In this document: piece by piece, positions 1 through 64,000 of the stretch
How the letters are laid out: every line of letters starts with the position of its first letter
Position numbering within the stretch: the first letter of the stretch is position 1
Assembly: GCA_024281675.1 (NCBI GenBank)
Contig: JAMXAG010000004.1
Span: 1-64,000 of the forward strand
From: Nitrosomonas sp.
GTDB taxonomy: Bacteria; Pseudomonadota; Gammaproteobacteria; Burkholderiales; Nitrosomonadaceae
Direction: 5' to 3'
DNA: 64,000 bases
Notes under the pieces: model-generated
Databases searched by the model: none
Told to the model about the DNA's origin: nothing
What the model saw: only the letters and a program-made list of their open reading frames with translations
Made by a program: the position numbers and the translations under genes

Positions 1-755
1 ACAATTTTCGCAGCAGTACTATGCAAATCTACTCGCTGCTTAAACCTATGGACTCCATTTTTGACAACATACCTCACATCCGAATCGATATGCGCCAGCT
101 CAACCCCAAACCCCAAACCAACACAAACCAACTGACTCCTCAGGTTTGCAGTAACCGGCTCAACAACCAAAGCCGCAGCCCCCTCACCCGGTATAAAACC
201 ATTCGAATTCTGACTGGTTAACAACCGCTCCCTGTCTTCGAAATACGCGAGCGTTGGGCCAACCAACAAGCTGTCGGTTGCGGCGATCAGCACATGCGAC
301 ACCTTTAGTTCCTGGATCAGTTCGCGTGCATGCTTCAACGCAATAGCAATCGACACATGGCCTTGCGCGATGACACGTGATTTCGGGTGAAATTGCAGTT
401 GCAATTCCTCCTGTAAATCGAGAAAGAATTGATTGTCATCGTCAAACACCCGGCCGGAACGTTCTTTTTCCGATAAACACAGCAGTAATGGTGTTGCTTC
501 TGGAACAATTTTCTGATCACCAGAGAGGCATTCTTGAATTGCGGCAGTGGCCATTTTGATCAGTTTAGTTCTCCCCCGCCACGGTTGCTCCAATGGCACT
601 TCGCACCCCATGATCCATTCCCCGCCGCTATCCATGAAGCGGGTTTCCTGAAAATTGTCGATGGCACAACGAATCGCTGCACAGGATGCCGGGGCGCTTA
701 AGCCGACACCGGTTACCATGCCGGTTGCTGTGATGGCTAAGGGGAAGCTACTCAC
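1..755 (-). CDS. Beta-ketoacyl-synthase-like protein, type VI secretion-associated kind (partial, cut by left edge)
   Basis: About 251 codons are visible from a GTG at 755 (V-S-S-F-P-L-A-I-T-A-T-G); the C-terminus lies off the left edge. It has the thiolase-fold layout: an N-terminal TGMVTGVGLSAPASCAAIR segment and later GFIPGEGAAALVVEP, the equivalent of the ketoacyl-synthase GEGAGALVLE block. The usual active-site Cys block is not recognisable: the aligned stretch reads SRVIAQGHVSIAIALKHA. It may therefore not be a condensing enzyme. Similar proteins annotated as 3-oxoacyl-ACP synthase commonly sit beside DUF2169 genes in type VI secretion accessory loci, as here. A TTG further upstream is an alternative start. 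Role in secretion is inferred from context only. Confidence 0.72.
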   Translation of the reverse strand, partial: MSSFPLAITATGMVTGVGLSAPASCAAIRCAIDNFQETRFMDSGGEWIMGCEVPLEQPWRGRTKLIKMATAAIQECLSGDQKIVPEATPLLLCLSEKERSGRVFDDDNQFFLDLQEELQLQFHPKSRVIAQGHVSIAIALKHARELIQELKVSHVLIAATDSLLVGPTLAYFEDRERLLTSQNSNGFIPGEGAAALVVEPVTANLRSQLVCVGLGFGVELAHIDSDVRYVVKNGVHRFKQRVDLHSTAAKI

Positions 756-794
756 TCTTTTTTTCTCTTTGTTTACCAGCAATTTGAAATCAAT

Positions 795-998
795 TTATTC
801 GGCATCCTTATTACGCAAAGCCATCGCACTGCGGCTCAGATCTTCAAAGGCGAGCGGTTCCTCCAACGCCTGATGCCATTTTGTATAATCAAACGGTTCT
901 CTTTGGATGAGCGCAATGAATCGCTCCGCCTCAACATCGCCAAGATATTGAGCAAGAATTTGTATTCCTTTTATTTTAATTTCCGTGTCCGAAATCAT
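795..998 (-). CDS. Small conserved hypothetical protein (67 aa)
   Basis: The protein starts M-I-S-D-T-E-I-K and contains a KGIQILAQYLGDVEAERFIALI stretch followed by FDYTKW. It resembles a family of small bacterial proteins with an ALG.VEA.RF core, for which I know no function. I chose the ATG at 998, which has a GAAAG eight bases upstream. The open frame extends to 1064, but those extra residues (P-A-F-A-G-M-T) are encoded by a REP-like palindrome and are very likely not translated. The gene sits between the DUF2169 gene and the ketoacyl-synthase-like gene on the same strand, 39 bases from the latter. Confidence 0.6.
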   Translation of the reverse strand: MISDTEIKIKGIQILAQYLGDVEAERFIALIQREPFDYTKWHQALEEPLAFEDLSRSAMALRNKDAE

Positions 999-1041
999 GG
1001 CATTGCTTTCTATAAAATCATTGGGATACTTCCAGTAATTC

Positions 1042-1108
1042 GTCATGCCCGCAAAAGCGGGCATCCAGACCGTCGACCTTATTGGATCCCCGCCTTCGCG
1101 GGGATGAC
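1042..1108. repeat. REP/BIME-like double palindrome
   Basis: Two hairpin modules are arranged head to head: GTCATGCCCGC-aaaa-GCGGGCATCCA and TGGATCCCCGC-cttc-GCGGGGATGAC. Each is a hairpin, and the two are inverted copies of each other, so the whole 67-base unit is palindromic. This is the form of the dispersed REP-like repeats of many Proteobacteria, often mistranslated as P-A-F-A-G-M-T. It lies in the gap between two co-directional genes and could attenuate or process the mRNA. Confidence 0.85.
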
Positions 1109-1140
1109 ATTCCTAAATGAATCTTTGATGTCGCCATTAA

Positions 1141-2250
1141 TTATTCATCTTCAGTTTCAGCCTTCTTCGACTGTGCCAGATGTTCCGGCGAAGGATAATA
1201 AGTTTTACCCAGTTCACGCGCGCGCCACCAACCACGGGACATTTTACCCACCAGCACTTGCGGGATTTCAAACATATTTTTCTTGAGCGGCAGACAGGCG
1301 CGCCAGGTCATGGTAAACAGATTTTTGTCCGGTTCAATCACCAAAGTATCCATCACCGCTCGGATTTCATGACGTTCACCTTTTTTGCGGAAAAAGACGA
1401 CGGGCACATCAACGGTTGGCAGATAAAATCCGGTTCGGCCTTCCGGCGTCAGGTTGACCAGCACGACTTCTTCTCCGCCACGAAGATAGGGAACTTGCTG
1501 ATCCAAGGGGGCGGCCTGGTAATACGCGTCGTTAAAATCGGCGGGCAGGAATGGAAACGTGTTATCAATCCAGTTCTGGTCATAGGTGCCGGCATACGGC
1601 AGGCGCGATGCCCAGCCACGCCCCACCGGCCCCAATGCCATTGGCGCATAATCACCATCCGGTTTCTCAACGGGCTGATCCAGCGCTTCGGTCTGCGGTA
1701 GCGGCGTGCCATCCACCCATTCTTTCTTGAGATGTTTATGAAATCCACAGCCGACGGGATTGCACATGAAGGCGGCATGCATGGCAGGGTCTTCGGAGTA
1801 ATTATCGACGCCACCAAAGGCGACATCATAAGAAAACGGTTGCGTGACAAACGGTTCCGCAGGTGTGGCACGGATACCGGTCACGCCATAATCCCATAAT
1901 CGCTTGCCGTTCACTGCAAATGTTTTTTGCCAGTTACCTATCCTAAGCCCAACCGGAAGCCGCTCAACCGGTCGTCCACCCGGCGCATACCCACTGCCTT
2001 GCAGCAAAATATCACAACGTAATTTACGCGGTGCAAAATCGACTTCGGAATACGGCGCGGAAAAACCGGGTTCACCGGTAAACGTATCGGCCATGATCAA
2101 CGGCAACTGTACTTCATGCAACCGCGGTTCCTCGCCGGACTTGGGCAAATGAAACGTTCCCTTGACAACAACCACCAGCAATTCACACCCAGATGGTTCC
2201 ATACCCATCGTGTAGCCTGCGATCATGTTGGTTGCGTTGATTAGATCCAT
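1141..2250 (-). CDS. DUF2169 family protein (type VI secretion effector-loading type)
   Basis: This 369-residue protein matches DUF2169 from memory: an early GCELLVVVVKGTF block, a central SYDVAFGGVD block, GPVGRGWASRLPYAGTYD in the middle, and a C-terminal region ending in acidic residues. DUF2169 proteins are encoded beside PAAR-like/VgrG effector loci, and at least one Agrobacterium member is needed for loading an effector on VgrG. No VgrG, PAAR or effector gene is visible in this window, so the partner would lie off the left edge. It is transcribed toward the small protein and the ketoacyl-synthase-like gene. No clear Shine-Dalgarno precedes the ATG at 2250. Confidence 0.85.
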   Translation of the reverse strand: MDLINATNMIAGYTMGMEPSGCELLVVVVKGTFHLPKSGEEPRLHEVQLPLIMADTFTGEPGFSAPYSEVDFAPRKLRCDILLQGSGYAPGGRPVERLPVGLRIGNWQKTFAVNGKRLWDYGVTGIRATPAEPFVTQPFSYDVAFGGVDNYSEDPAMHAAFMCNPVGCGFHKHLKKEWVDGTPLPQTEALDQPVEKPDGDYAPMALGPVGRGWASRLPYAGTYDQNWIDNTFPFLPADFNDAYYQAAPLDQQVPYLRGGEEVVLVNLTPEGRTGFYLPTVDVPVVFFRKKGERHEIRAVMDTLVIEPDKNLFTMTWRACLPLKKNMFEIPQVLVGKMSRGWWRARELGKTYYPSPEHLAQSKKAETEDE

Positions 2251-2290
2251 TACAATTCAATTGAAAAATATTAACCGATACTAACTTATC

Positions 2291-2596
2291 CTAAGAAGCT
2301 TTCGTTTTTGCATCCAGCCATTTTTTGAAAGACGACTGGCTTTCTCCTGAGGGGATGCCGGCCAGTAAATTTCCAACGCTGATATCTTCATCGAGTTCTT
2401 CCCAATGAATTCCATGACCTTTGCCAATTATCCGCCAACTAGACCGCTCTTGTTCAGTGGCATGGGTCAATCGAGGATACCAATCGATTGGAACAGAAAT
2501 TGTTCTTCCGTCACTCAACTCAACACTGAGCGTATCTTCAGATACATGAACATCCATTGCTTCGGGTATTTTCAGTTCAATATCCAAAGTATTCAT
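2291..2596 (-). CDS. DUF2442 domain protein
   Basis: The protein of 101 residues begins M-N-T-L-D-I-E-L and has the DUF2442 core: an ELSDGRTISVPIDWYPRL block (hot-dog-like small domain), then W-R-I-I-G-K-G-H-G-I-H-W-E-E-L-D-E-D-I and a basic tail. The ATG at 2596 is chosen because GGAGG lies six bases upstream; a TTG 15 bases earlier would place that site inside the gene. DUF2442 proteins often pair with DUF4160 proteins and are suspected toxin-antitoxin or accessory genes, but no DUF4160 partner is seen. The gene abuts a broken zwf head to head. Confidence 0.85.
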   Translation of the reverse strand: MNTLDIELKIPEAMDVHVSEDTLSVELSDGRTISVPIDWYPRLTHATEQERSSWRIIGKGHGIHWEELDEDISVGNLLAGIPSGESQSSFKKWLDAKTKAS

Positions 2597-2612
2597 CCCA
2601 TGCCTCCGCAAT

Positions 2613-3038
2613 TTGTTTATTAAGCTTCCACCGCAGCAGCTTTTTCGTGAAACACCTTCACAAGCGGTTGCACCAAATTGGATGTTATTATCGATTCAGC
2701 CAGAAAAATCAATGAAGATTGAAATTCACGCCAAACAACCCGGCCTTGGCATGGAAGCGCGTGTAACACAAATGGATGCCAGTTTTCTGAAAAATGATGA
2801 ACAAAGCCTAGATGCTTATGAAACATTATTGCTCGATGTCATCGAAGGTGATCGTTCATTGTTCATCCGTTTTGATGAAGTCGAAATGGCTTGGCAAATC
2901 ATCGAGCCGATTCTGAAACACTGGAAGGAAAAAACCACCACCATTGCGATCCCCACCTATCCTGCAGGAAGCTGGGGCCCCAAAGAAGCTAATCAGTGGT
3001 TCAGCAATCAAAACCAGAATTGGCGCAATACGCTTTGA
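2613..3038 (+). pseudogene. zwf: Truncated glucose-6-phosphate 1-dehydrogenase (C-terminal remnant)
   Basis: The 141-codon frame matches only the last quarter of glucose-6-phosphate dehydrogenase. Family landmarks in order: an LPPQQLF block, LLSIQPEKSMKIEIHAKQPG, DAYETLLLDVIEGD, a FIRFDEVEMAW segment and the terminal YPAGSWGPKEA. Homology starts at the very first codon and the catalytic and NADP-binding parts (roughly the first 350 residues) are missing; in their place is the DUF2442 gene in opposite orientation. The only starts are TTG at 2613 or a later ATG, with no convincing ribosome site. The natural C-terminus is intact. An intact zwf may exist elsewhere. Confidence 0.85.
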
Positions 3039-3079
3039 AATAAGCCTGCTGGTTCAATGAACACACAATTCTTTATATT

Positions 3080-3120
3080 AAATCTATTAGGGTCAATTAA
3101 TTATTGACCCTAATAGATTT
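3080..3120. terminator. Long perfect hairpin, likely bidirectional terminator
   Basis: An 18-base arm (3080-3097) is exactly complementary to 3103-3120, with a five-base loop. It lies between the zwf remnant reading right and the ammonium channel gene reading left, the usual place for a shared terminator. Both arms end in A/T-rich tracts (AAAT/ATTT). Confidence 0.8.
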
Positions 3121-3173
3121 CTTGAATAGAGAACTCTCAAATTCAGACAGGTTAAGAAGCATTGCGCTTAAAT

Positions 3174-4553
3174 TTAATAGTTAGGTTTTTCCTCACTATT
3201 TGACGTATTTTCTGCTAATGCTATTTTATTCTCTAACACCATAATCCGCGATTCCAATCTTTGCACCAATGCTTTTGTTTCTGGTGATTCAACAGGGATT
3301 TGAACGGGCGGTTTTGCCGTAGCAACACTTGTTTCCAATACCGCTATGCGAGACTGTAATCGTTCCTCCACTTTCTCCGATTCAGGGCCTGCAAGGTGAG
3401 TGAACTCGACGCTGTCTTCATAAGGTTCACGCGTAGTACCGGTTGCTCTAATGATCGCACCAGCTGTCAATCCACCAACGATTGCTATGAAGAGCGTAAT
3501 CATCATACCGTTAAACTGCGCAATCGCCACATCAGGAACAACCAGGAAAGCACTCATGCCACCTAACAATCCGGGCATTCCGTGCAAATTATGAACACCA
3601 CAGGTATCAACAAGTTTGAATTTTGATTCCAATACAGGTTGTAAGAACACATAACCCAATACTGAAACTGCTCCTGCCAATAATCCTATGCCAAAGGCCC
3701 CAGTGGGAGAAACAACATCACACACTGAACCAATAGCCACGCCTCCGGCCAATGCAGCATTAGCCATATCAACCATCGATGTTTTTCCATGATGCAATTT
3801 TGAGCTTAGAAAATAAGTCGCGATAGTAGCACCTGATAAAGCCAGCAAGGTATTAACGACAGTTTGTGGCATATTTTCTAAAGGCACGAGTGCAGTCGCA
3901 AAGCTTGGCCAAAATAGCCAAAGTACCATTGAACCCAGCATCGCGAAACGATCAGAAGTATGATCCGATTCAATCGGTTTGGTACGTTGATAAGCTGTGG
4001 TCAGAACAATCGACATACTGAGCCCAAAATACGCACCAAACGCATGAATCACGATGGATCCCGCCGCATCCTTAAATCCCGTTGTATAGCCGATTGCATC
4101 ATCTAAAACCAGCCATTCGTTTAACAGATAAAGCGGAACAACCAGCAACGCTAATAAAGCATATTGAAAGACGCGCAAACGTCCCAGAACAGCCCCCATA
4201 GCAATGAGTGCTGTCGCCACCGATAACTCAGCAAATAATAAAGCATCAAGCGTGTGGGGCGACAATTGGTGACCAAAAATCCCATTCGCTCGTAGCAGTA
4301 TATACAGTGGAAGCCCAACTGCAACAACCAGATAGGTGCCGGTTACAGCCCCAAAACCATAACGACGAACAAACACCATCAAAAAACCAAAACCAATAAG
4401 CAACATGGCCAAGATATGAATAATATAATTATATTGCGCGACAACGCGCGCTTCGCTTAAAACAGCTGCAGTTTCGGCACTTACCCCACTACTGAAACTG
4501 AGAGCGAACAGACCGATTGCTTGTAGCATGGTCAAGTTAAAGCTTTTTTTCAT
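3174..4553 (-). CDS. Rh-type ammonium/ammonia channel (Rh50)
   Basis: A 459-residue inner-membrane channel of the Amt/Rh family. A signal-like N-terminus (cleavage plausible after V-S-A near residue 26) precedes about eleven hydrophobic segments. The twin pore histidines are at about H170 (DAAGSIVIHAFGAYFGL) and H324 (CGVHNLHGMPG). The DAAGS motif and spacing fit Rh50 as in Nitrosomonas europaea rather than AmtB. The cytoplasmic tail after about residue 375 is long and carries two similar R-L-x-S-R-I-x-V-L-E heptad segments (near 394 and 429), probably a short coiled coil. Role: passage of NH3/CO2-type substrates. No PII (glnK) gene is adjacent. Confidence 0.92.
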   Translation of the reverse strand: MKKSFNLTMLQAIGLFALSFSSGVSAETAAVLSEARVVAQYNYIIHILAMLLIGFGFLMVFVRRYGFGAVTGTYLVVAVGLPLYILLRANGIFGHQLSPHTLDALLFAELSVATALIAMGAVLGRLRVFQYALLALLVVPLYLLNEWLVLDDAIGYTTGFKDAAGSIVIHAFGAYFGLSMSIVLTTAYQRTKPIESDHTSDRFAMLGSMVLWLFWPSFATALVPLENMPQTVVNTLLALSGATIATYFLSSKLHHGKTSMVDMANAALAGGVAIGSVCDVVSPTGAFGIGLLAGAVSVLGYVFLQPVLESKFKLVDTCGVHNLHGMPGLLGGMSAFLVVPDVAIAQFNGMMITLFIAIVGGLTAGAIIRATGTTREPYEDSVEFTHLAGPESEKVEERLQSRIAVLETSVATAKPPVQIPVESPETKALVQRLESRIMVLENKIALAENTSNSEEKPNY

Positions 4554-5061
4554 GTGATACTTCCTTACTCTAGTAATTATTCGGGCTTCTTCTCAGAAAA
4601 ACCGGAAGAAAGGAAAGTTATCAATGCTGCCAACTTCCCACCGGGAGTGTGATCCTTAATCACCATTAATACAATATGGTCTATCACGATTTCATCAGAT
4701 AACAGGATTAATTGGCATTGACAGTTTAATAAGCCTTATTAGACTTATTCCCACTAACGCTTTATGAAACGATAAAAACCAAAGTAATTAATCAGAAAGA
4801 AGAAAAAGATTTACCCAAAACTTATGCAATTATTCATACAAAACAGCAACGATTTATGCCTGACATTAAGAAAATAACAAATCTGATCTGAATCTTTGTC
4901 GTGATCAATAGCGCTATCTTTTGATAGAATTCGATTGGCTGAATTGAGTTTTGTGAACTGCTACCAAAAGCTCGATTACGTACAGATTTAATGCAATAAC
5001 ATTTGATCAACAACCTACCAAAATCTTGACATACAAGCTCAAGATTTTCCTTAAACAAAAC
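4554..5061. other. Divergent intergenic region, no gene seen
   Basis: About 500 AT-rich bases separate the divergent ammonium channel and lipase genes. It must hold both promoters. I could not pick a convincing sigma-70 or sigma-54 match, and found no RNA gene or repeat. The open frames in it are short and without ribosome sites. Confidence 0.5.
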
Positions 5062-5919
5062 ATGATAGAAAACGAATCTTCACTTAAACAACAAATTGTT
5101 AGTGATCCCAATGAAGTACCTTTAATTCTCCATTCGCGTATCAATCAACCCATTTCGGACTTATCCCTATTTCAAAAATCCTTGTTATTCGCGGAATTAT
5201 CTATGATCGCGTATAACGATCCTGCCGAAGCCGAACGTGCTGTTAATCTCGTGGGTTTTTCCACCAGTATTTTCTTTGACCATGATGGCGCACAAGGTTA
5301 TTTCTTTGAAAATGATCATGATAGTGTAATTGTGTGTCGTGGAACTGAGCCTCATGAATGGAATGATATTCACGCAGACACCAATGTGGGAACCGTATTA
5401 GCCGAAACAGCCGGGCGCGTACACCGTGGCTTCAAGCAAGAAGCCGATGATTTATGGCCAATGATTGAAAAGCATCTCAAAGGACTCAACAAGATCCTCT
5501 GGTTTACGGGACACTCACTGGGGGCGGCCATGGCCACGGTATGCGCCTATCGATGCCGCATCTCGAATGAATGTGCCAATCCAAAAGAACTCTATACGTA
5601 TGGCAGCCCGCGTGTCGGTAATAAACACTATGTCAATTTTGCACAGCTAGAGCACTACCGCTGGGTAAACAATAACGACATTGTGACACGTGTTCCGCCG
5701 GTATGGATGGGTTATCGCCATACCGGCATAGAGATGTATCTCAACCGGAATGGCATCGTACGGACACTCAATTACACTGCTAAGCGGCTTGATCGTTGGC
5801 ATGGATTTCTTCGAGGGCTGAGAAAATTTCGCCTCGATCATTTCTCAGATCATAGCGTGCACGAATATGTCACGCATATTCTAAAAGCTGCGAAAAAAGA
5901 AGAAGGCTTAAAAGATTAA
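5062..5919 (+). CDS. Class 3 lipase (alpha/beta hydrolase)
   Basis: The protein of 285 residues has the fungal-type lipase_3 fold. The nucleophile elbow is GHSLG with Ser at about 152, the acid is Asp at about 206 (NNDIVTRVPP), and the His is near 264 (SDHSVHEYV). An upstream CRGTEPHEW motif is the usual oxyanion-loop region of the family. No signal peptide is evident, so it is probably cytoplasmic or released by another route. I chose the ATG at 5062; an in-frame TTG at 5026 would add 12 residues, and neither start has a good ribosome site. Substrate unknown; likely an acylglycerol or phospholipid esterase. Confidence 0.88.
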   Translation: MIENESSLKQQIVSDPNEVPLILHSRINQPISDLSLFQKSLLFAELSMIAYNDPAEAERAVNLVGFSTSIFFDHDGAQGYFFENDHDSVIVCRGTEPHEWNDIHADTNVGTVLAETAGRVHRGFKQEADDLWPMIEKHLKGLNKILWFTGHSLGAAMATVCAYRCRISNECANPKELYTYGSPRVGNKHYVNFAQLEHYRWVNNNDIVTRVPPVWMGYRHTGIEMYLNRNGIVRTLNYTAKRLDRWHGFLRGLRKFRLDHFSDHSVHEYVTHILKAAKKEEGLKD

Positions 5920-5986
5920 GCGTTTAATCGCCTCAATCCTCCAAACCTTTTTTAGAATCAGGAAACTTTAGCTTGCTTAGAGCCAG

Positions 5987-6634
5987 TTACTTACTTTCCA
6001 TTGTCTTAATAAATGCATTCGCTTCATCAATGGATTTTTCCATCGACGCAACCAACGTGGAAACATCTGACCGGATGTTTCCCAACTCACCTTTCAGTGA
6101 TGCAATTGCGCGAGCATTCAGGTTGTGTTTCAAGAACATGACTTGATCTTGGAAAACTTTCAGTACCGGATGGATTTTCGCTTCGGCTTGTTTCATCGAA
6201 GTGATTAACTGGCGGTAATGTGCTTGCGTTGCAACGAGTTTTTGCTGACTGCTTTGCTTGAAACTCTGGTTGCTGTATTGCGTGATTTCTTCTTTCCATT
6301 CGGTAAATAGTGCTTCGGATACACTCTCGATATCGGCGATTCGTGTTCTGACTTCCTCAGCTTTACTGTTGCTTTCTTCGTAGGCATCGTTGAGTCGTTT
6401 GTAAGTATCCTCCAAATCGCCGCCTTTAAAATTGGTCGCAACCGTAAATTGTTCCAATGCGGATTTGAACTGCTCCTTGGTTTCTTCCTGTGTATCGCGG
6501 GCCTTCTCAACGCGATGCACCATCACGTCACGTTTGGGAATACCGATTTTTTCCAGCCCCTCCAAATACATCGTGGAACACGCACTCAACATTAGAAAGA
6601 GAGCAGCCAACAATAAACGATACGAACGATTCAT
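5987..6634 (-). CDS. DUF2959 family lipoprotein
   Basis: The protein of 215 residues starts M-N-R-S-Y-R-L-L-L-A and has a lipobox L-S-A-C at Cys19, so it is exported and lipid-anchored. The rest is helical and highly charged, consistent with a long coiled coil: a KARDTQEETKEQFKSALEQF segment near residue 45 and EALFTEWKEEI in the middle. The ATG at 6634 is preceded by GGAGATAATCTT, a good ribosome site; a longer open frame upstream lacks support. It is the last gene in the run of minus-strand lipid genes, 79 bases after the Tam41-like gene. DUF2959 has no known function; an envelope role is inferred. Confidence 0.85.
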   Translation of the reverse strand: MNRSYRLLLAALFLMLSACSTMYLEGLEKIGIPKRDVMVHRVEKARDTQEETKEQFKSALEQFTVATNFKGGDLEDTYKRLNDAYEESNSKAEEVRTRIADIESVSEALFTEWKEEITQYSNQSFKQSSQQKLVATQAHYRQLITSMKQAEAKIHPVLKVFQDQVMFLKHNLNARAIASLKGELGNIRSDVSTLVASMEKSIDEANAFIKTMESK

Positions 6635-6713
6635 AAGATTATCTCCAAAAAAATGTGCACAAAGTATGCGCGAAACGATGTTTGACCCAATGCGGCATGT
6701 TCGAACAAAATAA

Positions 6714-7694
6714 TCAGCGCAATACGCCACGGCGCAATAACTGACGCAGCGCGACCAGTCCGAGCAAAATCGGATGGCGGCGTAGCATCGGGGTAACTTC
6801 AATACGCACCCCGGTATGTCGCTCGATTTTCCACACCGCGTACTCAACGCCATTGACGAACGTAAACACCGCTTTTCCTAAACGTAACAGCGATAAAATC
6901 CGCCCTTGCCAGCGGCGCAAACGCCAACGCCAATGCGCTTGCCGTTGCATTACAGGCGTGGTTAGGCAGCGATACCCTCCATCTTGCTGTTGCAGCAATA
7001 ATGACGTAAGCATCGGACTTGCCGCTTGCGTCCAGCGAGTAAACGCTGACAGATTGGTTTGCGCCAAGTGGCGTGCGCGCGTTTCTTGCTCAGCGCGTAG
7101 TTCGGATGCATAGGTCAGCATTAAACAACGTGTCCAGATTTCCTCCACGCTCAATTCTCCGGCCTCAATCGCAGGTACCCCTGATTTTAGAAAAGTCACA
7201 ACCGAATGCGCGATCGCAGTATAAATCCGCTGATGGATCGCGTCATCACGCGCAAACAACAAACGAGAAGGCTGTGCAAAGCGCGCCCAGATATAAGAGT
7301 GAAACCAGAATTGCGCACCGCGCTCAAAATCAGCCGTTGAAATGACGGCATATTTCGCCCGTAAAGTCTTCCCTTGATGTATCACTTCGAGATAAAACAC
7401 ATTCGGCGGCAACCATCCATTGAACAGGGCCAGCAACCTTTGCTGGGGATAAGCTTTACGGTAATCATCGACCAACACATACAAATCGACAATGCCTTCG
7501 TCCAAGCTACAATTGGAATGCAAACACGAACCGTACAACAATACGGCATCCAATGAATCCGCAAAGCGTGCTGTTAAGGCCCTAACAAAAGATTCCAACT
7601 CCAATGGAACCAACAAATTGCTTTGCGCCGCCACTGCATCGATCAATTCAGCCGGTAATCGATCATCTGCTGCTGTTCGGGAATTCGTATCCAT
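6714..7694 (-). CDS. Tam41-like phosphatidate (lipid phosphate) cytidylyltransferase
   Basis: This 326-residue protein has the nucleotidyltransferase signature L-L-Y-G-S-C at residues 52-57 followed by EGIVDLYVLVDD (67-77), the counterpart of the Tam41 YGSGVF...LDFIFAVDD motif. AKYAVIST (113-120) then matches the Tam41 KYGVIST block, and SVVTFLKSG...LTYASELR matches its helical C-terminal part. Tam41 makes CDP-diacylglycerol from phosphatidate and CTP in mitochondria, and scattered bacteria carry homologues. The gene follows the lipid kinase gene by only five bases, so it may activate that kinase's product. Not CdsA-like: no run of membrane segments. Family assignment is by recognition, substrate is inference. 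Confidence 0.75.
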   Translation of the reverse strand: MDTNSRTAADDRLPAELIDAVAAQSNLLVPLELESFVRALTARFADSLDAVLLYGSCLHSNCSLDEGIVDLYVLVDDYRKAYPQQRLLALFNGWLPPNVFYLEVIHQGKTLRAKYAVISTADFERGAQFWFHSYIWARFAQPSRLLFARDDAIHQRIYTAIAHSVVTFLKSGVPAIEAGELSVEEIWTRCLMLTYASELRAEQETRARHLAQTNLSAFTRWTQAASPMLTSLLLQQQDGGYRCLTTPVMQRQAHWRWRLRRWQGRILSLLRLGKAVFTFVNGVEYAVWKIERHTGVRIEVTPMLRRHPILLGLVALRQLLRRGVLR

Positions 7695-7699
7695 GATCG

Positions 7700-8707
7700 C
7701 TATACCACTAAAAACGTGATTGGAGGGGTTGCTGAGATCCGCAAAGGCTCGTTTTGGTTGTTAGAACGATACAATTCACCGTCCACCACATACTCATCCT
7801 TCAAATAAAGCGATAATGTTTGCATATTCCGGCTGAAATAACCGTCCGATTCCTTCAACTTACTCCCCTGCCCCGTCAACAGTGGCCATAGTGAACGCCA
7901 AAGCCTCTTCGGATGTTGCTTGACCCAAGTGACGTGCAAAGGCAATGTTTCTTCACCCCAATAAGGGCGCATATTCAGCAAGATCCGATGCGATGCACTG
8001 ATCAAAGCAAACAAAAAAGTACCTTGATGCGTTCGTTGATCGGATTCGACAAGTGTCATTATCACCGGTGCCCAATCAGCATGATGTCGCCCCAACAAAA
8101 TACCGAACAGTGTTGTCACCACAGAATACAACATAATTAGAAAAGTATAGCTATTCCCGGTAATGCCAACTTGTTTAACCGAGCTCCTTGAAAATTTCAC
8201 CCCACGCGCCACCAGACCCAGCGCAAAAAACATACCGTACAATTTATGGATACCCGTCTGTTCGATACAGAATGCGGCGCGTTGCACCAACTGAGGGGGT
8301 AAAGGTTTAGCCAGATAAGCCTGTAAACGATGTAACACCTGATCGGGCTTGCCTTTAATTCCCAGATCGAAGGACGTCATGTTGGTGGTGCCGCCCGGCA
8401 CGATCATTAAAATGGGCCAGTCATCGCAGGATTTAAAATGTTGGAATAAATGTGCAAAAATTGCATGCGTAGTGCCATCCCCCGCCACGATCACCAACAA
8501 ATCAATTTGCGCTTGAAGCAATTCATCGAGCGCAGCTTTAAAAGACTCCGCATTGGTACCTTCACGAAGTACGATAGCGGGTATTTGCTGCAAAATCTGC
8601 CGAATCTCTAGCAGCCTAGTTCGCGCTTGACCTCCGTTCGGATTCAGCAAACAGCCGATTTTAGCTGAACCCGCTTTCAGACGATCAATCCGTTGTGGCA
8701 GCAGCAT
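7700..8707 (-). CDS. Diacylglycerol-kinase-family lipid kinase
   Basis: The protein of 335 residues carries the DAGK catalytic domain: N-P-N-G-G at 22-26, V-A-G-D-G-T-T at 74-80 and P-G-G-T-T-N-M at 104-110 (the ATP-binding and acceptor regions). The C-terminal half is the second beta-sandwich domain of YegS/DgkB-type kinases. It would phosphorylate a lipid hydroxyl (diacylglycerol, sphingosine or ceramide). The gene lies 29 bases after the CDP-alcohol phosphotransferase and five before the Tam41-like gene. In Caulobacter a kinase of this superfamily phosphorylates ceramide, which makes a ceramide kinase role possible here. Confidence 0.85.
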   Translation of the reverse strand: MLLPQRIDRLKAGSAKIGCLLNPNGGQARTRLLEIRQILQQIPAIVLREGTNAESFKAALDELLQAQIDLLVIVAGDGTTHAIFAHLFQHFKSCDDWPILMIVPGGTTNMTSFDLGIKGKPDQVLHRLQAYLAKPLPPQLVQRAAFCIEQTGIHKLYGMFFALGLVARGVKFSRSSVKQVGITGNSYTFLIMLYSVVTTLFGILLGRHHADWAPVIMTLVESDQRTHQGTFLFALISASHRILLNMRPYWGEETLPLHVTWVKQHPKRLWRSLWPLLTGQGSKLKESDGYFSRNMQTLSLYLKDEYVVDGELYRSNNQNEPLRISATPPITFLVV

Positions 8708-8736
8708 TGTGTGAAATTAATGATACGCTAGGTAGT

Positions 8737-9975
8737 TCAGTGCAATGATTTCGTTGATAAGCTTCTTATGTCCAACGGAGCACGGGTAAATATTTTCACC
8801 GCCCATTGATCGCGGTCACGCGCGGGATCAATATCTTGCAACCAAGATCGCAACGTGCCCTCTTTATGTTTAGTCAGCCAAGCAATCATCAAACGCCAAA
8901 TCAAAACACCCGTTGAAATCAAATGCCACACAACTACCAATGCAAGACCCAAAGCAGGTTGCCCAATCAACCAAGAAAAGGTGAGCAAAAGCAAATTCGG
9001 ATTGCGGCGCGCGGTGATCAAGCGGTTAAATGAATCCAATCTGCGCCAAATAAAGATATCAAATGACGCCAAAGAAAACTGGAAAACCCCCTCACATAAG
9101 CGGCCACCGATGTAACCGACAAACATCAAAAAGATCAGGATTTCAAATCCTGGAATTGCCTCAGCGGTACCAATCAAACCTGCGCCCCAAGCCAAATACC
9201 ACAATGGCGGATGGATAATATCCAAACCATGATCCAGAACATCGCCAAGTCGGCTCGACGTAACCGTCACGCGCGCCAACTTACCATCCACGGTATCAAG
9301 GAACGTCATGAACCACGCCATCAACAAACCAATACCGTAAAAACCACCCCAGAATGCCAACCCAGCGGTAACCGCCAAAACGATGCTCAAATAAGTCACA
9401 TGATTCGGTGACCAGCCTTTACGTACGCAATAATGCGTTACCCAAAATGCGGGCTCTGGCCACAACCACTTGGTAATGAAATCGGTAACGCCTTTATAAG
9501 AACCTGAAAACAGCTCTCGCTCCAACAAAGTCCGATTTATTTCGCTGATCGGCAAAATGTACGGCGGATCCTTTTTCTTCAAATTTTGCTGAAAATCAAT
9601 CTGCAGATCATCTAAGCTAATCCTCGGAATAGTCAACAAAGCAAATTTATAATTGTGATCCTTGTCTTTATCCAAATTCCTTAGCAACTGCTGCGCATAA
9701 TCTCCATCGCTACGTATTGCAGCCGGACATCCATCCACGCTATACAATGCAACCTTCTTGTCTAAACCCAACAATGCATTGAGTACACGCCCATCAAATA
9801 AAAAATTGGCATTGAGAAATAACGTCGCCGCACCGGAAGGTATCTTGTCAACATTGTCTATAAAAGTAACGTTTGTTTGCGCGTTGAACATGCGACGTAA
9901 ACGCTCTTGTCCGGTTAGCCCCCAAATTTTGGGCTCACCGTCACCAAAGAGATAAATATAAGTAGTTGTTGGCAT
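8737..9975 (-). CDS. CDP-alcohol phosphatidyltransferase with extra N-terminal domain
   Basis: The ATG at 9975 gives 412 residues; an in-frame TTG at 10014 would add 13. The full CDP-alcohol motif D-x2-D-G-x2-A-R-x8-G-x3-D-x3-D is present with D227, D230, G231, R235, G244, D248 and D252, within a C-terminal part of about six membrane segments. Residues 1-160 are soluble and begin Y-L-F-G-D-G-E-P-K-I-W-G-L-T-G-Q-E-R-L-R-R, resembling a degenerate sugar-phosphate nucleotidyltransferase like that fused to archaeal di-myo-inositol-phosphate synthases, but without an intact nucleotide loop. It probably transfers a head group onto, or a phospho-alcohol from, a CDP-activated molecule. Head group unknown. 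Confidence 0.85.
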   Translation of the reverse strand: MPTTTYIYLFGDGEPKIWGLTGQERLRRMFNAQTNVTFIDNVDKIPSGAATLFLNANFLFDGRVLNALLGLDKKVALYSVDGCPAAIRSDGDYAQQLLRNLDKDKDHNYKFALLTIPRISLDDLQIDFQQNLKKKDPPYILPISEINRTLLERELFSGSYKGVTDFITKWLWPEPAFWVTHYCVRKGWSPNHVTYLSIVLAVTAGLAFWGGFYGIGLLMAWFMTFLDTVDGKLARVTVTSSRLGDVLDHGLDIIHPPLWYLAWGAGLIGTAEAIPGFEILIFLMFVGYIGGRLCEGVFQFSLASFDIFIWRRLDSFNRLITARRNPNLLLLTFSWLIGQPALGLALVVVWHLISTGVLIWRLMIAWLTKHKEGTLRSWLQDIDPARDRDQWAVKIFTRAPLDIRSLSTKSLH

Positions 9976-10080
9976 ACGATCTAGATTTGATTTACAAATG
10001 AAATGAAAAAACAATCAAAGAATGGTATTCATTGGATAGGAAATATACATACTAACAGAAGCCAATCATTACTTGCCACA

Positions 10081-11142
10081 TCAAAAAACTCTGCGCAACC
10101 ACAGGTTCGCAATCAGGATTATGGCAATACTGGGTGCAAGCGCCACGAATACAGGATTGAGGCTCAATATCAACCCCGCATTGGCAATGATTTGATCCAG
10201 CAAATAAACAGCCACGCCAATCAAGGCGGCAAAAACCAGCTTATTACTTAAACCGGTGCGGATAGAGCCAAAAACAAACGGGATCGACAATAACACCATC
10301 GCTACGGTCATCAATACACTTCCGAGTTTACGCCATAGTGCTAATCGGTAGGAATCAAAATCCTGCCCAGTAGTGCGCAAAAATTCAGTATGCCGTGCAA
10401 GCTCAATAGGTGAAAGACTTTCCGGTGGTTTGGTCAACGTACGAATATCATCAGGTCGCAGAAAAGAGCGCCAATTTAGAGAATTCAAATGTGCCGCCGA
10501 AATTCCATCGTTCGTGAACGTGCGCGTGATGACATCATGTAATTCCCAAACATCGTCATCAATAATTTGTGCAGACTGTGCCAAAATATGCGAAATCAAA
10601 TGACCCTCCGGAGAAAATTGCAAAATCTCAATGCCAACTGCATGTCTTGAATGCAACATTTGGCCGATACGAATAATATTATGTTCATTACGTGTCCAAA
10701 CACCCAAATTTCTCCCTAGTTCAGCACTCAGATTTAACGCCAAGGCACGATAGGTAATCGCCTTTTGCTGTAATTGTGGCGCAACAAATTGTTCCAATGC
10801 AACAACGCTCAATAACAACAGTGCGCCCGCACTCAACGATGCCAGACTAATTCGTTGCGGCGAAAGACCAGCTACACGCATAGCAATGAGTTCCGAATGC
10901 ACCGCCAATCTTCCTAATGCAATGACCGTACCCAATAGGGCGACAAATGGCGCGATCTGAATAAATCTTCGTGGCATCAGCATCGTCGTATATAAAAAAG
11001 CATCTTTAGTACGATACGTGCCTTTACCAACATCATCCAGTTGATCCAATAGATCAAAGAAACCAAATAGCGGCAACAAAATCGCAGTAGCGATCAGAAA
11101 TCCCAATAACACTTGAATGATCACGTAGCGGTAAAGTATCAC
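10081..11142 (-). CDS. LptG-like permease (YjgP/YjgQ family)
   Basis: The GTG at 11142 is chosen: AGGA lies seven bases upstream and the preceding gene stops at 11145, so the two are coupled. The 353-residue protein begins V-I-L-Y-R-Y-V and has three N-terminal membrane segments, a periplasmic domain of about 150 residues, and three C-terminal segments. HSELIAMRVAGLSPQRI is the coupling-helix region that contacts the LptB ATPase. LptFG pairs extract lipopolysaccharide from the inner membrane; this pair sits inside a lipid-synthesis operon and may move a different lipid. Canonical lptFG usually neighbour pepA in this group, so this may be a second set. That needs the rest of the genome. Confidence 0.85.
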   Translation of the reverse strand: MILYRYVIIQVLLGFLIATAILLPLFGFFDLLDQLDDVGKGTYRTKDAFLYTTMLMPRRFIQIAPFVALLGTVIALGRLAVHSELIAMRVAGLSPQRISLASLSAGALLLLSVVALEQFVAPQLQQKAITYRALALNLSAELGRNLGVWTRNEHNIIRIGQMLHSRHAVGIEILQFSPEGHLISHILAQSAQIIDDDVWELHDVITRTFTNDGISAAHLNSLNWRSFLRPDDIRTLTKPPESLSPIELARHTEFLRTTGQDFDSYRLALWRKLGSVLMTVAMVLLSIPFVFGSIRTGLSNKLVFAALIGVAVYLLDQIIANAGLILSLNPVFVALAPSIAIILIANLWLRRVF

Positions 11143-11144
11143 GC

Positions 11145-12218
11145 CTACTTCCTGAACCACTGATGTTTTAAGGAAAATGCATATAAGCTGAGCCCAATCA
11201 ACATCAAGGCATCTAACCACCACATTCCTGGAAAAGCCCCCACCACACCGTTCTCCACCCAGGTTTTTGCTAATCCATTCAAATTATAGTATGCCGCAAA
11301 TAACAGTGCGGCAACTAAATAGGTTCGATCCGTCTTGTCCTGGCGCGGTGAAATACGAATAAACGTCACCGCAAGCAACGCTAATAGAATCGTGGCTAAC
11401 GGCCGGGAAATACGCCATTGAAACTCAGCAATATCGCGCGGCTCCTCCGATTCCCATAACGTTCGCGTAGCTGCAGCTTTGCGACGGTAATTGAGCACAT
11501 AATCGGTATCAATGTAATAGGTCATGTTTTTAAACTCTATCGCGGCATCCACACTGGCATCACTGCTGAGTTTATAAATGACACCATCAGACAGCTGAAT
11601 ATAAGGTTTTTGCTCGGATGATGTCGGTTGCACCTGAAAAGCTTGCTTAGCAATGACGATTTCGCTGTTATGTGGATTCTTCACATAGTGAAAAATGTTC
11701 TGCATTTGCTTGATTGATTCGTTTTTTTCTTGCACATAAATCACCCGACCGGAACGTTCACTACCGTGAAAACGTCCGGCTTGGAAGCGATTAGTATTTA
11801 ATTCCGCTTCCGCCTGCGCATCCAAAATATAGCTTTCTGTGTATGCCCAAGGACGAATATAAGATGACAAAATACCGCTGATAATCCCTATGGGTATAGC
11901 AACGGTCAAAACCACCCATACGATACGAGTCGTACTGATTCCAACTGAACGAAGCACCGTCAACTCGTGGTCTTTATTCAGTCTGCCAAGCCCGATAATG
12001 ACGGAAATATATAAGGCAATTGCAATTAACACTTCCAACGAGATCAGCGTCTTAAGGAATACTAGCTTAAAGAGTGCGACGATACCAAGCGACTCAGTCA
12101 CTGCGCCAGCGAGCAATCTTGCACTGCTGAAGCTGGCAAACAATCCGGCCAGAATCAGTATGACTACCGCAAAAGGTAGCAAAATTTCACGTGCGATATA
12201 ACGGTCAAGCAGCTTCAT
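11145..12218 (-). CDS. LptF-like permease (YjgP/YjgQ family)
   Basis: This protein of 357 residues has the LptF layout: M-K-L-L-D-R-Y-I-A-R-E-I-L at the start, three membrane segments, the coupling region HELTVLRSVGIS, a periplasmic beta-jellyroll domain (about residues 130-260) and three more membrane segments. It would form a heterodimer with the next gene and, with an LptB-type ATPase encoded elsewhere, pull a lipid out of the inner membrane. It is 45 bases downstream of the nucleotidyltransferase gene and two bases from the LptG-like start. See the LptG entry for the paralogue question. Confidence 0.87.
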   Translation of the reverse strand: MKLLDRYIAREILLPFAVVILILAGLFASFSSARLLAGAVTESLGIVALFKLVFLKTLISLEVLIAIALYISVIIGLGRLNKDHELTVLRSVGISTTRIVWVVLTVAIPIGIISGILSSYIRPWAYTESYILDAQAEAELNTNRFQAGRFHGSERSGRVIYVQEKNESIKQMQNIFHYVKNPHNSEIVIAKQAFQVQPTSSEQKPYIQLSDGVIYKLSSDASVDAAIEFKNMTYYIDTDYVLNYRRKAAATRTLWESEEPRDIAEFQWRISRPLATILLALLAVTFIRISPRQDKTDRTYLVAALLFAAYYNLNGLAKTWVENGVVGAFPGMWWLDALMLIGLSLYAFSLKHQWFRK

Positions 12219-12263
12219 GCATTAACGATTCCGGCTTATTCCTGCACTAAAAGTATTCGTTTT

Positions 12264-13070
12264 TTAATTTTTTAATAGCGATTCCACCAATTGAAGGTCG
12301 GCTACTTTGTCTACATCAATTCCCGCACAAGGATTATCCAGTTCAATCGCTCGTATCGTAACACCCGATTTTTCTGACACTGCAGCCAAACCCTGCTGCA
12401 ATGTCAATGTACCGAATAGATAGGCAACCACCGTTCTAAAACCGAGTACCCGAGCAATTAATTTCCATGGTTTTTTGCGTAGATCTTCAGCTTGGCGCCA
12501 GAAATTCACGAGCGCGCGCCCCTGAGGTGTAAAGGTAAACAAATTGCAACCACAAAATCCTCCATCGTGTAATCGTATCACTGTCCGTTTGGCATCGGGA
12601 AAAACTGCAGCAATGCGCTCTTGTTTCACGATACCGACAGTAGCATCACCGGCAATTACACTCGATCGCTGCAGAAATTGCTGCACAATAGCCGGCGTTA
12701 ACAAAGCATGATCCGCAGTGGTGATTAATACAGAAACATCTGCCGGTATTTGCTGCAATGCACTATTCGCGCTGCGGCTGGGTGAATCCAAATTAGGAAT
12801 CCATGTCACCTGCCCAGAATCAATTCGCCTTTGCAATTCAGGACAATGACTATGAAGTGTTTCCGGAGGACCGCACAAAATAATCGAAGTAATTTGCTGA
12901 CACGCTTGTAGCGCATCCAGTACGCGAATAACCATAGGGATACCACCCACCTCTGCAAAAGCTTTACACGCAGCACCTGTAAATTGCGTAATCGGATCTT
13001 TTCCAGTGCGATCTGCGGCTAATACTATGGCAGCAAACCGCTTGTCGGTATTGTGATTCTCTGTACTCAC
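12264..13070 (-). CDS. MobA-like NTP transferase family protein
   Basis: The protein of 268 residues has the nucleotidyltransferase-fold start AAIVLAADRTGKDP (residues 13-26; the G-G of the classic loop is altered), then K-A-F-A-E-V-G-G-I-P-M-V-I-R-V-L near 36-51 and T-T-A-D-H-A-L-L-T, the metal-binding Asp region. Such enzymes load a nucleotide on a phosphosugar or phospho-alcohol. Its ATG overlaps the stop of the GNAT gene (ATGA), so they are translationally coupled. Combined with the CDP-alcohol phosphotransferase downstream, it could make the nucleotide-activated head group. It is unlikely to be MobA proper, being in no molybdenum context. Confidence 0.72.
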   Translation of the reverse strand: MSTENHNTDKRFAAIVLAADRTGKDPITQFTGAACKAFAEVGGIPMVIRVLDALQACQQITSIILCGPPETLHSHCPELQRRIDSGQVTWIPNLDSPSRSANSALQQIPADVSVLITTADHALLTPAIVQQFLQRSSVIAGDATVGIVKQERIAAVFPDAKRTVIRLHDGGFCGCNLFTFTPQGRALVNFWRQAEDLRKKPWKLIARVLGFRTVVAYLFGTLTLQQGLAAVSEKSGVTIRAIELDNPCAGIDVDKVADLQLVESLLKN

Positions 13071-14218
13071 AAGGTTTTTTGATAAATGCGATAGCGCTTA
13101 TATTCTTTACTGCCAATACTCTTAAGAATATGCCGCATGGGTAAGTTATCTTCCAATATCCAAGATAACTCGACTTCGTCAATCCCGCGAGCAAGCCCCG
13201 CCTGACGTGGCGCATCGATAATCAAACATGCCAATGCCAAGCCTAAAGGTGTATTTTGGAATTCCTTGCGCACACCCATTAACGGAATACGACCGCTACG
13301 GATTTCATTATTTTTGATCCGTTTAATAAGTTTCATCCAGCCAAATGGAAACAAATTACCGTTCAGTTCTGGCAATATTTCGTTCAAGTTAGGTAAGCCC
13401 ACCATAAAAGCTGCTGGCACACCCTCCACTTCAGCAATTTGAACAAATTCATCGGGTAATAACCACTTTAAAGTATTGCCAAGCTCGACAAATTCTTCTT
13501 CTGTAAAAGGTATAAATCCCCAGTTTTCACACCAAGCATCATTGAAAATATCTCTGAGAATTTCCATTTCCTCAGTCAATCTATTGCGCTGTAAAGTACG
13601 TAGTTTAATTTTTGATGAAAATCGATGTATGACCGCCTTCATCACGGGTGGAAATTCGAAATCGACATTAATTTTATACGCCAGCATATCCTTTGCTGGA
13701 ACGTATCCTTGTCCTTCCAACAATCGTCCATACCAAGGTGCCGAATGCGTCATCATAATCATAGGAGGCGTATCAAACCCATCCACCAGGATGCCAACCT
13801 CTTGATTGATAGAAAAATTAAATGGTCCAGTAACATGCCGAATACCGCGCGCGGCTAACCAAGCTTCTGCATGTAACATCAACGATGCAAAAACTTGCAC
13901 ATCATCAATACATTCCATAAAACCAAAATGTCCGGCATCAAAACCATAACGTTCGCGATGAAGTTTGTCTATCTGTGCACTAATACGCCCAACCGGTTGC
14001 CCGTCTCGATAGGCAACCCAAAGTTGCCAATCACCATGCTTGGAATAAGGATTGAAATGTGATAAATGAAAGCGTCGCTCAAGCCGGAGTGGCGGGACCC
14101 ACATGGGATCATCCGCATAGATATGCCAAGGCACGTTTATAAACTTACCCACATCATGGTAGGTCATTGCAGGACGAACCACCACTGGCGAATTGCCAGC
14201 TGCCAATTGTTTAACCAT
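13067..14218 (-). CDS. GNAT-superfamily N-acyltransferase (bacterial ceramide synthase-like candidate)
   Basis: This 383-residue protein belongs to the large GNAT family whose members start with a F-I-N-V-P-W-H-I-Y-A-D-D-P-M-W-V-P-P-L block and then V-G-R-I-S-A-Q-I-D. Further landmarks are H-F-G-F-M-E-C-I-D-D, a GPFNFSINQEVGILVDGFD block and Y-V-P-A-K-D-M-L-A-Y. The Caulobacter bacterial ceramide synthase (bCerS), which N-acylates a sphingoid precursor, is as I recall a protein of this family, so a lipid N-acyltransferase is a plausible role; other members have unknown substrates. It is first of the coupled genes and overlaps the next by four bases. Confidence 0.7.
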   Translation of the reverse strand: MVKQLAAGNSPVVVRPAMTYHDVGKFINVPWHIYADDPMWVPPLRLERRFHLSHFNPYSKHGDWQLWVAYRDGQPVGRISAQIDKLHRERYGFDAGHFGFMECIDDVQVFASLMLHAEAWLAARGIRHVTGPFNFSINQEVGILVDGFDTPPMIMMTHSAPWYGRLLEGQGYVPAKDMLAYKINVDFEFPPVMKAVIHRFSSKIKLRTLQRNRLTEEMEILRDIFNDAWCENWGFIPFTEEEFVELGNTLKWLLPDEFVQIAEVEGVPAAFMVGLPNLNEILPELNGNLFPFGWMKLIKRIKNNEIRSGRIPLMGVRKEFQNTPLGLALACLIIDAPRQAGLARGIDEVELSWILEDNLPMRHILKSIGSKEYKRYRIYQKTL

Positions 14219-14268
14219 TGCGATGAAAAAGAATCAAAGCGAATCGTGAATGTTTCAAACTAACCCAA

Positions 14269-14745
14269 TCATATATGGGTATGTTTGAGCAGGTTATCCA
14301 CCAGTTTATGAAAAACTTCTTTGGGATCTTCCGCATGCACCTCTTGCTGATCGTCGGTCATTACTTTGGGTGTATAAGCATTGGCTTCGCATTGCTCATC
14401 GGTAATATTGCGGCAAAAATCCCGAAAATTATTCCAGTCGGTATTGTACTGAAGCAAATGATCCTGACGAATAAATAATCGCAACACTTCAAAATTATGC
14501 TGTAGCTCGGGCATACGTGCGGCGAAAAATTCCTGAATGTTCTTAGGCCAAACCTTATGCTTCGGATATAAAGCCGCAAACTCTGTTTCAATCGTATCGC
14601 GAAAATTTTCAATTGCATAGGAACGCCGCTTGCGATTAATAATTTCTATAAAAACCCCTCCTATGATCGCAAAAGTAAATAAAGCGATCGCCCAAAACGG
14701 CACCATTTCGACATATTCGGTTATCTGACTGAGATTCTCGTTCAA
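14269..14745 (-). CDS. Single-pass membrane protein of unknown function
   Basis: I do not recognise this 158-residue protein. It has one strong membrane segment at about residues 15-33, followed by a basic stretch (N-R-K-R-R) and a soluble, mixed-charge domain rich in aromatic residues, so the bulk should face the cytoplasm. It is 50 bases upstream of the GNAT gene on the same strand and may be the first gene of the lipid operon. The ATG at 14745 is the only good start, though no strong ribosome site precedes it. Confidence 0.65.
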   Translation of the reverse strand: MNENLSQITEYVEMVPFWAIALFTFAIIGGVFIEIINRKRRSYAIENFRDTIETEFAALYPKHKVWPKNIQEFFAARMPELQHNFEVLRLFIRQDHLLQYNTDWNNFRDFCRNITDEQCEANAYTPKVMTDDQQEVHAEDPKEVFHKLVDNLLKHTHI

Positions 14746-15100
14746 GGTTATTTCATTCCTAGATTAGATTGTATAGAGAGATCAACGCCCGTTCCTATTC
14801 AGATGAGCTTTGATTGATAGTTTATTATCTTGCCACAGTGAAACTGATGTATCAACAGATAGTCATTATAGCCAAATAAAACACTGACCTATTCAATAAT
14901 CCTAGAAATTTCAGTTAGATTATTGAGGGTGAATTTTGCATCAATCCTTTTATTTCACGGCGAATTAAAATAATTACATCACAGCAGCAAATTTGCATTG
15001 ACCTAGTATAGTCAATTGCGCTATTTTTGTTTCCTTTTTCACAATCAAACTACCTGTTGATATTTTTTGTTTTTTGCTGCTTTTAATTCTTGAAATTTTT
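14746..15100. other. Divergent intergenic region, no gene seen
   Basis: About 355 AT-rich bases between the lipid operon (leftward) and xseB-ispA-dxs (rightward). It presumably holds promoters for both. I saw no RNA gene, repeat or convincing promoter match. Confidence 0.5.
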
Positions 15101-15361
15101 ATGGCCAAATCTTCCAAAAACACTACTGCTAACACAGAACCTGAAAGCTTCGAAGCAGCTTCGGAAGAATTAGAGAAAATTGTAACTGATATGGAAGCTG
15201 GACAAATGTCTCTGGAAGCATCTCTCATGGCTTATCAACGCGGAGCCGAACTGTTACAGTACTGTCAAAAAAAACTTCAAGGCGCACAACAACAAGTTAA
15301 AATACTTGAAGGCGATATGTTAAAAACTTTTAATACTACAAGCGATCTTGATGACCATTGA
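15101..15361 (+). CDS. xseB: Exodeoxyribonuclease VII small subunit
   Basis: The protein of 86 residues has the XseB core SFEAASEELEKIVTDMEAG, then M-S-L-E-A-S-L-M-A-Y-Q-R-G and C-Q-K-K-L. It pairs with XseA to degrade single-stranded DNA. The ATG at 15101 (M-A-K-S-S-K-N) is chosen over upstream codons. It overlaps ispA by eleven bases, the usual xseB-ispA-dxs arrangement. Confidence 0.93.
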   Translation: MAKSSKNTTANTEPESFEAASEELEKIVTDMEAGQMSLEASLMAYQRGAELLQYCQKKLQGAQQQVKILEGDMLKTFNTTSDLDDH

Positions 15362-16244
15362 TTTTCAGAATTGGGCCAGTGATTGTCAGGCGCATATTGA
15401 AATTTTTCTTGCATCCAGACTTCCTGCCGTTGATTGCGTTCCCGTTCGCTTACATAAAGCCATGCGCTACTCTGTTTTAGGTGGTGGCAAGCGCGTACGC
15501 CCCTTGCTTGCTTTTGCTGCGGGAGAATTAGTGCAAGCAGATAAAGCCCGCGTAACCATTGCAGCCGCTGCTGTTGAGCTCATTCATGCATATTCATTGG
15601 TGCATGATGATTTACCTTGCATGGATGATGATATTTTGCGGCGCGGCAAACCAACTTGCCATGTGGAATTTGACGAAGCGACCGCATTACTAACGGGCGA
15701 TAGCCTACAAACGCTCGCCTTTGAATTGCTTGCAGAAAAAAAGCTATCCGATACGCCGGAGATACAGTTAGAGATGATTGCTCAACTGGCTCGAGCTTCT
15801 GGGTCACGCGGCATGGCTGGTGGCCAAGCGTTCGATCTTGATAGCGTCGGTAAAACATTAAGCTTGCCAGAACTGGAATTCATGCACATTCATAAAACTG
15901 GTGCATTGATTCGTGCTGCTGTGATGCTGGGCGCACGTTGCAGCAATCGCCTGGATGAAGCACAACTGAAGCAGTTGGATCATTTTGCCAAATGCATTGG
16001 CTTAGCATTTCAAGTAGTTGACGATTTGCTTGACGCTGAAGCCACAACCGCTACACTTGGAAAAACCGCCGGGAAAGATGCCGAAAACAACAAACCAACG
16101 TATGTCAGCATTCTAGGTATCAGTCAAGCACGGGAATTGGCGCAAAAATTACAGCATGATGCCTATCAAGCTTTAGATCATTTTGGTGATAATGCGTTAA
16201 GATTATGTCAGGTAACTGACTTCATTATTCAACGCAAATTCTAA
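15351..16244 (+). CDS. ispA: Polyprenyl (farnesyl/geranyl) diphosphate synthase
   Basis: This 297-residue trans-prenyltransferase condenses isopentenyl diphosphate with allylic diphosphates to give C15 farnesyl diphosphate. The first aspartate motif is in V-H-D-D-L-P-C-M-D-D-D near residue 85 and the second in FQVVDDLLD near 225. LGGGKRVRPLLAFAAGE is the diphosphate-binding region. The ATG at 15351 lies inside the end of xseB, so translation is coupled. dxs follows 32 bases later, making a short isoprenoid operon. Confidence 0.93.
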   Translation: MTIDFQNWASDCQAHIEIFLASRLPAVDCVPVRLHKAMRYSVLGGGKRVRPLLAFAAGELVQADKARVTIAAAAVELIHAYSLVHDDLPCMDDDILRRGKPTCHVEFDEATALLTGDSLQTLAFELLAEKKLSDTPEIQLEMIAQLARASGSRGMAGGQAFDLDSVGKTLSLPELEFMHIHKTGALIRAAVMLGARCSNRLDEAQLKQLDHFAKCIGLAFQVVDDLLDAEATTATLGKTAGKDAENNKPTYVSILGISQARELAQKLQHDAYQALDHFGDNALRLCQVTDFIIQRKF

Positions 16245-16276
16245 TTACAATTCTTTCTTAACTTTTCAGATTCTGA

Positions 16277-18136
16277 ATGTATCCACTGCTCGATACCATT
16301 AATTTACCCTCTCAATTACGCGAATTGGATCCAAAGAAATTACCGCAATTTGCTAACGAATTGCGTAATTTCCTTGTTGAATCGGTAGCCAAAACCGGTG
16401 GACACTTATCCTCCAATTTAGGTACGGTTGAACTCACCATTGCGATGCACTACGTTTTTAACACGCCTCATGATCAAATTGTGTGGGATGTAGGCCACCA
16501 GACGTATGCCCATAAAATCTTAACAGGGCGACGGGAGAATATGAACAAGCTGCGCATGCATGGAGGCATTGCCGGCTTTCCACGGCGCGATGAAAGCGAA
16601 TATGATGCTTTTGGTACCGCACACTCCAGTACTTCTATCAGTGCTGCATTAGGTATGGCGGTAGCAACACAACTGAATCAAACGGGCAAACGTGCCATTG
16701 CGGTCATTGGCGATGGTGCCATGAGTGCTGGCATGGCATTTGAAGCGCTGAATAATGCCGGCGTAATGGATGCCAATTTGCTGGTCATTCTGAATGACAA
16801 TGATATGTCTATTTCTCGGCCCGTCGGAGCGTTGAATAATTATCTGGCTAAATTAATGTCCGGACAGTTTTACGCAACAGCGCGGCGCGCAGGCGAAAAA
16901 GTGTTGGGCGTCATGCCGCCGGTCCTTGAACTGGCAAAACGTGCTGAAGAGCATGTTAAAGGAATGGTTACACCCAGCACTTTGTTTGAAGAATTTGGTT
17001 TTAACTATATCGGACCAATTGATGGCCATGATCTCGATGTTTTAATTAAAACATTAAACAATATCAAACAGCTCGATGGACCACAGTTTCTACATGTTGT
17101 TACCCGTAAAGGCGCTGGCTATAAACAGGCCGAAGACGACCCGATTCTCTATCACGGCGTCGGAAAATTTGATACAAAGAAAGGGATCGCTCCCAGCAAA
17201 ACCGTTGCCAAACCGACTTACACACAAATTTTCGGTGATTGGTTATGCGATATGGCAGCACAAGATTCTCGTTTGATTGGCGTTACCCCCGCCATGCGTG
17301 AAGGTTCTGGATTAGTTCGTTTTTCGCAGGAATATCCGACACGCTATTTTGATGTCGGCATCGCTGAACAACACGCGGTCACTTTTGCAGCGGGTGCCGC
17401 ATGTGAAGGATTAAAACCTGTTGTAGCCATCTATTCAACTTTCCTACAACGCGCTTACGATCAATTAATTCACGATGTCGCAATTCAAAATCTACCTGTT
17501 GTTTTTGCCATCGACCGTGCCGGACTGGTTGGTGCCGATGGCCCCACACATGCCGGAAGTTTTGACTTGACCTATTTGCGCTGCATACCCAATATGACTG
17601 TAATGGCTCCCGCTGATGAAGATGAATGCCGCCAAATGCTATATACCGCTTTTAAGATTGATACACCTACGGCAGTTAGATATCCAAGAGGCAGTGGTAG
17701 TGGCGTACCGACTCAAAAAGAGATGCACATGTTACCGATCGGACGTGGCGAAATTCGCCGCCAGGGAGAAAAAATTGCTTTACTGTCTTTTGGCAGTATG
17801 CTGACCCCCTGTCTTGCTGCCGCAGAAGAATTGAATGCTACCGTTGTCAATATGCGCTTCATCAAGCCTTTAGATGATGAATTAGTCGCTTCACTCGCTG
17901 CCAATCATGATTTGCTAGTAACCGTGGAAGAAAACACCATCATGGGTGGTGCCGGCAGCGCAGTCGCAGAATCGCTTTATAAACAAAAAATCTACACTAA
18001 AATACTGCAATTAGGTTTACCCGATACGTTTATCGATCAAGGCGACCATGCGCAAATGTTGGCTAATTGTGGCTTAGACAAAGATGGCATCATCGATTCA
18101 GTGAACTCAACATTATCTAATGGGTCATTATTGTAA
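16277..18136 (+). CDS. dxs: 1-deoxy-D-xylulose-5-phosphate synthase
   Basis: The 619-residue length is normal for DXS. The thiamine-diphosphate motif [18 protein letters not shown] continues to N-D-N-D-M-S-I-S, and the second half has the transketolase-like [10 protein letters not shown] and a C-terminal domain. It makes deoxyxylulose phosphate from pyruvate and glyceraldehyde phosphate, the first step of the MEP isoprenoid pathway that feeds IspA just upstream. Third gene of the xseB-ispA-dxs operon. Confidence 0.96.
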
Positions 18137-18157
18137 GTTTACTGCAATATGAAGCAT

Positions 18158-18303
18158 TAACAGGCCGTTGAAAAACACATTCGAACATCGACAAATGCAA
18201 AGGAAGAAATAGGCAAAAAAGTACGATTTATACTTGATGATGAGATTTTTAGTCTATTTTTTAATACCTTAGCTGCAACACAGACTGTTCTTCAACAACA
18301 TAC
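18158..18303. repeat. Possible MITE-like element with imperfect terminal inverted repeats
   Basis: The left end reads TAACAGGCCGTTGAAAAACA and the right end is an imperfect inverted copy, TGTTCTTCAAC (10 of 11 matching over 18168-18178 and 18285-18295). A near-identical copy of the left end recurs at 31207-31225 on the other strand. The 146-base interior has no gene. This is consistent with a small non-autonomous element or transposon scar; it is based on short matches. Confidence 0.35.
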
Positions 18304-18345
18304 CATTAAGAATAGGATTCCTTGATCAGAAGGAGAACAAATAGC

Positions 18346-19149
18346 ATGAATAAACAAATAGATCTGCCAATTGCAGATGTACAAAGTACTCCAGATACCC
18401 GTCATATAGCTATTGACCGAGTAGGCATTAAAGCGATACGTCATCCGGTTATTGTTGCAGACAAAGATGGAGGAATTCAACATACCATAGCTATTCTCAA
18501 CATGTATGTTAACCTACCGCACAACTTTAAAGGAACGCATATGTCTCGCTTTGTCGAGATTTTAAACAGCCGAGAACGTGAGATCTCAGTGGAATCCTTT
18601 GAATCTATTCTGCGTGAAATGGTAGAAAGATTGGAAACCGATTCTGGGCATATTGAAATGAGTTTTCCTTATTTCATCAACAAATCGGCACCTATCTCTC
18701 GGGTCAAAAGTTTGCTCGATTATGATGTGACATTTATTGGTGAAATTGTTAAGAATGAATACATTTTCACCATGAAAGTCATTATACCTGTAACCAGTTT
18801 ATGCCCTTGCTCTAAAGAAATTTCCAGTTATGGCGCGCATAATCAGCGCTCACACGTATCAATCTCGGTACGTACTAATAGCTTCGTTTGGATTGAAGAC
18901 ATGATCAGAGTTGCAGAAAATAACGCTTCTTGTGAGCTGTATGGTTTGCTTAAGCGCCCTGATGAGAAGTACGTCACCGAACGCGCTTACGACAATCCGA
19001 AGTTTGTTGAAGATATCGTCAGAGACATTGCCGATACATTAAATCGTGACAACCGTATCGATGCCTATGTGGTGGAATCAGAAAACTTTGAGTCCATACA
19101 TAACCACTCTGCTTATGCATTGATCGAAAAAAACAAAAAACAACATTAA
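18346..19149 (+). CDS. folE2: GTP cyclohydrolase FolE2 (type IB)
   Basis: The protein of 267 residues starts [14 protein letters not shown] precedes the ATG at 18346 (the frame opens earlier at 18322, unsupported). Metal/active-site residues are in [20 protein letters not shown]: Cys153/155 and His165. FolE2 converts GTP to dihydroneopterin triphosphate for folate and tetrahydrobiopterin-type cofactors, without strict zinc need, so it can replace FolE under zinc limitation. No Zur site was identified. Converges on murJ 31 bases away. Confidence 0.95.
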
Positions 19150-19180
19150 TGACTTATAAATAAGCCTGAGATTTTTTTGG

Positions 19181-20719
19181 CTATAGCACTTGTTGCTTGG
19201 CAAAATCTTTTAAGCGAAACCCCAGGGCCCACAATGCGGCAAAGTAACTCGCCGCACCCAAACAAACAATCCAGCTCAACTTTACCACGCGCTCCAAAGT
19301 GGAATCGACTAACCAGCTGGCGTGATCACCGACTGTAAACCACAAAACGCTTCCCATGACCGCCAACGCTACTAATATCTTGATAAAGTACATGGCCCAT
19401 CCCGGCTGTGGTTGATAGATATCTTGACTACGTAATTGATAATACAGTAAGCCGGCATTTAAGCACGCACCCAACCCTATCGCCAATGCCAATCCAGTAT
19501 GTTTAAGAGGAATAATGAATGCCAGATTCATTAATTGGGTGGCAACGAGTGTAACGATACCAATTTTTACCGGCGTTTTAATGTTCTGGCGTGCATAAAA
19601 TCCTGGTGCCAGAACTTTCACAAGAATCAGCCCAATTAACCCAACGCTGTAGGCGATCAGCGCTTCGCGCGTCATCCACACATCGTGATCAGTAAAAGCG
19701 CCATGGTGAAAAAGTGTTGCAATCAACGGAGTTGATAATAATCCCAGGGCCAACGCAGCAGGAAAAGTTAACATTATGGTCATGCGTAGTCCCCAATCCA
19801 ATAAACGAGAAAATTCATCAGCACTGTTGCTGCTATGATGTCGCGCAAGCGACGGCAACAGAATCGTACCCAATGCAACCCCCAATAACCCAGCAGGAAA
19901 TTCCATTAATCGATCTGCATAATAAAGCCAAGACACACTCCCAGTAACTAATAATGAAGCAAAAATAGTATTGATCAATAAACTAATTTGACTCACCGAT
20001 ACCCCAAAAACCGCAGGCCCCATCAATTTAATCACACGCCAAGCACCGCTTTCCCGAACATTAAAACGAATCCGTGGCAATAATTTGAGGCGCATTAAAA
20101 AAGGCACCTGGAAAGCCAATTGCAATGCCCCACCGATAAAAACCGCCCACGCCAACACCAAAATAGGTGTCTCTACATAAGGAGTAAGCCATAATGAACA
20201 AGCAATAAAAGACAGATTCAGAAAAGCGGGCGTAATCGCTGGAATATTAAATTTCCCGTAGGTATTCAAGATACCACCAGCCAAAGCAACCAATGAAATG
20301 AAAAAAATATATGGAAATGTGATGCGTAGTAAATCAACCGTTAAAGTAAATTTATCGGGGTTATTTAAAAAACCTGGAGCACTGACATAGATAATTAAAG
20401 GTGCAGCAATAATACCAATCAGCATAATTACAAACAACGTAACGGCTAGAAGCGTGGTAATGTGATCAATTAAATCACGCGTTTCTTCGGCAGAACGAGT
20501 ATTTTTATACTCCGCCAGAATAGGAACGAAGGCCTGTGAGAATGCCCCTTCGGCAAATAATCGCCGCAGCAAATTAGGGATACGAAAAGCGACAAAAAAA
20601 GCGTCGGTCGCCATACCCGCACCAAAAATTCGCGCAATGATCATGTCACGTACAAAGCCGAGAATACGCGATATAAAAGTCATGCTGCTAACTGCAGCCA
20701 AGGCTTTGAGTAGGTTCAA
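19181..20719 (-). CDS. murJ: Lipid II flippase MurJ
   Basis: A 512-residue integral membrane protein of the MviN/MurJ family with about fourteen membrane segments. The N-terminus [22 protein letters not shown] and the [20 protein letters not shown] block are diagnostic and include the essential Arg residues of the central cavity. It flips undecaprenyl-linked peptidoglycan precursor across the inner membrane. Monocistronic by position: folE2 converges and the next upstream gene lies 75 bases away. Confidence 0.96.
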
Positions 20720-20793
20720 AGTTTATACAGTGCGCAGTTTAGAAAGCATGAAAAATGAACATCATTTATTTGAAATTAGAAATTGTGATCGCA

Positions 20794-21522
20794 CTACGCT
20801 GTAAAAAAACGTCTCAGTTTCTGAATCAAGTTTTCCTCTCCCCATTTCCATTGTAGGCAGTATTCGACACCTACTTCAGGATTCCTAATATCCGCTTCTA
20901 TTCTTGTTTGTCCAGTAACAACAGGCGGTATCAGCGCTTCTTCAATGCCATTTCTTTTGCAATACAATCTTGCCGAAGAAATGGCACGTCCTTTGGGTAG
21001 CTCCACAATCAAGCTTAATTGTCGCGTATTGCTATCCACCACATGCGAAAAAATTCCTTCAGGATGTATATAACCCCCTTCACACTGATAAGATAAAACC
21101 AGATCACAGCCATCTGTTACTTTAATCCCAGTCGGGAATCCCGTACAAACTTGGTAACTACCATTAGTATTTATTTTCGCGACAGGATCACGATCATTCA
21201 CCTGAATGTTGCTAATACTTCCGACAGCACGAATATTTCTAAACCAGTATTCAGTACCACCAGCATAACAAGCTCTCGTCATTTGAACTTGCCTTACTGT
21301 CGCCTTGTTGCCACCCATATCGTGTACGGTTAGCACTTTATTTAAATGATCAATCGTATAGGCCGATTTATTTTGTTCAAATTGATCATAAATCAAAGCT
21401 AACGCACTTAAAATGAATAGTAATCCCATCACTGCATATGGCGTAAACAGTGCCACCAGCACACCAAAAAACGCTATGCAGCTATTGAGATAAAAAACAA
21501 TTTGGTTGGACCTATCAAACAT
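20794..21522 (-). CDS. Membrane-anchored hypothetical protein
   Basis: I do not recognise this 242-residue protein. Two adjacent hydrophobic segments at about residues 8-45 form an N-terminal hairpin, and the remaining about 190 residues are soluble, beta-rich and contain six cysteines. A segment R-A-V-G-S-I-S-N-I-Q-V and several short beta-like strands suggest one or two small sandwich domains. No nearby partner indicates a role. It ends 75 bases before murJ on the same strand. Confidence 0.6.
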   Translation of the reverse strand: MFDRSNQIVFYLNSCIAFFGVLVALFTPYAVMGLLFILSALALIYDQFEQNKSAYTIDHLNKVLTVHDMGGNKATVRQVQMTRACYAGGTEYWFRNIRAVGSISNIQVNDRDPVAKINTNGSYQVCTGFPTGIKVTDGCDLVLSYQCEGGYIHPEGIFSHVVDSNTRQLSLIVELPKGRAISSARLYCKRNGIEEALIPPVVTGQTRIEADIRNPEVGVEYCLQWKWGEENLIQKLRRFFTA

Positions 21523-21801
21523 ACAAAACTCCCCTTCTTAATTACCTTGTCACAATATTTTCGTTAATCGCAAATTTTATCAGAGAAACCGGCAGAAAAA
21601 ATAACACAGAAAAATCCTAGGGCAATCAAACACCGCCTTATATAGGCAAGAAGCGACATGGAGATTTTTTAAAACAAATCAATTAAAACCCGATTTATTC
21701 AATTAAAGTTTGATGAACTCAAGTCGTTAAAATCTAGGAATAATCGCTTCACAACAACGTTACCCAACCCTTAATCAATTAAACTTGCCTGGAAGAGAAT
21801 A

Positions 21802-22011
21802 ATGAAAATTCTTGTAAACTTTAAATCAGGTTTTAAGCAAACTTTTATCGTCCCTAAAGAAATGCTGACGGTAGATTTTAGAAATATGGCTAGGGAAATT
21901 GGTGGAAATATTGAAAGTATCGAATTTTCATTACCCTCACGCCAGCAAAAATCGATGAATTCCAGAGCAAATCTCAGCGTCGGTGTTGTTCAAATGCCAG
22001 ACAAACGGTAA
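21802..22011 (+). CDS. Small hypothetical protein (69 aa)
   Basis: I do not recognise this short, basic protein (M-K-I-L-V-N-F-K-S-G-F-K). GGAAGAG lies just upstream of the ATG and supports translation. The first 50 residues look like a compact beta-alpha fold; the tail is basic and Ser-rich. It stands alone between divergent/convergent neighbours; the ssb gene converges 30 bases away. Confidence 0.55.
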   Translation: MKILVNFKSGFKQTFIVPKEMLTVDFRNMAREIGGNIESIEFSLPSRQQKSMNSRANLSVGVVQMPDKR

Positions 22012-22040
22012 TAGAAAACTCAAGAGCTATTATTTAAACC

Positions 22041-22490
22041 TCAAAAAGGTATATCATCATCCATATCGTCAAAACCACCAGCACTCTTAGAAGCACTTGT
22101 GTTTAAATTTGGAGCATTTTCTTCATGATCGGCAGGTGCCTCAAAACTACCACTTCCCGATCGATTTCCTAGCATTTTCATATCCGTTGCAATAATGTCC
22201 GTCGTATAGCGCTCGACTCCATTTTTATCTGTCCACTTACGTGTTTCCAATCGGCCTTCGACATAGACTGAACGGCCTTTTTTTAAATATTCTCCAGCAA
22301 TCTCGGCCAATTTTCGATAAAACGTCACCCGATGCCATTCAGTTTTCTCCTGCTTCTCGCCGTTTTTGTCTTTCCACGTATCAGTAGTCGCAAGCGTAAT
22401 ATTCGTAACTGCCTCACCATTCGACATATAACGTGTTTCTGGATCTTTCCCCAAATTTCCGATCAGTATCACTTTATTAACCGATGCCAT
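22041..22490 (-). CDS. ssb: Single-stranded DNA-binding protein
   Basis: A 149-residue SSB: the OB-fold begins [20 protein letters not shown], includes T-E-W-H-R-V-T-F-Y and Y-V-E-G-R-L-E-T-R, and ends in the acidic tip D-D-M-D-D-D-I-P-F that recruits repair proteins. The linker is short and low in glycine. The MFS gene ends directly upstream with no gap, and uvrA is close by, so a repair cluster is conserved here. Confidence 0.96.
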
Positions 22491-23873
22491 TTATTTGACT
22501 CCTTCCTCAAGTAATTTAATGACGCTGGTTTCATCAAAACCCTGCATATCCACCTTAAGATAAACTACTTCTTCATTAACCATTACCAAAGCTTCGTAGA
22601 CGCCTGGCAATTCCGCGAGTCTACGTGATAATTCCTTAGATTGCCCCAAATCCATAGCCTGTACGGAATACATTTTAGAGCGAACTGCAGCCGGTGTTTT
22701 CATTGTGATGGCCAATACTAACCACACAGCCAGTAACAATCCACAGAAACTATAAAGTGATTGGCTGCCAAAGTTACCAAATAAATATCCTCCAATAGAC
22801 GCTCCTGCAAAAGCACCAAGAAACTGTGTGCTGCTATAAATACCGATCGCCGTACCTTTTGCCCCAACAGGTGCAATTTTAGAAATTAGTGACGGAAGGC
22901 TCGCTTCTAGTAAATTGAATGCAGTAAAAAATACCCATAAAGCGATTGCAGTAGCTGTGATTGAATCCGCAGTGATTGCTAACAAGATTTGCCCTAATAG
23001 CAAAATAGCGATAGCCGCAATAAACACCGGTTTTAACTTAGCTTTTTTTTCGGCGTAAATGATAGCAGGGATAATGCAGACAACGGAAAGAAGCAACACG
23101 GGTAAATATATTTGCCAATGATCATTCGCTTCCATGCCTGCTTCACGCAAAGTCAGCGGCACAACCAACCAAAGCGCCATCAATGTCGCATGCAGCGCAA
23201 AAATACCATAATTTAAGCGTAATAATTCTCCATCATGTAACACATCTCGAAAGCGGATTGCAGCAACTTCGGTGTCCGAATGAAAGCGGCTGATTTGCGG
23301 ATCAGGGATTATTTGCTTCACCACCAGCATCGCCAAAACGGCCAGAATTCCAGTCAAAACAAAAATTCCCGGTACACCGATCCACTGATTCAAGGCTGGC
23401 GCTATCGCCAACGAAATTGCAAAAACCATACCAATGGTCATGCCAATCGTGGCCATTGCTTTAGTGCGATGCTCTTCTCGCGTTAGATCAGCCGCAAGTG
23501 CCATCACAGCGGCTGATATCGCTCCGGCACCCTGGATAACACGACCTATAATCACCCAATAAATATCGACAGCAACCGCCGCAACCAAGCTACCTACCGC
23601 GAATAAAATCAAGCCAAGATAAATAACCGGTTTTCGTCCAATTCGATCGGATAGCCAACCAAACGGAATTTGTAATATCGCCTGTGTTAAACCATATGCG
23701 CCTAAGGCAACACCAACCAATGTGTAATTATCGCCACCAGGCAAGTCTTCAGCATAAAAAGCAAATACCGGCAAAATAATAAACAGCCCAAACATACGCA
23801 ACCCATACACCCCTGCCAAACCAATGGTTGCTCGTAATTCTAGCGGGGACATTTTTTCAGATGAAACAGACAT
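22491..23873 (-). CDS. Major facilitator superfamily transporter with C-terminal soluble domain
   Basis: This 460-residue protein has twelve membrane segments and the MFS loop signature G-W-L-S-D-R-I-G-R-K-P near residue 78. After about residue 395 a soluble tail of some 60 residues (L-A-E-L-P-G-V-Y-E-A-L-V-M-V-N-E-E-V-V-Y-L-K-V-D) looks like a ferredoxin-like/HMA-type fold. The type is regularly found between ssb and uvrA in Betaproteobacteria; substrate unknown, usually annotated as a drug or sugar efflux pump. Its stop codon abuts the ssb start, so they are probably cotranscribed. It diverges from uvrA with 66 bases between. Confidence 0.88.
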   Translation of the reverse strand: MSVSSEKMSPLELRATIGLAGVYGLRMFGLFIILPVFAFYAEDLPGGDNYTLVGVALGAYGLTQAILQIPFGWLSDRIGRKPVIYLGLILFAVGSLVAAVAVDIYWVIIGRVIQGAGAISAAVMALAADLTREEHRTKAMATIGMTIGMVFAISLAIAPALNQWIGVPGIFVLTGILAVLAMLVVKQIIPDPQISRFHSDTEVAAIRFRDVLHDGELLRLNYGIFALHATLMALWLVVPLTLREAGMEANDHWQIYLPVLLLSVVCIIPAIIYAEKKAKLKPVFIAAIAILLLGQILLAITADSITATAIALWVFFTAFNLLEASLPSLISKIAPVGAKGTAIGIYSSTQFLGAFAGASIGGYLFGNFGSQSLYSFCGLLLAVWLVLAITMKTPAAVRSKMYSVQAMDLGQSKELSRRLAELPGVYEALVMVNEEVVYLKVDMQGFDETSVIKLLEEGVK

Positions 23874-23939
23874 GAATCAGATTGTGATATTTCTAAAAAG
23901 TTGGGTATATTAACAGGTTGACCAATACATAGATAGCCG

Positions 23940-26759
23940 ATGGAATTTATAAAAATACGCGGTGCGCGCACCCATAACCTAAAAAACATTCACCTTATTC
24001 TCCCCCGTAACAAGCTGATTGTGATTACCGGATTATCTGGATCGGGCAAGTCTTCGCTTGCCTTTGATACGCTTTATGCGGAAGGTCAACGACGTTACGT
24101 TGAATCACTTTCTGCTTACGCGCGCCAATTTCTACAACTCATGGAAAAACCGGATGTTGATCTGATCGAGGGATTATCGCCTGCCATTGCGATTGAACAG
24201 AAAGCCACCTCACATAATCCACGTTCGACTGTCGGCACAGTCACGGAAATCCACGATTATCTACGCTTATTGTTTGCCCGCATTGGCGATCCTTATTGTC
24301 CAGAACATCACATTATGTTGTCGGCACAAAGCGTTTCGCAAATGGTGGATCATGTTCTACAATTGCCTGAAGAAACACGTTTAATGATCCTTGCGCCCCT
24401 GGTCACAGAACGCAAAGGAGAACAAACCGAGTTGTTTGACGAATTACGCGCACAGGGTTTTGTTCGGGTACGCATTGATGGCGAAGTATACGAAATCGAC
24501 GCATTACCAAAATTACAAAAAACCAAGAAACATACCATTGAAGTCGTCATCGATCGACTCAAGGTTTCCCCAGAAAGTAAACAACGACTAGCGGAATCTT
24601 TTGAGGTAGCACTGCGTCATTCTGATGGCAAAGCACTCGCGGTAGAGATGGATAGCCATAATGAGCATCTTTTTTCCGCCAAATTCAGTTGTCCGGTCTG
24701 TAGCTATTCATTATCCGAGCTGGAACCCAGATTGTTTTCGTTTAACAATCCACTGGGGGCTTGTACTAAATGTGATGGTTTGGGGCAAATTACCTTTTTC
24801 GATCCGGCGCGAGTAGTTGCTTTCCCTCACATATCACTCGCTGGCGGTGCTGTAAAAAATTGGGATAAACGCAATCAATTTTATTACCAATTACTCGCTG
24901 GACTTTCAGAACATTATCAATTTGATTTAAATACGCCATTCGAGAATCTTGATGAACCTATCCGTAATATCATTTTGTATGGCTCTAGCAAAGAGAAAAT
25001 ACAATTTTCTTATTACACGGATAGTGGAAAAAAGTTTCAAGACACCCATACGTTTGAAGGCATCATTCCTAATTTGACACGGCGTTATAAAGAAACTGAT
25101 TCGCAAACAGTACGTGAAGAATTAGCCAAATACTTAAATGCCCAAGTATGCCCGGAATGTCAGGGAACACGATTGTGCCAATCTGCGCGCCACATTCAAG
25201 TTGCAGGACAAGCCATCTATCAAATCAGTGCGCTGCCACTCAAAAAAGCGCAACACTTTTTTGATCATATTGAGCTATTAGGACAAAAGAAGTCGATTGC
25301 TGATCGTATCATTAAGGAGATTTCCAGCCGTTTACAGTTCCTTAACAACGTTGGATTAGATTATCTTTCGCTTGATCGATCTGCGGATACACTATCAGGT
25401 GGTGAATCCCAACGAATCCGACTTGCCAGCCAAATCGGTTCAGGCCTAACCGGTGTAATGTATGTGCTTGATGAGCCTTCAATCGGACTACATCAACGCG
25501 ACAATGGCCGCCTGCTAGAAACACTCAAAAAACTACGTGATTTAGGCAATAGCGTCATTGTGGTAGAACATGATCAAGATGCGATAGAAATCGCAGATTA
25601 TGTCGTCGACATGGGCCCAGGTGCGGGCGAGCATGGCGGTTATGTAATCGCGCAAGGTTCTCCCCAAGATATCCAGCAAAATGATGCTTCGATGACAGGG
25701 CAATATTTATCGGGCAAGCGCTCGATCCCTATTCCACAGCACCGCCACCCCCCCACTATTGACCGTATGTTGCGGATTAAAGGCGCAACGGGCAATAATC
25801 TTAAGGCCGTCACATTGGATTTACCGGTTGGACTGTTTGTTTGCGTGACCGGAGTATCAGGATCGGGCAAATCGACCTTAATCAATGAAACGCTTTACCG
25901 AGCGGTTGCTCGACATTTGTACGGCAGTAATGTGGAACCCGCAACCTATGAAAGTATAGAAGGATTGGCTTTTTTTGATAAAGTCATCAATATGGATCAA
26001 AGCCCAATTGGACGTACACCTCGCTCCAATCCAGCAACCTATACCGGCTTGTTTACACCGATCCGTGATTTATTTGCCGGTGTGCCACAAGCGCGCGAAC
26101 GTGGTTATGCCCCAGGCAGGTTTTCCTTTAATGTAAAAGGCGGTCGTTGCGAATCTTGCCAAGGCGATGGCGTCATTAAAGTAGAAATGCATTTTTTACC
26201 CGATATCTACGTCACATGCGATGTTTGCCATGGTCAGCGCTATAACCGGGAAACCCTGGAAATTCAATATAAAGGTAGAAACATCAATGAAGTACTGCAA
26301 ATGACGGTTGAAACGGCGGCTGAGTTTTTTTCTGTCGTCCCGGTTGTTGCACGTAAATTACAAACACTTTTAGAAGTTGGCCTTGGTTATATTACTTTGG
26401 GGCAATCTGCAACGACATTATCCGGTGGCGAAGCACAACGGGTAAAGCTTTCGCTTGAGCTCTCCAAACGCGATACAGGACGTACTTTATACATTCTTGA
26501 CGAACCCACCACAGGATTGCATTTCCAAGATATCAATTTGTTGCTAACCGTTCTGCATCGGCTACGCGACCACGGCAATACGGTTGTGGTCATCGAACAT
26601 AATTTAGATGTAATCAAAACTGCCGATTGGATCATCGATTTAGGCCCTGAAGGTGGCGATGGCGGTGGTCGTATCATCGCAGAAGGCTCTCCAGAGGCCG
26701 TTGCAAGCAATAAAGAAAGTTTTACGGGCGAATATCTTCGCCCTATCCTCAGCAAATGA
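23940..26759 (+). CDS. uvrA: Excinuclease ABC subunit A
   Basis: The 939-residue length matches UvrA. Two ABC ATPase modules are seen: Walker [15 protein letters not shown] near residue 31 and [14 protein letters not shown] near 640, with signature [12 protein letters not shown] and [11 protein letters not shown]. Zinc-finger cysteines are at C-P-V-C (about 253) with C-T-K-C, and at C-E-S-C (about 738) with C-D-V-C. It recognises bulky DNA lesions for nucleotide excision repair with UvrB and UvrC. The glycerate kinase start overlaps its stop by four bases. Confidence 0.97.
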
Positions 26760-28030
26760 ATCTGAATCCACAAGATTATTTATTGCACAGTTTTACTGCA
26801 GCAGTAAAAGCAGCCGACCCCTTGCACCTTGTTCCACAACACTTGCCCAGCCCACCCAAAGGACGAACTTTCATCGTAGGAGCTGGCAAGGCCTCTGCTG
26901 CAATGGCACTTGCCACAGAAAATGCTTGGCCTCAAGACATGCCGTTAGAAGGCATCGTTGTCACGCGCTATGGACATGCACTGCCCACCCAAAGAATCAA
27001 GATCATAGAAGCCAGCCATCCGATCCCGGATAGCGATGGCGAACACGCCTCAAAACAAATAATGTCTGCCATCAGAACACTCCATGCTGAAGATTTGTTG
27101 CTGTGTTTATGGAGTGGTGGCGGCTCAAGCTTACTGCCCTTACCTATTCCTGGCATCACACTACAAGATTTACAACACATCACCCACCAATTACTCAGTT
27201 GTGGCGCCAATATTCAGGAAATCAACACGGTGCGCAAACACCTATCAGCGATTCAGGGAGGAAGACTTGCCGCAGCTTGTAAAGCACCCGTTCTCTCGTT
27301 GATCATTTCCGATGTTACCGGAGACGCTGCCACACACATTGCATCTGGGCCTTGCGCGCCCGATCCGACGACTTGCGCCGATGCACTGGCCGTAATTGAC
27401 CGCTACGATCTTGAGGTATCCTCGAGCATTCGTGAAATATTATCCACGTCCAATACAGCAAACGAAACGCCCAAACCCGGCGATGCAGTCTTTAATCATG
27501 TCAAAAACCAAGTCATTGCAACGGCCCGTCAGTCTTTGAATGCCGCCGCACAATATTTCCACAGCATGGGCATTCATTCACTGATATTAGGCGATACTGT
27601 TACCGGAGAAGCACGCGAAATCGCAAAATCCTATGCGGCTTTGGCACGCGAGATCCGCTTGCATCCACAACAAAACATCAAAGCGCCCATTGCGCTACTA
27701 TCAGGCGGAGAAACTTCCGTCACGATCAAGGGCCATGGACGCGGCGGACGAAATACGGAATTTCTGCTCTCCTTATTGATTGCGCTCGATGGAATCGAAA
27801 ATGTCTATGCATTAGCCTGCGATACGGATGGAATCGATGGGAGCGAAGATAACGCCGGTGCAATCATCACACCAGATTCTTTAACAAAGGCGCAACAACA
27901 GAAGTTAAATCCAGCCTCGTTTTTATTCAACAACGATGCATACACATTTTTTGCCCGATTAAATGATTTAGTAGTAACGGGCTCCACCTATACCAATGTT
28001 AATGACTATAGAGCCATTCTTTTGCTATAA
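26756..28030 (+). CDS. Glycerate 2-kinase (MOFRL family, GckA/TtuD type)
   Basis: The 424-residue protein starts M-N-L-N-P-Q-D-Y and has the family features: [12 protein letters not shown] near residue 41, [12 protein letters not shown] in the N-terminal domain, [19 protein letters not shown] and the C-terminal [16 protein letters not shown] (MOFRL). It phosphorylates D-glycerate to 2-phosphoglycerate, linking photorespiratory/serine-type metabolism with glycolysis. Four-base ATGA overlap with uvrA shows translational coupling, though the functions are unrelated. Confidence 0.92.
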
Positions 28031-28175
28031 CGAAAATCGCGTTTTTCCAGTAATTCCATGTATCCTAGACTAAGCCGGACAAACGGTTAATCTAAAACCT
28101 TTAGGTTGCTTTTGAAAAATAGTACTATTCTGCTATTGATACAACCCATAATCTCCAACCACTTTTTTCTTAAAC

Positions 28176-29108
28176 ATGGCAACGACAAAACCTTCTTTTC
28201 TAACTGGAATTTCATGCAAGTATGATCAAGATGCTTTGTCCAATATTGATTATTTTTGGGATGAAGTCTGTGGGACCTACTCCATTAGAGATGACGCAAA
28301 ATCAGAATTAGAAAATCATGAAGAAAATAAGCGAAAAATCGCCTGCGTACTTGCACAAAGAAAATGCCGCAGAATAACTTTTTCTTCCCAGATTACCATC
28401 GATAAAACAGGAAAAGATAGCGATTCTATGCAAGAAAAAATTGAAGATTTGCTTTCTCTTTATCCATCACCATCCGAAATATTTGATGAAGCTTTACTTA
28501 ATCTTTCTTATTTTGTAACACATCCTAGCGACAATATCACGATAACTCAAAATAAAAGCTGGTATGTTTATGCCTATAATCTTGCATCCGCTTTATGGAT
28601 GTTGCAACAACTTGAAAAACTCGATTACATAGAATTTAAAGAAAAATTTCTTAATGAAATATTATTTTCAATTACAGCGAAAGGATGGTTCAAAATCTCG
28701 GAAATCAACAAAAACATCAATAAAGATAGTAACCAAGCGTTTATTGCCATGTGGTTCGACGATTCCATGAGCAGCTATTATGGCAGTATCAAAGCAGCGA
28801 TTGAGCAAAATAACAATGAATACCTTAGGATTGATGCACTACAGCATAACAATAAAATATGCGATGAAATTATTGCTGAGATTCGAAGAAGTAAGTATCT
28901 GATAGCAGATTTTACAGGGAATCGTGGTGGCGTTTACTATGAAGCCGGCTTTGCATTCGGACTCGGCATCCCCGTTATATGGATAGTGCATCAAGACCAT
29001 CTAGAAAAAATTCACTTTGATACTCGCCAATACAATCATATTGTTTATGATTCCCCAGAAAACCTACAAAAACAATTATGCGATCGGATCAAAGCCACTA
29101 TCGTATAG
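28176..29108 (+). CDS. Ndt/TIR-like effector domain protein, possible defence gene
   Basis: This 310-residue protein has two parts. Residues 1-185 are mixed alpha/beta with an F-L-T-G-I-S-C-K-Y start and match nothing I can name. Residues 187-310 form a nucleoside deoxyribosyltransferase/TIR-like fold: Q-A-F-I-A-M-W-F-D-D, N-K-I-C-D-E-I, S-K-Y-L-I-A-D-F-T-G-N-R-G-G-V-Y-Y-E-A-G-F-A and IPVIWIVHQD. E256 in the E-A-G-F-A block is the expected catalytic Glu. Relatives cleave N-glycosidic bonds of nucleotides or NAD and occur as effectors in phage-defence systems. It stands alone, flanked by housekeeping genes. Activity is inference. Confidence 0.65.
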   Translation: MATTKPSFLTGISCKYDQDALSNIDYFWDEVCGTYSIRDDAKSELENHEENKRKIACVLAQRKCRRITFSSQITIDKTGKDSDSMQEKIEDLLSLYPSPSEIFDEALLNLSYFVTHPSDNITITQNKSWYVYAYNLASALWMLQQLEKLDYIEFKEKFLNEILFSITAKGWFKISEINKNINKDSNQAFIAMWFDDSMSSYYGSIKAAIEQNNNEYLRIDALQHNNKICDEIIAEIRRSKYLIADFTGNRGGVYYEAGFAFGLGIPVIWIVHQDHLEKIHFDTRQYNHIVYDSPENLQKQLCDRIKATIV

Positions 29109-29372
29109 TTCAAAAAGATTTTAAGCCTTTCCACAGCCCTTCGTACTGTTATCCACAAATAGAAATGTCCGTTTATGTATCAAGTAAAGCACCCCCACCG
29201 CAAGTAGAGGGCATTAACTGCGTACCTCAATCTACTTATTTTCAAACAGTTCTGCCCTAAGAAACGAGAAATTGAACCCACAAAGATTAAAGATAACGAA
29301 GTGGTTACGTTTACTCATCCAGCCAATGTATATCAAAATAATCGCTTCAATTTTCTAAAGATCAAGTCCCGT

Positions 29373-30710
29373 TTACAATTTTGTGCGCAAACGCTTGATG
29401 CCATAAAAAATAGCCAGTATCACGACCGGAATAGCGATGCCGGTTAACAATTCCACATTAATATCGTTGCCAGCCGCTTTGAGTGCCTTGAACCCATACC
29501 CTAATATACTCAACAAATAATAGCTCAGCACCACGACTGACAAGCCTTCAACCGTTTCTTGCAGACGCAATTGCAAGTGCGCGCGCTGATCCATCGATTT
29601 CAACAAATCTCGGATTTGTGCTTCCATCGATAAATCGACTCGTGTTCTTAATAAAGCTGTTGCGCGCTCTAAACGGGTCGACAATATTTCCAATTTGGAA
29701 TGCACTAACTCACACGTTCCCATAGCCGATGATAACCGTTGAATCATAAACTCCTGCAGCATTTGCAATCCTTCGATGCGCTCCTCGCGCAATTCGGTGA
29801 TACGCAACTTCACAATATCGTAATAAGCACGGGAAGCATTAAAACGGTGGCTCGTTTGCGCAGATAAACGTTCGGTTTCAGCGGCCAACTTAGTCAACTC
29901 ATAGAGCAAATGTTGCTCATCTTCAATACAGCTTGCCTCAACACTATTGGCCGTTATTTCAGCCAGTCGTTGATCGGCGCGTGCCAGTTGCGGGATGATG
30001 GTTCGTGTAACCGGCAAAGGCAACATCGCTAACATACGATAGGTTTCAATTTCCAACAAACGCTGTATCAATCGCCCCACCTGACGGCTGCGCAAGTTTT
30101 CGTCGTGAATTAAAATGCGCCCAAAGCCATCTGCATGAATTTGGTTATCACTCCACACCGTCGCAGCCCCTGCCGCAACCTTCGAGCCGATGACCGTTCC
30201 TGATGCAAAAAACACAGACAATTCATGCAAACTTCGCTTAGGGCGTGTTCGATCTTCCAGCACAATATGCGTCGCCACCAATAATTCACCGGGTAGGCGA
30301 TTCAACCAATCTTGCGGTATATATTGAATGGCTGGATGTTCGAAAGGTATCTCGAGGAATTGTGTACGATAAATCGTGTAAGTTGAATACTCGGTATGCC
30401 GTTCCCAACGTAAACGAAACTCGCCACAATCCATGCTGAATTCGTTTTCATGCGCGCCCGGAGAATTAACTTGGAAACGCGCGCATAACTCAGCAATCAA
30501 TTGCCGTTCCTGTTCTATCCAATGACGATCTGATAATAAAACCAGATGCGAAAGCTGCAACGGCGGCACAAGCAGTTCATACACGACTGCATTTAATTCA
30601 GCATGTAATTCCTGCCGTCCGGTGTATTCAGGAATTATAGGCGTTATGGCATTCGTTGCCGGAATTGGTTGAATTGATGAAGATTCTGTTGAATTCACAA
30701 AATGACCCAA
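29373..30710 (-). CDS. DUF3422 family membrane protein
   Basis: The 445-residue protein matches DUF3422: an E-L-H-A-E segment at the start (degenerate against the usual H-A-R-P), F-R-L-R-W-E-R-H-T-E-Y-S-T-Y near 103-116, and IPQDWLNRLPGELLVATHI. The middle is helical with several coiled-coil stretches. Two membrane segments at about 390-440 anchor it, leaving most of the protein in the cytoplasm. Function unknown; some relatives are annotated as Omp-like or egg-lysin-type. No gene cooperates obviously with it. Confidence 0.8.
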   Translation of the reverse strand: MGHFVNSTESSSIQPIPATNAITPIIPEYTGRQELHAELNAVVYELLVPPLQLSHLVLLSDRHWIEQERQLIAELCARFQVNSPGAHENEFSMDCGEFRLRWERHTEYSTYTIYRTQFLEIPFEHPAIQYIPQDWLNRLPGELLVATHIVLEDRTRPKRSLHELSVFFASGTVIGSKVAAGAATVWSDNQIHADGFGRILIHDENLRSRQVGRLIQRLLEIETYRMLAMLPLPVTRTIIPQLARADQRLAEITANSVEASCIEDEQHLLYELTKLAAETERLSAQTSHRFNASRAYYDIVKLRITELREERIEGLQMLQEFMIQRLSSAMGTCELVHSKLEILSTRLERATALLRTRVDLSMEAQIRDLLKSMDQRAHLQLRLQETVEGLSVVVLSYYLLSILGYGFKALKAAGNDINVELLTGIAIPVVILAIFYGIKRLRTKL

Positions 30711-30781
30711 TCATGTTTAATTGATTTCATAGTGTAATGCAGAATGATTACATTGCCATGACCAAATAATAGAAATATACA

Positions 30782-31141
30782 TCAGGATTTATTGTTCAGT
30801 CGATCCTTTAGATTGGCGAATGGATTGAAGGTGGCGCCTGCGCCTACTTGGCCTTCCCCTACTCTTCCCATTGCATCTTTCAATTTGGAATGTTCGTGCT
30901 CATGACAGTAGGTACATAACAATTCCCAGTTACTGCCATCGGATGGATTATCATCATGATTGCTGTTTTTGTGGTGCACTTCCAGCAACTGGAGATTTTT
31001 ATGATCGAAAGTCCGCGCACACCGTCCGCATACCCACGGAAATAATTTCAAAGCCTGTTCCCGGTAACCTTGCGCACGTTTTTCTGCTTGACGGCGTGCC
31101 TCCAAAACGATTTTATCCAGCTTATTCAGGTCTTTTGCCAT
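30782..31141 (-). CDS. YajD-like HNH endonuclease family protein
   Basis: This 119-residue protein has two C-x2-C pairs (C-G-R-C and C-T-Y-C) around LLEVHHKNSNHDDNPSDGSNWELL, an HNH motif of the YajD type: H-H, N and H as metal ligands. The N-terminus is a basic helix. YajD proteins are small conserved nucleases of unclear role, not linked to a specific system. It lies between the DUF3422 gene and the acyl-CoA synthetase on the same strand, with 81 bases to the latter. Confidence 0.85.
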   Translation of the reverse strand: MAKDLNKLDKIVLEARRQAEKRAQGYREQALKLFPWVCGRCARTFDHKNLQLLEVHHKNSNHDDNPSDGSNWELLCTYCHEHEHSKLKDAMGRVGEGQVGAGATFNPFANLKDRLNNKS

Positions 31142-31206
31142 GTCCGTCGACTCCTTTCATACAACGCACGCAACTACATCATCTGCAACTAAAAATACCT
31201 TAGCCA

Positions 31207-31225
31207 GTTTTTCAACGACCTGTTA
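31207..31225. repeat. Copy of 19-base dispersed motif
   Basis: GTTTTTCAACGACCTGTTA matches, with one mismatch, the inverse complement of 18158-18176. It overlaps the stop codon of the acyl-CoA synthetase gene, as the other copy follows dxs at its 3' side. It may be the end of a small mobile or REP-like element. Confidence 0.35.
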
Positions 31226-33067
31226 GCGCCCAACGTAAAATTGATCAATTACCTCGCGATATTTTTCCATCACTTTGCCGCGCTTTAGTTTCTGTGTAGG
31301 CGTCAATAATCCATTCTCCACAGTCCATGGTTCATCGATCACCGCTACCCGACGTATCCGTGCGTAACCAGGAAAGCCACTCGTCTGACGCGTAACTCTA
31401 TCCAGCAAGACTTCCTCAACACGGTTTTTTTGTCCTTCTTGATTGAGTGCATGATCAAAACCGTATCGAGCCATGAATTTTTCTTTAGCTCCCGCATTAC
31501 ATACGACCAAAACACTTAAGAAGGAACGCGCCTCCCCTACGATCATCACTTGTTCGAACAACGAATCTCGCTTAATAGCGGATTCCATATCAGCGGGAGG
31601 AATTTTTTCACCCGTCGATAACACGATGATCTCTTTTAAGCGACCGGTAATAAAAATATGGCCTTGGTCATCAATGCGTGCAATATCACCGGAATTCAAC
31701 CACCCGTCTGAAGATATGACCTGTTTTGTTGCTTCTGGATTATTCCAATAACCCAACATGACGTTGGGACCGCGAATCAGCAATGCATCCTGTTCTCCCA
31801 GTTTAACCTCGACCCCTGGGATTGTGCGACCGACACTCGCGGGGATATTATCATCAGGGCGGTTAACGCTCACAACGGGGCTACTTTCCGTCATCCCGTA
31901 CCCTTGCAAAAGCGACAAACCCAAACCTATAAAAGTACGTGAGACACCCGGTGACAACTCGGCTCCACCGCTAATCACATAGAGCAACCGCCCACCCAGT
32001 TTATTTAATACCTTATCGGCCACTAACCTTTTTAAAATGGGCCATAATAAGTGCTTCGGATTCCAGGCCCCTCTTCCTTGTTGATGTTCAAAGCGGCTGC
32101 ATCCTACATCGACTGCAAAATTAAATAACCAACGTGCGAATGCAGGCCCATCCGCAAGTTTTGCCTGAATACCAGAATTAATTCTCTCGAAGATGCGCGG
32201 CACAGAAAACATCAAGGTAGGCTGTATGATCAAGAAATCTTGCTGCAACTCTGAAATAGCTCTGTTATAAGCCGTAGTCGCACCGGCCATCATCGCTAAA
32301 TAATAAGCCGAGGTGCGCTCAAAGGTATGTGATAGCGGTAAAAATGAAAGCAACAGGTCTTGTTGAGAGATCGCAATGACTTCAAGACTAGCATGCGCAT
32401 TGGTTAAAATATTATGATGACTCAGCATCACGCCTTTAGGAGGCCCGGACGTACCGGAGGTATAAACAATCGTCGCCAAACTGTGTACATCTTCGTTGAG
32501 ATGTTGCACATCGCCAGCCTGTGCAGGCAACCAATCATGCACCGGTATGACTCGGGGATCCTTTGCATCGCTACCTGTAGAGCCTAATTCAGCAGAATGC
32601 AGTATCGCTATGCGCTGCAATTCATCCGTCTGTTGTTTTATTTCTGCAGGCAATGCAAGTAACTCGTTCCATTGTTTCAGATTCTCAAGCAACAATACTT
32701 TAGCACCCGAATGTTGCAGAATATAGGCCGCATTTTCAGCCCGATCCTCGGTATATAGAGGCACCACCACCAAACCCAATCCAAGCGCCGCTTGTTCAAA
32801 CATCACCCATTCGGGACAGTTTCGCATCATGACCGCAACACGATCGCCCCGCACTAATGTTTCCTGTCCTAAAGCCGCTTGCCAACACGACACAAAGCGA
32901 TTCATCTCGCCCCAGGTATAGCTGGCCCATTGCTCAGTAATGGCATTGAAATAGCGATACGCAACATTCTCAGGTGAACGTTGCACACGCTCTCTAAAGA
33001 GCCCATCCAGTGTTTTGGCCTGCTCAACCGGAATTACATCAATCATACCTTGCGGTTTTGTCTGCAT
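31223..33067 (-). CDS. Long-chain acyl-CoA synthetase (FadD15-like)
   Basis: The 614-residue adenylate-forming enzyme has the AMP-binding P-loop YTSGTSGPPKGVMLSH near 208-223, the GYGMTESSPVVS block and the hinge segment G-D-I-A-R-I-D-D-Q-G. The two-domain length is normal for the FadD15/long-chain group. It activates fatty acids with ATP and CoA. An acyl-CoA dehydrogenase gene precedes it by 24 bases, suggesting one fatty-acid degradation or recycling unit. It might also act on other lipids; no evidence decides. Confidence 0.9.
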   Translation of the reverse strand: MQTKPQGMIDVIPVEQAKTLDGLFRERVQRSPENVAYRYFNAITEQWASYTWGEMNRFVSCWQAALGQETLVRGDRVAVMMRNCPEWVMFEQAALGLGLVVVPLYTEDRAENAAYILQHSGAKVLLLENLKQWNELLALPAEIKQQTDELQRIAILHSAELGSTGSDAKDPRVIPVHDWLPAQAGDVQHLNEDVHSLATIVYTSGTSGPPKGVMLSHHNILTNAHASLEVIAISQQDLLLSFLPLSHTFERTSAYYLAMMAGATTAYNRAISELQQDFLIIQPTLMFSVPRIFERINSGIQAKLADGPAFARWLFNFAVDVGCSRFEHQQGRGAWNPKHLLWPILKRLVADKVLNKLGGRLLYVISGGAELSPGVSRTFIGLGLSLLQGYGMTESSPVVSVNRPDDNIPASVGRTIPGVEVKLGEQDALLIRGPNVMLGYWNNPEATKQVISSDGWLNSGDIARIDDQGHIFITGRLKEIIVLSTGEKIPPADMESAIKRDSLFEQVMIVGEARSFLSVLVVCNAGAKEKFMARYGFDHALNQEGQKNRVEEVLLDRVTRQTSGFPGYARIRRVAVIDEPWTVENGLLTPTQKLKRGKVMEKYREVIDQFYVGR

Positions 33068-33091
33068 CGCACTCCCCTAACTGATCAGCTG

Positions 33092-35446
33092 CTAGCTAAG
33101 TTTCTCTTCGGTATTGTCTTCGGTATTGGTACCAAAATCCGCTGCAAAGTCGTCTACTTTGATCACTTTACTGCGCAACTCCCTCAACCGATAGAGCAAA
33201 TCCGCTTCTGCATCCGTTATAAAATTCAACTGCAGCGCTTGTGCAATTTTCCCTTCACCACTCGCAGTAATATGTTTCGATTTTACGCCTTCGCGCATTT
33301 TCGCTTCCGCCGTTTCACTATCAATAGCACATTGGAACGCCAGTTCCAAATCAGCTAACGGTTCATTATTTGCATCCGAATCACTTTTTGGTAAATATAT
33401 CCCTGCCGTCAGACGGTCTCGTATCGCACCGGGTTTCATTAAAATCCTAGCGACCTGGTGTGACAATTCATCACTTGGCAGCCGACAGCGTTTACCTAAT
33501 GGAAATACCAAAGATTTTAGCAACCAAACGAAAACAATCGGCACAGGAAAATTCGTGAGAAATTCATCAAATGCACGTTGTATGTGATACAGCGCATCTT
33601 GCATCGACCAATGCAGCAACGGCAGGTCGGCATCAGGACGACCATCATCTTCAAAGCGCTTTAGGGTGGCAGAACACAAATACAACAAACTCAAAATATC
33701 GCCCAATCGCGCTGATAATCTTTCTTTGCGTTTTAGTGAACCTCCTAACCGCATTAAAGCAATGTCTGCAATACAAGCAAAACTGGCAGAAAAATGCGTC
33801 AACTTCCGATAATAAACCACTGTTTCCGGTGCACAGTTTTGTGGCGCTGCATCTTCCAGATAATGACTCAACAAGCCATAAATTAAGCTATTGGCAGTAT
33901 TGCGCACAGTAAACTTAGCGTGTCCGACCAACGCAGCATCAAATTCCATTAATGCTCGTTGCTGATCACTATCGTAAGCAGCATGGACTTCTTTTAACAG
34001 ATAAGGATGGCAACGCATGGCCCCTTGACCAAAAATAATCATGTTGCGTGTCAGTATATTAGCGCCTTCCACTGTAATACTCACTGGGATTTGCTGATAG
34101 GTTCGGCCAAGATAGTTTCTGGGCCCAATACAAATCGCTTTGCCACCATGAATGTCCATCGCATCATTGACTGCTTGTCGTCCACGTTCGGTCAAATGAT
34201 ACTTAACAATCGCTGAAGCGACTGATGGCTTCTCGCCCAAATCTACTGAACTCGCCGTCATCACCCGCGCCGCATCCATCATATAGGTATTGCCACCGAT
34301 TCGCGCTAACGCTTCTTCCACACCCTCAAAGTAACCGATTGGAGTTTTGAACTGAACACGCACCCTGCTATAAGCTCCGCTCGTTCGGGCCGCCAGTTTT
34401 GCAGCACCCACACCGGTTGCTGGCAGTGAAATAGCACGACCTGCAGCCAAGCAATTCATCAACATGCGCCAGCCTTGCCCGATCCCCTCTTGGCCGCCAA
34501 TCACCCAATCCATCGGGATAAAAACGTCTTTACCCGAATTGGGGCCATTTTGAAACACAGCATTCAAGGGATAATGGCGTCGCCCAATATTGACCCCAGG
34601 TGTGTTCGTCGGAATAAGTGCCAGTGTAATACCGAGGTTTTCTTGGCTTCCCAGCAATCGGTCTGGATCGTGCAATTTAAATGCCAAACCCAATAGGGTT
34701 GCGACCGGGCCCAATGTGATATAGCGTTTCTCCCAGGTAACTCGCATGCCCAACACATCCGTTTGACCATCGTAATCTTGACGGCATACCACAGCGGAAT
34801 CTGGCATTGCTCCCGCATCAGATCCTGCTTCAGGGGAGGTTAACGCAAAACACGGAATTTCCAATCCTTTGGCCAGTCGTGGAAGATAGTATTCCTTTTG
34901 TTTTTCGGTACCATAATGCAATAACAATTCCGCCGGGCCAAGTGAATTGGGTACCATTACGGTTACCGCTGCTGTACCACTGCGTGATGCAAGCTTCATC
35001 ACAACCTCGGAATGCGCCAATGCAGAAAAACCATAACCGCCATACTGTTTGGGAATAATTAATCCAAAAAAACCCTTGTCGCGAATGAATTGCCAAACTT
35101 CAGGCGGCAGATCTTTTAATTCGTGCGTAATCTTCCATTCATTCAATAACGCACATAATTGTTCTGTAGGTCCATTCAGAAAAGCTTCTTCTTCTGCTGT
35201 CAGATGTGGCTTCGGATAGGCCAGCAATTTTTTCCAATCAGGCTTGCCGCTGAACAAATCACCCTCCCACCATACCGTACCCGCATCCAACGCTTCCTGC
35301 TCGGTTTGCGATATTTGTGGCAACATGCGGCGAAAAATCTTCAACACTGGGTGCGATACCAAAGTCCGGCGCAATATGGGTATCATCAGAACAACACTGA
35401 TCAATGCAACAACAATCAAAGTGACATAGAAGAGAAACGCTAGCAT
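33092..35446 (-). CDS. fadE: Acyl-CoA dehydrogenase FadE
   Basis: This 784-residue protein is close to the E. coli FadE length (about 814). It begins with two hydrophobic stretches (residues 1-25), so it is membrane associated. The acyl-CoA dehydrogenase core shows ALTSPEAGSDAGAMPDSA, GMRVTWEKRYITLG, and NDAMDIHGGKAICIGP in the FAD/catalytic region. A C-terminal extension (DUF1974) of about 250 residues follows. It catalyses the first step of beta-oxidation and is cotranscribed with the acyl-CoA synthetase gene. Confidence 0.93.
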   Translation of the reverse strand: MLAFLFYVTLIVVALISVVLMIPILRRTLVSHPVLKIFRRMLPQISQTEQEALDAGTVWWEGDLFSGKPDWKKLLAYPKPHLTAEEEAFLNGPTEQLCALLNEWKITHELKDLPPEVWQFIRDKGFFGLIIPKQYGGYGFSALAHSEVVMKLASRSGTAAVTVMVPNSLGPAELLLHYGTEKQKEYYLPRLAKGLEIPCFALTSPEAGSDAGAMPDSAVVCRQDYDGQTDVLGMRVTWEKRYITLGPVATLLGLAFKLHDPDRLLGSQENLGITLALIPTNTPGVNIGRRHYPLNAVFQNGPNSGKDVFIPMDWVIGGQEGIGQGWRMLMNCLAAGRAISLPATGVGAAKLAARTSGAYSRVRVQFKTPIGYFEGVEEALARIGGNTYMMDAARVMTASSVDLGEKPSVASAIVKYHLTERGRQAVNDAMDIHGGKAICIGPRNYLGRTYQQIPVSITVEGANILTRNMIIFGQGAMRCHPYLLKEVHAAYDSDQQRALMEFDAALVGHAKFTVRNTANSLIYGLLSHYLEDAAPQNCAPETVVYYRKLTHFSASFACIADIALMRLGGSLKRKERLSARLGDILSLLYLCSATLKRFEDDGRPDADLPLLHWSMQDALYHIQRAFDEFLTNFPVPIVFVWLLKSLVFPLGKRCRLPSDELSHQVARILMKPGAIRDRLTAGIYLPKSDSDANNEPLADLELAFQCAIDSETAEAKMREGVKSKHITASGEGKIAQALQLNFITDAEADLLYRLRELRSKVIKVDDFAADFGTNTEDNTEEKLS

Positions 35447-35640
35447 AGTTATTTTCTCCGTGATGATTGGAATAGCCTGCGCACAACCACATGCTATATG
35501 TGCAAAAATGGAACCGGCAGGTAAAATCCGGCTTCTATAAAACGCTTACACTTTCAAATGTACCTGATAATCGCTTAAAGCTCTATACTAGTCGCGTATT
35601 TTTACACCATGATCGTAACTTTAAATGCTGCAGCGAGTGA

Positions 35641-36840
<1,200 letters not shown>

Positions 36841-36898
36841 ATCTTGGATTACGGATCCATCAAAAAAAACATAAATTCAATAGCTTAAATAAGTTAAT

Positions 36899-37309
36899 TT
36901 AAATATTCATGATTCGAGAACTTTGCACGGCTAGAGTCATTTTCAGGTGTGGATGATGATATAATAACGTTTCCGACTTCGTATCTCCTACAACCTTGGT
37001 GTAGACTTTGCCGCCTCGCTTCAATATGCCAAATACAGCAACTTTACCTGCAGCACCGCGACCAGGTTTACCTTTACGAACACCACCAAAATAGCTTTCA
37101 CCCAATTCAACTACATCATCAAAGATTTCATGAGATTCTTGTTCCAGATGGTACGCAGTAACTTCCCGTATTTTGCGATAAAACAGCGCTGCACTATTAG
37201 GCTGAATCCCCAATATATCGGCTGCTGATCTCGCTGTAACTTCCAGTACAAAAAACTCTAGTAACCTTAACTGTATTTTCTTCAATAATCTACAATGACT
37301 TATCTTCAT
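36899..37309 (-). pseudogene. Truncated IS1595-family transposase (ISSod11/IS1016-like)
   Basis: The 136-codon frame starts M-K-I-S-H-C-R-L-L-K-K and has the typical E-S-Y-F-G-G-V-R-K-G-K-P-G-R-G-A-A-G-K-V-A-V-F-G-I-L block of this transposase family. Homology stops at about K-S-E-T-L-L; the second half with the remaining DDE residues is absent, and the following 25 codons look frame-broken. At position 67-70 the usual acidic residue of the (D/E)-E-S-Y-F-G-G motif is L-G-E-S-Y. It is not a functional transposase. It lies 58 bases after dapE. Confidence 0.85.
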
Positions 37310-37354
37310 TTGATTAGCCTAACATCTAAGCTAATCTACTACAGCCCCTAAAAT

Positions 37355-37397
37355 TTTAATCAGAAGGTCACGAGTTCGATTCTTGGTGTCGGCACCA
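37355..37397 (+). other. Degenerate tRNA 3' end (tRNA-Thr-like), likely attachment-site remnant
   Basis: The 43 bases read as the 3' half of a tRNA: the 3' anticodon arm TAATCAG, variable loop AGGTC, T arm GAGTTCGATTC and acceptor end GTCGGCACCA. The pattern best fits tRNA-Thr(TGT) from memory. No 5' half with GCCGAC precedes it; the transposase fragment lies there. Such 3' tRNA ends mark the boundary of integrated elements. Confidence 0.65.
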
Positions 37398-37743
37398 TAA
37401 AATCACAGTTAGTTACAAGTTTCTTTGAAATATTATCTTATTTATGTAGATGCTATGTAGATAACAAAAATGAATAGGATATAAATTTACTCCTTGCGCC
37501 CTGCACCTATCCACGCAGCAAGACCGCGGGGTATTACGGCGCAGAAAACCAAAAAAACGCGCTACGCTGACTTCAAAAACACAAAAACTATAATGCTCCT
37601 CGTGGCAAGACCACGGAGAATCGCGAACTCAAAAATGTGAACTTTCTATAAATATATTGTGAACTTTTTGTGAATCGCGCTATCTTAAATACAACGAGGC
37701 CATATTTAAATAGCTTCGATAAACTTCCAACCAGGAGATTCAC
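37398..37743. other. Intergenic region after tRNA remnant; no gene seen
   Basis: The region has repeated phrases, GCAAGACCGCGGGGTAT and GCAAGACCACGGAGAAT, that look like two copies of a degenerate motif, and AT-rich stretches with TGTGAACTTT repeated twice. The motifs suggest remains of a mobile element or a regulator site. The only support for a gene is the ribosome site before 37744. Confidence 0.4.
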
Positions 37744-37983
37744 ATGAAAACAAGTCAAAATACTATTTACACAGCCGTAAAAATCACTTTCGTTTTATTT
37801 GGCATTGTGCCTCTGATTGGGCTTATGATGTTTGGCGACTTACCTTCGTTTTCAATAATGCAAACTGAAGTAAACTGGATAGAAGCTGATATCATTTTAG
37901 GAGTTCTATTTTTTCTAGGCTACCTTGTATTCGCCAGCATAGCTAATAAAGCACGTATTTCTCGGCAGAAAATTCATGCCTAA
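37744..37983 (+). CDS. Small two-pass membrane protein of unknown function
   Basis: I do not recognise this 79-residue protein. It has hydrophobic segments at about residues 12-32 and 45-66, with a basic tail (R-I-S-R-Q-K). AGGAG lies eight bases before the ATG, a good ribosome site, and a perfect hairpin follows the stop by 13 bases, so it is a plausible single-gene unit. It lies between two tRNA-like fragments and may belong to a small integrated element. Confidence 0.65.
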   Translation: MKTSQNTIYTAVKITFVLFGIVPLIGLMMFGDLPSFSIMQTEVNWIEADIILGVLFFLGYLVFASIANKARISRQKIHA

Positions 37984-37996
37984 ATTTTCCTAGGCT

Positions 37997-38034
37997 AGAA
38001 GAAGGCCAATGTTGTTATACATTGGCCTTCTTCT
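37997..38034 (+). terminator. Perfect 15-bp hairpin terminator
   Basis: Arms AGAAGAAGGCCAATG and CATTGGCCTTCTTCT (37997-38011, 38020-38034) are exactly complementary around an eight-base loop, 13 bases after the small membrane protein gene. An A/T-rich stretch follows but no long T run. Confidence 0.8.
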
Positions 38035-38079
38035 ATTTAGAAACAAAAGAGTGTGAAACTTCTTTGCAAGAATAGTGCA

Positions 38080-38263
38080 GATATTTGTTCAATTGGTTTT
38101 CATAAACGTTCTACATCGTTGGTCATTATTCGCCGAAGTGTGAAGTACAGGAAGAACTGCAGCAACTGCGAGAAAATACCCGCCTCAAGGCTCTACTGAC
38201 GCGTTACGGTATCGTCTGGGAAGAAACTTCTACGATATATACATCAGAAATTTACAGCTAGGC
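38080..38263 (+). pseudogene. Broken ORF fragment resembling a helicase/nuclease N-terminal coil
   Basis: One frame reads Y-S-P-K-C-E-V-Q-E-E-L-Q-Q-L-R-E-N-T, continuing R-L-K-A-L-L-T-R-Y-G-I-V-W-E-E, then ends at a TAG. The pattern of a coiled helix followed by L-L-x-x-x-G-I-x-W is common at the start of some large helicase-nuclease proteins of mobile/defence loci. The frame is open for only about 55 codons with no start. Remnant call only. Confidence 0.4.
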
Positions 38264-38308
38264 TTCGTAATCAGTAGGCCGGGGGCTCGATTCCTCTCAA
38301 CAGTACCT
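38264..38308 (+). other. Second degenerate tRNA 3'-end-like sequence
   Basis: Reads CTTCGTAATCAGTAGG then GGGGGCTCGATTCC and TCAACAGTACC. It shares TAATCAG-x-AGG-x-C and the T-arm core CTCGATTC/TTCGATTC with the fragment at 37355-37397, so the two are imperfect direct repeats about 900 bases apart. It lies just before the end of the FG-GAP/RTX gene. Probably a tRNA-derived boundary. Confidence 0.45.
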
Positions 38309-38313
38309 CTTTT

Positions 38314-40836
38314 CTAGATCACCACGATATTCGCATTGGTCATGTTCAAACCCGTGCCAACCGTAGTAATTTGTACAGCACCACCACCACCATTACCATC
38401 GGCATCGTATAGCAATGCACCGGTAGCTTTATTGTAGATAATGAAATCATTCGCATCTAATGCTTTCGCGCCTAACTTAAATTGGCTAGCCGCCAGCATA
38501 CCTGTTGCTGTTAATGACTTAAACACAGCATTTTCTAATTGAATGCTGTCATTCGCTACGTTAAAGTCAGTAATTGTATCAACGTGGCCTTTGGTCGTGA
38601 ATTTAAAAATATCTTTACCTGTTCCACCCGTTAATTTATCGACACCAAGACCTCCATCAAGCGTGTCGTTCCCAGAACCTCCATTTAATTGATTGGCAGC
38701 GCCATTTCCAGTGATGATATTATTCTGGCTATTACCGGTACCATTAATCGCAGCTACACCGGTCAGGATAAGATTTTCCACATTAGTGGACAATGTGTAA
38801 GTGACGTTACTGCTGACAATGTCCGTTCCTTCGTTGAGTTTCTCGATAACAACATCCTTCGCATTTTCAACAAAATAAGTATCATTACCCAACCCGCCGA
38901 TCATGGTATCCGCACCAGACCATCCCCTTAGGGTGTCATTACCAGCTTTTCCATCCAAAACATTATTGAGTGTATTGCCTGTTAGTCTGTCATTGAATGC
39001 GCTACCCGTCAGGTTTTCAATACTGATCAGCGTATCCAAACCGGCACCGACTGTATTCTGCTGCGTGTTAACCAGCAAGGAAACTGTAACCGACTTGGTA
39101 GCAGCAGCGTAGGTAGCGGTATCGTTATTGGAGGGCGTGCCCGTTAACGTATTATTCCCCGCGGTACTCACCAGGAGGAGGCCATTGTTAACAAAGAATT
39201 GTATATCGCCAGAACCATTACCCACGAAAGTATCCAGATCGCCATCGCCATCGATATCCCCCAGAGCCGGCTGAGCCCTGTATCCTACATCGACGAAACC
39301 CAAAGCATTCTCGGCAGGAGCAAATTTTGGATTATGCAGGGTGCCTATATTCCTTTGAAATACCGTATTGCCGTTCCAATTGCCTTGGAAAGCATCTAAA
39401 TCACCATCGTTGTCAATATCTACAAAGGAAGTTGCTCCATTACGAATGAGATTTAAGCCATAGACACTAGCATCACTGCTGTTAAAGCTTGGCTCGTTGG
39501 CTGTTCCGGTATTTTCATAAAATTTCGTAATGAAAAACGATTTATAACTATATCCAACAAATATATCAAAATCGCCATCACCTTCTAGATCCACCAACGT
39601 GATATTGTTACTATACGGTGGAAAACCTAAGTCAAAAGGATCATGCTCACCGATGAAAACTGGATTACTAGCCGTTCCCGTATTTTCATAAAAGGAGTCA
39701 CTTATAAAAGCATCCGAATCCCCATCGTTGTCGATATCCGCAAAAGCAGGATTAGCTCCATAACTTCCTCCATTATTCAAACCAAAAGGATCTACTTCGG
39801 GAGAGGCAAAGATCGGATTGCTGACAGTTCCCGTATTTCTAAAAAATAGCGCACCCACAAAAGCATCTCGATCACCATCGCCATCGATATCGACAAAAGC
39901 GGGGCTAGTAGCCAAGATACCTACATTGCTCAAACCAAAAGGATTGGTAGAAGGAGCCGCAAAGATTGGATTATTGGCAGCCCCCGTATTCTTAAAAAAC
40001 TTCACATCACCCGATCCGCTACCTATAAAAGCATCCTGATCGCCATCGTTGTCAATATCGACAAATGTGGGTTCAGCGTCGTTGCCCACGTCAATCAAGC
40101 CCAGTGAATTGAAACTCGTAACAGCAAATTTTGGGTCACTTTTTGTTCCAATATTTCTTTGAAACACAGTGTTACCATACCCTTCCCCTAGGAGAACGTC
40201 CAAGTCTCCATCGCTATCGACATCAGCGAAAGTGGGACTGGCATATTCACCCAATCCAATCAAGCCGAACGGATTGGGGTTAGCAGCGGCAAACTTTGGG
40301 TTACTGACAGTTCCTGTATTTCGAAAAAACAGCGTGCTACCACCAAAATATCCATTGCCAATAAAAGCATCCAGATCACCATCGTCATCAATATCGGCAA
40401 AAGTGGGATTGGCTCCAAAATCAACATTACTCAAGCCAAAAGGATTCGTGATAGCCGGAGCGAACTTGGGGTTATTGACTGTTCCTGTGTTTCTAAAAAA
40501 TAGTGTGTCGCCACCAAGGCTATCATACAATCCATAAATACCTCCATTGCCCACAAAAGCATCTAAATCCCCATCGCCATCGATATCTACAAAAGTGGGG
40601 CTGGCCAAGGCACCTACATCGCTCAAACCAAAAGGATTAGTAGAGGGAGCTGCAAAAATTGGGCTATTGACTGTTCCTGTATTTCTGAAAAACGCTGTAT
40701 TGCCATCACCCTTTCCAACAAAAACATCCAAGTCTCTATCGCCATCAATATCAATCAATGTCGGACTGGCAAATGAGCCCACATCCCTCAAACCAAATGG
40801 GTTAGTGGTAGTTAAGGTAAAAATAGGGTCTGACAT
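38314..40836 (-). CDS. FG-GAP/VCBS-repeat protein with C-terminal RTX motifs (type I secreted)
   Basis: A protein of 840 residues. About ten tandem repeats of 45-60 residues fill residues 1-560, each with a D-x-D-x-D-G-D-x-D calcium loop (F-V-D-I-D-G-D-G-D-L-D-A-F) and an R-N-T-G-T segment, the pattern of FG-GAP/VCBS beta-propeller repeats. Residues 600-750 carry RTX nonapeptides (G-G-x-G-x-D-x-L) such as L-D-G-K-A-G-N-D-T-L. No signal peptide, as expected for a type I substrate; the transporter is not in the window. The ATG at 40836 has GGAG seven bases upstream. It follows the TIGR03032-like gene by 19 bases. Likely extracellular Ca2+-dependent adhesin or enzyme scaffold. Confidence 0.85.
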   Translation of the reverse strand: MSDPIFTLTTTNPFGLRDVGSFASPTLIDIDGDRDLDVFVGKGDGNTAFFRNTGTVNSPIFAAPSTNPFGLSDVGALASPTFVDIDGDGDLDAFVGNGGIYGLYDSLGGDTLFFRNTGTVNNPKFAPAITNPFGLSNVDFGANPTFADIDDDGDLDAFIGNGYFGGSTLFFRNTGTVSNPKFAAANPNPFGLIGLGEYASPTFADVDSDGDLDVLLGEGYGNTVFQRNIGTKSDPKFAVTSFNSLGLIDVGNDAEPTFVDIDNDGDQDAFIGSGSGDVKFFKNTGAANNPIFAAPSTNPFGLSNVGILATSPAFVDIDGDGDRDAFVGALFFRNTGTVSNPIFASPEVDPFGLNNGGSYGANPAFADIDNDGDSDAFISDSFYENTGTASNPVFIGEHDPFDLGFPPYSNNITLVDLEGDGDFDIFVGYSYKSFFITKFYENTGTANEPSFNSSDASVYGLNLIRNGATSFVDIDNDGDLDAFQGNWNGNTVFQRNIGTLHNPKFAPAENALGFVDVGYRAQPALGDIDGDGDLDTFVGNGSGDIQFFVNNGLLLVSTAGNNTLTGTPSNNDTATYAAATKSVTVSLLVNTQQNTVGAGLDTLISIENLTGSAFNDRLTGNTLNNVLDGKAGNDTLRGWSGADTMIGGLGNDTYFVENAKDVVIEKLNEGTDIVSSNVTYTLSTNVENLILTGVAAINGTGNSQNNIITGNGAANQLNGGSGNDTLDGGLGVDKLTGGTGKDIFKFTTKGHVDTITDFNVANDSIQLENAVFKSLTATGMLAASQFKLGAKALDANDFIIYNKATGALLYDADGNGGGGAVQITTVGTGLNMTNANIVVI

Positions 40837-40855
40837 AATCATTCTCCAAGAAACA

Positions 40856-42409
40856 TTAAGTATTTTTATTAGTTGTTACGTGATCAACTGCACGTTGCAA
40901 ATGTTGATGTAACTTCTTTTCGATTGGTTGATGACGATAGGCCGGTACAACATACGATGATAATAATTCAATATGAGTTTGTTCATTCTCCTGCCAGCAT
41001 TCTGCGATAGCCAAACCAATCATTTGGCCATCTATGGATGCGGATACGCCGAATAATTCACCGCGCTGCGGTCGGGTTTGCCAGCGACTTCGTAAGCTCG
41101 GGTTGGTCATTGTCTCATAGGGCAAAAGATTCTCTGGGGTTAAATTGCAAATCTTTTGATATTTAATCGCAAGGTCTTCTGAACTCTCCATTTGCGGAGC
41201 ACGTGGCAAGCCGGCTACTTGCGTCGCTCGACTTAAGCCAGGCCGATTAACGGTAGGCTTGGTGGTAATCATCCCCCCAGAGCCGGGAAATGAAATCAAG
41301 CGTTCGATGTCATCATCCTGAAAACCCAACGCTCGGGGTTGACGAACACTTGGTAACACCACTACATCAAATAGTTCTTCGACTACACCTTCAATATGTA
41401 ATGCGTGTATCTGGTTGCCCGTGTTCAAATCGATAATACCCAAAGCGCATTGGGCCGACATGTTTTTCTCTGCAAGACGCGTTTCCAAGGGCAGGTCTGA
41501 AAAAGCTTTTGAACGAAGTTTCGATAACCCCACCAAGGCATAGTTTTTCCAGAACGCTAATCCTCGCACAAAACCTGGACAGAATGTCACAGGCACAAAT
41601 TTCTCTTTATCCAAATAACCCAGCTCTCCCGTACCGGAATTAAGCAGCCATAGCCTGCCTTGATACCAGCGTGGCGAATGTGGCATGGATAAACCAGTGG
41701 CTATTATTTCATTGCTAGGAATGTGCATTACGATGCCACCACTCGTACGATGGTTACGCCAGCCCGCTGCTTCGTCAGTCGCGCTACATGCCGTGACATA
41801 GGCAGGCTCACCTTCTTGCATAGCCAGGCCATTTAAATGACAACGATCTTCAGCCACAAGTTTGGATATAAAGGGTGGTTTCCAAACGGGAACAAAACTA
41901 AACCCAGTCTGCAAGGTAGCCAAGCAACTGAAATCCGTATTGATAAATAATACTTGATGTTTTTTGTCGACGACGACATCGTGAATATTCAAGTCACCCG
42001 TGGTGTATGATTGGCCGGGTACGTATAAACGATCACAGCCTTGATACCGCTCGTCTTTTGCCAAGCGATTTTCCAGTTGCCAAATCTGGTAGCGAGTTGC
42101 CATGTAGAGGCTTTCATCGCTTGCATATAAGCCCATCGGCTTATCAAACAAACGCTCGTTAACCGCCAAATGCCCATTTTCTTTACGTCCGACTAAAAAC
42201 AGCCGATTGGTTTGATAGGTCGTGAAAGCAAGACTAATCTGCTCACTATCCAACCATTGATAAAGATGCTCAGAGCCATGCATAGTCACAGCAGGTTGGT
42301 CACTGGAAGTCTTTTGTTGGGTCAATAGTTTATTGCTCAAGGTTTTGATATGTAGTATTTCAGTTTTAGTGGCATTACTATTTTTCTTTAAAGGTTGGCA
42401 TGTAAACAT
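40856..42409 (-). CDS. TIGR03032/DUF4915-like propeller protein fused to a GNAT-like domain
   Basis: The 517-residue protein (ATG at 42409; a GTG at 42430 is possible) has an N-terminal propeller-like part of the TIGR03032/DUF4915 family: H-L-A-V-N-E-R-L-F-D-K-P-M-G-L, D-L-N-I-H-D-V, C-H-L-N-G-L-A-M, and A-T-G-L-S-M-P-H-S-P-R-W-Y. Its last about 75 residues read I-D-G-Q-M-I-G-L-A-I-A-E and V-V-P-A-Y-R-H-Q-P-I-E-K-K-L-H-Q-H-L, a GNAT-like acyl-CoA fold. The family commonly accompanies large calcium-binding repeat proteins, as here. It overlaps the upstream glycosylase gene by 32 bases. Function unknown; perhaps modifies or assists the secreted protein. Confidence 0.7.
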   Translation of the reverse strand: MFTCQPLKKNSNATKTEILHIKTLSNKLLTQQKTSSDQPAVTMHGSEHLYQWLDSEQISLAFTTYQTNRLFLVGRKENGHLAVNERLFDKPMGLYASDESLYMATRYQIWQLENRLAKDERYQGCDRLYVPGQSYTTGDLNIHDVVVDKKHQVLFINTDFSCLATLQTGFSFVPVWKPPFISKLVAEDRCHLNGLAMQEGEPAYVTACSATDEAAGWRNHRTSGGIVMHIPSNEIIATGLSMPHSPRWYQGRLWLLNSGTGELGYLDKEKFVPVTFCPGFVRGLAFWKNYALVGLSKLRSKAFSDLPLETRLAEKNMSAQCALGIIDLNTGNQIHALHIEGVVEELFDVVVLPSVRQPRALGFQDDDIERLISFPGSGGMITTKPTVNRPGLSRATQVAGLPRAPQMESSEDLAIKYQKICNLTPENLLPYETMTNPSLRSRWQTRPQRGELFGVSASIDGQMIGLAIAECWQENEQTHIELLSSYVVPAYRHQPIEKKLHQHLQRAVDHVTTNKNT

Positions 42410-42833
42410 TTTCCCAATCTGCAATTGCACCTGCCTTGAGTTGGAAGAGTGGATGAGTCTCCGGCCTTTCTAGTTTTATCCAGGCTTGATAGGTTTCAGG
42501 GGAACGGACCTTTAACTTAGCCAGTAGGTGCTGCCATTCATAGTCGAGTTGTCCAGTAGTCGCGTAGATTAGCTGAGTCGTGGTTGAGATTGGTTCAAAT
42601 TTCGATTGATCGAAGTTATAGCCACGCTGCACAGATTCTGCGTGAACATGAAAAAGATAGGCATTGATAGCAGATTGGGGTGATTCGTGATTGTAGAAGC
42701 GATCGAGTTGAGGATGATGTTTATAGCCTTTCGTAAGGCCACGAATCACTGCTTGGGCTAATAATGCTTCACGCCACAAAGCAACAAGACCTTTAGCATC
42801 TAGATACCTTGGGTGAATCGTCCATAAGCGCAT
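42378..42833 (-). CDS. Pyrimidine dimer DNA glycosylase (Pyr_excise family)
   Basis: This 151-residue protein starts M-R-L-W-T-I-H-P-R-Y-L-D and has the family block A-K-G-L-V-A-L-W-R-E-A-L-L-A-Q-A-V, then Y-K-H-H-P-Q-L-D-R-F. Proteins of this family (PF03013, related to T4 endonuclease V) excise UV-induced cyclobutane pyrimidine dimers. The N-terminal Met/Arg region carries the catalytic amine in the T4 enzyme after Met removal. It is six bases after glgA on the same strand, an unexpected guest in the glycogen operon. Confidence 0.8.
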   Translation of the reverse strand: MRLWTIHPRYLDAKGLVALWREALLAQAVIRGLTKGYKHHPQLDRFYNHESPQSAINAYLFHVHAESVQRGYNFDQSKFEPISTTTQLIYATTGQLDYEWQHLLAKLKVRSPETYQAWIKLERPETHPLFQLKAGAIADWENVYMPTFKEK

Positions 42834-42839
42834 GGGTTT

Positions 42840-44321
42840 CTAGGTTGAATGAATGAGCGATCGATAAATTTCTTGATACGCAATAGCACTGGCCTGCCAG
42901 CTGAAATCTTTCGACATGGCATTTCTCTGTAATTTCCGCCAGGTCTTTTTATTTTGATAAGTATCGATTGCGAATTGAATCGCCTTCAAGAGACTACCCA
43001 CAGTAATTGGATGAAACAAAAAACCACTAGCAGTGCCTTTGGTTAATGAGCTAGGTGTATAGTTAACAACCGTATCTAACAAACCACCCGTTGCATGGAC
43101 GATAGGCAGCGTGCCATAGTGTTGGCTATACATTTGATTCAAGCCACAGGGTTCAAAGCGAGAGGGCATCAAAAAACAATCCGCGCCAGCTTCAATCAAA
43201 TGCGATAAAGCTTCATCAAAACCAGTTTGCACCGCAATTGCGTGTGGATACATTTTTGCCAAGAGTATGAGTTGCTGTTCTAACTCTATGTGATTACTGC
43301 CAAGAATGACGAGCTGTGCAGGTAACTTCACCAGTTCTGGGGCGATCTGAATCAGTAAATCAGTACCTTTCTGATAACTTAAACGACTGATGACACCCAA
43401 AAGCGGGATGTCGTCATCTATATCTAACCCCATGTACTGCTGTAGCGCTTTTTTATTCACGATCTTGCCCGATAACTTCTCGCGACTATAGTTCTTTGCC
43501 AAATATGTATCAGTTTCAGGATTCCACTTGTCGGTATCAATACCATTCACAATACCCGTTAGCTTGTCATTGCGCGTTGTGAGCAGACCTTGCATCCCAA
43601 AACCCAGTGTTTCACTCTGGATTTCTTGAACATAATTCGGACTGACCGTGGTGATATGCTCAGCATAATAAACACCGGCTTTAAGAAAAGATACGTTGCC
43701 ATAATATTCAACGCCCTCGATATTAAAGCTGGATGGTGGCAATCCGAGCTGAATGACCGTTCCAGGCGCAAAAACGCCTTGAAAAGCCAGGTTATGAATC
43801 GTCATCACGGTTGCGGCTTTTTGGCCAGGATGAAAATGCAAATAAGCAGGGGTTAGACCGCTTTGCCAATCGTTACAATGCGCGATGTCCGGTCGCCACT
43901 TGAGTGGACTGGCGTCACTCGATAAAATCGCACCAATTTTTGACAATAAACCAAAACGGAGTGAATTGTCCGGCCAATCACGACCCTGCGCATCCAAATA
44001 AGGTCCACCTTCACGCACGTACAACCCTGGGCAATCAATGACAAATACCGGCAGGGATTCAGTCTTGCTTAAAGCAAGCTTTCCCGATAGCAATGTGGCC
44101 GGTGGGAAATGCTGCAGATCATTGAATTCATGCACGGCTTTCTTGTATTTAACACCCTGCAAAACAGATGGATAACCGGGCAACAGTATTTTGATATCCG
44201 TTTGCAAATGCTGTAATGCCATCGGTAAGGCAGCGCTGACATCACCTAAACCACCGGTTTTACAGGCAGGATAAATTTCCGGTGTAATAAAAAGAACCCG
44301 TAATTTTTGTGTGCGTTCCAT
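42840..44321 (-). CDS. glgA: Glycogen synthase (ADP-glucose)
   Basis: This 493-residue GT5 glycosyltransferase has the N-terminal substrate loop KTGGLGDVSAALP (residues 21-33) typical of GlgA. The C-terminal nucleotide-binding half shows V-I-S-R-L-S-Y-Q-K-G-T-D and the catalytic region L-M-P-S-R-F-E-P-C-G-L-N-Q-M. It extends alpha-1,4-glucan from ADP-glucose made by GlgC upstream. Five bases separate pgi from glgA, so they are cotranscribed. Confidence 0.96.
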   Translation of the reverse strand: MERTQKLRVLFITPEIYPACKTGGLGDVSAALPMALQHLQTDIKILLPGYPSVLQGVKYKKAVHEFNDLQHFPPATLLSGKLALSKTESLPVFVIDCPGLYVREGGPYLDAQGRDWPDNSLRFGLLSKIGAILSSDASPLKWRPDIAHCNDWQSGLTPAYLHFHPGQKAATVMTIHNLAFQGVFAPGTVIQLGLPPSSFNIEGVEYYGNVSFLKAGVYYAEHITTVSPNYVQEIQSETLGFGMQGLLTTRNDKLTGIVNGIDTDKWNPETDTYLAKNYSREKLSGKIVNKKALQQYMGLDIDDDIPLLGVISRLSYQKGTDLLIQIAPELVKLPAQLVILGSNHIELEQQLILLAKMYPHAIAVQTGFDEALSHLIEAGADCFLMPSRFEPCGLNQMYSQHYGTLPIVHATGGLLDTVVNYTPSSLTKGTASGFLFHPITVGSLLKAIQFAIDTYQNKKTWRKLQRNAMSKDFSWQASAIAYQEIYRSLIHST

Positions 44322-44326
44322 AAATA

Positions 44327-45961
44327 CTACTGATTGGCCTTGAAAAAATTGATCAGACCATTCGTGGAAGCATCGTGTGATGCGACTGGAATGTTTTGCT
44401 CGAGTTCAGACAGGATTTTTCCAGCCAATTGCTTGCCCAATTCAACGCCCCACTGATCGAAAGGATTGATGTTCCAAATAACACTTTGCACGAATACTTT
44501 GTGTTCATACAATGCGATCAATGCGCCTAATGTACGCGGATCTAATTTCTTGAATAAAATCGACGTGGTAAAGCGATTACCAGGAAAAATCTTATGCGGC
44601 AACAACTGTGCAATGACATCTTTACCTTTACCTTGTGCTTCAAGCTCAGCGCGTACTTCTTGTGCATTCTTCCCAGTCATCAGCGCTTCTGTTTGGGCAA
44701 AGAAGTTGGCCAACAGCATGCGATGATGAAGACCGATCAAATGATGGCTTTGACATGGCGCGAGAAAATCGGCTGAAACGGCTTGAGTACCTTGATGCAA
44801 TAGTTGATAAAAAGCATGTTGTCCGTTGGTTCCTGGCTCTCCCCAGACAATCGCACCCGTAGCATAGTCAACGATTTGCCCATCGCGCGTAATGCGCTTA
44901 CCATTACTTTCCATTTCTAACTGCTGCAAATACGCAGGGAAGCGGTGCATCGATTGATCATAAGGCAAGATGGCATGCGCTGAAATACCAAGAAAATTGA
45001 TTTGCCAGATACCCACGAGCGCCAACATGACGGGTAGATTTTTATCTAATGGCGCGGTGGCAAAGTGCCGGTCCATTTCGTGCGCACCGGCTAATAATTC
45101 ATAAAAATGATCCATCCCTACCGTCAAAGCAATAGGTAAACCTATGGCTGACCATAAAGAATAACGTCCGCCCACCCAATCCCAAAATTCAAACATATTG
45201 TCAGGATTGATGCCAAAATTCTCTACCGCAGATCGATTAGTCGATACCGCAACAAAATGCTTAGCAATGTCTTTTTCGCTACCGCCCTTTGATAGAAACC
45301 ATTGCCTAGCTGAACATGCATTGGTAATGGTCTCAAGCGTGGTAAATGTTTTTGAAGCAACAACAAACAACGTCGAAGCGGGGTCAAGGTGCTGCAACAC
45401 ATCGGAAAGCTGGGTACCGTCAATATTCGAAATAAAATGGGGCGTAATGCCCGGGAAGCGATACGGCTTAAGTGCTTCTGTCACCATGACCGGCCCCAAA
45501 TCAGAGCCTCCGATACCAATATTGACAATATCCGTGAAAGTTTTTCCAGAATAACCAACCCGTTCGCCGTTTTGTACCTCGGAAGTCAACTTTTCCATTT
45601 GTTTCAGAACGCGTTTCACCTCCGGCATAACGTCGATGCCATCGACTTTAAACGAGTTTTGTCCACGTAAAGCAACATGCAGCGCAGCACGATGTTCTGT
45701 TGAGTTAATTTTATCGCCTGAAAACATACGGGCTATCCAATTGGGTAGCTGTTGCTGATTGGCTAGATTAATCAGCAATCCAAACGTTTCACGGTCAATT
45801 AATTGTTTGGAATAATCCAATAAAATACTGTCAAACTGCAGTGATAACTCATTAAAACGTTGTGGGTTTTTTTGAAACAGATCGCGTAAATGTAATTGTG
45901 CGATTGTTTTCTGCTGGTTTTGCAATGCAAGCCAAGCAGGAGATTGTGTTAGCGATGGCAT
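44327..45961 (-). CDS. pgi: Glucose-6-phosphate isomerase
   Basis: Length of 544 residues is normal. Signatures: G-I-G-G-S-D-L-G-P near 151, S-K-T-F-T-T-L-E-T phosphate loop near 207, a [11 protein letters not shown] block and the C-terminal E-H-K-V-F-V-Q-S. It interconverts fructose-6- and glucose-6-phosphate, linking gluconeogenesis with glycogen formation. Its placement between the GH57 genes and glgA fits carbon storage; a broken zwf lies in the same window. Confidence 0.97.
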
Positions 45962-46008
45962 ACCGTTAATGATATTTTCTAGTTATTGTCGAGAGTAATA
46001 ATCTATTG

Positions 46009-46037
46009 TTCGTCAGAGTCCAGCATGCACTGACGAA
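46009..46037. other. Intergenic stem-loop before pgi
   Basis: TTCGTCAG and CTGACGAA (46009-46016 and 46030-46037) are perfect complements around a 13-base loop. It lies between the GH57 glucanotransferase stop and the pgi start. No T tract follows on the transcribed strand, so more likely an mRNA stability element than a terminator. Confidence 0.5.
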
Positions 46038-46072
46038 TTAGTTTTCATGCACCAAGGCACAATCATAAAGCA

Positions 46073-48088
46073 TTACACGTGATTTCTTGCATGAATTGCA
46101 AGCGTAACAGTCAATTCTTGGGTACTAATCAGCCATTCCAATTCCAACGTCACAGCCTGCATAATTTTCTCAAAACCACTTTCCGATTGCGATACAGAAA
46201 AATGCGGGTGCGCACGTAGACTTACGGGGGCAGAGGTCTTTAACACAACATGACCGCCTAACGTATCGTCATCCAGCATAATTTCTGTCACATTGGATAA
46301 TTCGATCCATTGACCGAAACCACCTAGGATTTCTTGTTGGTACCGATAGCGCCCGCCCATACCGTCACAGCTAGGCATTGCGAGATTAATTTCAGTGCAG
46401 AATGTTTGCTTTGTTTTGGCACCAAATCGATACAACACGTGAAGTTGATTTTTCTCAAGTATAAAAAGTTTATGAACTGTCCCTAGATTGCTATGCGATA
46501 CAAAATGTAAATTCTCTAGCGCAGAATTCTGTGAACTGTAAGCGATCGGATAACCATTCACAAAGTCTACGAACAGTCTCTTCGGATGATCATCAGCGAG
46601 AATGTCTTGCGCGCTGATTGCATGTTTGAAGCTGATCCGATCATGCGCCGAAGCAATGCCTCCATCGTTTTGATGAGCTGCATCACGATGACCATCTTGA
46701 ATTTTTTGATAATAATGCTCGATCTGGCGGCGTAACGTATCCGCAAAATTATGCTGCAATTCATAAGCATCGAACTCGCAGACACTGGCATATGAATCCA
46801 ATTTGACCACTACCTGTAGCGCTGCATTGTGCAGATAAGCTTCTTGCATGCCATCCAGATCAGTATCTTCCACGAATGATTTAGGGCGTGATTTGCAAGC
46901 ATCAAGCATCACCTCCAGCGTCAGCATGGCGTTGTAAATGGCACGTCGCAAGTGCGGCAGATACAACCCGCCAAACATGCCATGCCAATAGGCATCATTA
47001 GCCTGCGCCTCATAAAGTTTTTGCTGCATTTCTATGGTTTGCTGCTTTTTGGGCAATTTTGCAAAACGCGCTGAAAGGCTTAGCATGCGTTTATGCATCC
47101 AATTCGATTCAGGATAACGGGAAAAGAAATTTTTCCAGATACCCCCACGTAGAAATGCTTTTTTTTGCTCATACCAACCTTGCAATTTTGCTTGTTGCGT
47201 CAATTCCCCATAAGCATGCGCGGCTGTAGCCGGTAAAGTCCATTCGTTCATTTCGATATAGGAAACAGTGGGAAGATAAACAATACCTCGTGTTCTTTCC
47301 GCGGCATGATATTCACTGAAATGTTGTGTCGTAATGATGTTGGAAGCCAGAACTTTCTGGATGAATTGTTCCAACCATCCTTTCTCATACACCCAATGAT
47401 AGGTTTCAGGCCAGATACCAAATTTTTCGATATCATCAAAATAAATGGCTGCATTTTGCGTATGTGTGGTGGTTTGGTTTACCAAAGATTCGAGATAAGC
47501 AACCGTTTCTTCAGCCGGTGCAAAAGGGATTTTATAGCGTAGTGCCTCGGAAATTGGGAACAGATCAAGTTTCTGCGAACCTTCTTCGGTAGTGAAATAT
47601 CCGTTAAGTTCTGTTAGTGCTTTTCCAGCGCAAACAAAATGATAATCATCGACCGTTACATATCGAATACCACAATCGGCCAGCGCCGGAATGACCGTCG
47701 ATTCCCAAACACGTTCCGTTAACCAGGCACCTTGTGGCCGCTGCCCGAGTTTCTGCGCTAACTTATCAGAAAAAGTTTGAATCTGTCCGATGCGATCCCG
47801 ATTAGGAATCACCGCCAGCACTGGTTCGGTATCGCCCGCACCAAAAAGCTCTACCTGGTTGCGCGCCACCATCTGCTGTAACAGTGCCATGTCTTCCGGA
47901 TAATTCGATAAAAGATAATCCAGCAACCAGCCGGATAAATGAATCGCAAAACGAAAATCTGGATAGCGATAAAGTACCTGCAAGAAAGGTCTATAACACC
48001 GCAAATGAGCGTCTATTAGGACGCTGGGAAAATTGCCCACAGGTTGGTGTGCGTGCACACCAAAAAGTAACGATACACGTTGTGACAT
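46073..48088 (-). CDS. GH57 4-alpha-glucanotransferase/amylase-like enzyme
   Basis: This 671-residue GH57 protein resembles the archaeal 4-alpha-glucanotransferase type. Motif 1 is H-A-H-Q-P at 12-16. Motif 3, WLTERVWE (122-129), carries the presumed nucleophile E125; motif 4, Y-F-D-D-I-E-K-F-G-I-W-P-E (216-228), carries the acid D218/D219. The C-terminal beta domains correspond to DUF1925/1926. It remodels alpha-1,4-glucan chains in glycogen turnover. No GlgB, GlgX or GlgP is in this operon, so GH57 enzymes may replace them. It follows the other GH57 gene. Confidence 0.85.
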   Translation of the reverse strand: MSQRVSLLFGVHAHQPVGNFPSVLIDAHLRCYRPFLQVLYRYPDFRFAIHLSGWLLDYLLSNYPEDMALLQQMVARNQVELFGAGDTEPVLAVIPNRDRIGQIQTFSDKLAQKLGQRPQGAWLTERVWESTVIPALADCGIRYVTVDDYHFVCAGKALTELNGYFTTEEGSQKLDLFPISEALRYKIPFAPAEETVAYLESLVNQTTTHTQNAAIYFDDIEKFGIWPETYHWVYEKGWLEQFIQKVLASNIITTQHFSEYHAAERTRGIVYLPTVSYIEMNEWTLPATAAHAYGELTQQAKLQGWYEQKKAFLRGGIWKNFFSRYPESNWMHKRMLSLSARFAKLPKKQQTIEMQQKLYEAQANDAYWHGMFGGLYLPHLRRAIYNAMLTLEVMLDACKSRPKSFVEDTDLDGMQEAYLHNAALQVVVKLDSYASVCEFDAYELQHNFADTLRRQIEHYYQKIQDGHRDAAHQNDGGIASAHDRISFKHAISAQDILADDHPKRLFVDFVNGYPIAYSSQNSALENLHFVSHSNLGTVHKLFILEKNQLHVLYRFGAKTKQTFCTEINLAMPSCDGMGGRYRYQQEILGGFGQWIELSNVTEIMLDDDTLGGHVVLKTSAPVSLRAHPHFSVSQSESGFEKIMQAVTLELEWLISTQELTVTLAIHARNHV

Positions 48089-48174
48089 TTAATGATTCCC
48101 AGTTACTGTTCTAAAAATAAAATAACTACACCGCCGATCAAAACCTCACTTGCCCCAATAATCCTGAACAGTAT

Positions 48175-49878
48175 TTACGAAGATCGCCGCATAGCTCCTC
48201 CGTCTTGACTTTCGTTGTTACCTTTGCTGATGGGATCAAACAACTGGGGCGGTATGGGTGATTTGAGCAAACGATACAAATTCATGAGGTTTTTTCTGAA
48301 TAATTGATCAAAGCTGGCAACTGAATGAGCCGGATTATAATCACCAAACCACCAAAACCAATCGGAGCTTTCGCACGATGACAATTGACGGATAGCTGAT
48401 TTTTTTTCTTCCTCCGTCAATACATTGTTTTCCATGACTTGATCGAAACAGCGTTTGGCCGCGCATAACAAATCCCAAGCACTATTTTTTTCATAATCGC
48501 CGATCCAGGTAGAGAAGGTTCCGTATACCCAACTTCCGGCAGTCAATTTACTTAAGGTTGTCGCCCGTTCGGTATTCTGGCTATCCGCAATATAATCACG
48601 ATAGGTAGTGGTGCGAATAAACGGATGTTGTGCCAATATTCGATAAACATCTTGCAGAAAGTAATATCCATTATAAGGATAGGATTCCCAAGCATTTTCA
48701 CCGTCAAGTATAATACTGACAACAGGATCTCGATCATCAAGGTCATTGTGATAGATATGTTCTAATTCTTGTACAAAGTTTTTTGCGGCATCCGGTGCAA
48801 ACCATTTGGAATACTCAAAACCGATTAAGTCAGATAGCCGATCATCACGAAAAAAACAAACCATAGATGATGCCTGACCGGCAATCCGATAAGGCTGGTA
48901 CAAATAATTATTTTTACCTGGTAGCGGTGTATCTGGAAAAGAAGCTCTAAAGCTATTGATCAGGACGTTTTCACCACTAGCACTCCATTGGCAATCTTGT
49001 TGTGCCATCATTTCAAGCAAAGCTGTCGACATCGCCCCCTCAGCAGGCCAGATACCGCAAGGCTTATGATTAAAATAGCGTGTATGGCTTTGCAATGCGG
49101 AAGTCAAATGAAAATCCACGCGATCATGTCCACCTGGATAACCCAAACAATCTGGCATCAAGATATCTGCTTGACTATCTTTCGCCGATGAAAAATCGAT
49201 CATCAGCGGCGCCAAAGGATGATAATGCAATGTTGTCGATAGTTCGATTTGTCCGGATTCTACCAACTTACGATAGCGTGGAATCAAATCGCGAATCAGC
49301 TCGCCAATCAAATCGAATAACTGCAAACGATCTTGGTAGCTGAATTCTTTGTTTTGTTCCAATAATTTCTGAACAAAAACGTTATGGCGGCGTATGCCCT
49401 CGCCCATCCACACGATATGATACCAAACAAGGAGATCAGCAAAGTATTGCCCAGATATATAACCCAGTTCACTGTCATTGTACTTGCTAAAAACTTGGCT
49501 GAGCTCATACAAGCGTTTATAGCTTGGATATGGTTTTAGCATATTTTCATGATTGCTCAGAAAACAGCTATCAAGTAGATAAATACGTTCTTGTATGGAA
49601 ATATCTTCAAGCCGAGGGTTCGACAATTGTTTTAACAATGGATTGCGCATCTCACCCGTGGAAAATTGCTGCGCAAAATCTTCTAACTGATCCAGCAAAA
49701 TCGGTACGAAATTAACCACAGCTTTTACCTGAGGATGTGTCTCAAGATGGTATGCCATATCCGTGTAATCTTTGATAGCATGCAAATAAACCCACGGCAA
49801 TACAAATTCCTGTGTCGCATAGTCGCGATAATCCGGTTGATGCATATGCCATAAGAAAACGAGATTCAGTTTTTTCAT
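48175..49878 (-). CDS. GH57 alpha-amylase-like glycoside hydrolase
   Basis: The 567-residue protein has GH57 motif 1, W-H-M-H-Q-P-D-Y-R-D, at the N-terminus, motif 3 as G-I-W-P-A-E-G-A-M-S with the presumed nucleophile Glu, and motif 4 as I-I-L-D-G-E-N-A-W-E with the acid Asp. It lacks a signal peptide, so it works in the cytoplasm on glycogen or maltodextrin. It is 42 bases downstream of glgC and 86 upstream of the second GH57 gene. Amylase, pullulanase or branching activity cannot be told apart from sequence alone. Confidence 0.85.
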   Translation of the reverse strand: MKKLNLVFLWHMHQPDYRDYATQEFVLPWVYLHAIKDYTDMAYHLETHPQVKAVVNFVPILLDQLEDFAQQFSTGEMRNPLLKQLSNPRLEDISIQERIYLLDSCFLSNHENMLKPYPSYKRLYELSQVFSKYNDSELGYISGQYFADLLVWYHIVWMGEGIRRHNVFVQKLLEQNKEFSYQDRLQLFDLIGELIRDLIPRYRKLVESGQIELSTTLHYHPLAPLMIDFSSAKDSQADILMPDCLGYPGGHDRVDFHLTSALQSHTRYFNHKPCGIWPAEGAMSTALLEMMAQQDCQWSASGENVLINSFRASFPDTPLPGKNNYLYQPYRIAGQASSMVCFFRDDRLSDLIGFEYSKWFAPDAAKNFVQELEHIYHNDLDDRDPVVSIILDGENAWESYPYNGYYFLQDVYRILAQHPFIRTTTYRDYIADSQNTERATTLSKLTAGSWVYGTFSTWIGDYEKNSAWDLLCAAKRCFDQVMENNVLTEEEKKSAIRQLSSCESSDWFWWFGDYNPAHSVASFDQLFRKNLMNLYRLLKSPIPPQLFDPISKGNNESQDGGAMRRSS

Positions 49879-49920
49879 TTGACAGATAAGTAATTATTAT
49901 TCAACGATAGATCAGAAACA

Positions 49921-51231
49921 TTAGAGTTTTTGCGAGTACTCATATAAGTTTTGCCCTAACATTTCTGATGTAATTAACGTGACGCCTCTTTCAGTAACAC
50001 GAAATCGCTGCTGGTCTTCTTTGAGATCATAGCCAGCAACCAATCCCTCAGGAATGATACAACGTTTCTCGACCACTACCCTGCGTAGGCGCGCATTTCG
50101 GTGAATCACTACATCGGGCAATATGACAGAATCCTCAATGATACTGTAACTGTTCACTTTAACATTTGAAAACAATAGCGACCGGCGCACCGTCGCACCA
50201 CTGATGATGCAACCACCTGATACGGAGGAATCCAATGCTTGTCCACGTCGATCATTATCATCAAACACAAATTTCGCTGGCGGCAATTGTTCCTGATGTG
50301 TCCAGATAGGCCAGTCGACATCGTATAAATTTAACTGTGGCGTCACCGAAGTCAAATCCAAGTTAGCTTCCCAATATGCATCAATAGTTCCAACATCACG
50401 CCAATAAGGAATACCTGAGGACATGTTGACGCAACTGTTGTAAAAACGGTGCGCGAAAACGCGATAGCGTGGAACCATATAAGGAATCAAGTCCTTACCA
50501 AAATCATGCGAAGACTCATCGACATGATGATCTCGAATCAGCTGCTGATACAAAAACTCAGCATTAAAAATATAGATTCCCATACTGACCAATGCCTTGT
50601 CCGGATGCCCAGGAATCGGCATAGGATTATCCGGTTTCTCAGCAAAACTGGTAATTTGCCACTGATTATCCACACCCATGACACCAAAAGCACTGGCTTC
50701 TTGCACCGGCACCTCGAGACAAGCCACAGTCATATCGGCTGATTGTTCGATATGTTCCGCTAATAATTTGCTGTAATCCATTTTGTATACATGATCACCA
50801 CCCAGAATCAAAACGTATCTTGCATTATGCCTTCTCAAAGTGTCCATATTTTGAAATACTGCGTCAGCAGTGCCCTGATACCAGGTTTCTTCGGCCGTTT
50901 GCTGTTGCGCGGGTAGTAATTCGACAAATTCTTTAAACCGCCCATCGAGAAAACTCCAACCGTGCTGAATGTGTCGAATCAAGCTTTGTGCTTTGTATTG
51001 CGTCACCACACCAATACGCCGAATACCTGAATTGACACAATTCGACAATGGAAAATCAATAATGCGGAACTTTCCGCCAAAAGGAACAGCCGGTTTTGAA
51101 CGCCAATCGGTCAGCTGATGCAAGCGACTGCCACGCCCACCCGCCAAAACCAGGGCAAGCGTATCATTATGCGCAGCATGTCTATAGTTGCGACCATCGG
51201 AAGAGCTACTAGTACAAGACTGATTAATCAT
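49921..51231 (-). CDS. glgC: Glucose-1-phosphate adenylyltransferase
   Basis: The ATG at 51231 gives 436 residues; AGGA lies eight bases upstream. A TTG at 51264 would add 11. The nucleotide loop [13 protein letters not shown] is near 28-40, followed by [15 protein letters not shown], and the C-terminal beta-helix is present. It makes ADP-glucose, the committed step of glycogen synthesis, usually activated by fructose-1,6-bisphosphate. First gene of the minus-strand glycogen run. Confidence 0.96.
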
Positions 51232-51487
51232 ATACAGCGTCCTATCATATTTTATGGCTATCAAGCCCTATCGTTAAATAATAAGCTCATCTATCTACTC
51301 TTGTATGGTATCGCATTATGGTAACTTCTAATATCGGTAACTGGATTTTGATGATGATTTTTCAGTTTATATCGAACTAGAACATACGATGACAAACTTG
51401 TTTGATCACTTCGATGAAATTCTGCAGAAATTGCAGGTAAAGAAAAGTACGATTTTTATGCTGATCTAATATTAGCCACAACCCAAC

Positions 51488-52204
51488 TTAGGGCTGGATT
51501 TCAACGATTGCATTTACACGAGCAATTCCACTGAGAATGCGTCCCGATTTGTTACGTACCTGAACGACTTGATTTTCTGCTGCATCGCTTAGCGCATTTC
51601 CTTCTGAACTGATACTAAATCCTCGCCCCGTAACAACCAGACTGACTTTCTGTCCCCTTTGTATTACGTAAGGCGCGCGCAGCATATGCTGCCGGACAGG
51701 TTGACCAACAGTAAGATTAGTAGTAGCAACTTTGCCGATAATTTGGGAGGGGCTAGTAAATATGCCATCTGGCATTTGAGTTAGATTTACAATTTGCAAA
51801 GTTACATCTTCGTAAGTTAAGGCGTGACCTGTTGAGACAGGGCGAGCGACATGTAATACATCAGACATTACATTAATTTCTGCTTGAACGTAAATGGTCC
51901 AATTCGCATCGTTATGATTGCAGCGAACGCCAACAGATGTTTTTCCCCACAACCGGCTTCCAGGTGGAATAAAAGGTTGCAACTCTGAACACTTCGGTAA
52001 AATAAGGTATTTATCGATTTTATCGACATTCACCGTAACCTGCCCAGATAATGTTGCTGTATTACGATAAACGAAATCTTCAATTGCACTCCGAATTAGT
52101 AATAAATCTTGATGCTGCTCCATAGCGCTATGGTTTGATGCAAACACAGCATCGTGCATAAGTATCAATATTAATGGAAGTAGGCTTTTTGCTTTGAAGT
52201 TCAT
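51488..52204 (-). CDS. flgA: Flagellar P-ring assembly chaperone FlgA
   Basis: The ATG at 52204 gives a 238-residue protein with a signal peptide (M-N-F-K-A-K-S-L-L-P-L-I-L-I-L, cleavage after A-V-F-A). Upstream in-frame ATGs would extend it without adding a better signal. The SAF-domain pattern T-Y-E-D-V-T-L and T-N-L-T-V-G-Q-P-V-R-Q-H-M-L-R-A is characteristic. It chaperones FlgI in the periplasm. It is divergent from flgB with a shared promoter region. Confidence 0.9.
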   Translation of the reverse strand: MNFKAKSLLPLILILMHDAVFASNHSAMEQHQDLLLIRSAIEDFVYRNTATLSGQVTVNVDKIDKYLILPKCSELQPFIPPGSRLWGKTSVGVRCNHNDANWTIYVQAEINVMSDVLHVARPVSTGHALTYEDVTLQIVNLTQMPDGIFTSPSQIIGKVATTNLTVGQPVRQHMLRAPYVIQRGQKVSLVVTGRGFSISSEGNALSDAAENQVVQVRNKSGRILSGIARVNAIVEIQP

Positions 52205-52361
52205 CGTGATTTGGTTCATCATTAAATTCTGCCGTAGGCGGCAAATATTGCCGTTATGAGAACCCATCATAAATTATTAATCAATAAGTTATCTATCAAG
52301 ATAACCTTCTTTACCTGCTTTTATCATCGATTGAGCTACAACTAAAAGCTTTTATCATATC

Positions 52362-52377
52362 TGGCACACTAAATGCT
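52362..52377 (+). promoter_or_regulatory. Candidate sigma-54 promoter for flgB
   Basis: TGGCACACTAAATGCT fits the -24/-12 consensus (TGGCAC-n5-TTGCW) with GG and GC at the required distance; the first T of TTGC is A here. It lies 40 bases before the flgB ATG and reads toward it. This would place flg genes under RpoN, as in many polar flagellates. Confidence 0.6.
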
Positions 52378-52416
52378 AGTAAGAAGAACGAGAAAATATT
52401 TTATTTGAGCTTAAAA

Positions 52417-52827
52417 ATGATTAATAAACTTGATAAAGAACTCAATTTTTACCACCAAGCTTTGGGATTACGGGTTGCAAGGCAAGAATTGCTCTCAAGT
52501 AATGTAGCGAATGCAGACACTCCCAATTTTAAAGCAAAAGATATTGATTTTGCGAGCGTACTCAATCAAAAAATTGGATTAACTACTGCTTTTGGCAAGG
52601 TTGATTTAAGTACAACGTCTCCATTACACATTAGTTCTACTGCAGCAAACACTCTTGCAGATAATATACTCTATAGAACCCCCTTACAACCGAGTGCAGA
52701 TGGCAACACTGTCGATATGGACATGGAGCGTACCCGATTCGCTGATAATGCAATCAAATATGACGCTAGCATATCATTTATTAATAACGAATTTAGAAAC
52801 ATCACGCTAGCCATGCAGGAGAGATAG
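52417..52827 (+). CDS. flgB: Flagellar basal body rod protein FlgB
   Basis: Starts M-I-N-K-L-D-K-E-L at the ATG at 52417 (136 residues); a TTG at 52405 is possible. The rod-protein signature LLSSNVANADTPNFKAKDIDF near residue 30 and the C-terminal I-K-Y-D-A-S-I-S-F-I helix define it as FlgB, the proximal rod. First of the flgBCDEFGHIJKL operon; three bases before flgC. Confidence 0.95.
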   Translation: MINKLDKELNFYHQALGLRVARQELLSSNVANADTPNFKAKDIDFASVLNQKIGLTTAFGKVDLSTTSPLHISSTAANTLADNILYRTPLQPSADGNTVDMDMERTRFADNAIKYDASISFINNEFRNITLAMQER

Positions 52828-52830
52828 AAA

Positions 52831-53235
52831 ATGTCTTTATTCAATGTATTTGGTATTGCAAGCTCATCGATGTCGGCTCAGTCGCAACGCTTAAATGTAG
52901 TAGCCAGCAATCTTTCAAATGCCGATAGCGTTACCAGCTCAACAGGCGAACCTTATCGTGGCCGTCAAGTAGTTTTTAGTACATTGCAAGCTAATTTAAA
53001 TGGCGCAAGCGGCGTTAAGGTTGCCGGCGTTGTTCATGACGCATCTCCGATGAGGCAAATCTTTGAACCTAAGCATCCTATGGCTAATAAAGACGGCTAT
53101 GTGACGATGCCTAATGTAAATGTGGTTGATGAAATGGTTAATATGATGTCGGCATCACGTTCATACCAAAATAGCATCGATATGATGAATACCACGAAAT
53201 CGTTATTGCAAAAAACGCTCACCATCGGTCAATAA
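52831..53235 (+). CDS. flgC: Flagellar basal body rod protein FlgC
   Basis: This 134-residue rod protein begins M-S-L-F-N-V-F-G-I-A-S-S-S-M and contains the NVVASNLSNADSVTSSTGEP rod signature. The C-terminus N-V-V-D-E-M-V-N-M-M-S-A-S-R-S-Y-Q-N is the conserved coiled coil of axial proteins. Forms the proximal rod with FlgB, FlgF and FlgG. AGGAGAGA lies after it for flgD. Confidence 0.96.
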   Translation: MSLFNVFGIASSSMSAQSQRLNVVASNLSNADSVTSSTGEPYRGRQVVFSTLQANLNGASGVKVAGVVHDASPMRQIFEPKHPMANKDGYVTMPNVNVVDEMVNMMSASRSYQNSIDMMNTTKSLLQKTLTIGQ

Positions 53236-53248
53236 AGGAGAGAAAAAA

Positions 53249-53914
53249 ATGAACTCGGCACAACAAATTAGCACGCAAACGGTTTCTTCTTCTAATGCTA
53301 CGACCAATGTTACGAAAAAGAACGCTGAAAATCCTCAAGATCGTTTCTTGAGGCTGCTCGTTACGCAAATGAAAAATCAAGACCCACTAAAACCACTAGA
53401 TAATGCTGAAGTCACTAGCCAACTAGCACAAATCAGTACAGTCTCTGGAATCGACAAACTAAATAACACACTTCAGCTTCTCAATTCGGATGTTGCGGAA
53501 AGCTTATCAATGGAAGCTACTAGAATGATTGGACATAACGTTCTCGTACCAGGATCAATGCTAACACTTGAACAAGGTGCTGCAGTTGCAGGAGTCGAAT
53601 TGGAGCAATCTGCTGATCAACTTAAAGTCACAATTCTTGATAACTCTGGACTACCTGTTCGTCACATAGATCTAAAAAACATGCCAGCCGGAGTTAATGC
53701 TATTCCCTGGGATGGAAAAACTGATAGCGGAGCTGTCGCTGCCGATGGCGAGTATACATTTGCCGTAACGGCCAATCAGGGTAGCAATAATGTTAAGGCC
53801 AATACATTATCACTGGGGCTGGTAAATAGCGTAACCCCCAATGAAAAAAATGCACTTCTTGATATAGGCAAGCTAGGGCTTGTCAATTTATCTGATATTA
53901 AACAAGTGTTTTAA
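53249..53914 (+). CDS. flgD: Flagellar hook assembly scaffold FlgD
   Basis: A 221-residue hook-capping protein. The N-terminal FLRLLVTQMKNQDPLKPLDN segment and A-Q-I-S-T-V-S-G-I-D-K-L-N are typical, followed by the FLG/Tudor-like domain (V-L-V-P-G-S to the end). It caps the growing hook and directs FlgE polymerisation. AAAGGAG precedes its ATG. Confidence 0.95.
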   Translation: MNSAQQISTQTVSSSNATTNVTKKNAENPQDRFLRLLVTQMKNQDPLKPLDNAEVTSQLAQISTVSGIDKLNNTLQLLNSDVAESLSMEATRMIGHNVLVPGSMLTLEQGAAVAGVELEQSADQLKVTILDNSGLPVRHIDLKNMPAGVNAIPWDGKTDSGAVAADGEYTFAVTANQGSNNVKANTLSLGLVNSVTPNEKNALLDIGKLGLVNLSDIKQVF

Positions 53915-53927
53915 TTAGGAGAATGTT

Positions 53928-55193
53928 ATGAGCTTTCAACATGGATTAAGCGGATTGAGTGTAGCTTCCACCAATCTGGATGTGGTTGGTAATAATGTCG
54001 CAAATGCGAATACCATTGGATACAAACAATCACAAGCACAGTTTACAGATATTTACGCCAACTCATTGGCTGGAGCCGGCCACTCTCAAGTTGGTATTGG
54101 CTCAAAGGTAGCTGCAATAGCTCAAGCTTTTAATCAAGGTGATATTTCACCGACTAGTAACCCATTAGATATTGCGATTAATGGGCAAGGTTTTTTCCGC
54201 ATGAGTGATCAGGGTGTAATCAGTTATAGTAGGAATGGTCAATTTCAAATTGACAAGAATGGCTTCATAGTTGATTCGAAAGGAACCAATCTAACGGGAT
54301 ATGCCACAGATACCAATCAAAACATTGTTTCCAATCAACCTACAAACCTCAAGATAACCACTTCTGATCTTCCCCCTAAAGTCACCTCAACGTTTGACTG
54401 GGGCTTTAATCTGGATTCACGCAAAAGTGGCCCCAGCATCACGACTTTTAATGCGAATGACGCAAAAAGTTATACCAATACATCATCAGGAACTGTCATT
54501 GATAGCTTAGGCAATCCTCATACTTTAGCGATTTTTTTTCAGAAGTCATCAAGCACCTCCAATGCATGGGAAGCCTATGCAACAATAGATGGAAAGGTTG
54601 ATGCAGCCGGCCTACCCGTTGGCGTTACTTTAGATAATGTGGGCTCAAAACCTATGACCTTTAACGAAAAAGGTATTCTGACAGCACCTACCGGTTCGAT
54701 TAATGTATCCGTTGATCTTAATGCAATTAATCCAACACTCGGTGCAGAATCCCCCTTTAACTTTACATTAGATTTAACTAAAACCACTCAATTTGGTTCA
54801 GACTTTGGCATCAATTCAATTACGCAAAACGGCTACACTTCTGGTCGACTGTCTAGCTTCCAAGCTTCAGCAGATGGAATTATTCAAGGTATTTATACGA
54901 ATGGTCAAACAAGAACACTTGGTCAGGTCGTTCTAGCTAGCTTTGTTAATCCTCATGGATTAAATCCGGTTGGTGATGGTCGTTGGCTAGAAACACCAGA
55001 ATCAGGGCAACCTCTAGTGGGAATTCCCAAAACCGGTACTTTAGGAGTACTACAACCATCAGCCGTCGAAGACGCAAACGTTGATTTAACAGCGGAGTTA
55101 GTAAAAATGATTACAGCACAGCGTATGTACCAAGCTAATGCCAAAACAATAGAAACCCAAGATGCCATTTTACAAACTTTGGTTAATCTTTGA
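53928..55193 (+). CDS. flgE: Flagellar hook protein FlgE
   Basis: The 421-residue hook subunit starts M-S-F-Q-H-G-L-S-G-L and has the N-terminal V-V-G-N-N-V-A-N-A-N-T-I-G-Y-K-Q-S axial motif. The central domains carry the G-Q-G-F-F-R-M and T-N-L-T-G-Y segments, and the C-terminal V-D-L-T-A-E-L-V-K-M-I-T-A-Q-R-M-Y-Q-A-N-A-K-T-I coil. Length is like the E. coli protein (402). Confidence 0.96.
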   Translation: MSFQHGLSGLSVASTNLDVVGNNVANANTIGYKQSQAQFTDIYANSLAGAGHSQVGIGSKVAAIAQAFNQGDISPTSNPLDIAINGQGFFRMSDQGVISYSRNGQFQIDKNGFIVDSKGTNLTGYATDTNQNIVSNQPTNLKITTSDLPPKVTSTFDWGFNLDSRKSGPSITTFNANDAKSYTNTSSGTVIDSLGNPHTLAIFFQKSSSTSNAWEAYATIDGKVDAAGLPVGVTLDNVGSKPMTFNEKGILTAPTGSINVSVDLNAINPTLGAESPFNFTLDLTKTTQFGSDFGINSITQNGYTSGRLSSFQASADGIIQGIYTNGQTRTLGQVVLASFVNPHGLNPVGDGRWLETPESGQPLVGIPKTGTLGVLQPSAVEDANVDLTAELVKMITAQRMYQANAKTIETQDAILQTLVNL

Positions 55194-55224
55194 GTCAATT
55201 TTCGTAAATTTTTGGTGAGATTAT

Positions 55225-55971
55225 ATGGACAGACTTATCTATACCTCAATGGCTGGTGCAAATCACACATTGCACCAGCAAGCTACAGTTGCACATAATC
55301 TTGCGAATGTATCAACAAATGGTTATCGCGCTGAGAAAAATGCTTTTCGTGCAGTCCCTGTATTTGGAGATGGCTCGCCTACGCGGGCTTTTGTTGTGGA
55401 TTCGACTACATCCGCAGACTTTACACCCGGTCCAATTCAAACTACTGGGCGCGACCTCGATGTTGCAATTCGTGGCTCTGGCTGGATCACCGTTCAACTA
55501 GATAATGGCGAGGAAGCCTATACGCGAAGCGGTAACTTACAAGTAAGTCCTAATGGAATATTACTCACACAAAATGGATTCAAAATAAAAAACAGTGAAG
55601 GCGGCACCATTTCTGTTCCACCTGATACACGCATCACCATTGGAGTGGATGGAACAGTATCATCAGTACCCATTTTCCCTCAACCCAATACTGTCGCACC
55701 CGTGGCTCGAATTAAATTGGTTGATCCTCCAGAGGATCAATTGGTGAAAGGCGTAGATGGCTTGTTCCGACTCAGAAACGGTGACATTGCACCTGTAGAT
55801 GCAAGGGTTAGGCTTGCAGATGGCGCATTAGAAGATGGTAACGTAAATGTTGTACATGAAATGGTCAGCATGATAGCACTCGCAAGGCAATTTGATATGC
55901 AAATGAAAATGCTTGAAAGTGCTCAGAATAATGCTCGACAGGCCAGTGAAATAATGGTTCTAAGAGCTTAA
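55225..55971 (+). CDS. flgF: Flagellar basal body rod protein FlgF
   Basis: A 248-residue distal rod protein: [32 protein letters not shown] near the start, and V-V-H-E-M-V-S-M-I-A-L-A-R-Q-F-D at the C-terminus. Identified as FlgF by position between flgE and flgG and by the D-R-L-I-Y start. It forms the junction between proximal and distal rod. Confidence 0.95.
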   Translation: MDRLIYTSMAGANHTLHQQATVAHNLANVSTNGYRAEKNAFRAVPVFGDGSPTRAFVVDSTTSADFTPGPIQTTGRDLDVAIRGSGWITVQLDNGEEAYTRSGNLQVSPNGILLTQNGFKIKNSEGGTISVPPDTRITIGVDGTVSSVPIFPQPNTVAPVARIKLVDPPEDQLVKGVDGLFRLRNGDIAPVDARVRLADGALEDGNVNVVHEMVSMIALARQFDMQMKMLESAQNNARQASEIMVLRA

Positions 55972-55998
55972 TTTGCATAAAATAAAAGGTCAATAATC

Positions 55999-56781
55999 AT
56001 GATACGTTCGTTATGGATTTCTAAGACAGGTTTGAACGCACAACAAACTAAAATGGATGTCATTGCCAATAACTTGGCAAACGTCAGTACCAACGGCTTT
56101 AAACGCTCCCGCGCTATTTTTGAAGATTTGATGTATCAAACAATACGACAACCCGGTGCACAATCATCACAACAAACGCAATTACCAACAGGTTTGCAAC
56201 TAGGTACCGGTGTTAAACCAGTCGCCACAGAAAGTGTATTTATTCAGGGGGCACCTCAACCCACAGATAATTCACGTGATATTTTTATCAATGGTGCTGG
56301 TTTTTTTCAAATTTTGCTTCCTGACGGGACAACCGCATACACTCGCGATGGCGCCTTTCAATCGGATATTAACGGACAAGTTGTAACATCGAGCGGCTAT
56401 CCCGTTCAACCCGTCATTACTGTGCCACCCAACGCGATTGATATAACAGTAGCTCGAGATGGCACGGTTTCTGCAACAATGCCTGGTACCGTCTCACCTA
56501 TTCAAGTTGGAAATATACAACTTGCGAGTTTTATCAATCCCGCGGGATTACAAAAAATAGGTGAGAATCTCTATTTAGAAACCGCTTCCAGCGGAACACC
56601 GAATCAAAACTCTCCCGGCACCAACGGCCTAGGGACAGTGATGCAGCGTTATGTTGAAGCGTCTAATGTCAATGTAGTAGAAGAACTCGTTAATATGATT
56701 CAAACACAACGTGCATATGAAATGAACTCAAAATCCATTGAGACTTCGGATCAAATGTTGCAGAGGTTGGCTCAACTATAA
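55999..56781 (+). CDS. flgG: Flagellar basal body rod protein FlgG
   Basis: This 260-residue distal rod protein starts [15 protein letters not shown] and shows the [20 protein letters not shown] motif. The C-terminal [22 protein letters not shown] block is complete. FlgG length (260) and motifs are exactly as in other Proteobacteria. Confidence 0.97.
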
Positions 56782-56807
56782 CGTGGTGATTGAGTAAGGC
56801 TAATACT

Positions 56808-57530
56808 ATGTTAACTATAATCAAAGAAAGCAAGAATCAATGTAACTGGATTTACACATTTCTAATTGCTTACTTTATGACAGGTTGCAATACACTAATG
56901 ACTCCATCCACAGTGACACATCAGCCCTACACATTAAGACCACCGCAACAGAGTGCCGTAGCAGCGCAACCCAATGGTGCCATCGCTCAGTCCATAAATA
57001 GCACAGTAAATGGTGTCCGCTACACACCTCTTTTTGAAGACCGCCGAGCACGAGTAGTTGGAGATACTATTATTGTTAATCTTAGAGAAAGAACCAATGC
57101 AAGCAAAAGTTCTGAAAGCAATGTCGATCGGTCTGGAAGCATTGATTTCTCGGTACCCAATTTATTAGGCGTTCCTCTTACTCTCTTGTCAAAGAATGCC
57201 TCTATCAAAGCCAACAGCAGTAATAAATTTGATGGCGGTGGCGGTAGCTCAAGTAAAAATGATTTTAATGGCACGATTACGGTGACAGTAATTGAAGCAT
57301 TACCTAACGGAAATCTGGTCGTCAGTGGTGAGAAACAAATAGGGATTAACCAAGGTCAAGAATTTATAAGACTCTCGGGTGTTTTAAATCCAACACATAT
57401 CATAGGCAACACAATTTCTTCTACACAAATTGCTGATGCGCGGATCGAATATAGAGGTAATGGATACGTTGATGAAGCACAAACGATGGGATGGTTATCT
57501 CGATTCTTCTTATCCATTTCTCCTTTCTAA
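56808..57530 (+). CDS. flgH: Flagellar L-ring lipoprotein FlgH
   Basis: The ATG at 56808 is used (AAGG upstream; a TTG at 56790 adds six residues). The protein has a hydrophobic leader with the lipobox M-T-G-C at about Cys27. The FlgH core is [17 protein letters not shown] and [17 protein letters not shown], ending with the usual G-W-L-S-R-F-F-L. It forms the outer-membrane bushing around the rod. Continues directly into flgI. Confidence 0.94.
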
Positions 57531-57573
57531 ATATAGCCTTATTCACACTAAATCCATTATCACTAGCAATGTT

Positions 57574-58683
57574 ATGAAAATACAACGAACTTTTATTCTA
57601 TTGATACTTGCCTTTAGTTTCCTTTCGCCTGGATTATGCATGGCTGACCGCATAAAAGATTTGGCTTCAATTCAAGGAGTACGTAGCAATCAATTAATAG
57701 GTTATGGACTTGTAGTTGGGCTTGATGGCAGTGGTGATATGACAACGCAAACACCATTTACGGTGCAAAGTGTGATTACTATGTTAGGTCAGTTAGGTGT
57801 AAATTTGCCACCTGGTACCAATTTGCAATTACGTAACGTTGCAGCAGTCATGGTAACCGCGACATTACCTGCATTTACAAAACCCGGACAACAAATAGAT
57901 GTCACAGTATCTTCTATGGGCAATGCAAAAAGCTTGCGTGGAGGTACACTACTGATGACTCCACTCAAAGGTATCGATAACCAGGTTTATGCATTCGCCC
58001 AAGGAAATGTATTAGTAGGCGGTATCGGCGCAGCAGCTGGTGGCAGTAGTGTGCAAGTTAATCATTTAAGTGTTGGCCGTGTAACAGGTGGCGCTTTAGT
58101 AGAACGCGAAATACCAACGACTGTCGGACAAGGTGATTACATTAATTTGGAGCTAAACTCGACAGATTTCACAACCGTTCATCGCATCGTTGATGCGATC
58201 AATCAGCTACATCCTTCCACTGCAACACCAATAGATGGTCGAATGGTGCAAGTTAAAGCACCCACTAACAATAGCCAACGCATTGCTTTTATTGCACAAA
58301 TTGAAAGCCTAGATATCAATCCTGCAAAACCCACGGCTAAAGTTATTGTTAATTCTCGAACAGGCTCTGTAGTAATGAATCAGAGTGTAACTCTCGAATC
58401 CAGTGCCATTGCACATGGTAATTTGTCAATCATCATAAATACAGAGCCCGTTATTAGCCAACCAGGACCCTTTGCTCAGCGTGGAGAAACGGTCGTTACA
58501 CAACGCTCACAGGTTGAAATACGTACGGACGAAGGAAATTTGATGCTACTACCTAACGGCGCTAATCTAGGCGAGGTAGTAAAAGCCTTGACAGCCATTG
58601 GTGCAACCACACAAGACCTGCTTTCTATATTACAAGCATTAAAGGCCGCCGGTTCTTTGCGTGCAGATTTGGAAATAATCTAA
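57574..58683 (+). CDS. flgI: Flagellar P-ring protein FlgI
   Basis: The ATG at 57574 gives 369 residues with a signal peptide ([14 protein letters not shown]) cleaved near C-M-A. The mature start [17 protein letters not shown] is exactly the FlgI pattern, followed by [13 protein letters not shown]. FlgA, divergent at the operon head, is its chaperone. An upstream reading start at 57430 would overlap flgH and is not credible. Confidence 0.96.
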
Positions 58684-58709
58684 TCTCATTTCTATAAGGA
58701 CAAACAACT

Positions 58710-59717
58710 ATGATTATTTCACCCGATATCTCAAGCAAGCTCGCAATTGATGCCAGAAGCATTGATGAATTGCAGGTACTAGCCAAAAGAAATCCAGATA
58801 ATGCTTTACAAAAAGTTGCTCAACAATTTGAAGGGTTATTTATGCACATGCTCCTAAAAAGCATGCGTGAAGCCACCCCAAAAGATGGATTGTTTGATAG
58901 CCAGCAAACACAATTCTTTACTCAAATGTACGATCAACAATTGGCACAGCATATATCAAAAAGAGGCATTGGTATTGCAGATATGATGGTAAAACAGCTA
59001 TCACGATCCCACTCATTAGGGATTTCTATTCCTAATAATGCTGACCCAGTACCATCAACAATCTATTCAGATAAAAGATTGCCCGTTATTCCGGGGATGC
59101 ATCCCAATGATGAATCGCCGCAGCTATGGTCTACACCAAAAAATTCTTTAAATATTAGCCCTATCAACACAGCCAATGTAGCTAATACGCGCATGGAATC
59201 CATCCCCTTTTTAAGACAACCGGAACTAACAAACAATAAGCTATCGAATCAAGTCAGCAATTTTATCGACAAGCTTTTGCCTCATGCAAGAATTGCCACT
59301 CAATCAACGGGTATTCCTTCTCAATTTATTCTAGCGCAGGCTGCCTTGGAGAGCGGCTGGGGAAAACATGAGATCCGACGTATGGACAATAAACCTAGTT
59401 ATAACCTATTTGGCATTAAAGCTGGAGGAAATTGGAAAGGGGAGATAATCGAAACAGTAACAACTGAATACATCAATGGCACCCCACAAAGAGTTGTTGA
59501 AAGGTTTCGCGCCTATAACTCGTATGCAGAAGGATTCAGTGATTACGCAAAGTTGTTATCAGAAAACCCGCGGTATGCCAAAGTCGTAAGAAATACTGAT
59601 GCCATTGCATTTGCAAATGGCTTGCAACAAGCAGGCTATGCAACGGATCCACTCTATGCGGACAAACTAATCAAAATAATTAATAATGAAGCAATGCAAA
59701 GCCGGAAATCTATTTGA
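58710..59717 (+). CDS. flgJ: Flagellar rod-cap/peptidoglycan hydrolase FlgJ
   Basis: The 335-residue bifunctional FlgJ has the N-terminal rod-scaffold part (AQQFEGLFMHMLLKSMREATP) and a C-terminal GH73-type glucosaminidase domain from about residue 185: PSQFILAQAALESGWGKHE with the catalytic Glu, then Y-N-L-F-G-I-K-A and S-Y-A-E-G-F-S-D-Y-A. It caps the rod and opens peptidoglycan. ATAAGGACA precedes the ATG. Confidence 0.95.
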   Translation: MIISPDISSKLAIDARSIDELQVLAKRNPDNALQKVAQQFEGLFMHMLLKSMREATPKDGLFDSQQTQFFTQMYDQQLAQHISKRGIGIADMMVKQLSRSHSLGISIPNNADPVPSTIYSDKRLPVIPGMHPNDESPQLWSTPKNSLNISPINTANVANTRMESIPFLRQPELTNNKLSNQVSNFIDKLLPHARIATQSTGIPSQFILAQAALESGWGKHEIRRMDNKPSYNLFGIKAGGNWKGEIIETVTTEYINGTPQRVVERFRAYNSYAEGFSDYAKLLSENPRYAKVVRNTDAIAFANGLQQAGYATDPLYADKLIKIINNEAMQSRKSI

Positions 59718-59731
59718 TTACTTGAATCTTC

Positions 59732-59758
59732 TTAATACTTCTTTTATCACGTCGATAT
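59732..59758 (+). promoter_or_regulatory. Possible sigma-28 (FliA) promoter before flgK
   Basis: TTAA, then 15 bases, then GTCGATAT resembles the FliA consensus TAAA-n15-GCCGATAA with three mismatches. It is 41 bases upstream of the flgK ATG in the gap after flgJ. flgKL are class III genes in many bacteria, which fits. Confidence 0.4.
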
Positions 59759-59799
59759 AACGAATATGGCTTTCTAAAAATACGGGATTAAATAATGTT

Positions 59800-61716
59800 A
59801 TGGGAAATAATATCCTAAATATTGGTATTTCTGGTCTTCTAACTGCACAAAATCAGTTACAGACAACCAGTCATAATATAAGTAACGCCACCACACCTGG
59901 CTTTAAGCGACAAGAGGTGCTGCAAGGTACAAACACTCCACAGTCATCAGGAGCCGGGTTTGTAGGAAAGGGCGTTCATACAACCACCGTACAACGCATA
60001 TATAGCCAATTCCTTGTATCGCAATCACTACAAGTTCAAGCACAAAGTCAATCACTAGACACTAATTATGCAGAAATCAAGCAGCTTGACAATATGCTAG
60101 CCGAAGCAACTTCAGGTTTATCACCAACGTTGCAGAAATTTTTTAGCGCCATACAAGATGTTGCTACAAATCCTTCCTTAGTATCCTCACGCCAATCGAT
60201 ATTAAGTAACTCAGAGGCCCTTGTTTCGCGCTTCCAAAGCTTGGATCAACGGATGTCTCAGATTAGAAGCGGTGTAAATGAGCAAGTGACCAGTCATATT
60301 GACGAAATAAATTCCTTATCGAAACAGATTGCTGAAGTCAATCATCGAATTTTACTAGCAGAAGGCGCTGCGGCAGGTCAACCTGCCAATGATTTGCTAG
60401 ATCAAAGAGATGATCTTATCAATCAATTAAGCAAATTTATAAACACAGACACTGTAAAGCAAAACGACGGAAGTATGAATGTTTATATTGGTAATGGTCA
60501 GGCAATCGTTGTTGGTTCTAGAGCTCTGTCACTCGTAGCGATGAAATCTCCTGATAACCCAGACAATTTAACAGTAGGTCTGAATAATGGCGGAAATATT
60601 ATCCAATTACCCGAAGAACAAATAACTGGAGGAGCTCTAGGAGGTCTTTTCTCTTTTCGTAATGATACTTTGGACAAGACCCAAAACTCATTTGGGAGAA
60701 TTGCAATTGCATTAGCTCAAACTTTTAATGAGCAACACCGATTAGGAATGGATCTTAATGGAGAAATGGGAACTGATTTTTTTACCATATCTTCGCCAAA
60801 AGTTATTTCCTCTTTAATGAATAGTGGAACATCAAGTGTATCAGCTGTTATCACTGATTCTGGGGCTTTGACAACGAGTGATTATCAATTCTCTTTTGAT
60901 GGTACGAATTACACGTTGATGAGATTATCAGACAACGTCTCCATCAGTACATCTCTAGCACCCTCATCAAGCACCCCATTAACACTTGATGGTGTCGCCA
61001 TCACTGGCGCAACAATTCTTGCTAATGAAAGATTTTTAATTCAACCAACGATTAATGGTGCCAAAGACATTGAGGTTAACATTAAAGATACCTCCAAAAT
61101 CGCCGCAGCAGGTCCTAACCGCACGAGTTCTACATTATCTAATACTGGCACGGGGACTATAAGTACGGGAACGGTCACCACATCGCCTGTTGATTCTAAT
61201 CTCCAGCAGCCGCTAACAATTACATTTCAAACACCTTTTAACGGTCTGTATGATGTAACTGGGATTGGCACAGGACTACCGGCAACTAGTCAGGTTTATA
61301 CCTCAGGAGCTGATATTACATTTAATGGATATACTTTCCAAATTAGCGGTGAGCCAGCTGCTGGAGATATTTTCACAGTAACTCCTAATCATAACGGTTC
61401 AGCAGACAATCGAAACGCACTTTTACTGGGTGCCTTGCAGACAAAAAATACTTTGGAAAGTGGCTCAGCTACTTATCAATCTTCCTACGGACAATTGGTC
61501 TCACAGATAGGTAACAAAACCCGAGAACTAGAAGTTACGAGTAAAGCTCAAGCAAATCTATTGACTCAAACTAAAAAATCAATGGAATCTATCTCAGGCG
61601 TTAATCTTGATGAGGAAGCTGCTAACCTAATGAAATTCCAGCAGGCCTTTCAAGCATCAAGTAAGGTTATTGAAATCAGTGAAAAATTATTTAGTTCAAT
61701 TTTGCAACTTGGCTAG
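59800..61716 (+). CDS. flgK: Flagellar hook-associated protein 1 FlgK
   Basis: A 638-residue hook-filament junction protein. N-terminal N-I-L-N-I-G-I-S-G-L-L-T-A-Q and H-N-I-S-N-A-T-T-P-G-F-K axial motif, then LPPTLQKFFSAIQDVA-like D1 region (here SPTLQKFFSAIQDVATNPS) and C-terminal G-V-N-L-D-E-E-A-A-N-L-M-K-F-Q-Q-A-F-Q-A-S-S-K-V. A central insert (about 425-540) includes a F-Q-I-S-G-E-P-A-A-G-D-I-F-T-V segment also seen in FlgL. Longer than the E. coli protein (547) because of the insert. The candidate start for transcription lies just before it. Confidence 0.95.
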   Translation: MGNNILNIGISGLLTAQNQLQTTSHNISNATTPGFKRQEVLQGTNTPQSSGAGFVGKGVHTTTVQRIYSQFLVSQSLQVQAQSQSLDTNYAEIKQLDNMLAEATSGLSPTLQKFFSAIQDVATNPSLVSSRQSILSNSEALVSRFQSLDQRMSQIRSGVNEQVTSHIDEINSLSKQIAEVNHRILLAEGAAAGQPANDLLDQRDDLINQLSKFINTDTVKQNDGSMNVYIGNGQAIVVGSRALSLVAMKSPDNPDNLTVGLNNGGNIIQLPEEQITGGALGGLFSFRNDTLDKTQNSFGRIAIALAQTFNEQHRLGMDLNGEMGTDFFTISSPKVISSLMNSGTSSVSAVITDSGALTTSDYQFSFDGTNYTLMRLSDNVSISTSLAPSSSTPLTLDGVAITGATILANERFLIQPTINGAKDIEVNIKDTSKIAAAGPNRTSSTLSNTGTGTISTGTVTTSPVDSNLQQPLTITFQTPFNGLYDVTGIGTGLPATSQVYTSGADITFNGYTFQISGEPAAGDIFTVTPNHNGSADNRNALLLGALQTKNTLESGSATYQSSYGQLVSQIGNKTRELEVTSKAQANLLTQTKKSMESISGVNLDEEAANLMKFQQAFQASSKVIEISEKLFSSILQLG

Positions 61717-61742
61717 TTTTTTTGAAATTCAGGAGCGATATT

Positions 61743-62954
61743 ATGCGTATCAGTTCAAATACTATCTATGAAACTGGAACGAACTTAATGCTTCAGCAGC
61801 AAGACACATTAATTAAGACACAGCAGCAACTTTCAACCGGGAGGCGGATCCTTACACCTGCCGATGACCCTATTGCAGCTGCACAAGCATTGAGTATCAG
61901 TCAATCAATATCACTTAATAAACAATACTCAATTAACCGTACAACAGCGGAATCCTCGTTAAAACTTGAAGAAAACATATTAAGAAAAGTTACATCATTA
62001 CTGCAAGATGTGCATGAATCTGCGATACGCGCAGGAACGGCCTCATTTACTGATGCAGATCGAATAATTGTTGCAAAGGAAATACGAAGTCAGTTGGAGT
62101 CTCTTGTAGGCTTAGCGAACACAACCGATGAAAAAGGTCAGTTTTTATTTTCAGGATATCAAGCAAACACAAAACCTTTTAGTCAAATCGGACTAAATGT
62201 ACAGTATCTAGGCGACCAAGGTCAAAGACTGAGTCAAGTTGGCCCTTCTCGTCAATTAGCTGTAAGTGATCCCGGAACTGACATTTTTGAGCGAATCAAA
62301 AACGGTAATGGCGTATTTACCACTGCAGCTCACTCTCTAAATCAAGGAACAGGGGTCATTGATACTGGATCTGTAGTGAATCCAGCCAGCTTAACTGGGA
62401 ATAGCTATGAAATAAACTTTTCGGTTACTGGGGGCGTTACAACTTATAATGTCATAAATGCGACAACGTCAACAACGGTTTCATCTGGTAATTCTTATAA
62501 TAACAGTACCAGCACAATCAATTTTGATGGAATGCAATTTAGTATTAAAGGAGATCCTGTCAATGGCGATAAATTTACTGTTTCTCCTAGTAATAACAAA
62601 AGCATGTTCCAAACCATTAGTGATTTAGTTGTAGCACTCGAAAAACCTGCTAGTGGTCAACCTGGCGGCACTCGATTCGCAAATGCTTTAAATTCTTCCT
62701 TACAAAATATAAACAATAGTCTGGAAAACGTATTAACCAAACAATCATCTATTGGTGCAAGACTTCAAGAGATTGACGCTTTAGAAAGCGTAGGGGGCGA
62801 TCAAGAAATTCAATTTGAAAGCTTATTGTCAAATCTGCAAGATGTCGATTTCGCAAAAGCGATATCAGATTTACAGCGACAACAACTTTATCTTCAAGCT
62901 GCACAACAGTCATATGTAAAAATTTCTGGCTTATCGTTATTTAATTATATATAG
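61743..62954 (+). CDS. flgL: Flagellar hook-associated protein 3 FlgL
   Basis: The ATG at 61743 is chosen (CAGGAG eight bases upstream), giving 403 residues; an earlier start at 61722 is not supported. The flagellin-like N-terminus M-R-I-S-S-N-T-I-Y, Q-Q-Q-L-S-T-G-R-R-I-L-T-P-A-D-D-P, and the C-terminal Q-D-V-D-F-A-K-A-I-S-D-L-Q-R-Q-Q-L-Y-L-Q-A-A-Q-Q-S identify FlgL. A central domain (about 210-290) contains F-S-I-K-G-D-P-V-N-G-D-K-F-T-V, homologous to the insert in FlgK. Converges on purD with 12 bases between. Confidence 0.95.
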   Translation: MRISSNTIYETGTNLMLQQQDTLIKTQQQLSTGRRILTPADDPIAAAQALSISQSISLNKQYSINRTTAESSLKLEENILRKVTSLLQDVHESAIRAGTASFTDADRIIVAKEIRSQLESLVGLANTTDEKGQFLFSGYQANTKPFSQIGLNVQYLGDQGQRLSQVGPSRQLAVSDPGTDIFERIKNGNGVFTTAAHSLNQGTGVIDTGSVVNPASLTGNSYEINFSVTGGVTTYNVINATTSTTVSSGNSYNNSTSTINFDGMQFSIKGDPVNGDKFTVSPSNNKSMFQTISDLVVALEKPASGQPGGTRFANALNSSLQNINNSLENVLTKQSSIGARLQEIDALESVGGDQEIQFESLLSNLQDVDFAKAISDLQRQQLYLQAAQQSYVKISGLSLFNYI

Positions 62955-62966
62955 CTCAGAATGATT

Positions 62967-64000
62967 CTAACTTGAGCGATGAATACTCTGATAGCCAATA
63001 TCTTGACGAAACTGACAGCCCTCAAAAAAAATTTTGTTCACTAATTGATAACTATTTTTCTGTGCAATTTCTATTGTTTCACCTAATGATGTAACGCATA
63101 AAACACGACCTCCAGCAGTAACAATCTCTTCGTTATTATCTTTCTTCCGAATGGCAGTACCAGAATGAAAAATATGAAAATCATGATTACTTTTTTGCTC
63201 AAGCATTAATCCTGTTAACCCTTGAACGACATCATTTTTCCTTGGATTCTCTGGATAACCATGCGCAGCAACTACAATACCTAATGCAGTACGCAAATCC
63301 CATTCAATAAGTGCCTGATCCAACGTTTCGTTAACAGCATGCTCTATGATTGAAAAAAAGTCACCCTTAAGTCGCAGCATGATTGGTTGTGTTTCAGGAT
63401 CACCAAGGCGGCAGTTAAATTCCAAAACCTTAGGTTGTCCATTCGGAGTAATCATGAGCCCAGCATACAAAAAACCACGATACTGAATACCCTCTTGCCT
63501 CATTCCATCAATCGCGGGATAGATGATTTCTTGCATAATCTTTTCATGAAGCTCAGAAGATACAAAAGGTGTAGGTGAATATGCGCCCATTCCACCAGTA
63601 TTAGGACCTTGATCTCCATCATAAAGCCGTTTGTGATCTTGACTATTCGCTAACGGCAATACATGTTGCCCATCCGTCATAACAATAAAGCTGACCTCTG
63701 TGCCTTGAAGAAATTCTTCGATGATGATTTCGTTTCCTGCTTTCCCTAAATTTTTAGCAACCAGAATGGCATCCACGGCAGAATGCGCTTGTTCTTTTGT
63801 TTCTGCAACCACCACTCCTTTCCCGGAAGCCAAACCATTTGCTTTGATAACAAGCGGCACAGAACCCTCATCAATATAGCGATAAGCACATACAGCATCG
63901 TTAAAACGTACATACCTCGCTGTCGGAATTTTATGTCGCAACATGAATTCCTTAGCAAAAATTTTTGATGTCTCAAGTTGCGCAGCTTGCCAAGTCGGGC
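62967..64000 (-). CDS. purD: Phosphoribosylamine-glycine ligase (partial, runs off right edge)
   Basis: About 344 codons of the gene are visible; the frame stays open to the window end, and its first visible residues P-T-W-Q-A-A-Q-L-E-T-S-K-I-F-A-K-E-F match PurD, so only the N-terminal 80 or so residues are missing. ATP-grasp features: LVIKANGLASGKGVVVAET, EEFLQGTEVSFIVMTDG, LEFNCRLGDPETQ (metal-binding). It ligates phosphoribosylamine with glycine in purine synthesis. Converges on flgL. Confidence 0.95.
   Translation of the reverse strand, partial: PTWQAAQLETSKIFAKEFMLRHKIPTARYVRFNDAVCAYRYIDEGSVPLVIKANGLASGKGVVVAETKEQAHSAVDAILVAKNLGKAGNEIIIEEFLQGTEVSFIVMTDGQHVLPLANSQDHKRLYDGDQGPNTGGMGAYSPTPFVSSELHEKIMQEIIYPAIDGMRQEGIQYRGFLYAGLMITPNGQPKVLEFNCRLGDPETQPIMLRLKGDFFSIIEHAVNETLDQALIEWDLRTALGIVVAAHGYPENPRKNDVVQGLTGLMLEQKSNHDFHIFHSGTAIRKKDNNEEIVTAGGRVLCVTSLGETIEIAQKNSYQLVNKIFFEGCQFRQDIGYQSIHRSS

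Follow-up and report, generated by a model that had tools for sequence, protein, structure and literature searches.

A probable ceramide phosphoglycerate-type operon with LptF/LptG permeases in Nitrosomonas sp., a member of a family in which LpxC was not found

The operon described here was found in the first 64,000 nucleotides of contig JAMXAG010000004.1 of Nitrosomonas sp. (GCA_024281675.1); the window refers to this whole stretch of analysed DNA, and the host bacterium is probably an ammonia oxidiser. All operon genes are open and lie on the minus strand at the coordinates claimed in an earlier sequence-only reading (Table 1). A gap of 50 bases separates the small ORF from the cerS-like gene, which overlaps the NTP transferase gene by 4 bases, and gaps of 45, 66, 29 and 5 bases follow between the NTP transferase gene and lptF, between lptG and the CDP-alcohol phosphotransferase gene, between the latter and the kinase gene, and between the kinase gene and the last gene, respectively. 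The lptF and lptG genes overlap by 4 bases when the likely GTG start of lptG at 11142 is used, and by 79 bases with the listed ORF start at 11223; the listed ORF start of the CpgA-type gene is 10014. The tight spacing reported previously was recovered for the four-base overlap and the five-base gap, and a reported two-base gap was not found among the ORF spacings. At E 1e-3, neither Pfam nor NCBIfam models matched the N-acyltransferase (GNAT) or the last (CpgC-type) protein.

Table 1 Features of the Nitrosomonas sp. operon and its immediate neighbours
Feature	Coordinates	Strand	Basis or remark
Small protein	14269..14745	-	Upstream of cerS; one predicted membrane stretch by eye
cerS-like N-acyltransferase (putative bacterial ceramide synthase; CC_1154 / YghO type)	13067..14218	-	Sequence similarity
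NTP transferase, CC_1153 ortholog by place and sequence, not CpgD	12264..13070	-	PF12804 (NTP_transf_3)
LptF-type permease, sphingolipid-cluster clade	11145..12218	-	TIGR04407 310.3 bits (cut-off 230); tree
LptG-type permease, sphingolipid-cluster clade	10081..11142	-	TIGR04408 317.3 bits (cut-off 240); tree
CDP-alcohol phosphotransferase, CpgA (CC_1159) type, N-terminal nucleotidyltransferase-like domain	8737..9975	-	PF01066 (CDP-OH_P_transf)
Lipid kinase, CpgB (CC_1160) type putative ceramide kinase	7700..8707	-	PF00781 (DAGK_cat)
Tam41-like nucleotidyltransferase, CpgC (CC_1161) type	6714..7694	-	C. vibrioides similarity; AlphaFold model, Foldseek
DUF2959 putative lipoprotein, downstream, operon membership uncertain	5987..6634	-	PF11172; start codon choice

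The ceramide-phosphate reading proposed from the sequence was borne out by comparison with Caulobacter, where the proteins match the CPG/CPG2 locus (CerS, CC_1153, LptF/G, CpgA, CpgB and CpgC). The suggested kinship of the GNAT protein with the Caulobacter ceramide synthase held, this protein sharing 43% identity over 377 residues with the Caulobacter vibrioides protein in the cerS position, between lptG2 and the NTP transferase gene; it is also 48-49% identical to plasmid proteins annotated as YghO. The NTP transferase is 33% identical to the product of the C. vibrioides gene adjoining cerS and 43% to that of the gene in the equivalent place on Pseudomonas pBYT5-2, and the CpgB-, CpgC- and CpgA-type proteins are 27% (E 8e-22), 33% (E 9e-33) and 37% (E 2e-73) identical, respectively, to those of C. 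vibrioides. The possibility that the NTP transferase of the window is CpgD was ruled out; the true CpgD is encoded elsewhere in the genome, on contig C12 (G000:C12:121120-121821), and is 45% identical to Caulobacter CpgD, the C. vibrioides gene having been fixed by gene ends taken from the primers of PMC12275187. A phosphoglycerate mutase gene (gpmA) lies close to cpgD on contig C12. The ceramide genes missing from the window were also located, with serine palmitoyltransferase (SPT) identified by NF047599 at 572.5 bits (cut-off 500) and a CerR-like reductase encoded with it in a contiguous aasR-cerR-acpR-spt arrangement on contig C1. The genome holds the full ceramide set (aasR, cerR, acpR, spt and cerS), together with the CC_1153-type gene and cpgD, both needed for CPG2. 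The likeness to the Caulobacter crescentus/vibrioides locus (CC_1152-CC_1165) extends over SPT, CerR, AcpR, AasR, CerS, CpgA/B/C, CC_1153, CpgD and in-cluster LptFG, whereas the Nitrosomonas sp. genes lie in three places and their LptFG fall in another cluster clade; the Caulobacter cluster carries second versions of LptF and LptG, according to the available part of PMC11324152.

The AlphaFold model of the CpgC-type protein (pLDDT 83) had its best PDB matches in Tam41 (best Foldseek E 1.3e-8, probability 1.00, TM 0.49/0.57, 14% identity), a moderate match with an rmsd of 10.6 for the best hit and 6-7 for the next four, and a sequence profile against PDB had Tam41 as its best hit, at a weak E 0.41. 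The predicted fold supports the earlier suggestion that the last gene is of Tam41 type. In two relatives (L048 and L051) the kinase and the CpgC-type domain form one fused protein, and the Tam41-like fold and this fusion point to CDP-ceramide; we propose the CpgC-type protein as a candidate CTP:ceramide-1-phosphate cytidylyltransferase. Activation of ceramide-1-phosphate by CC_1161 was already suggested in the conclusions of PMC11324152, and a literature search for CDP-ceramide or CpgC gave nothing on the subject among the matches listed. The CpgA-type protein has a predicted fold like those of AF2299, PIP synthases and IPCT-DIPPS, and matched inositol-type models only far below their cut-offs. 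The likeness to PIP synthases is at the level of fold, and a glycerolipid or inositol lipid is a less favoured product, as the orthology of the cluster is more specific.

Conservation of the gene neighbourhood was followed in 18 other genomes of the family Nitrosomonadaceae (BLAST, E 1e-5), using loci picked from the listed high-scoring places and not as a random sample, one of which (L042) is truncated where its contig stops. The neighbourhood was conserved, with cerS adjoining lptFG in all 18 pair-bearing loci, accompanied by the NTP transferase in 16, the CDP-alcohol phosphotransferase in 15, the kinase in 17 (two fused) and the CpgC-type gene in 16. This gene set is not a chance assembly, because cerS stands by lptFG in every such locus and the partner genes recur. 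A 19th family stretch (L054) contains a lone LptF-like gene without cerS. Across the family, SPT was detected in 120 of 125 genomes (E<=1e-100) and PF03739 (LptF/G) in 121, of which 111 had two matches, 8 three, 1 four and 1 a single match, leaving 4 with none; exactly one LptFG pair is present in 111/125. CPG2 may not be universal in the family, since only 15 of the 19 genomes tested gave a CpgD match at E<=1e-50 and the CC_1153-type gene is absent from the operon in 2/18 loci.

LpxC was not found in any of the family's 125 genomes, that of Nitrosomonas sp. included; 99 of these are of good quality, and the E. coli and Caulobacter controls were positive (Caulobacter keeps LpxC, unlike Nitrosomonas sp.). 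LpxB was found above the cut-off in none of the 125. LptC, LptA, LptB and LptD are present and intact in the Nitrosomonas sp. genome. A sample of the phylum (n=398) contained 27 genomes with CerS and without LpxC (14 of these scored as LpxC-less by absence from the full list of 361 LpxC matches), 16 with both, 10 with neither and 345 with LpxC only. CerS was present in 27 of 29 good-quality LpxC-less genomes; the association is clumped at family level, a single family supplying 18 of the 27 genomes with CerS and without LpxC. Elsewhere, a single LptFG pair, lying no more than 14 kb from cerS, was found in seven of eight LpxC-less genomes tested, and at least two pairs were found in 5/6 of the genomes tested that have both CerS and LpxC. 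The linkage of cerS with lptFG is not absolute, because one genome of the same order (G489) has CerS, LpxC and only an LPS-type LptFG pair, located away from cerS; another genome (G262) is without LpxC and without any LptFG.

A careful LptFG tree was made with 8 of 20 family pairs, leaving out four alphaproteobacterial rows (L140, L151, L107 and L101) and the single permeases L054 and L128. The family pairs and the cerS-linked gammaproteobacterial pairs of Pseudomonas plasmids formed one clade (support 100/100), which held when the two longest rows were removed. Ordinary housekeeping permeases that export LPS and stand among lipid genes by happenstance might be suspected here, the pair being the only one in the genome (the operon's lptF and lptG give its only PF03739 matches) and passing the NCBIfam LPS-export cut-offs. 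These cut-offs do not discriminate, since a pair from a plasmid-borne sphingolipid cluster passes them too, and tests rejected uniting the family LptFG with the LPS-type pairs found in its order (AU p 1e-7) or in the E. coli group (AU p 7e-6). The sequence-only reading had held that the lack of a second lptFG would argue for the housekeeping pair; this rule fails, as there is no second pair, yet LpxC is gone and the pair falls in the sphingolipid-cluster clade. With LpxC missing and no LpxB above the cut-off in the 125 family genomes as well, we consider housekeeping permeases very improbable. Nor does it seem at all probable that an LPS-like glycolipid is made without LpxC and carried by the Lpt bridge, with the sphingolipid as a minor lipid: the retention of the bridge and the stray genes reported in PMC3087551 (lpxK in N. 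europaea and lpxA in N. multiformis) would fit such a glycolipid, whereas the only permease pair lies in the sphingolipid operon and belongs to the sphingolipid-cluster clade. A single common origin of all cluster-borne LptFG was disfavoured (AU p 0.001), which makes separate recruitment of pairs by the alpha and the beta/gamma clusters probable. LptG and LptF positions that we take to be lipid A contacts gave no clean split between LptFG groups.

It appears likely that this operon serves to synthesise and export an anionic phosphosphingolipid of ceramide phosphoglycerate type, by which LPS has been replaced in the family. From the presence, order and conservation of the genes, the lack of LpxC and of any LpxB above the cut-off, and the LptFG phylogeny, we infer the reactions, head group and transport as follows. 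AasR, AcpR, SPT and CerR (contig C1) would form the sphingoid base, which CerS (window) would acylate to ceramide; the CpgB-type kinase would convert ceramide to ceramide-1-phosphate, and the Tam41-like CpgC-type protein, with CTP, would yield CDP-ceramide on the way to CPG. CpgD (contig C12) would convert 2-phosphoglycerate to CDP-glycerate, possibly supplied by the phosphoglycerate mutase whose gene lies nearby, and the CpgA-type phosphotransferase and the CC_1153-type protein would add the second phosphoglycerate. LptF/LptG would then extract the lipid and hand it on, so that it would reach the outer leaflet via LptB, C, A and D. The best reading of the sequences is that lipid A was lost and that the Lpt bridge may serve the anionic sphingolipid. 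A fuller scenario, to which we give slightly better than even chances, is that this ammonia-oxidiser family swapped LPS for a phosphoglycerate sphingolipid, dropping lipid A synthesis and LPS-type permeases and retargeting the Lpt bridge through plasmid-related cluster LptFG, with the head group drawn from the 2-phosphoglycerate of the adjacently encoded mutase, a single reaction away from the 3-phosphoglycerate formed in carbon fixation.

The same LptFG could instead export a related but different lipid, such as CPG carrying a single phosphoglycerate or a ceramide whose head group differs; the failure to find CpgD or the CC_1153-type gene in some family members is consistent with this, as is the absence from Nitrosomonas eutropha, reported in PMC11324152, of the CC_1158 phosphoesterase, which is missing there along with the CC_1166 flippase and CC_1168 (LptC2). 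The Nitrosomonas sp. genome itself has both cpgD and the CC_1153-type gene, and we regard such a lipid as unlikely.

The earlier statement that no lipid has been described for this gene set in ammonia oxidisers was wrong: the available part of PMC11324152 lists the orthologs in N. eutropha and predicts CPG and CPG2 from them, and the same gene set is there divided over three genome regions (section 9 and Fig 7 legend; also PMC9386255). In the available parts of these two papers, Nitrosomonas is not linked to missing lipid A, to possession of only one LptFG pair, to LptFG phylogeny or to a gpmA neighbour. New here is the family-wide absence of LpxC, and of any LpxB above the cut-off, alongside SPT and an LptFG pair of the sphingolipid clade. 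The conjugative Pseudomonas plasmid pBYT5-2 has the order cerS, NTP transferase, lptF, lptG, kinase and cpgC type, and differs in that its CDP-alcohol phosphotransferase and cpgD-like genes stand apart; the LptFG of this plasmid and of a P. veronii plasmid share one clade with those of the family, and the P. veronii stretch examined has no cpgC-type, NTP-transferase or CDP-alcohol phosphotransferase match. The LPS-free envelope of Sphingomonas type likewise combines a natural lack of lipid A with sphingolipids, but in another lineage and with glycosphingolipids as the published lipids (PMC10964400, available part) in place of the phosphoglycerate head group predicted for Nitrosomonas sp.

These results touch on outer membranes without lipid A and on the passage of sphingolipids to the outer membrane, the route of which is described as not known in the available part of PMC11324152. 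With only one permease pair and one anionic lipid pathway left, the family would offer a natural setting for testing the transport without an LPS background. PMC3087551 attributes the missing lipid A genes of N. europaea to genome reduction; they could be recast as a replacement. Against a replacement stand the lpxK and lpxA genes reported in that paper and a proteomic study of three ammonia oxidisers (PMC5960693), which speaks of LPS synthesis as if it were present. The replacement may bear on the resistance of nitrifiers to detergents, metals and polymyxin-like agents, and the Lpt tree warns that an "LPS export permease" annotation can mark a sphingolipid exporter. At the edges of the operon, the small protein had a Pfam RAMP4 match below the cut-off only, with a small-protein match near cerS in 10/18 pair-bearing family loci, and a DUF2959 match adjoins the CpgC-type gene in 10 of the same 18.

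The operon comprises eight minus-strand open reading frames with short gaps, all found as the sequence-only reading had described, and two four-base overlaps provided that lptG starts at GTG. A Pfam/NCBIfam scan gave matches to NTP_transf_3, LptF, LptG, CDP-OH phosphotransferase and DAGK, with LptF and LptG above the NCBIfam cut-offs, and no model match at E 1e-3 for the GNAT-type protein and the last operon protein. The source genome is 2.81 Mb in 29 contigs and 100% complete, and its host is probably a Nitrosomonas, because a window protein matches the Rh50 ammonium transporter structures 3b9w/3bhs of N. europaea (E 1e-183).

Positions of the features discussed
Feature	Locus	Position	Strand
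Operon under study	window	6714-14745	-
Protein matching Rh50	window	3174-4553	
Long repeat protein	window	38314-40842	
aasR (606 aa), cerR (303 aa), acpR (85 aa), spt (395 aa), one run	L060, contig C1 of source genome	5762-9973	
cpgD, HIT protein, fatty-acid desaturase-family protein, 2,3-bisphosphoglycerate-dependent phosphoglycerate mutase	L207, contig C12 of source genome	9121-12158	
Long repeat protein	L207	3110-6019	
Kinase and CpgC-type domains fused, 694 aa	L048, relative	12882-14966	
Kinase and CpgC-type domains fused, 699 aa	L051, second relative	3408-5507	
Cluster annotated yghO, yghR, yghS, yghT	L216, P. veronii plasmid	12004-19784	

A scan of 50 named loci, mostly Caulobacter and Phenylobacterium, yielded L132 of Caulobacter vibrioides DSM 9893, with the order aasR-cerR-acpR-spt, then CpgC, CpgB and CpgA types (minus strand), lptF2-lptG2-cerS-NTP transferase, and CpgD (minus strand). 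CpgD was anchored via the protein ends encoded in primers printed in PMC12275187, and CC and CCNA numbers were assigned by gene order and the constant offset between them in the papers. The window NTP transferase was considered as CpgD and rejected, the true CpgD of L132 being another gene and the window protein being of the CC_1153 type. The GNAT protein, for which the sequence-only reading had advised comparison with the Caulobacter ceramide synthase, is 43% identical to L132 CerS; the other identities to L132 are 33% (NTP transferase, CC_1153), 26% (LptG), 37% (CpgA type), 27% (CpgB type) and 33% (CpgC type), with no match at 1e-3 for LptF. The window proteins are nearer to those of the Pseudomonas plasmid pBYT5-2 (CerS 49%, NTP transferase 43%, LptF 34%, LptG 39%, CDP-OH protein 44%, kinase 31%, CpgC type 42%), in which cerS, NTP transferase, lptF, lptG, kinase and cpgC type are ordered as in the window, whereas the CDP-OH gene is separate from the cluster. 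Plasmid sphingolipid clusters with LptFG-type genes of their own (L212, L214, L216) were seen in Pseudomonas sp. BYT-5 (conjugative pBYT5-2), Diaphorobacter (conjugative pDCB2) and P. veronii. The gene names in the last are those of an E. coli locus; because CerS belongs to the YghO family, the ygh genes of E. coli may likewise form a sphingolipid locus.

Serine palmitoyltransferase (SPT) and CerR, which had been suggested as a genome-wide check, are both present in the contig C1 run, and SPT scores 572.5 against NF047599 (cut-off 500). CpgD on contig C12 is 45% identical to Caulobacter CpgD, and the gaps from cpgD to the mutase gene are 3, 30 and 11 bases; the HIT protein shares 53% identity with one in L132 that sits between lptF2 and the CpgA-type gene. 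In all five long loci read (L207, L208-L211; two genera), a gpmA match lay no more than about 4 kb from cpgD, the run being looser in L210 and L211, where no desaturase match was found. CpgD prefers D-2-phosphoglycerate, and its authors suggest a possible dedicated supply enzyme (PMC12275187). The head group in the family may vary, because CpgD was weak or not found in 4 of 19 family genomes tested and 2 of 18 loci lack the CC_1153-type gene in the operon, the synteny loci being hand-picked and not a sample.

We infer every reaction of the pathway. CpgB is a ceramide kinase (PMC10331486); for CpgC no mechanism is given in the accessible text of PMC12275187 and PMC13228409, and PMC11324152 proposes activation of ceramide-1-phosphate as its possible role, on the strength of an InterPro domain. 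The sequence profile of the window CpgC-type protein alone is weak (E 0.41), and the five best PDB matches of its predicted model (pLDDT 83, 13 sequences) are Tam41 CDP-DAG synthases (E 1e-8 to 3e-7, TM about 0.5), with aminoglycoside nucleotidyltransferases ranking below them; the earlier call of a Tam41-type cytidylyltransferase thus agrees with the predicted fold. Fusion of kinase and CpgC-type domains in two relatives fits action in consecutive steps. The CDP-OH protein model (pLDDT 72) resembles the IPCT-DIPPS fusion, AF2299 and PIP synthases. For cpgD, an IPCT-DIPPS model scores 56.8 bits over its cytidylyltransferase half, far below its cut-off of 580; cpgD and the CDP-OH protein are plausibly a CDP-glycerate maker and user pair.

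LpxC is absent from the source genome and from all 125 genomes of its family, 99 of which reach 90% completeness with contamination no higher than 5%, in searches with positive controls (E. coli, Caulobacter, Synechococcus, Bacteroides), and LpxB was above cut-off in 0 of 125 (2 weak partial matches). The phylum sample has 31 same-order genomes that do not belong to the family, and all of them carry LpxC; SPT occurs in 120 of 125 family genomes at E<=1e-100 (98 of the 99 of good quality). Opiyo et al. 2010 (PMC3087551) reported a single one of the nine lipid A genes in each of two species, lpxK in N. europaea and lpxA in N. multiformis, and attributed the lack to genome reduction. A proteomics study of ammonia oxidisers presupposes LPS synthesis (PMC5960693), which counts as doubt. 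Our proposal is that a phosphosphingolipid would have replaced lipopolysaccharide in the family and be exported by LptFG and the Lpt bridge. The sequence-only reading had held that lack of a second lptFG would mark a housekeeping pair; the window LptF and LptG are indeed the sole two PF03739 matches in the source genome, yet a tree of concatenated LptF and LptG (42 rows, 755 columns, LG+C20, 8 of 20 family rows included) places them with cerS-linked pairs. One clade (100/100) holds the family and three gammaproteobacterial cerS-linked pairs (two Pseudomonas plasmids and genome G237), ten LPS-type pairs of same-order genomes form a separate clade (100/98), the label denoting genomes with LpxC and without linked cerS and being assay-based for E. 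coli only, and E. coli with two further gammaproteobacterial pairs forms a third (95/88). The penalty in log units is 89.8 (AU p 1.1e-7) when the family is constrained to join the same-order pairs, 95.8 (p 6.8e-6) when it is made to join the E. coli group, and 39.3 (p 0.001) when all cluster-borne pairs are kept as one group. G237 is a long row and its second pair, L125, is longer still; without both, the clade remains at 100/100 and union with the same-order pairs is rejected (p 4e-13). On this tree and these tests, the family's only LptFG pair belongs to the sphingolipid-cluster kind, and the pair of the LPS type is gone. NCBIfam cut-offs do not tell the two kinds apart, because the pBYT5-2 pair also passes those for LPS export.

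PF03739 matches were found in 121 of 125 family genomes (two in 111, three in 8, four in 1, one in 1, none in 4). In the source genome lptC, lptA and lptB are consecutive upstream of an rpoN-like gene and above the equivalog cut-offs, with no kdsC or kdsD seen by eye directly upstream, and the genes after LptD (PF04453, 330.8 bits) resemble, by eye, surA, pdxA and ksgA. PF03968 (LptA/LptD N-terminus) matched in 19 of 19 family genomes tried, and an LptD-like long frame in 10 of 19, PF03968 being a weak model for LptD; the Lpt bridge is kept. In genome G095, a lone second LptF-like gene (L054) lies about 0.7 Mb from the main operon and some 3 kb from a gene of the CpgA type; the main operon of this genome yielded no such gene.

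Among 398 Pseudomonadota genomes, CerS (profile A1, E<=1e-20) was found in 43 and LpxC in 361: 27 had CerS only, 16 both, 10 neither and 345 LpxC only (27, 16, 2 and 293 among 338 of good quality; Fisher p 1e-22 and 2e-26, kinship ignored). The 27 span 8 families, with 18 in one. Among 14 genomes chosen by hand from the 43, 7 of 8 LpxC-less ones outside the family had exactly one LptFG pair, less than 14 kb from cerS, and 5 of 6 with both markers had at least two pairs, the sixth (G489) having a single LPS-type pair on a contig other than that of cerS. The eighth LpxC-less genome, G262 (L103; complete), has CerS and SPT-like genes, and searches for LpxC, LptFG and PF03968 gave no match in it; this may be a case of a sphingolipid in the absence of an Lpt bridge.

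The sequence-only reading knew of no described lipid for this gene set in ammonia oxidisers; the locus, its occurrence in N. eutropha and the lipid A gene lack in N. europaea are already known. No paper joining the sphingolipid locus with that lack in Nitrosomonas was found among the papers listed in a literature search, bioRxiv and most subscription papers lying outside it. The two long proteins listed for the window and L207 carry DIDGDGD-type repeats and glycine-rich C-terminal repeats and are alike by eye.
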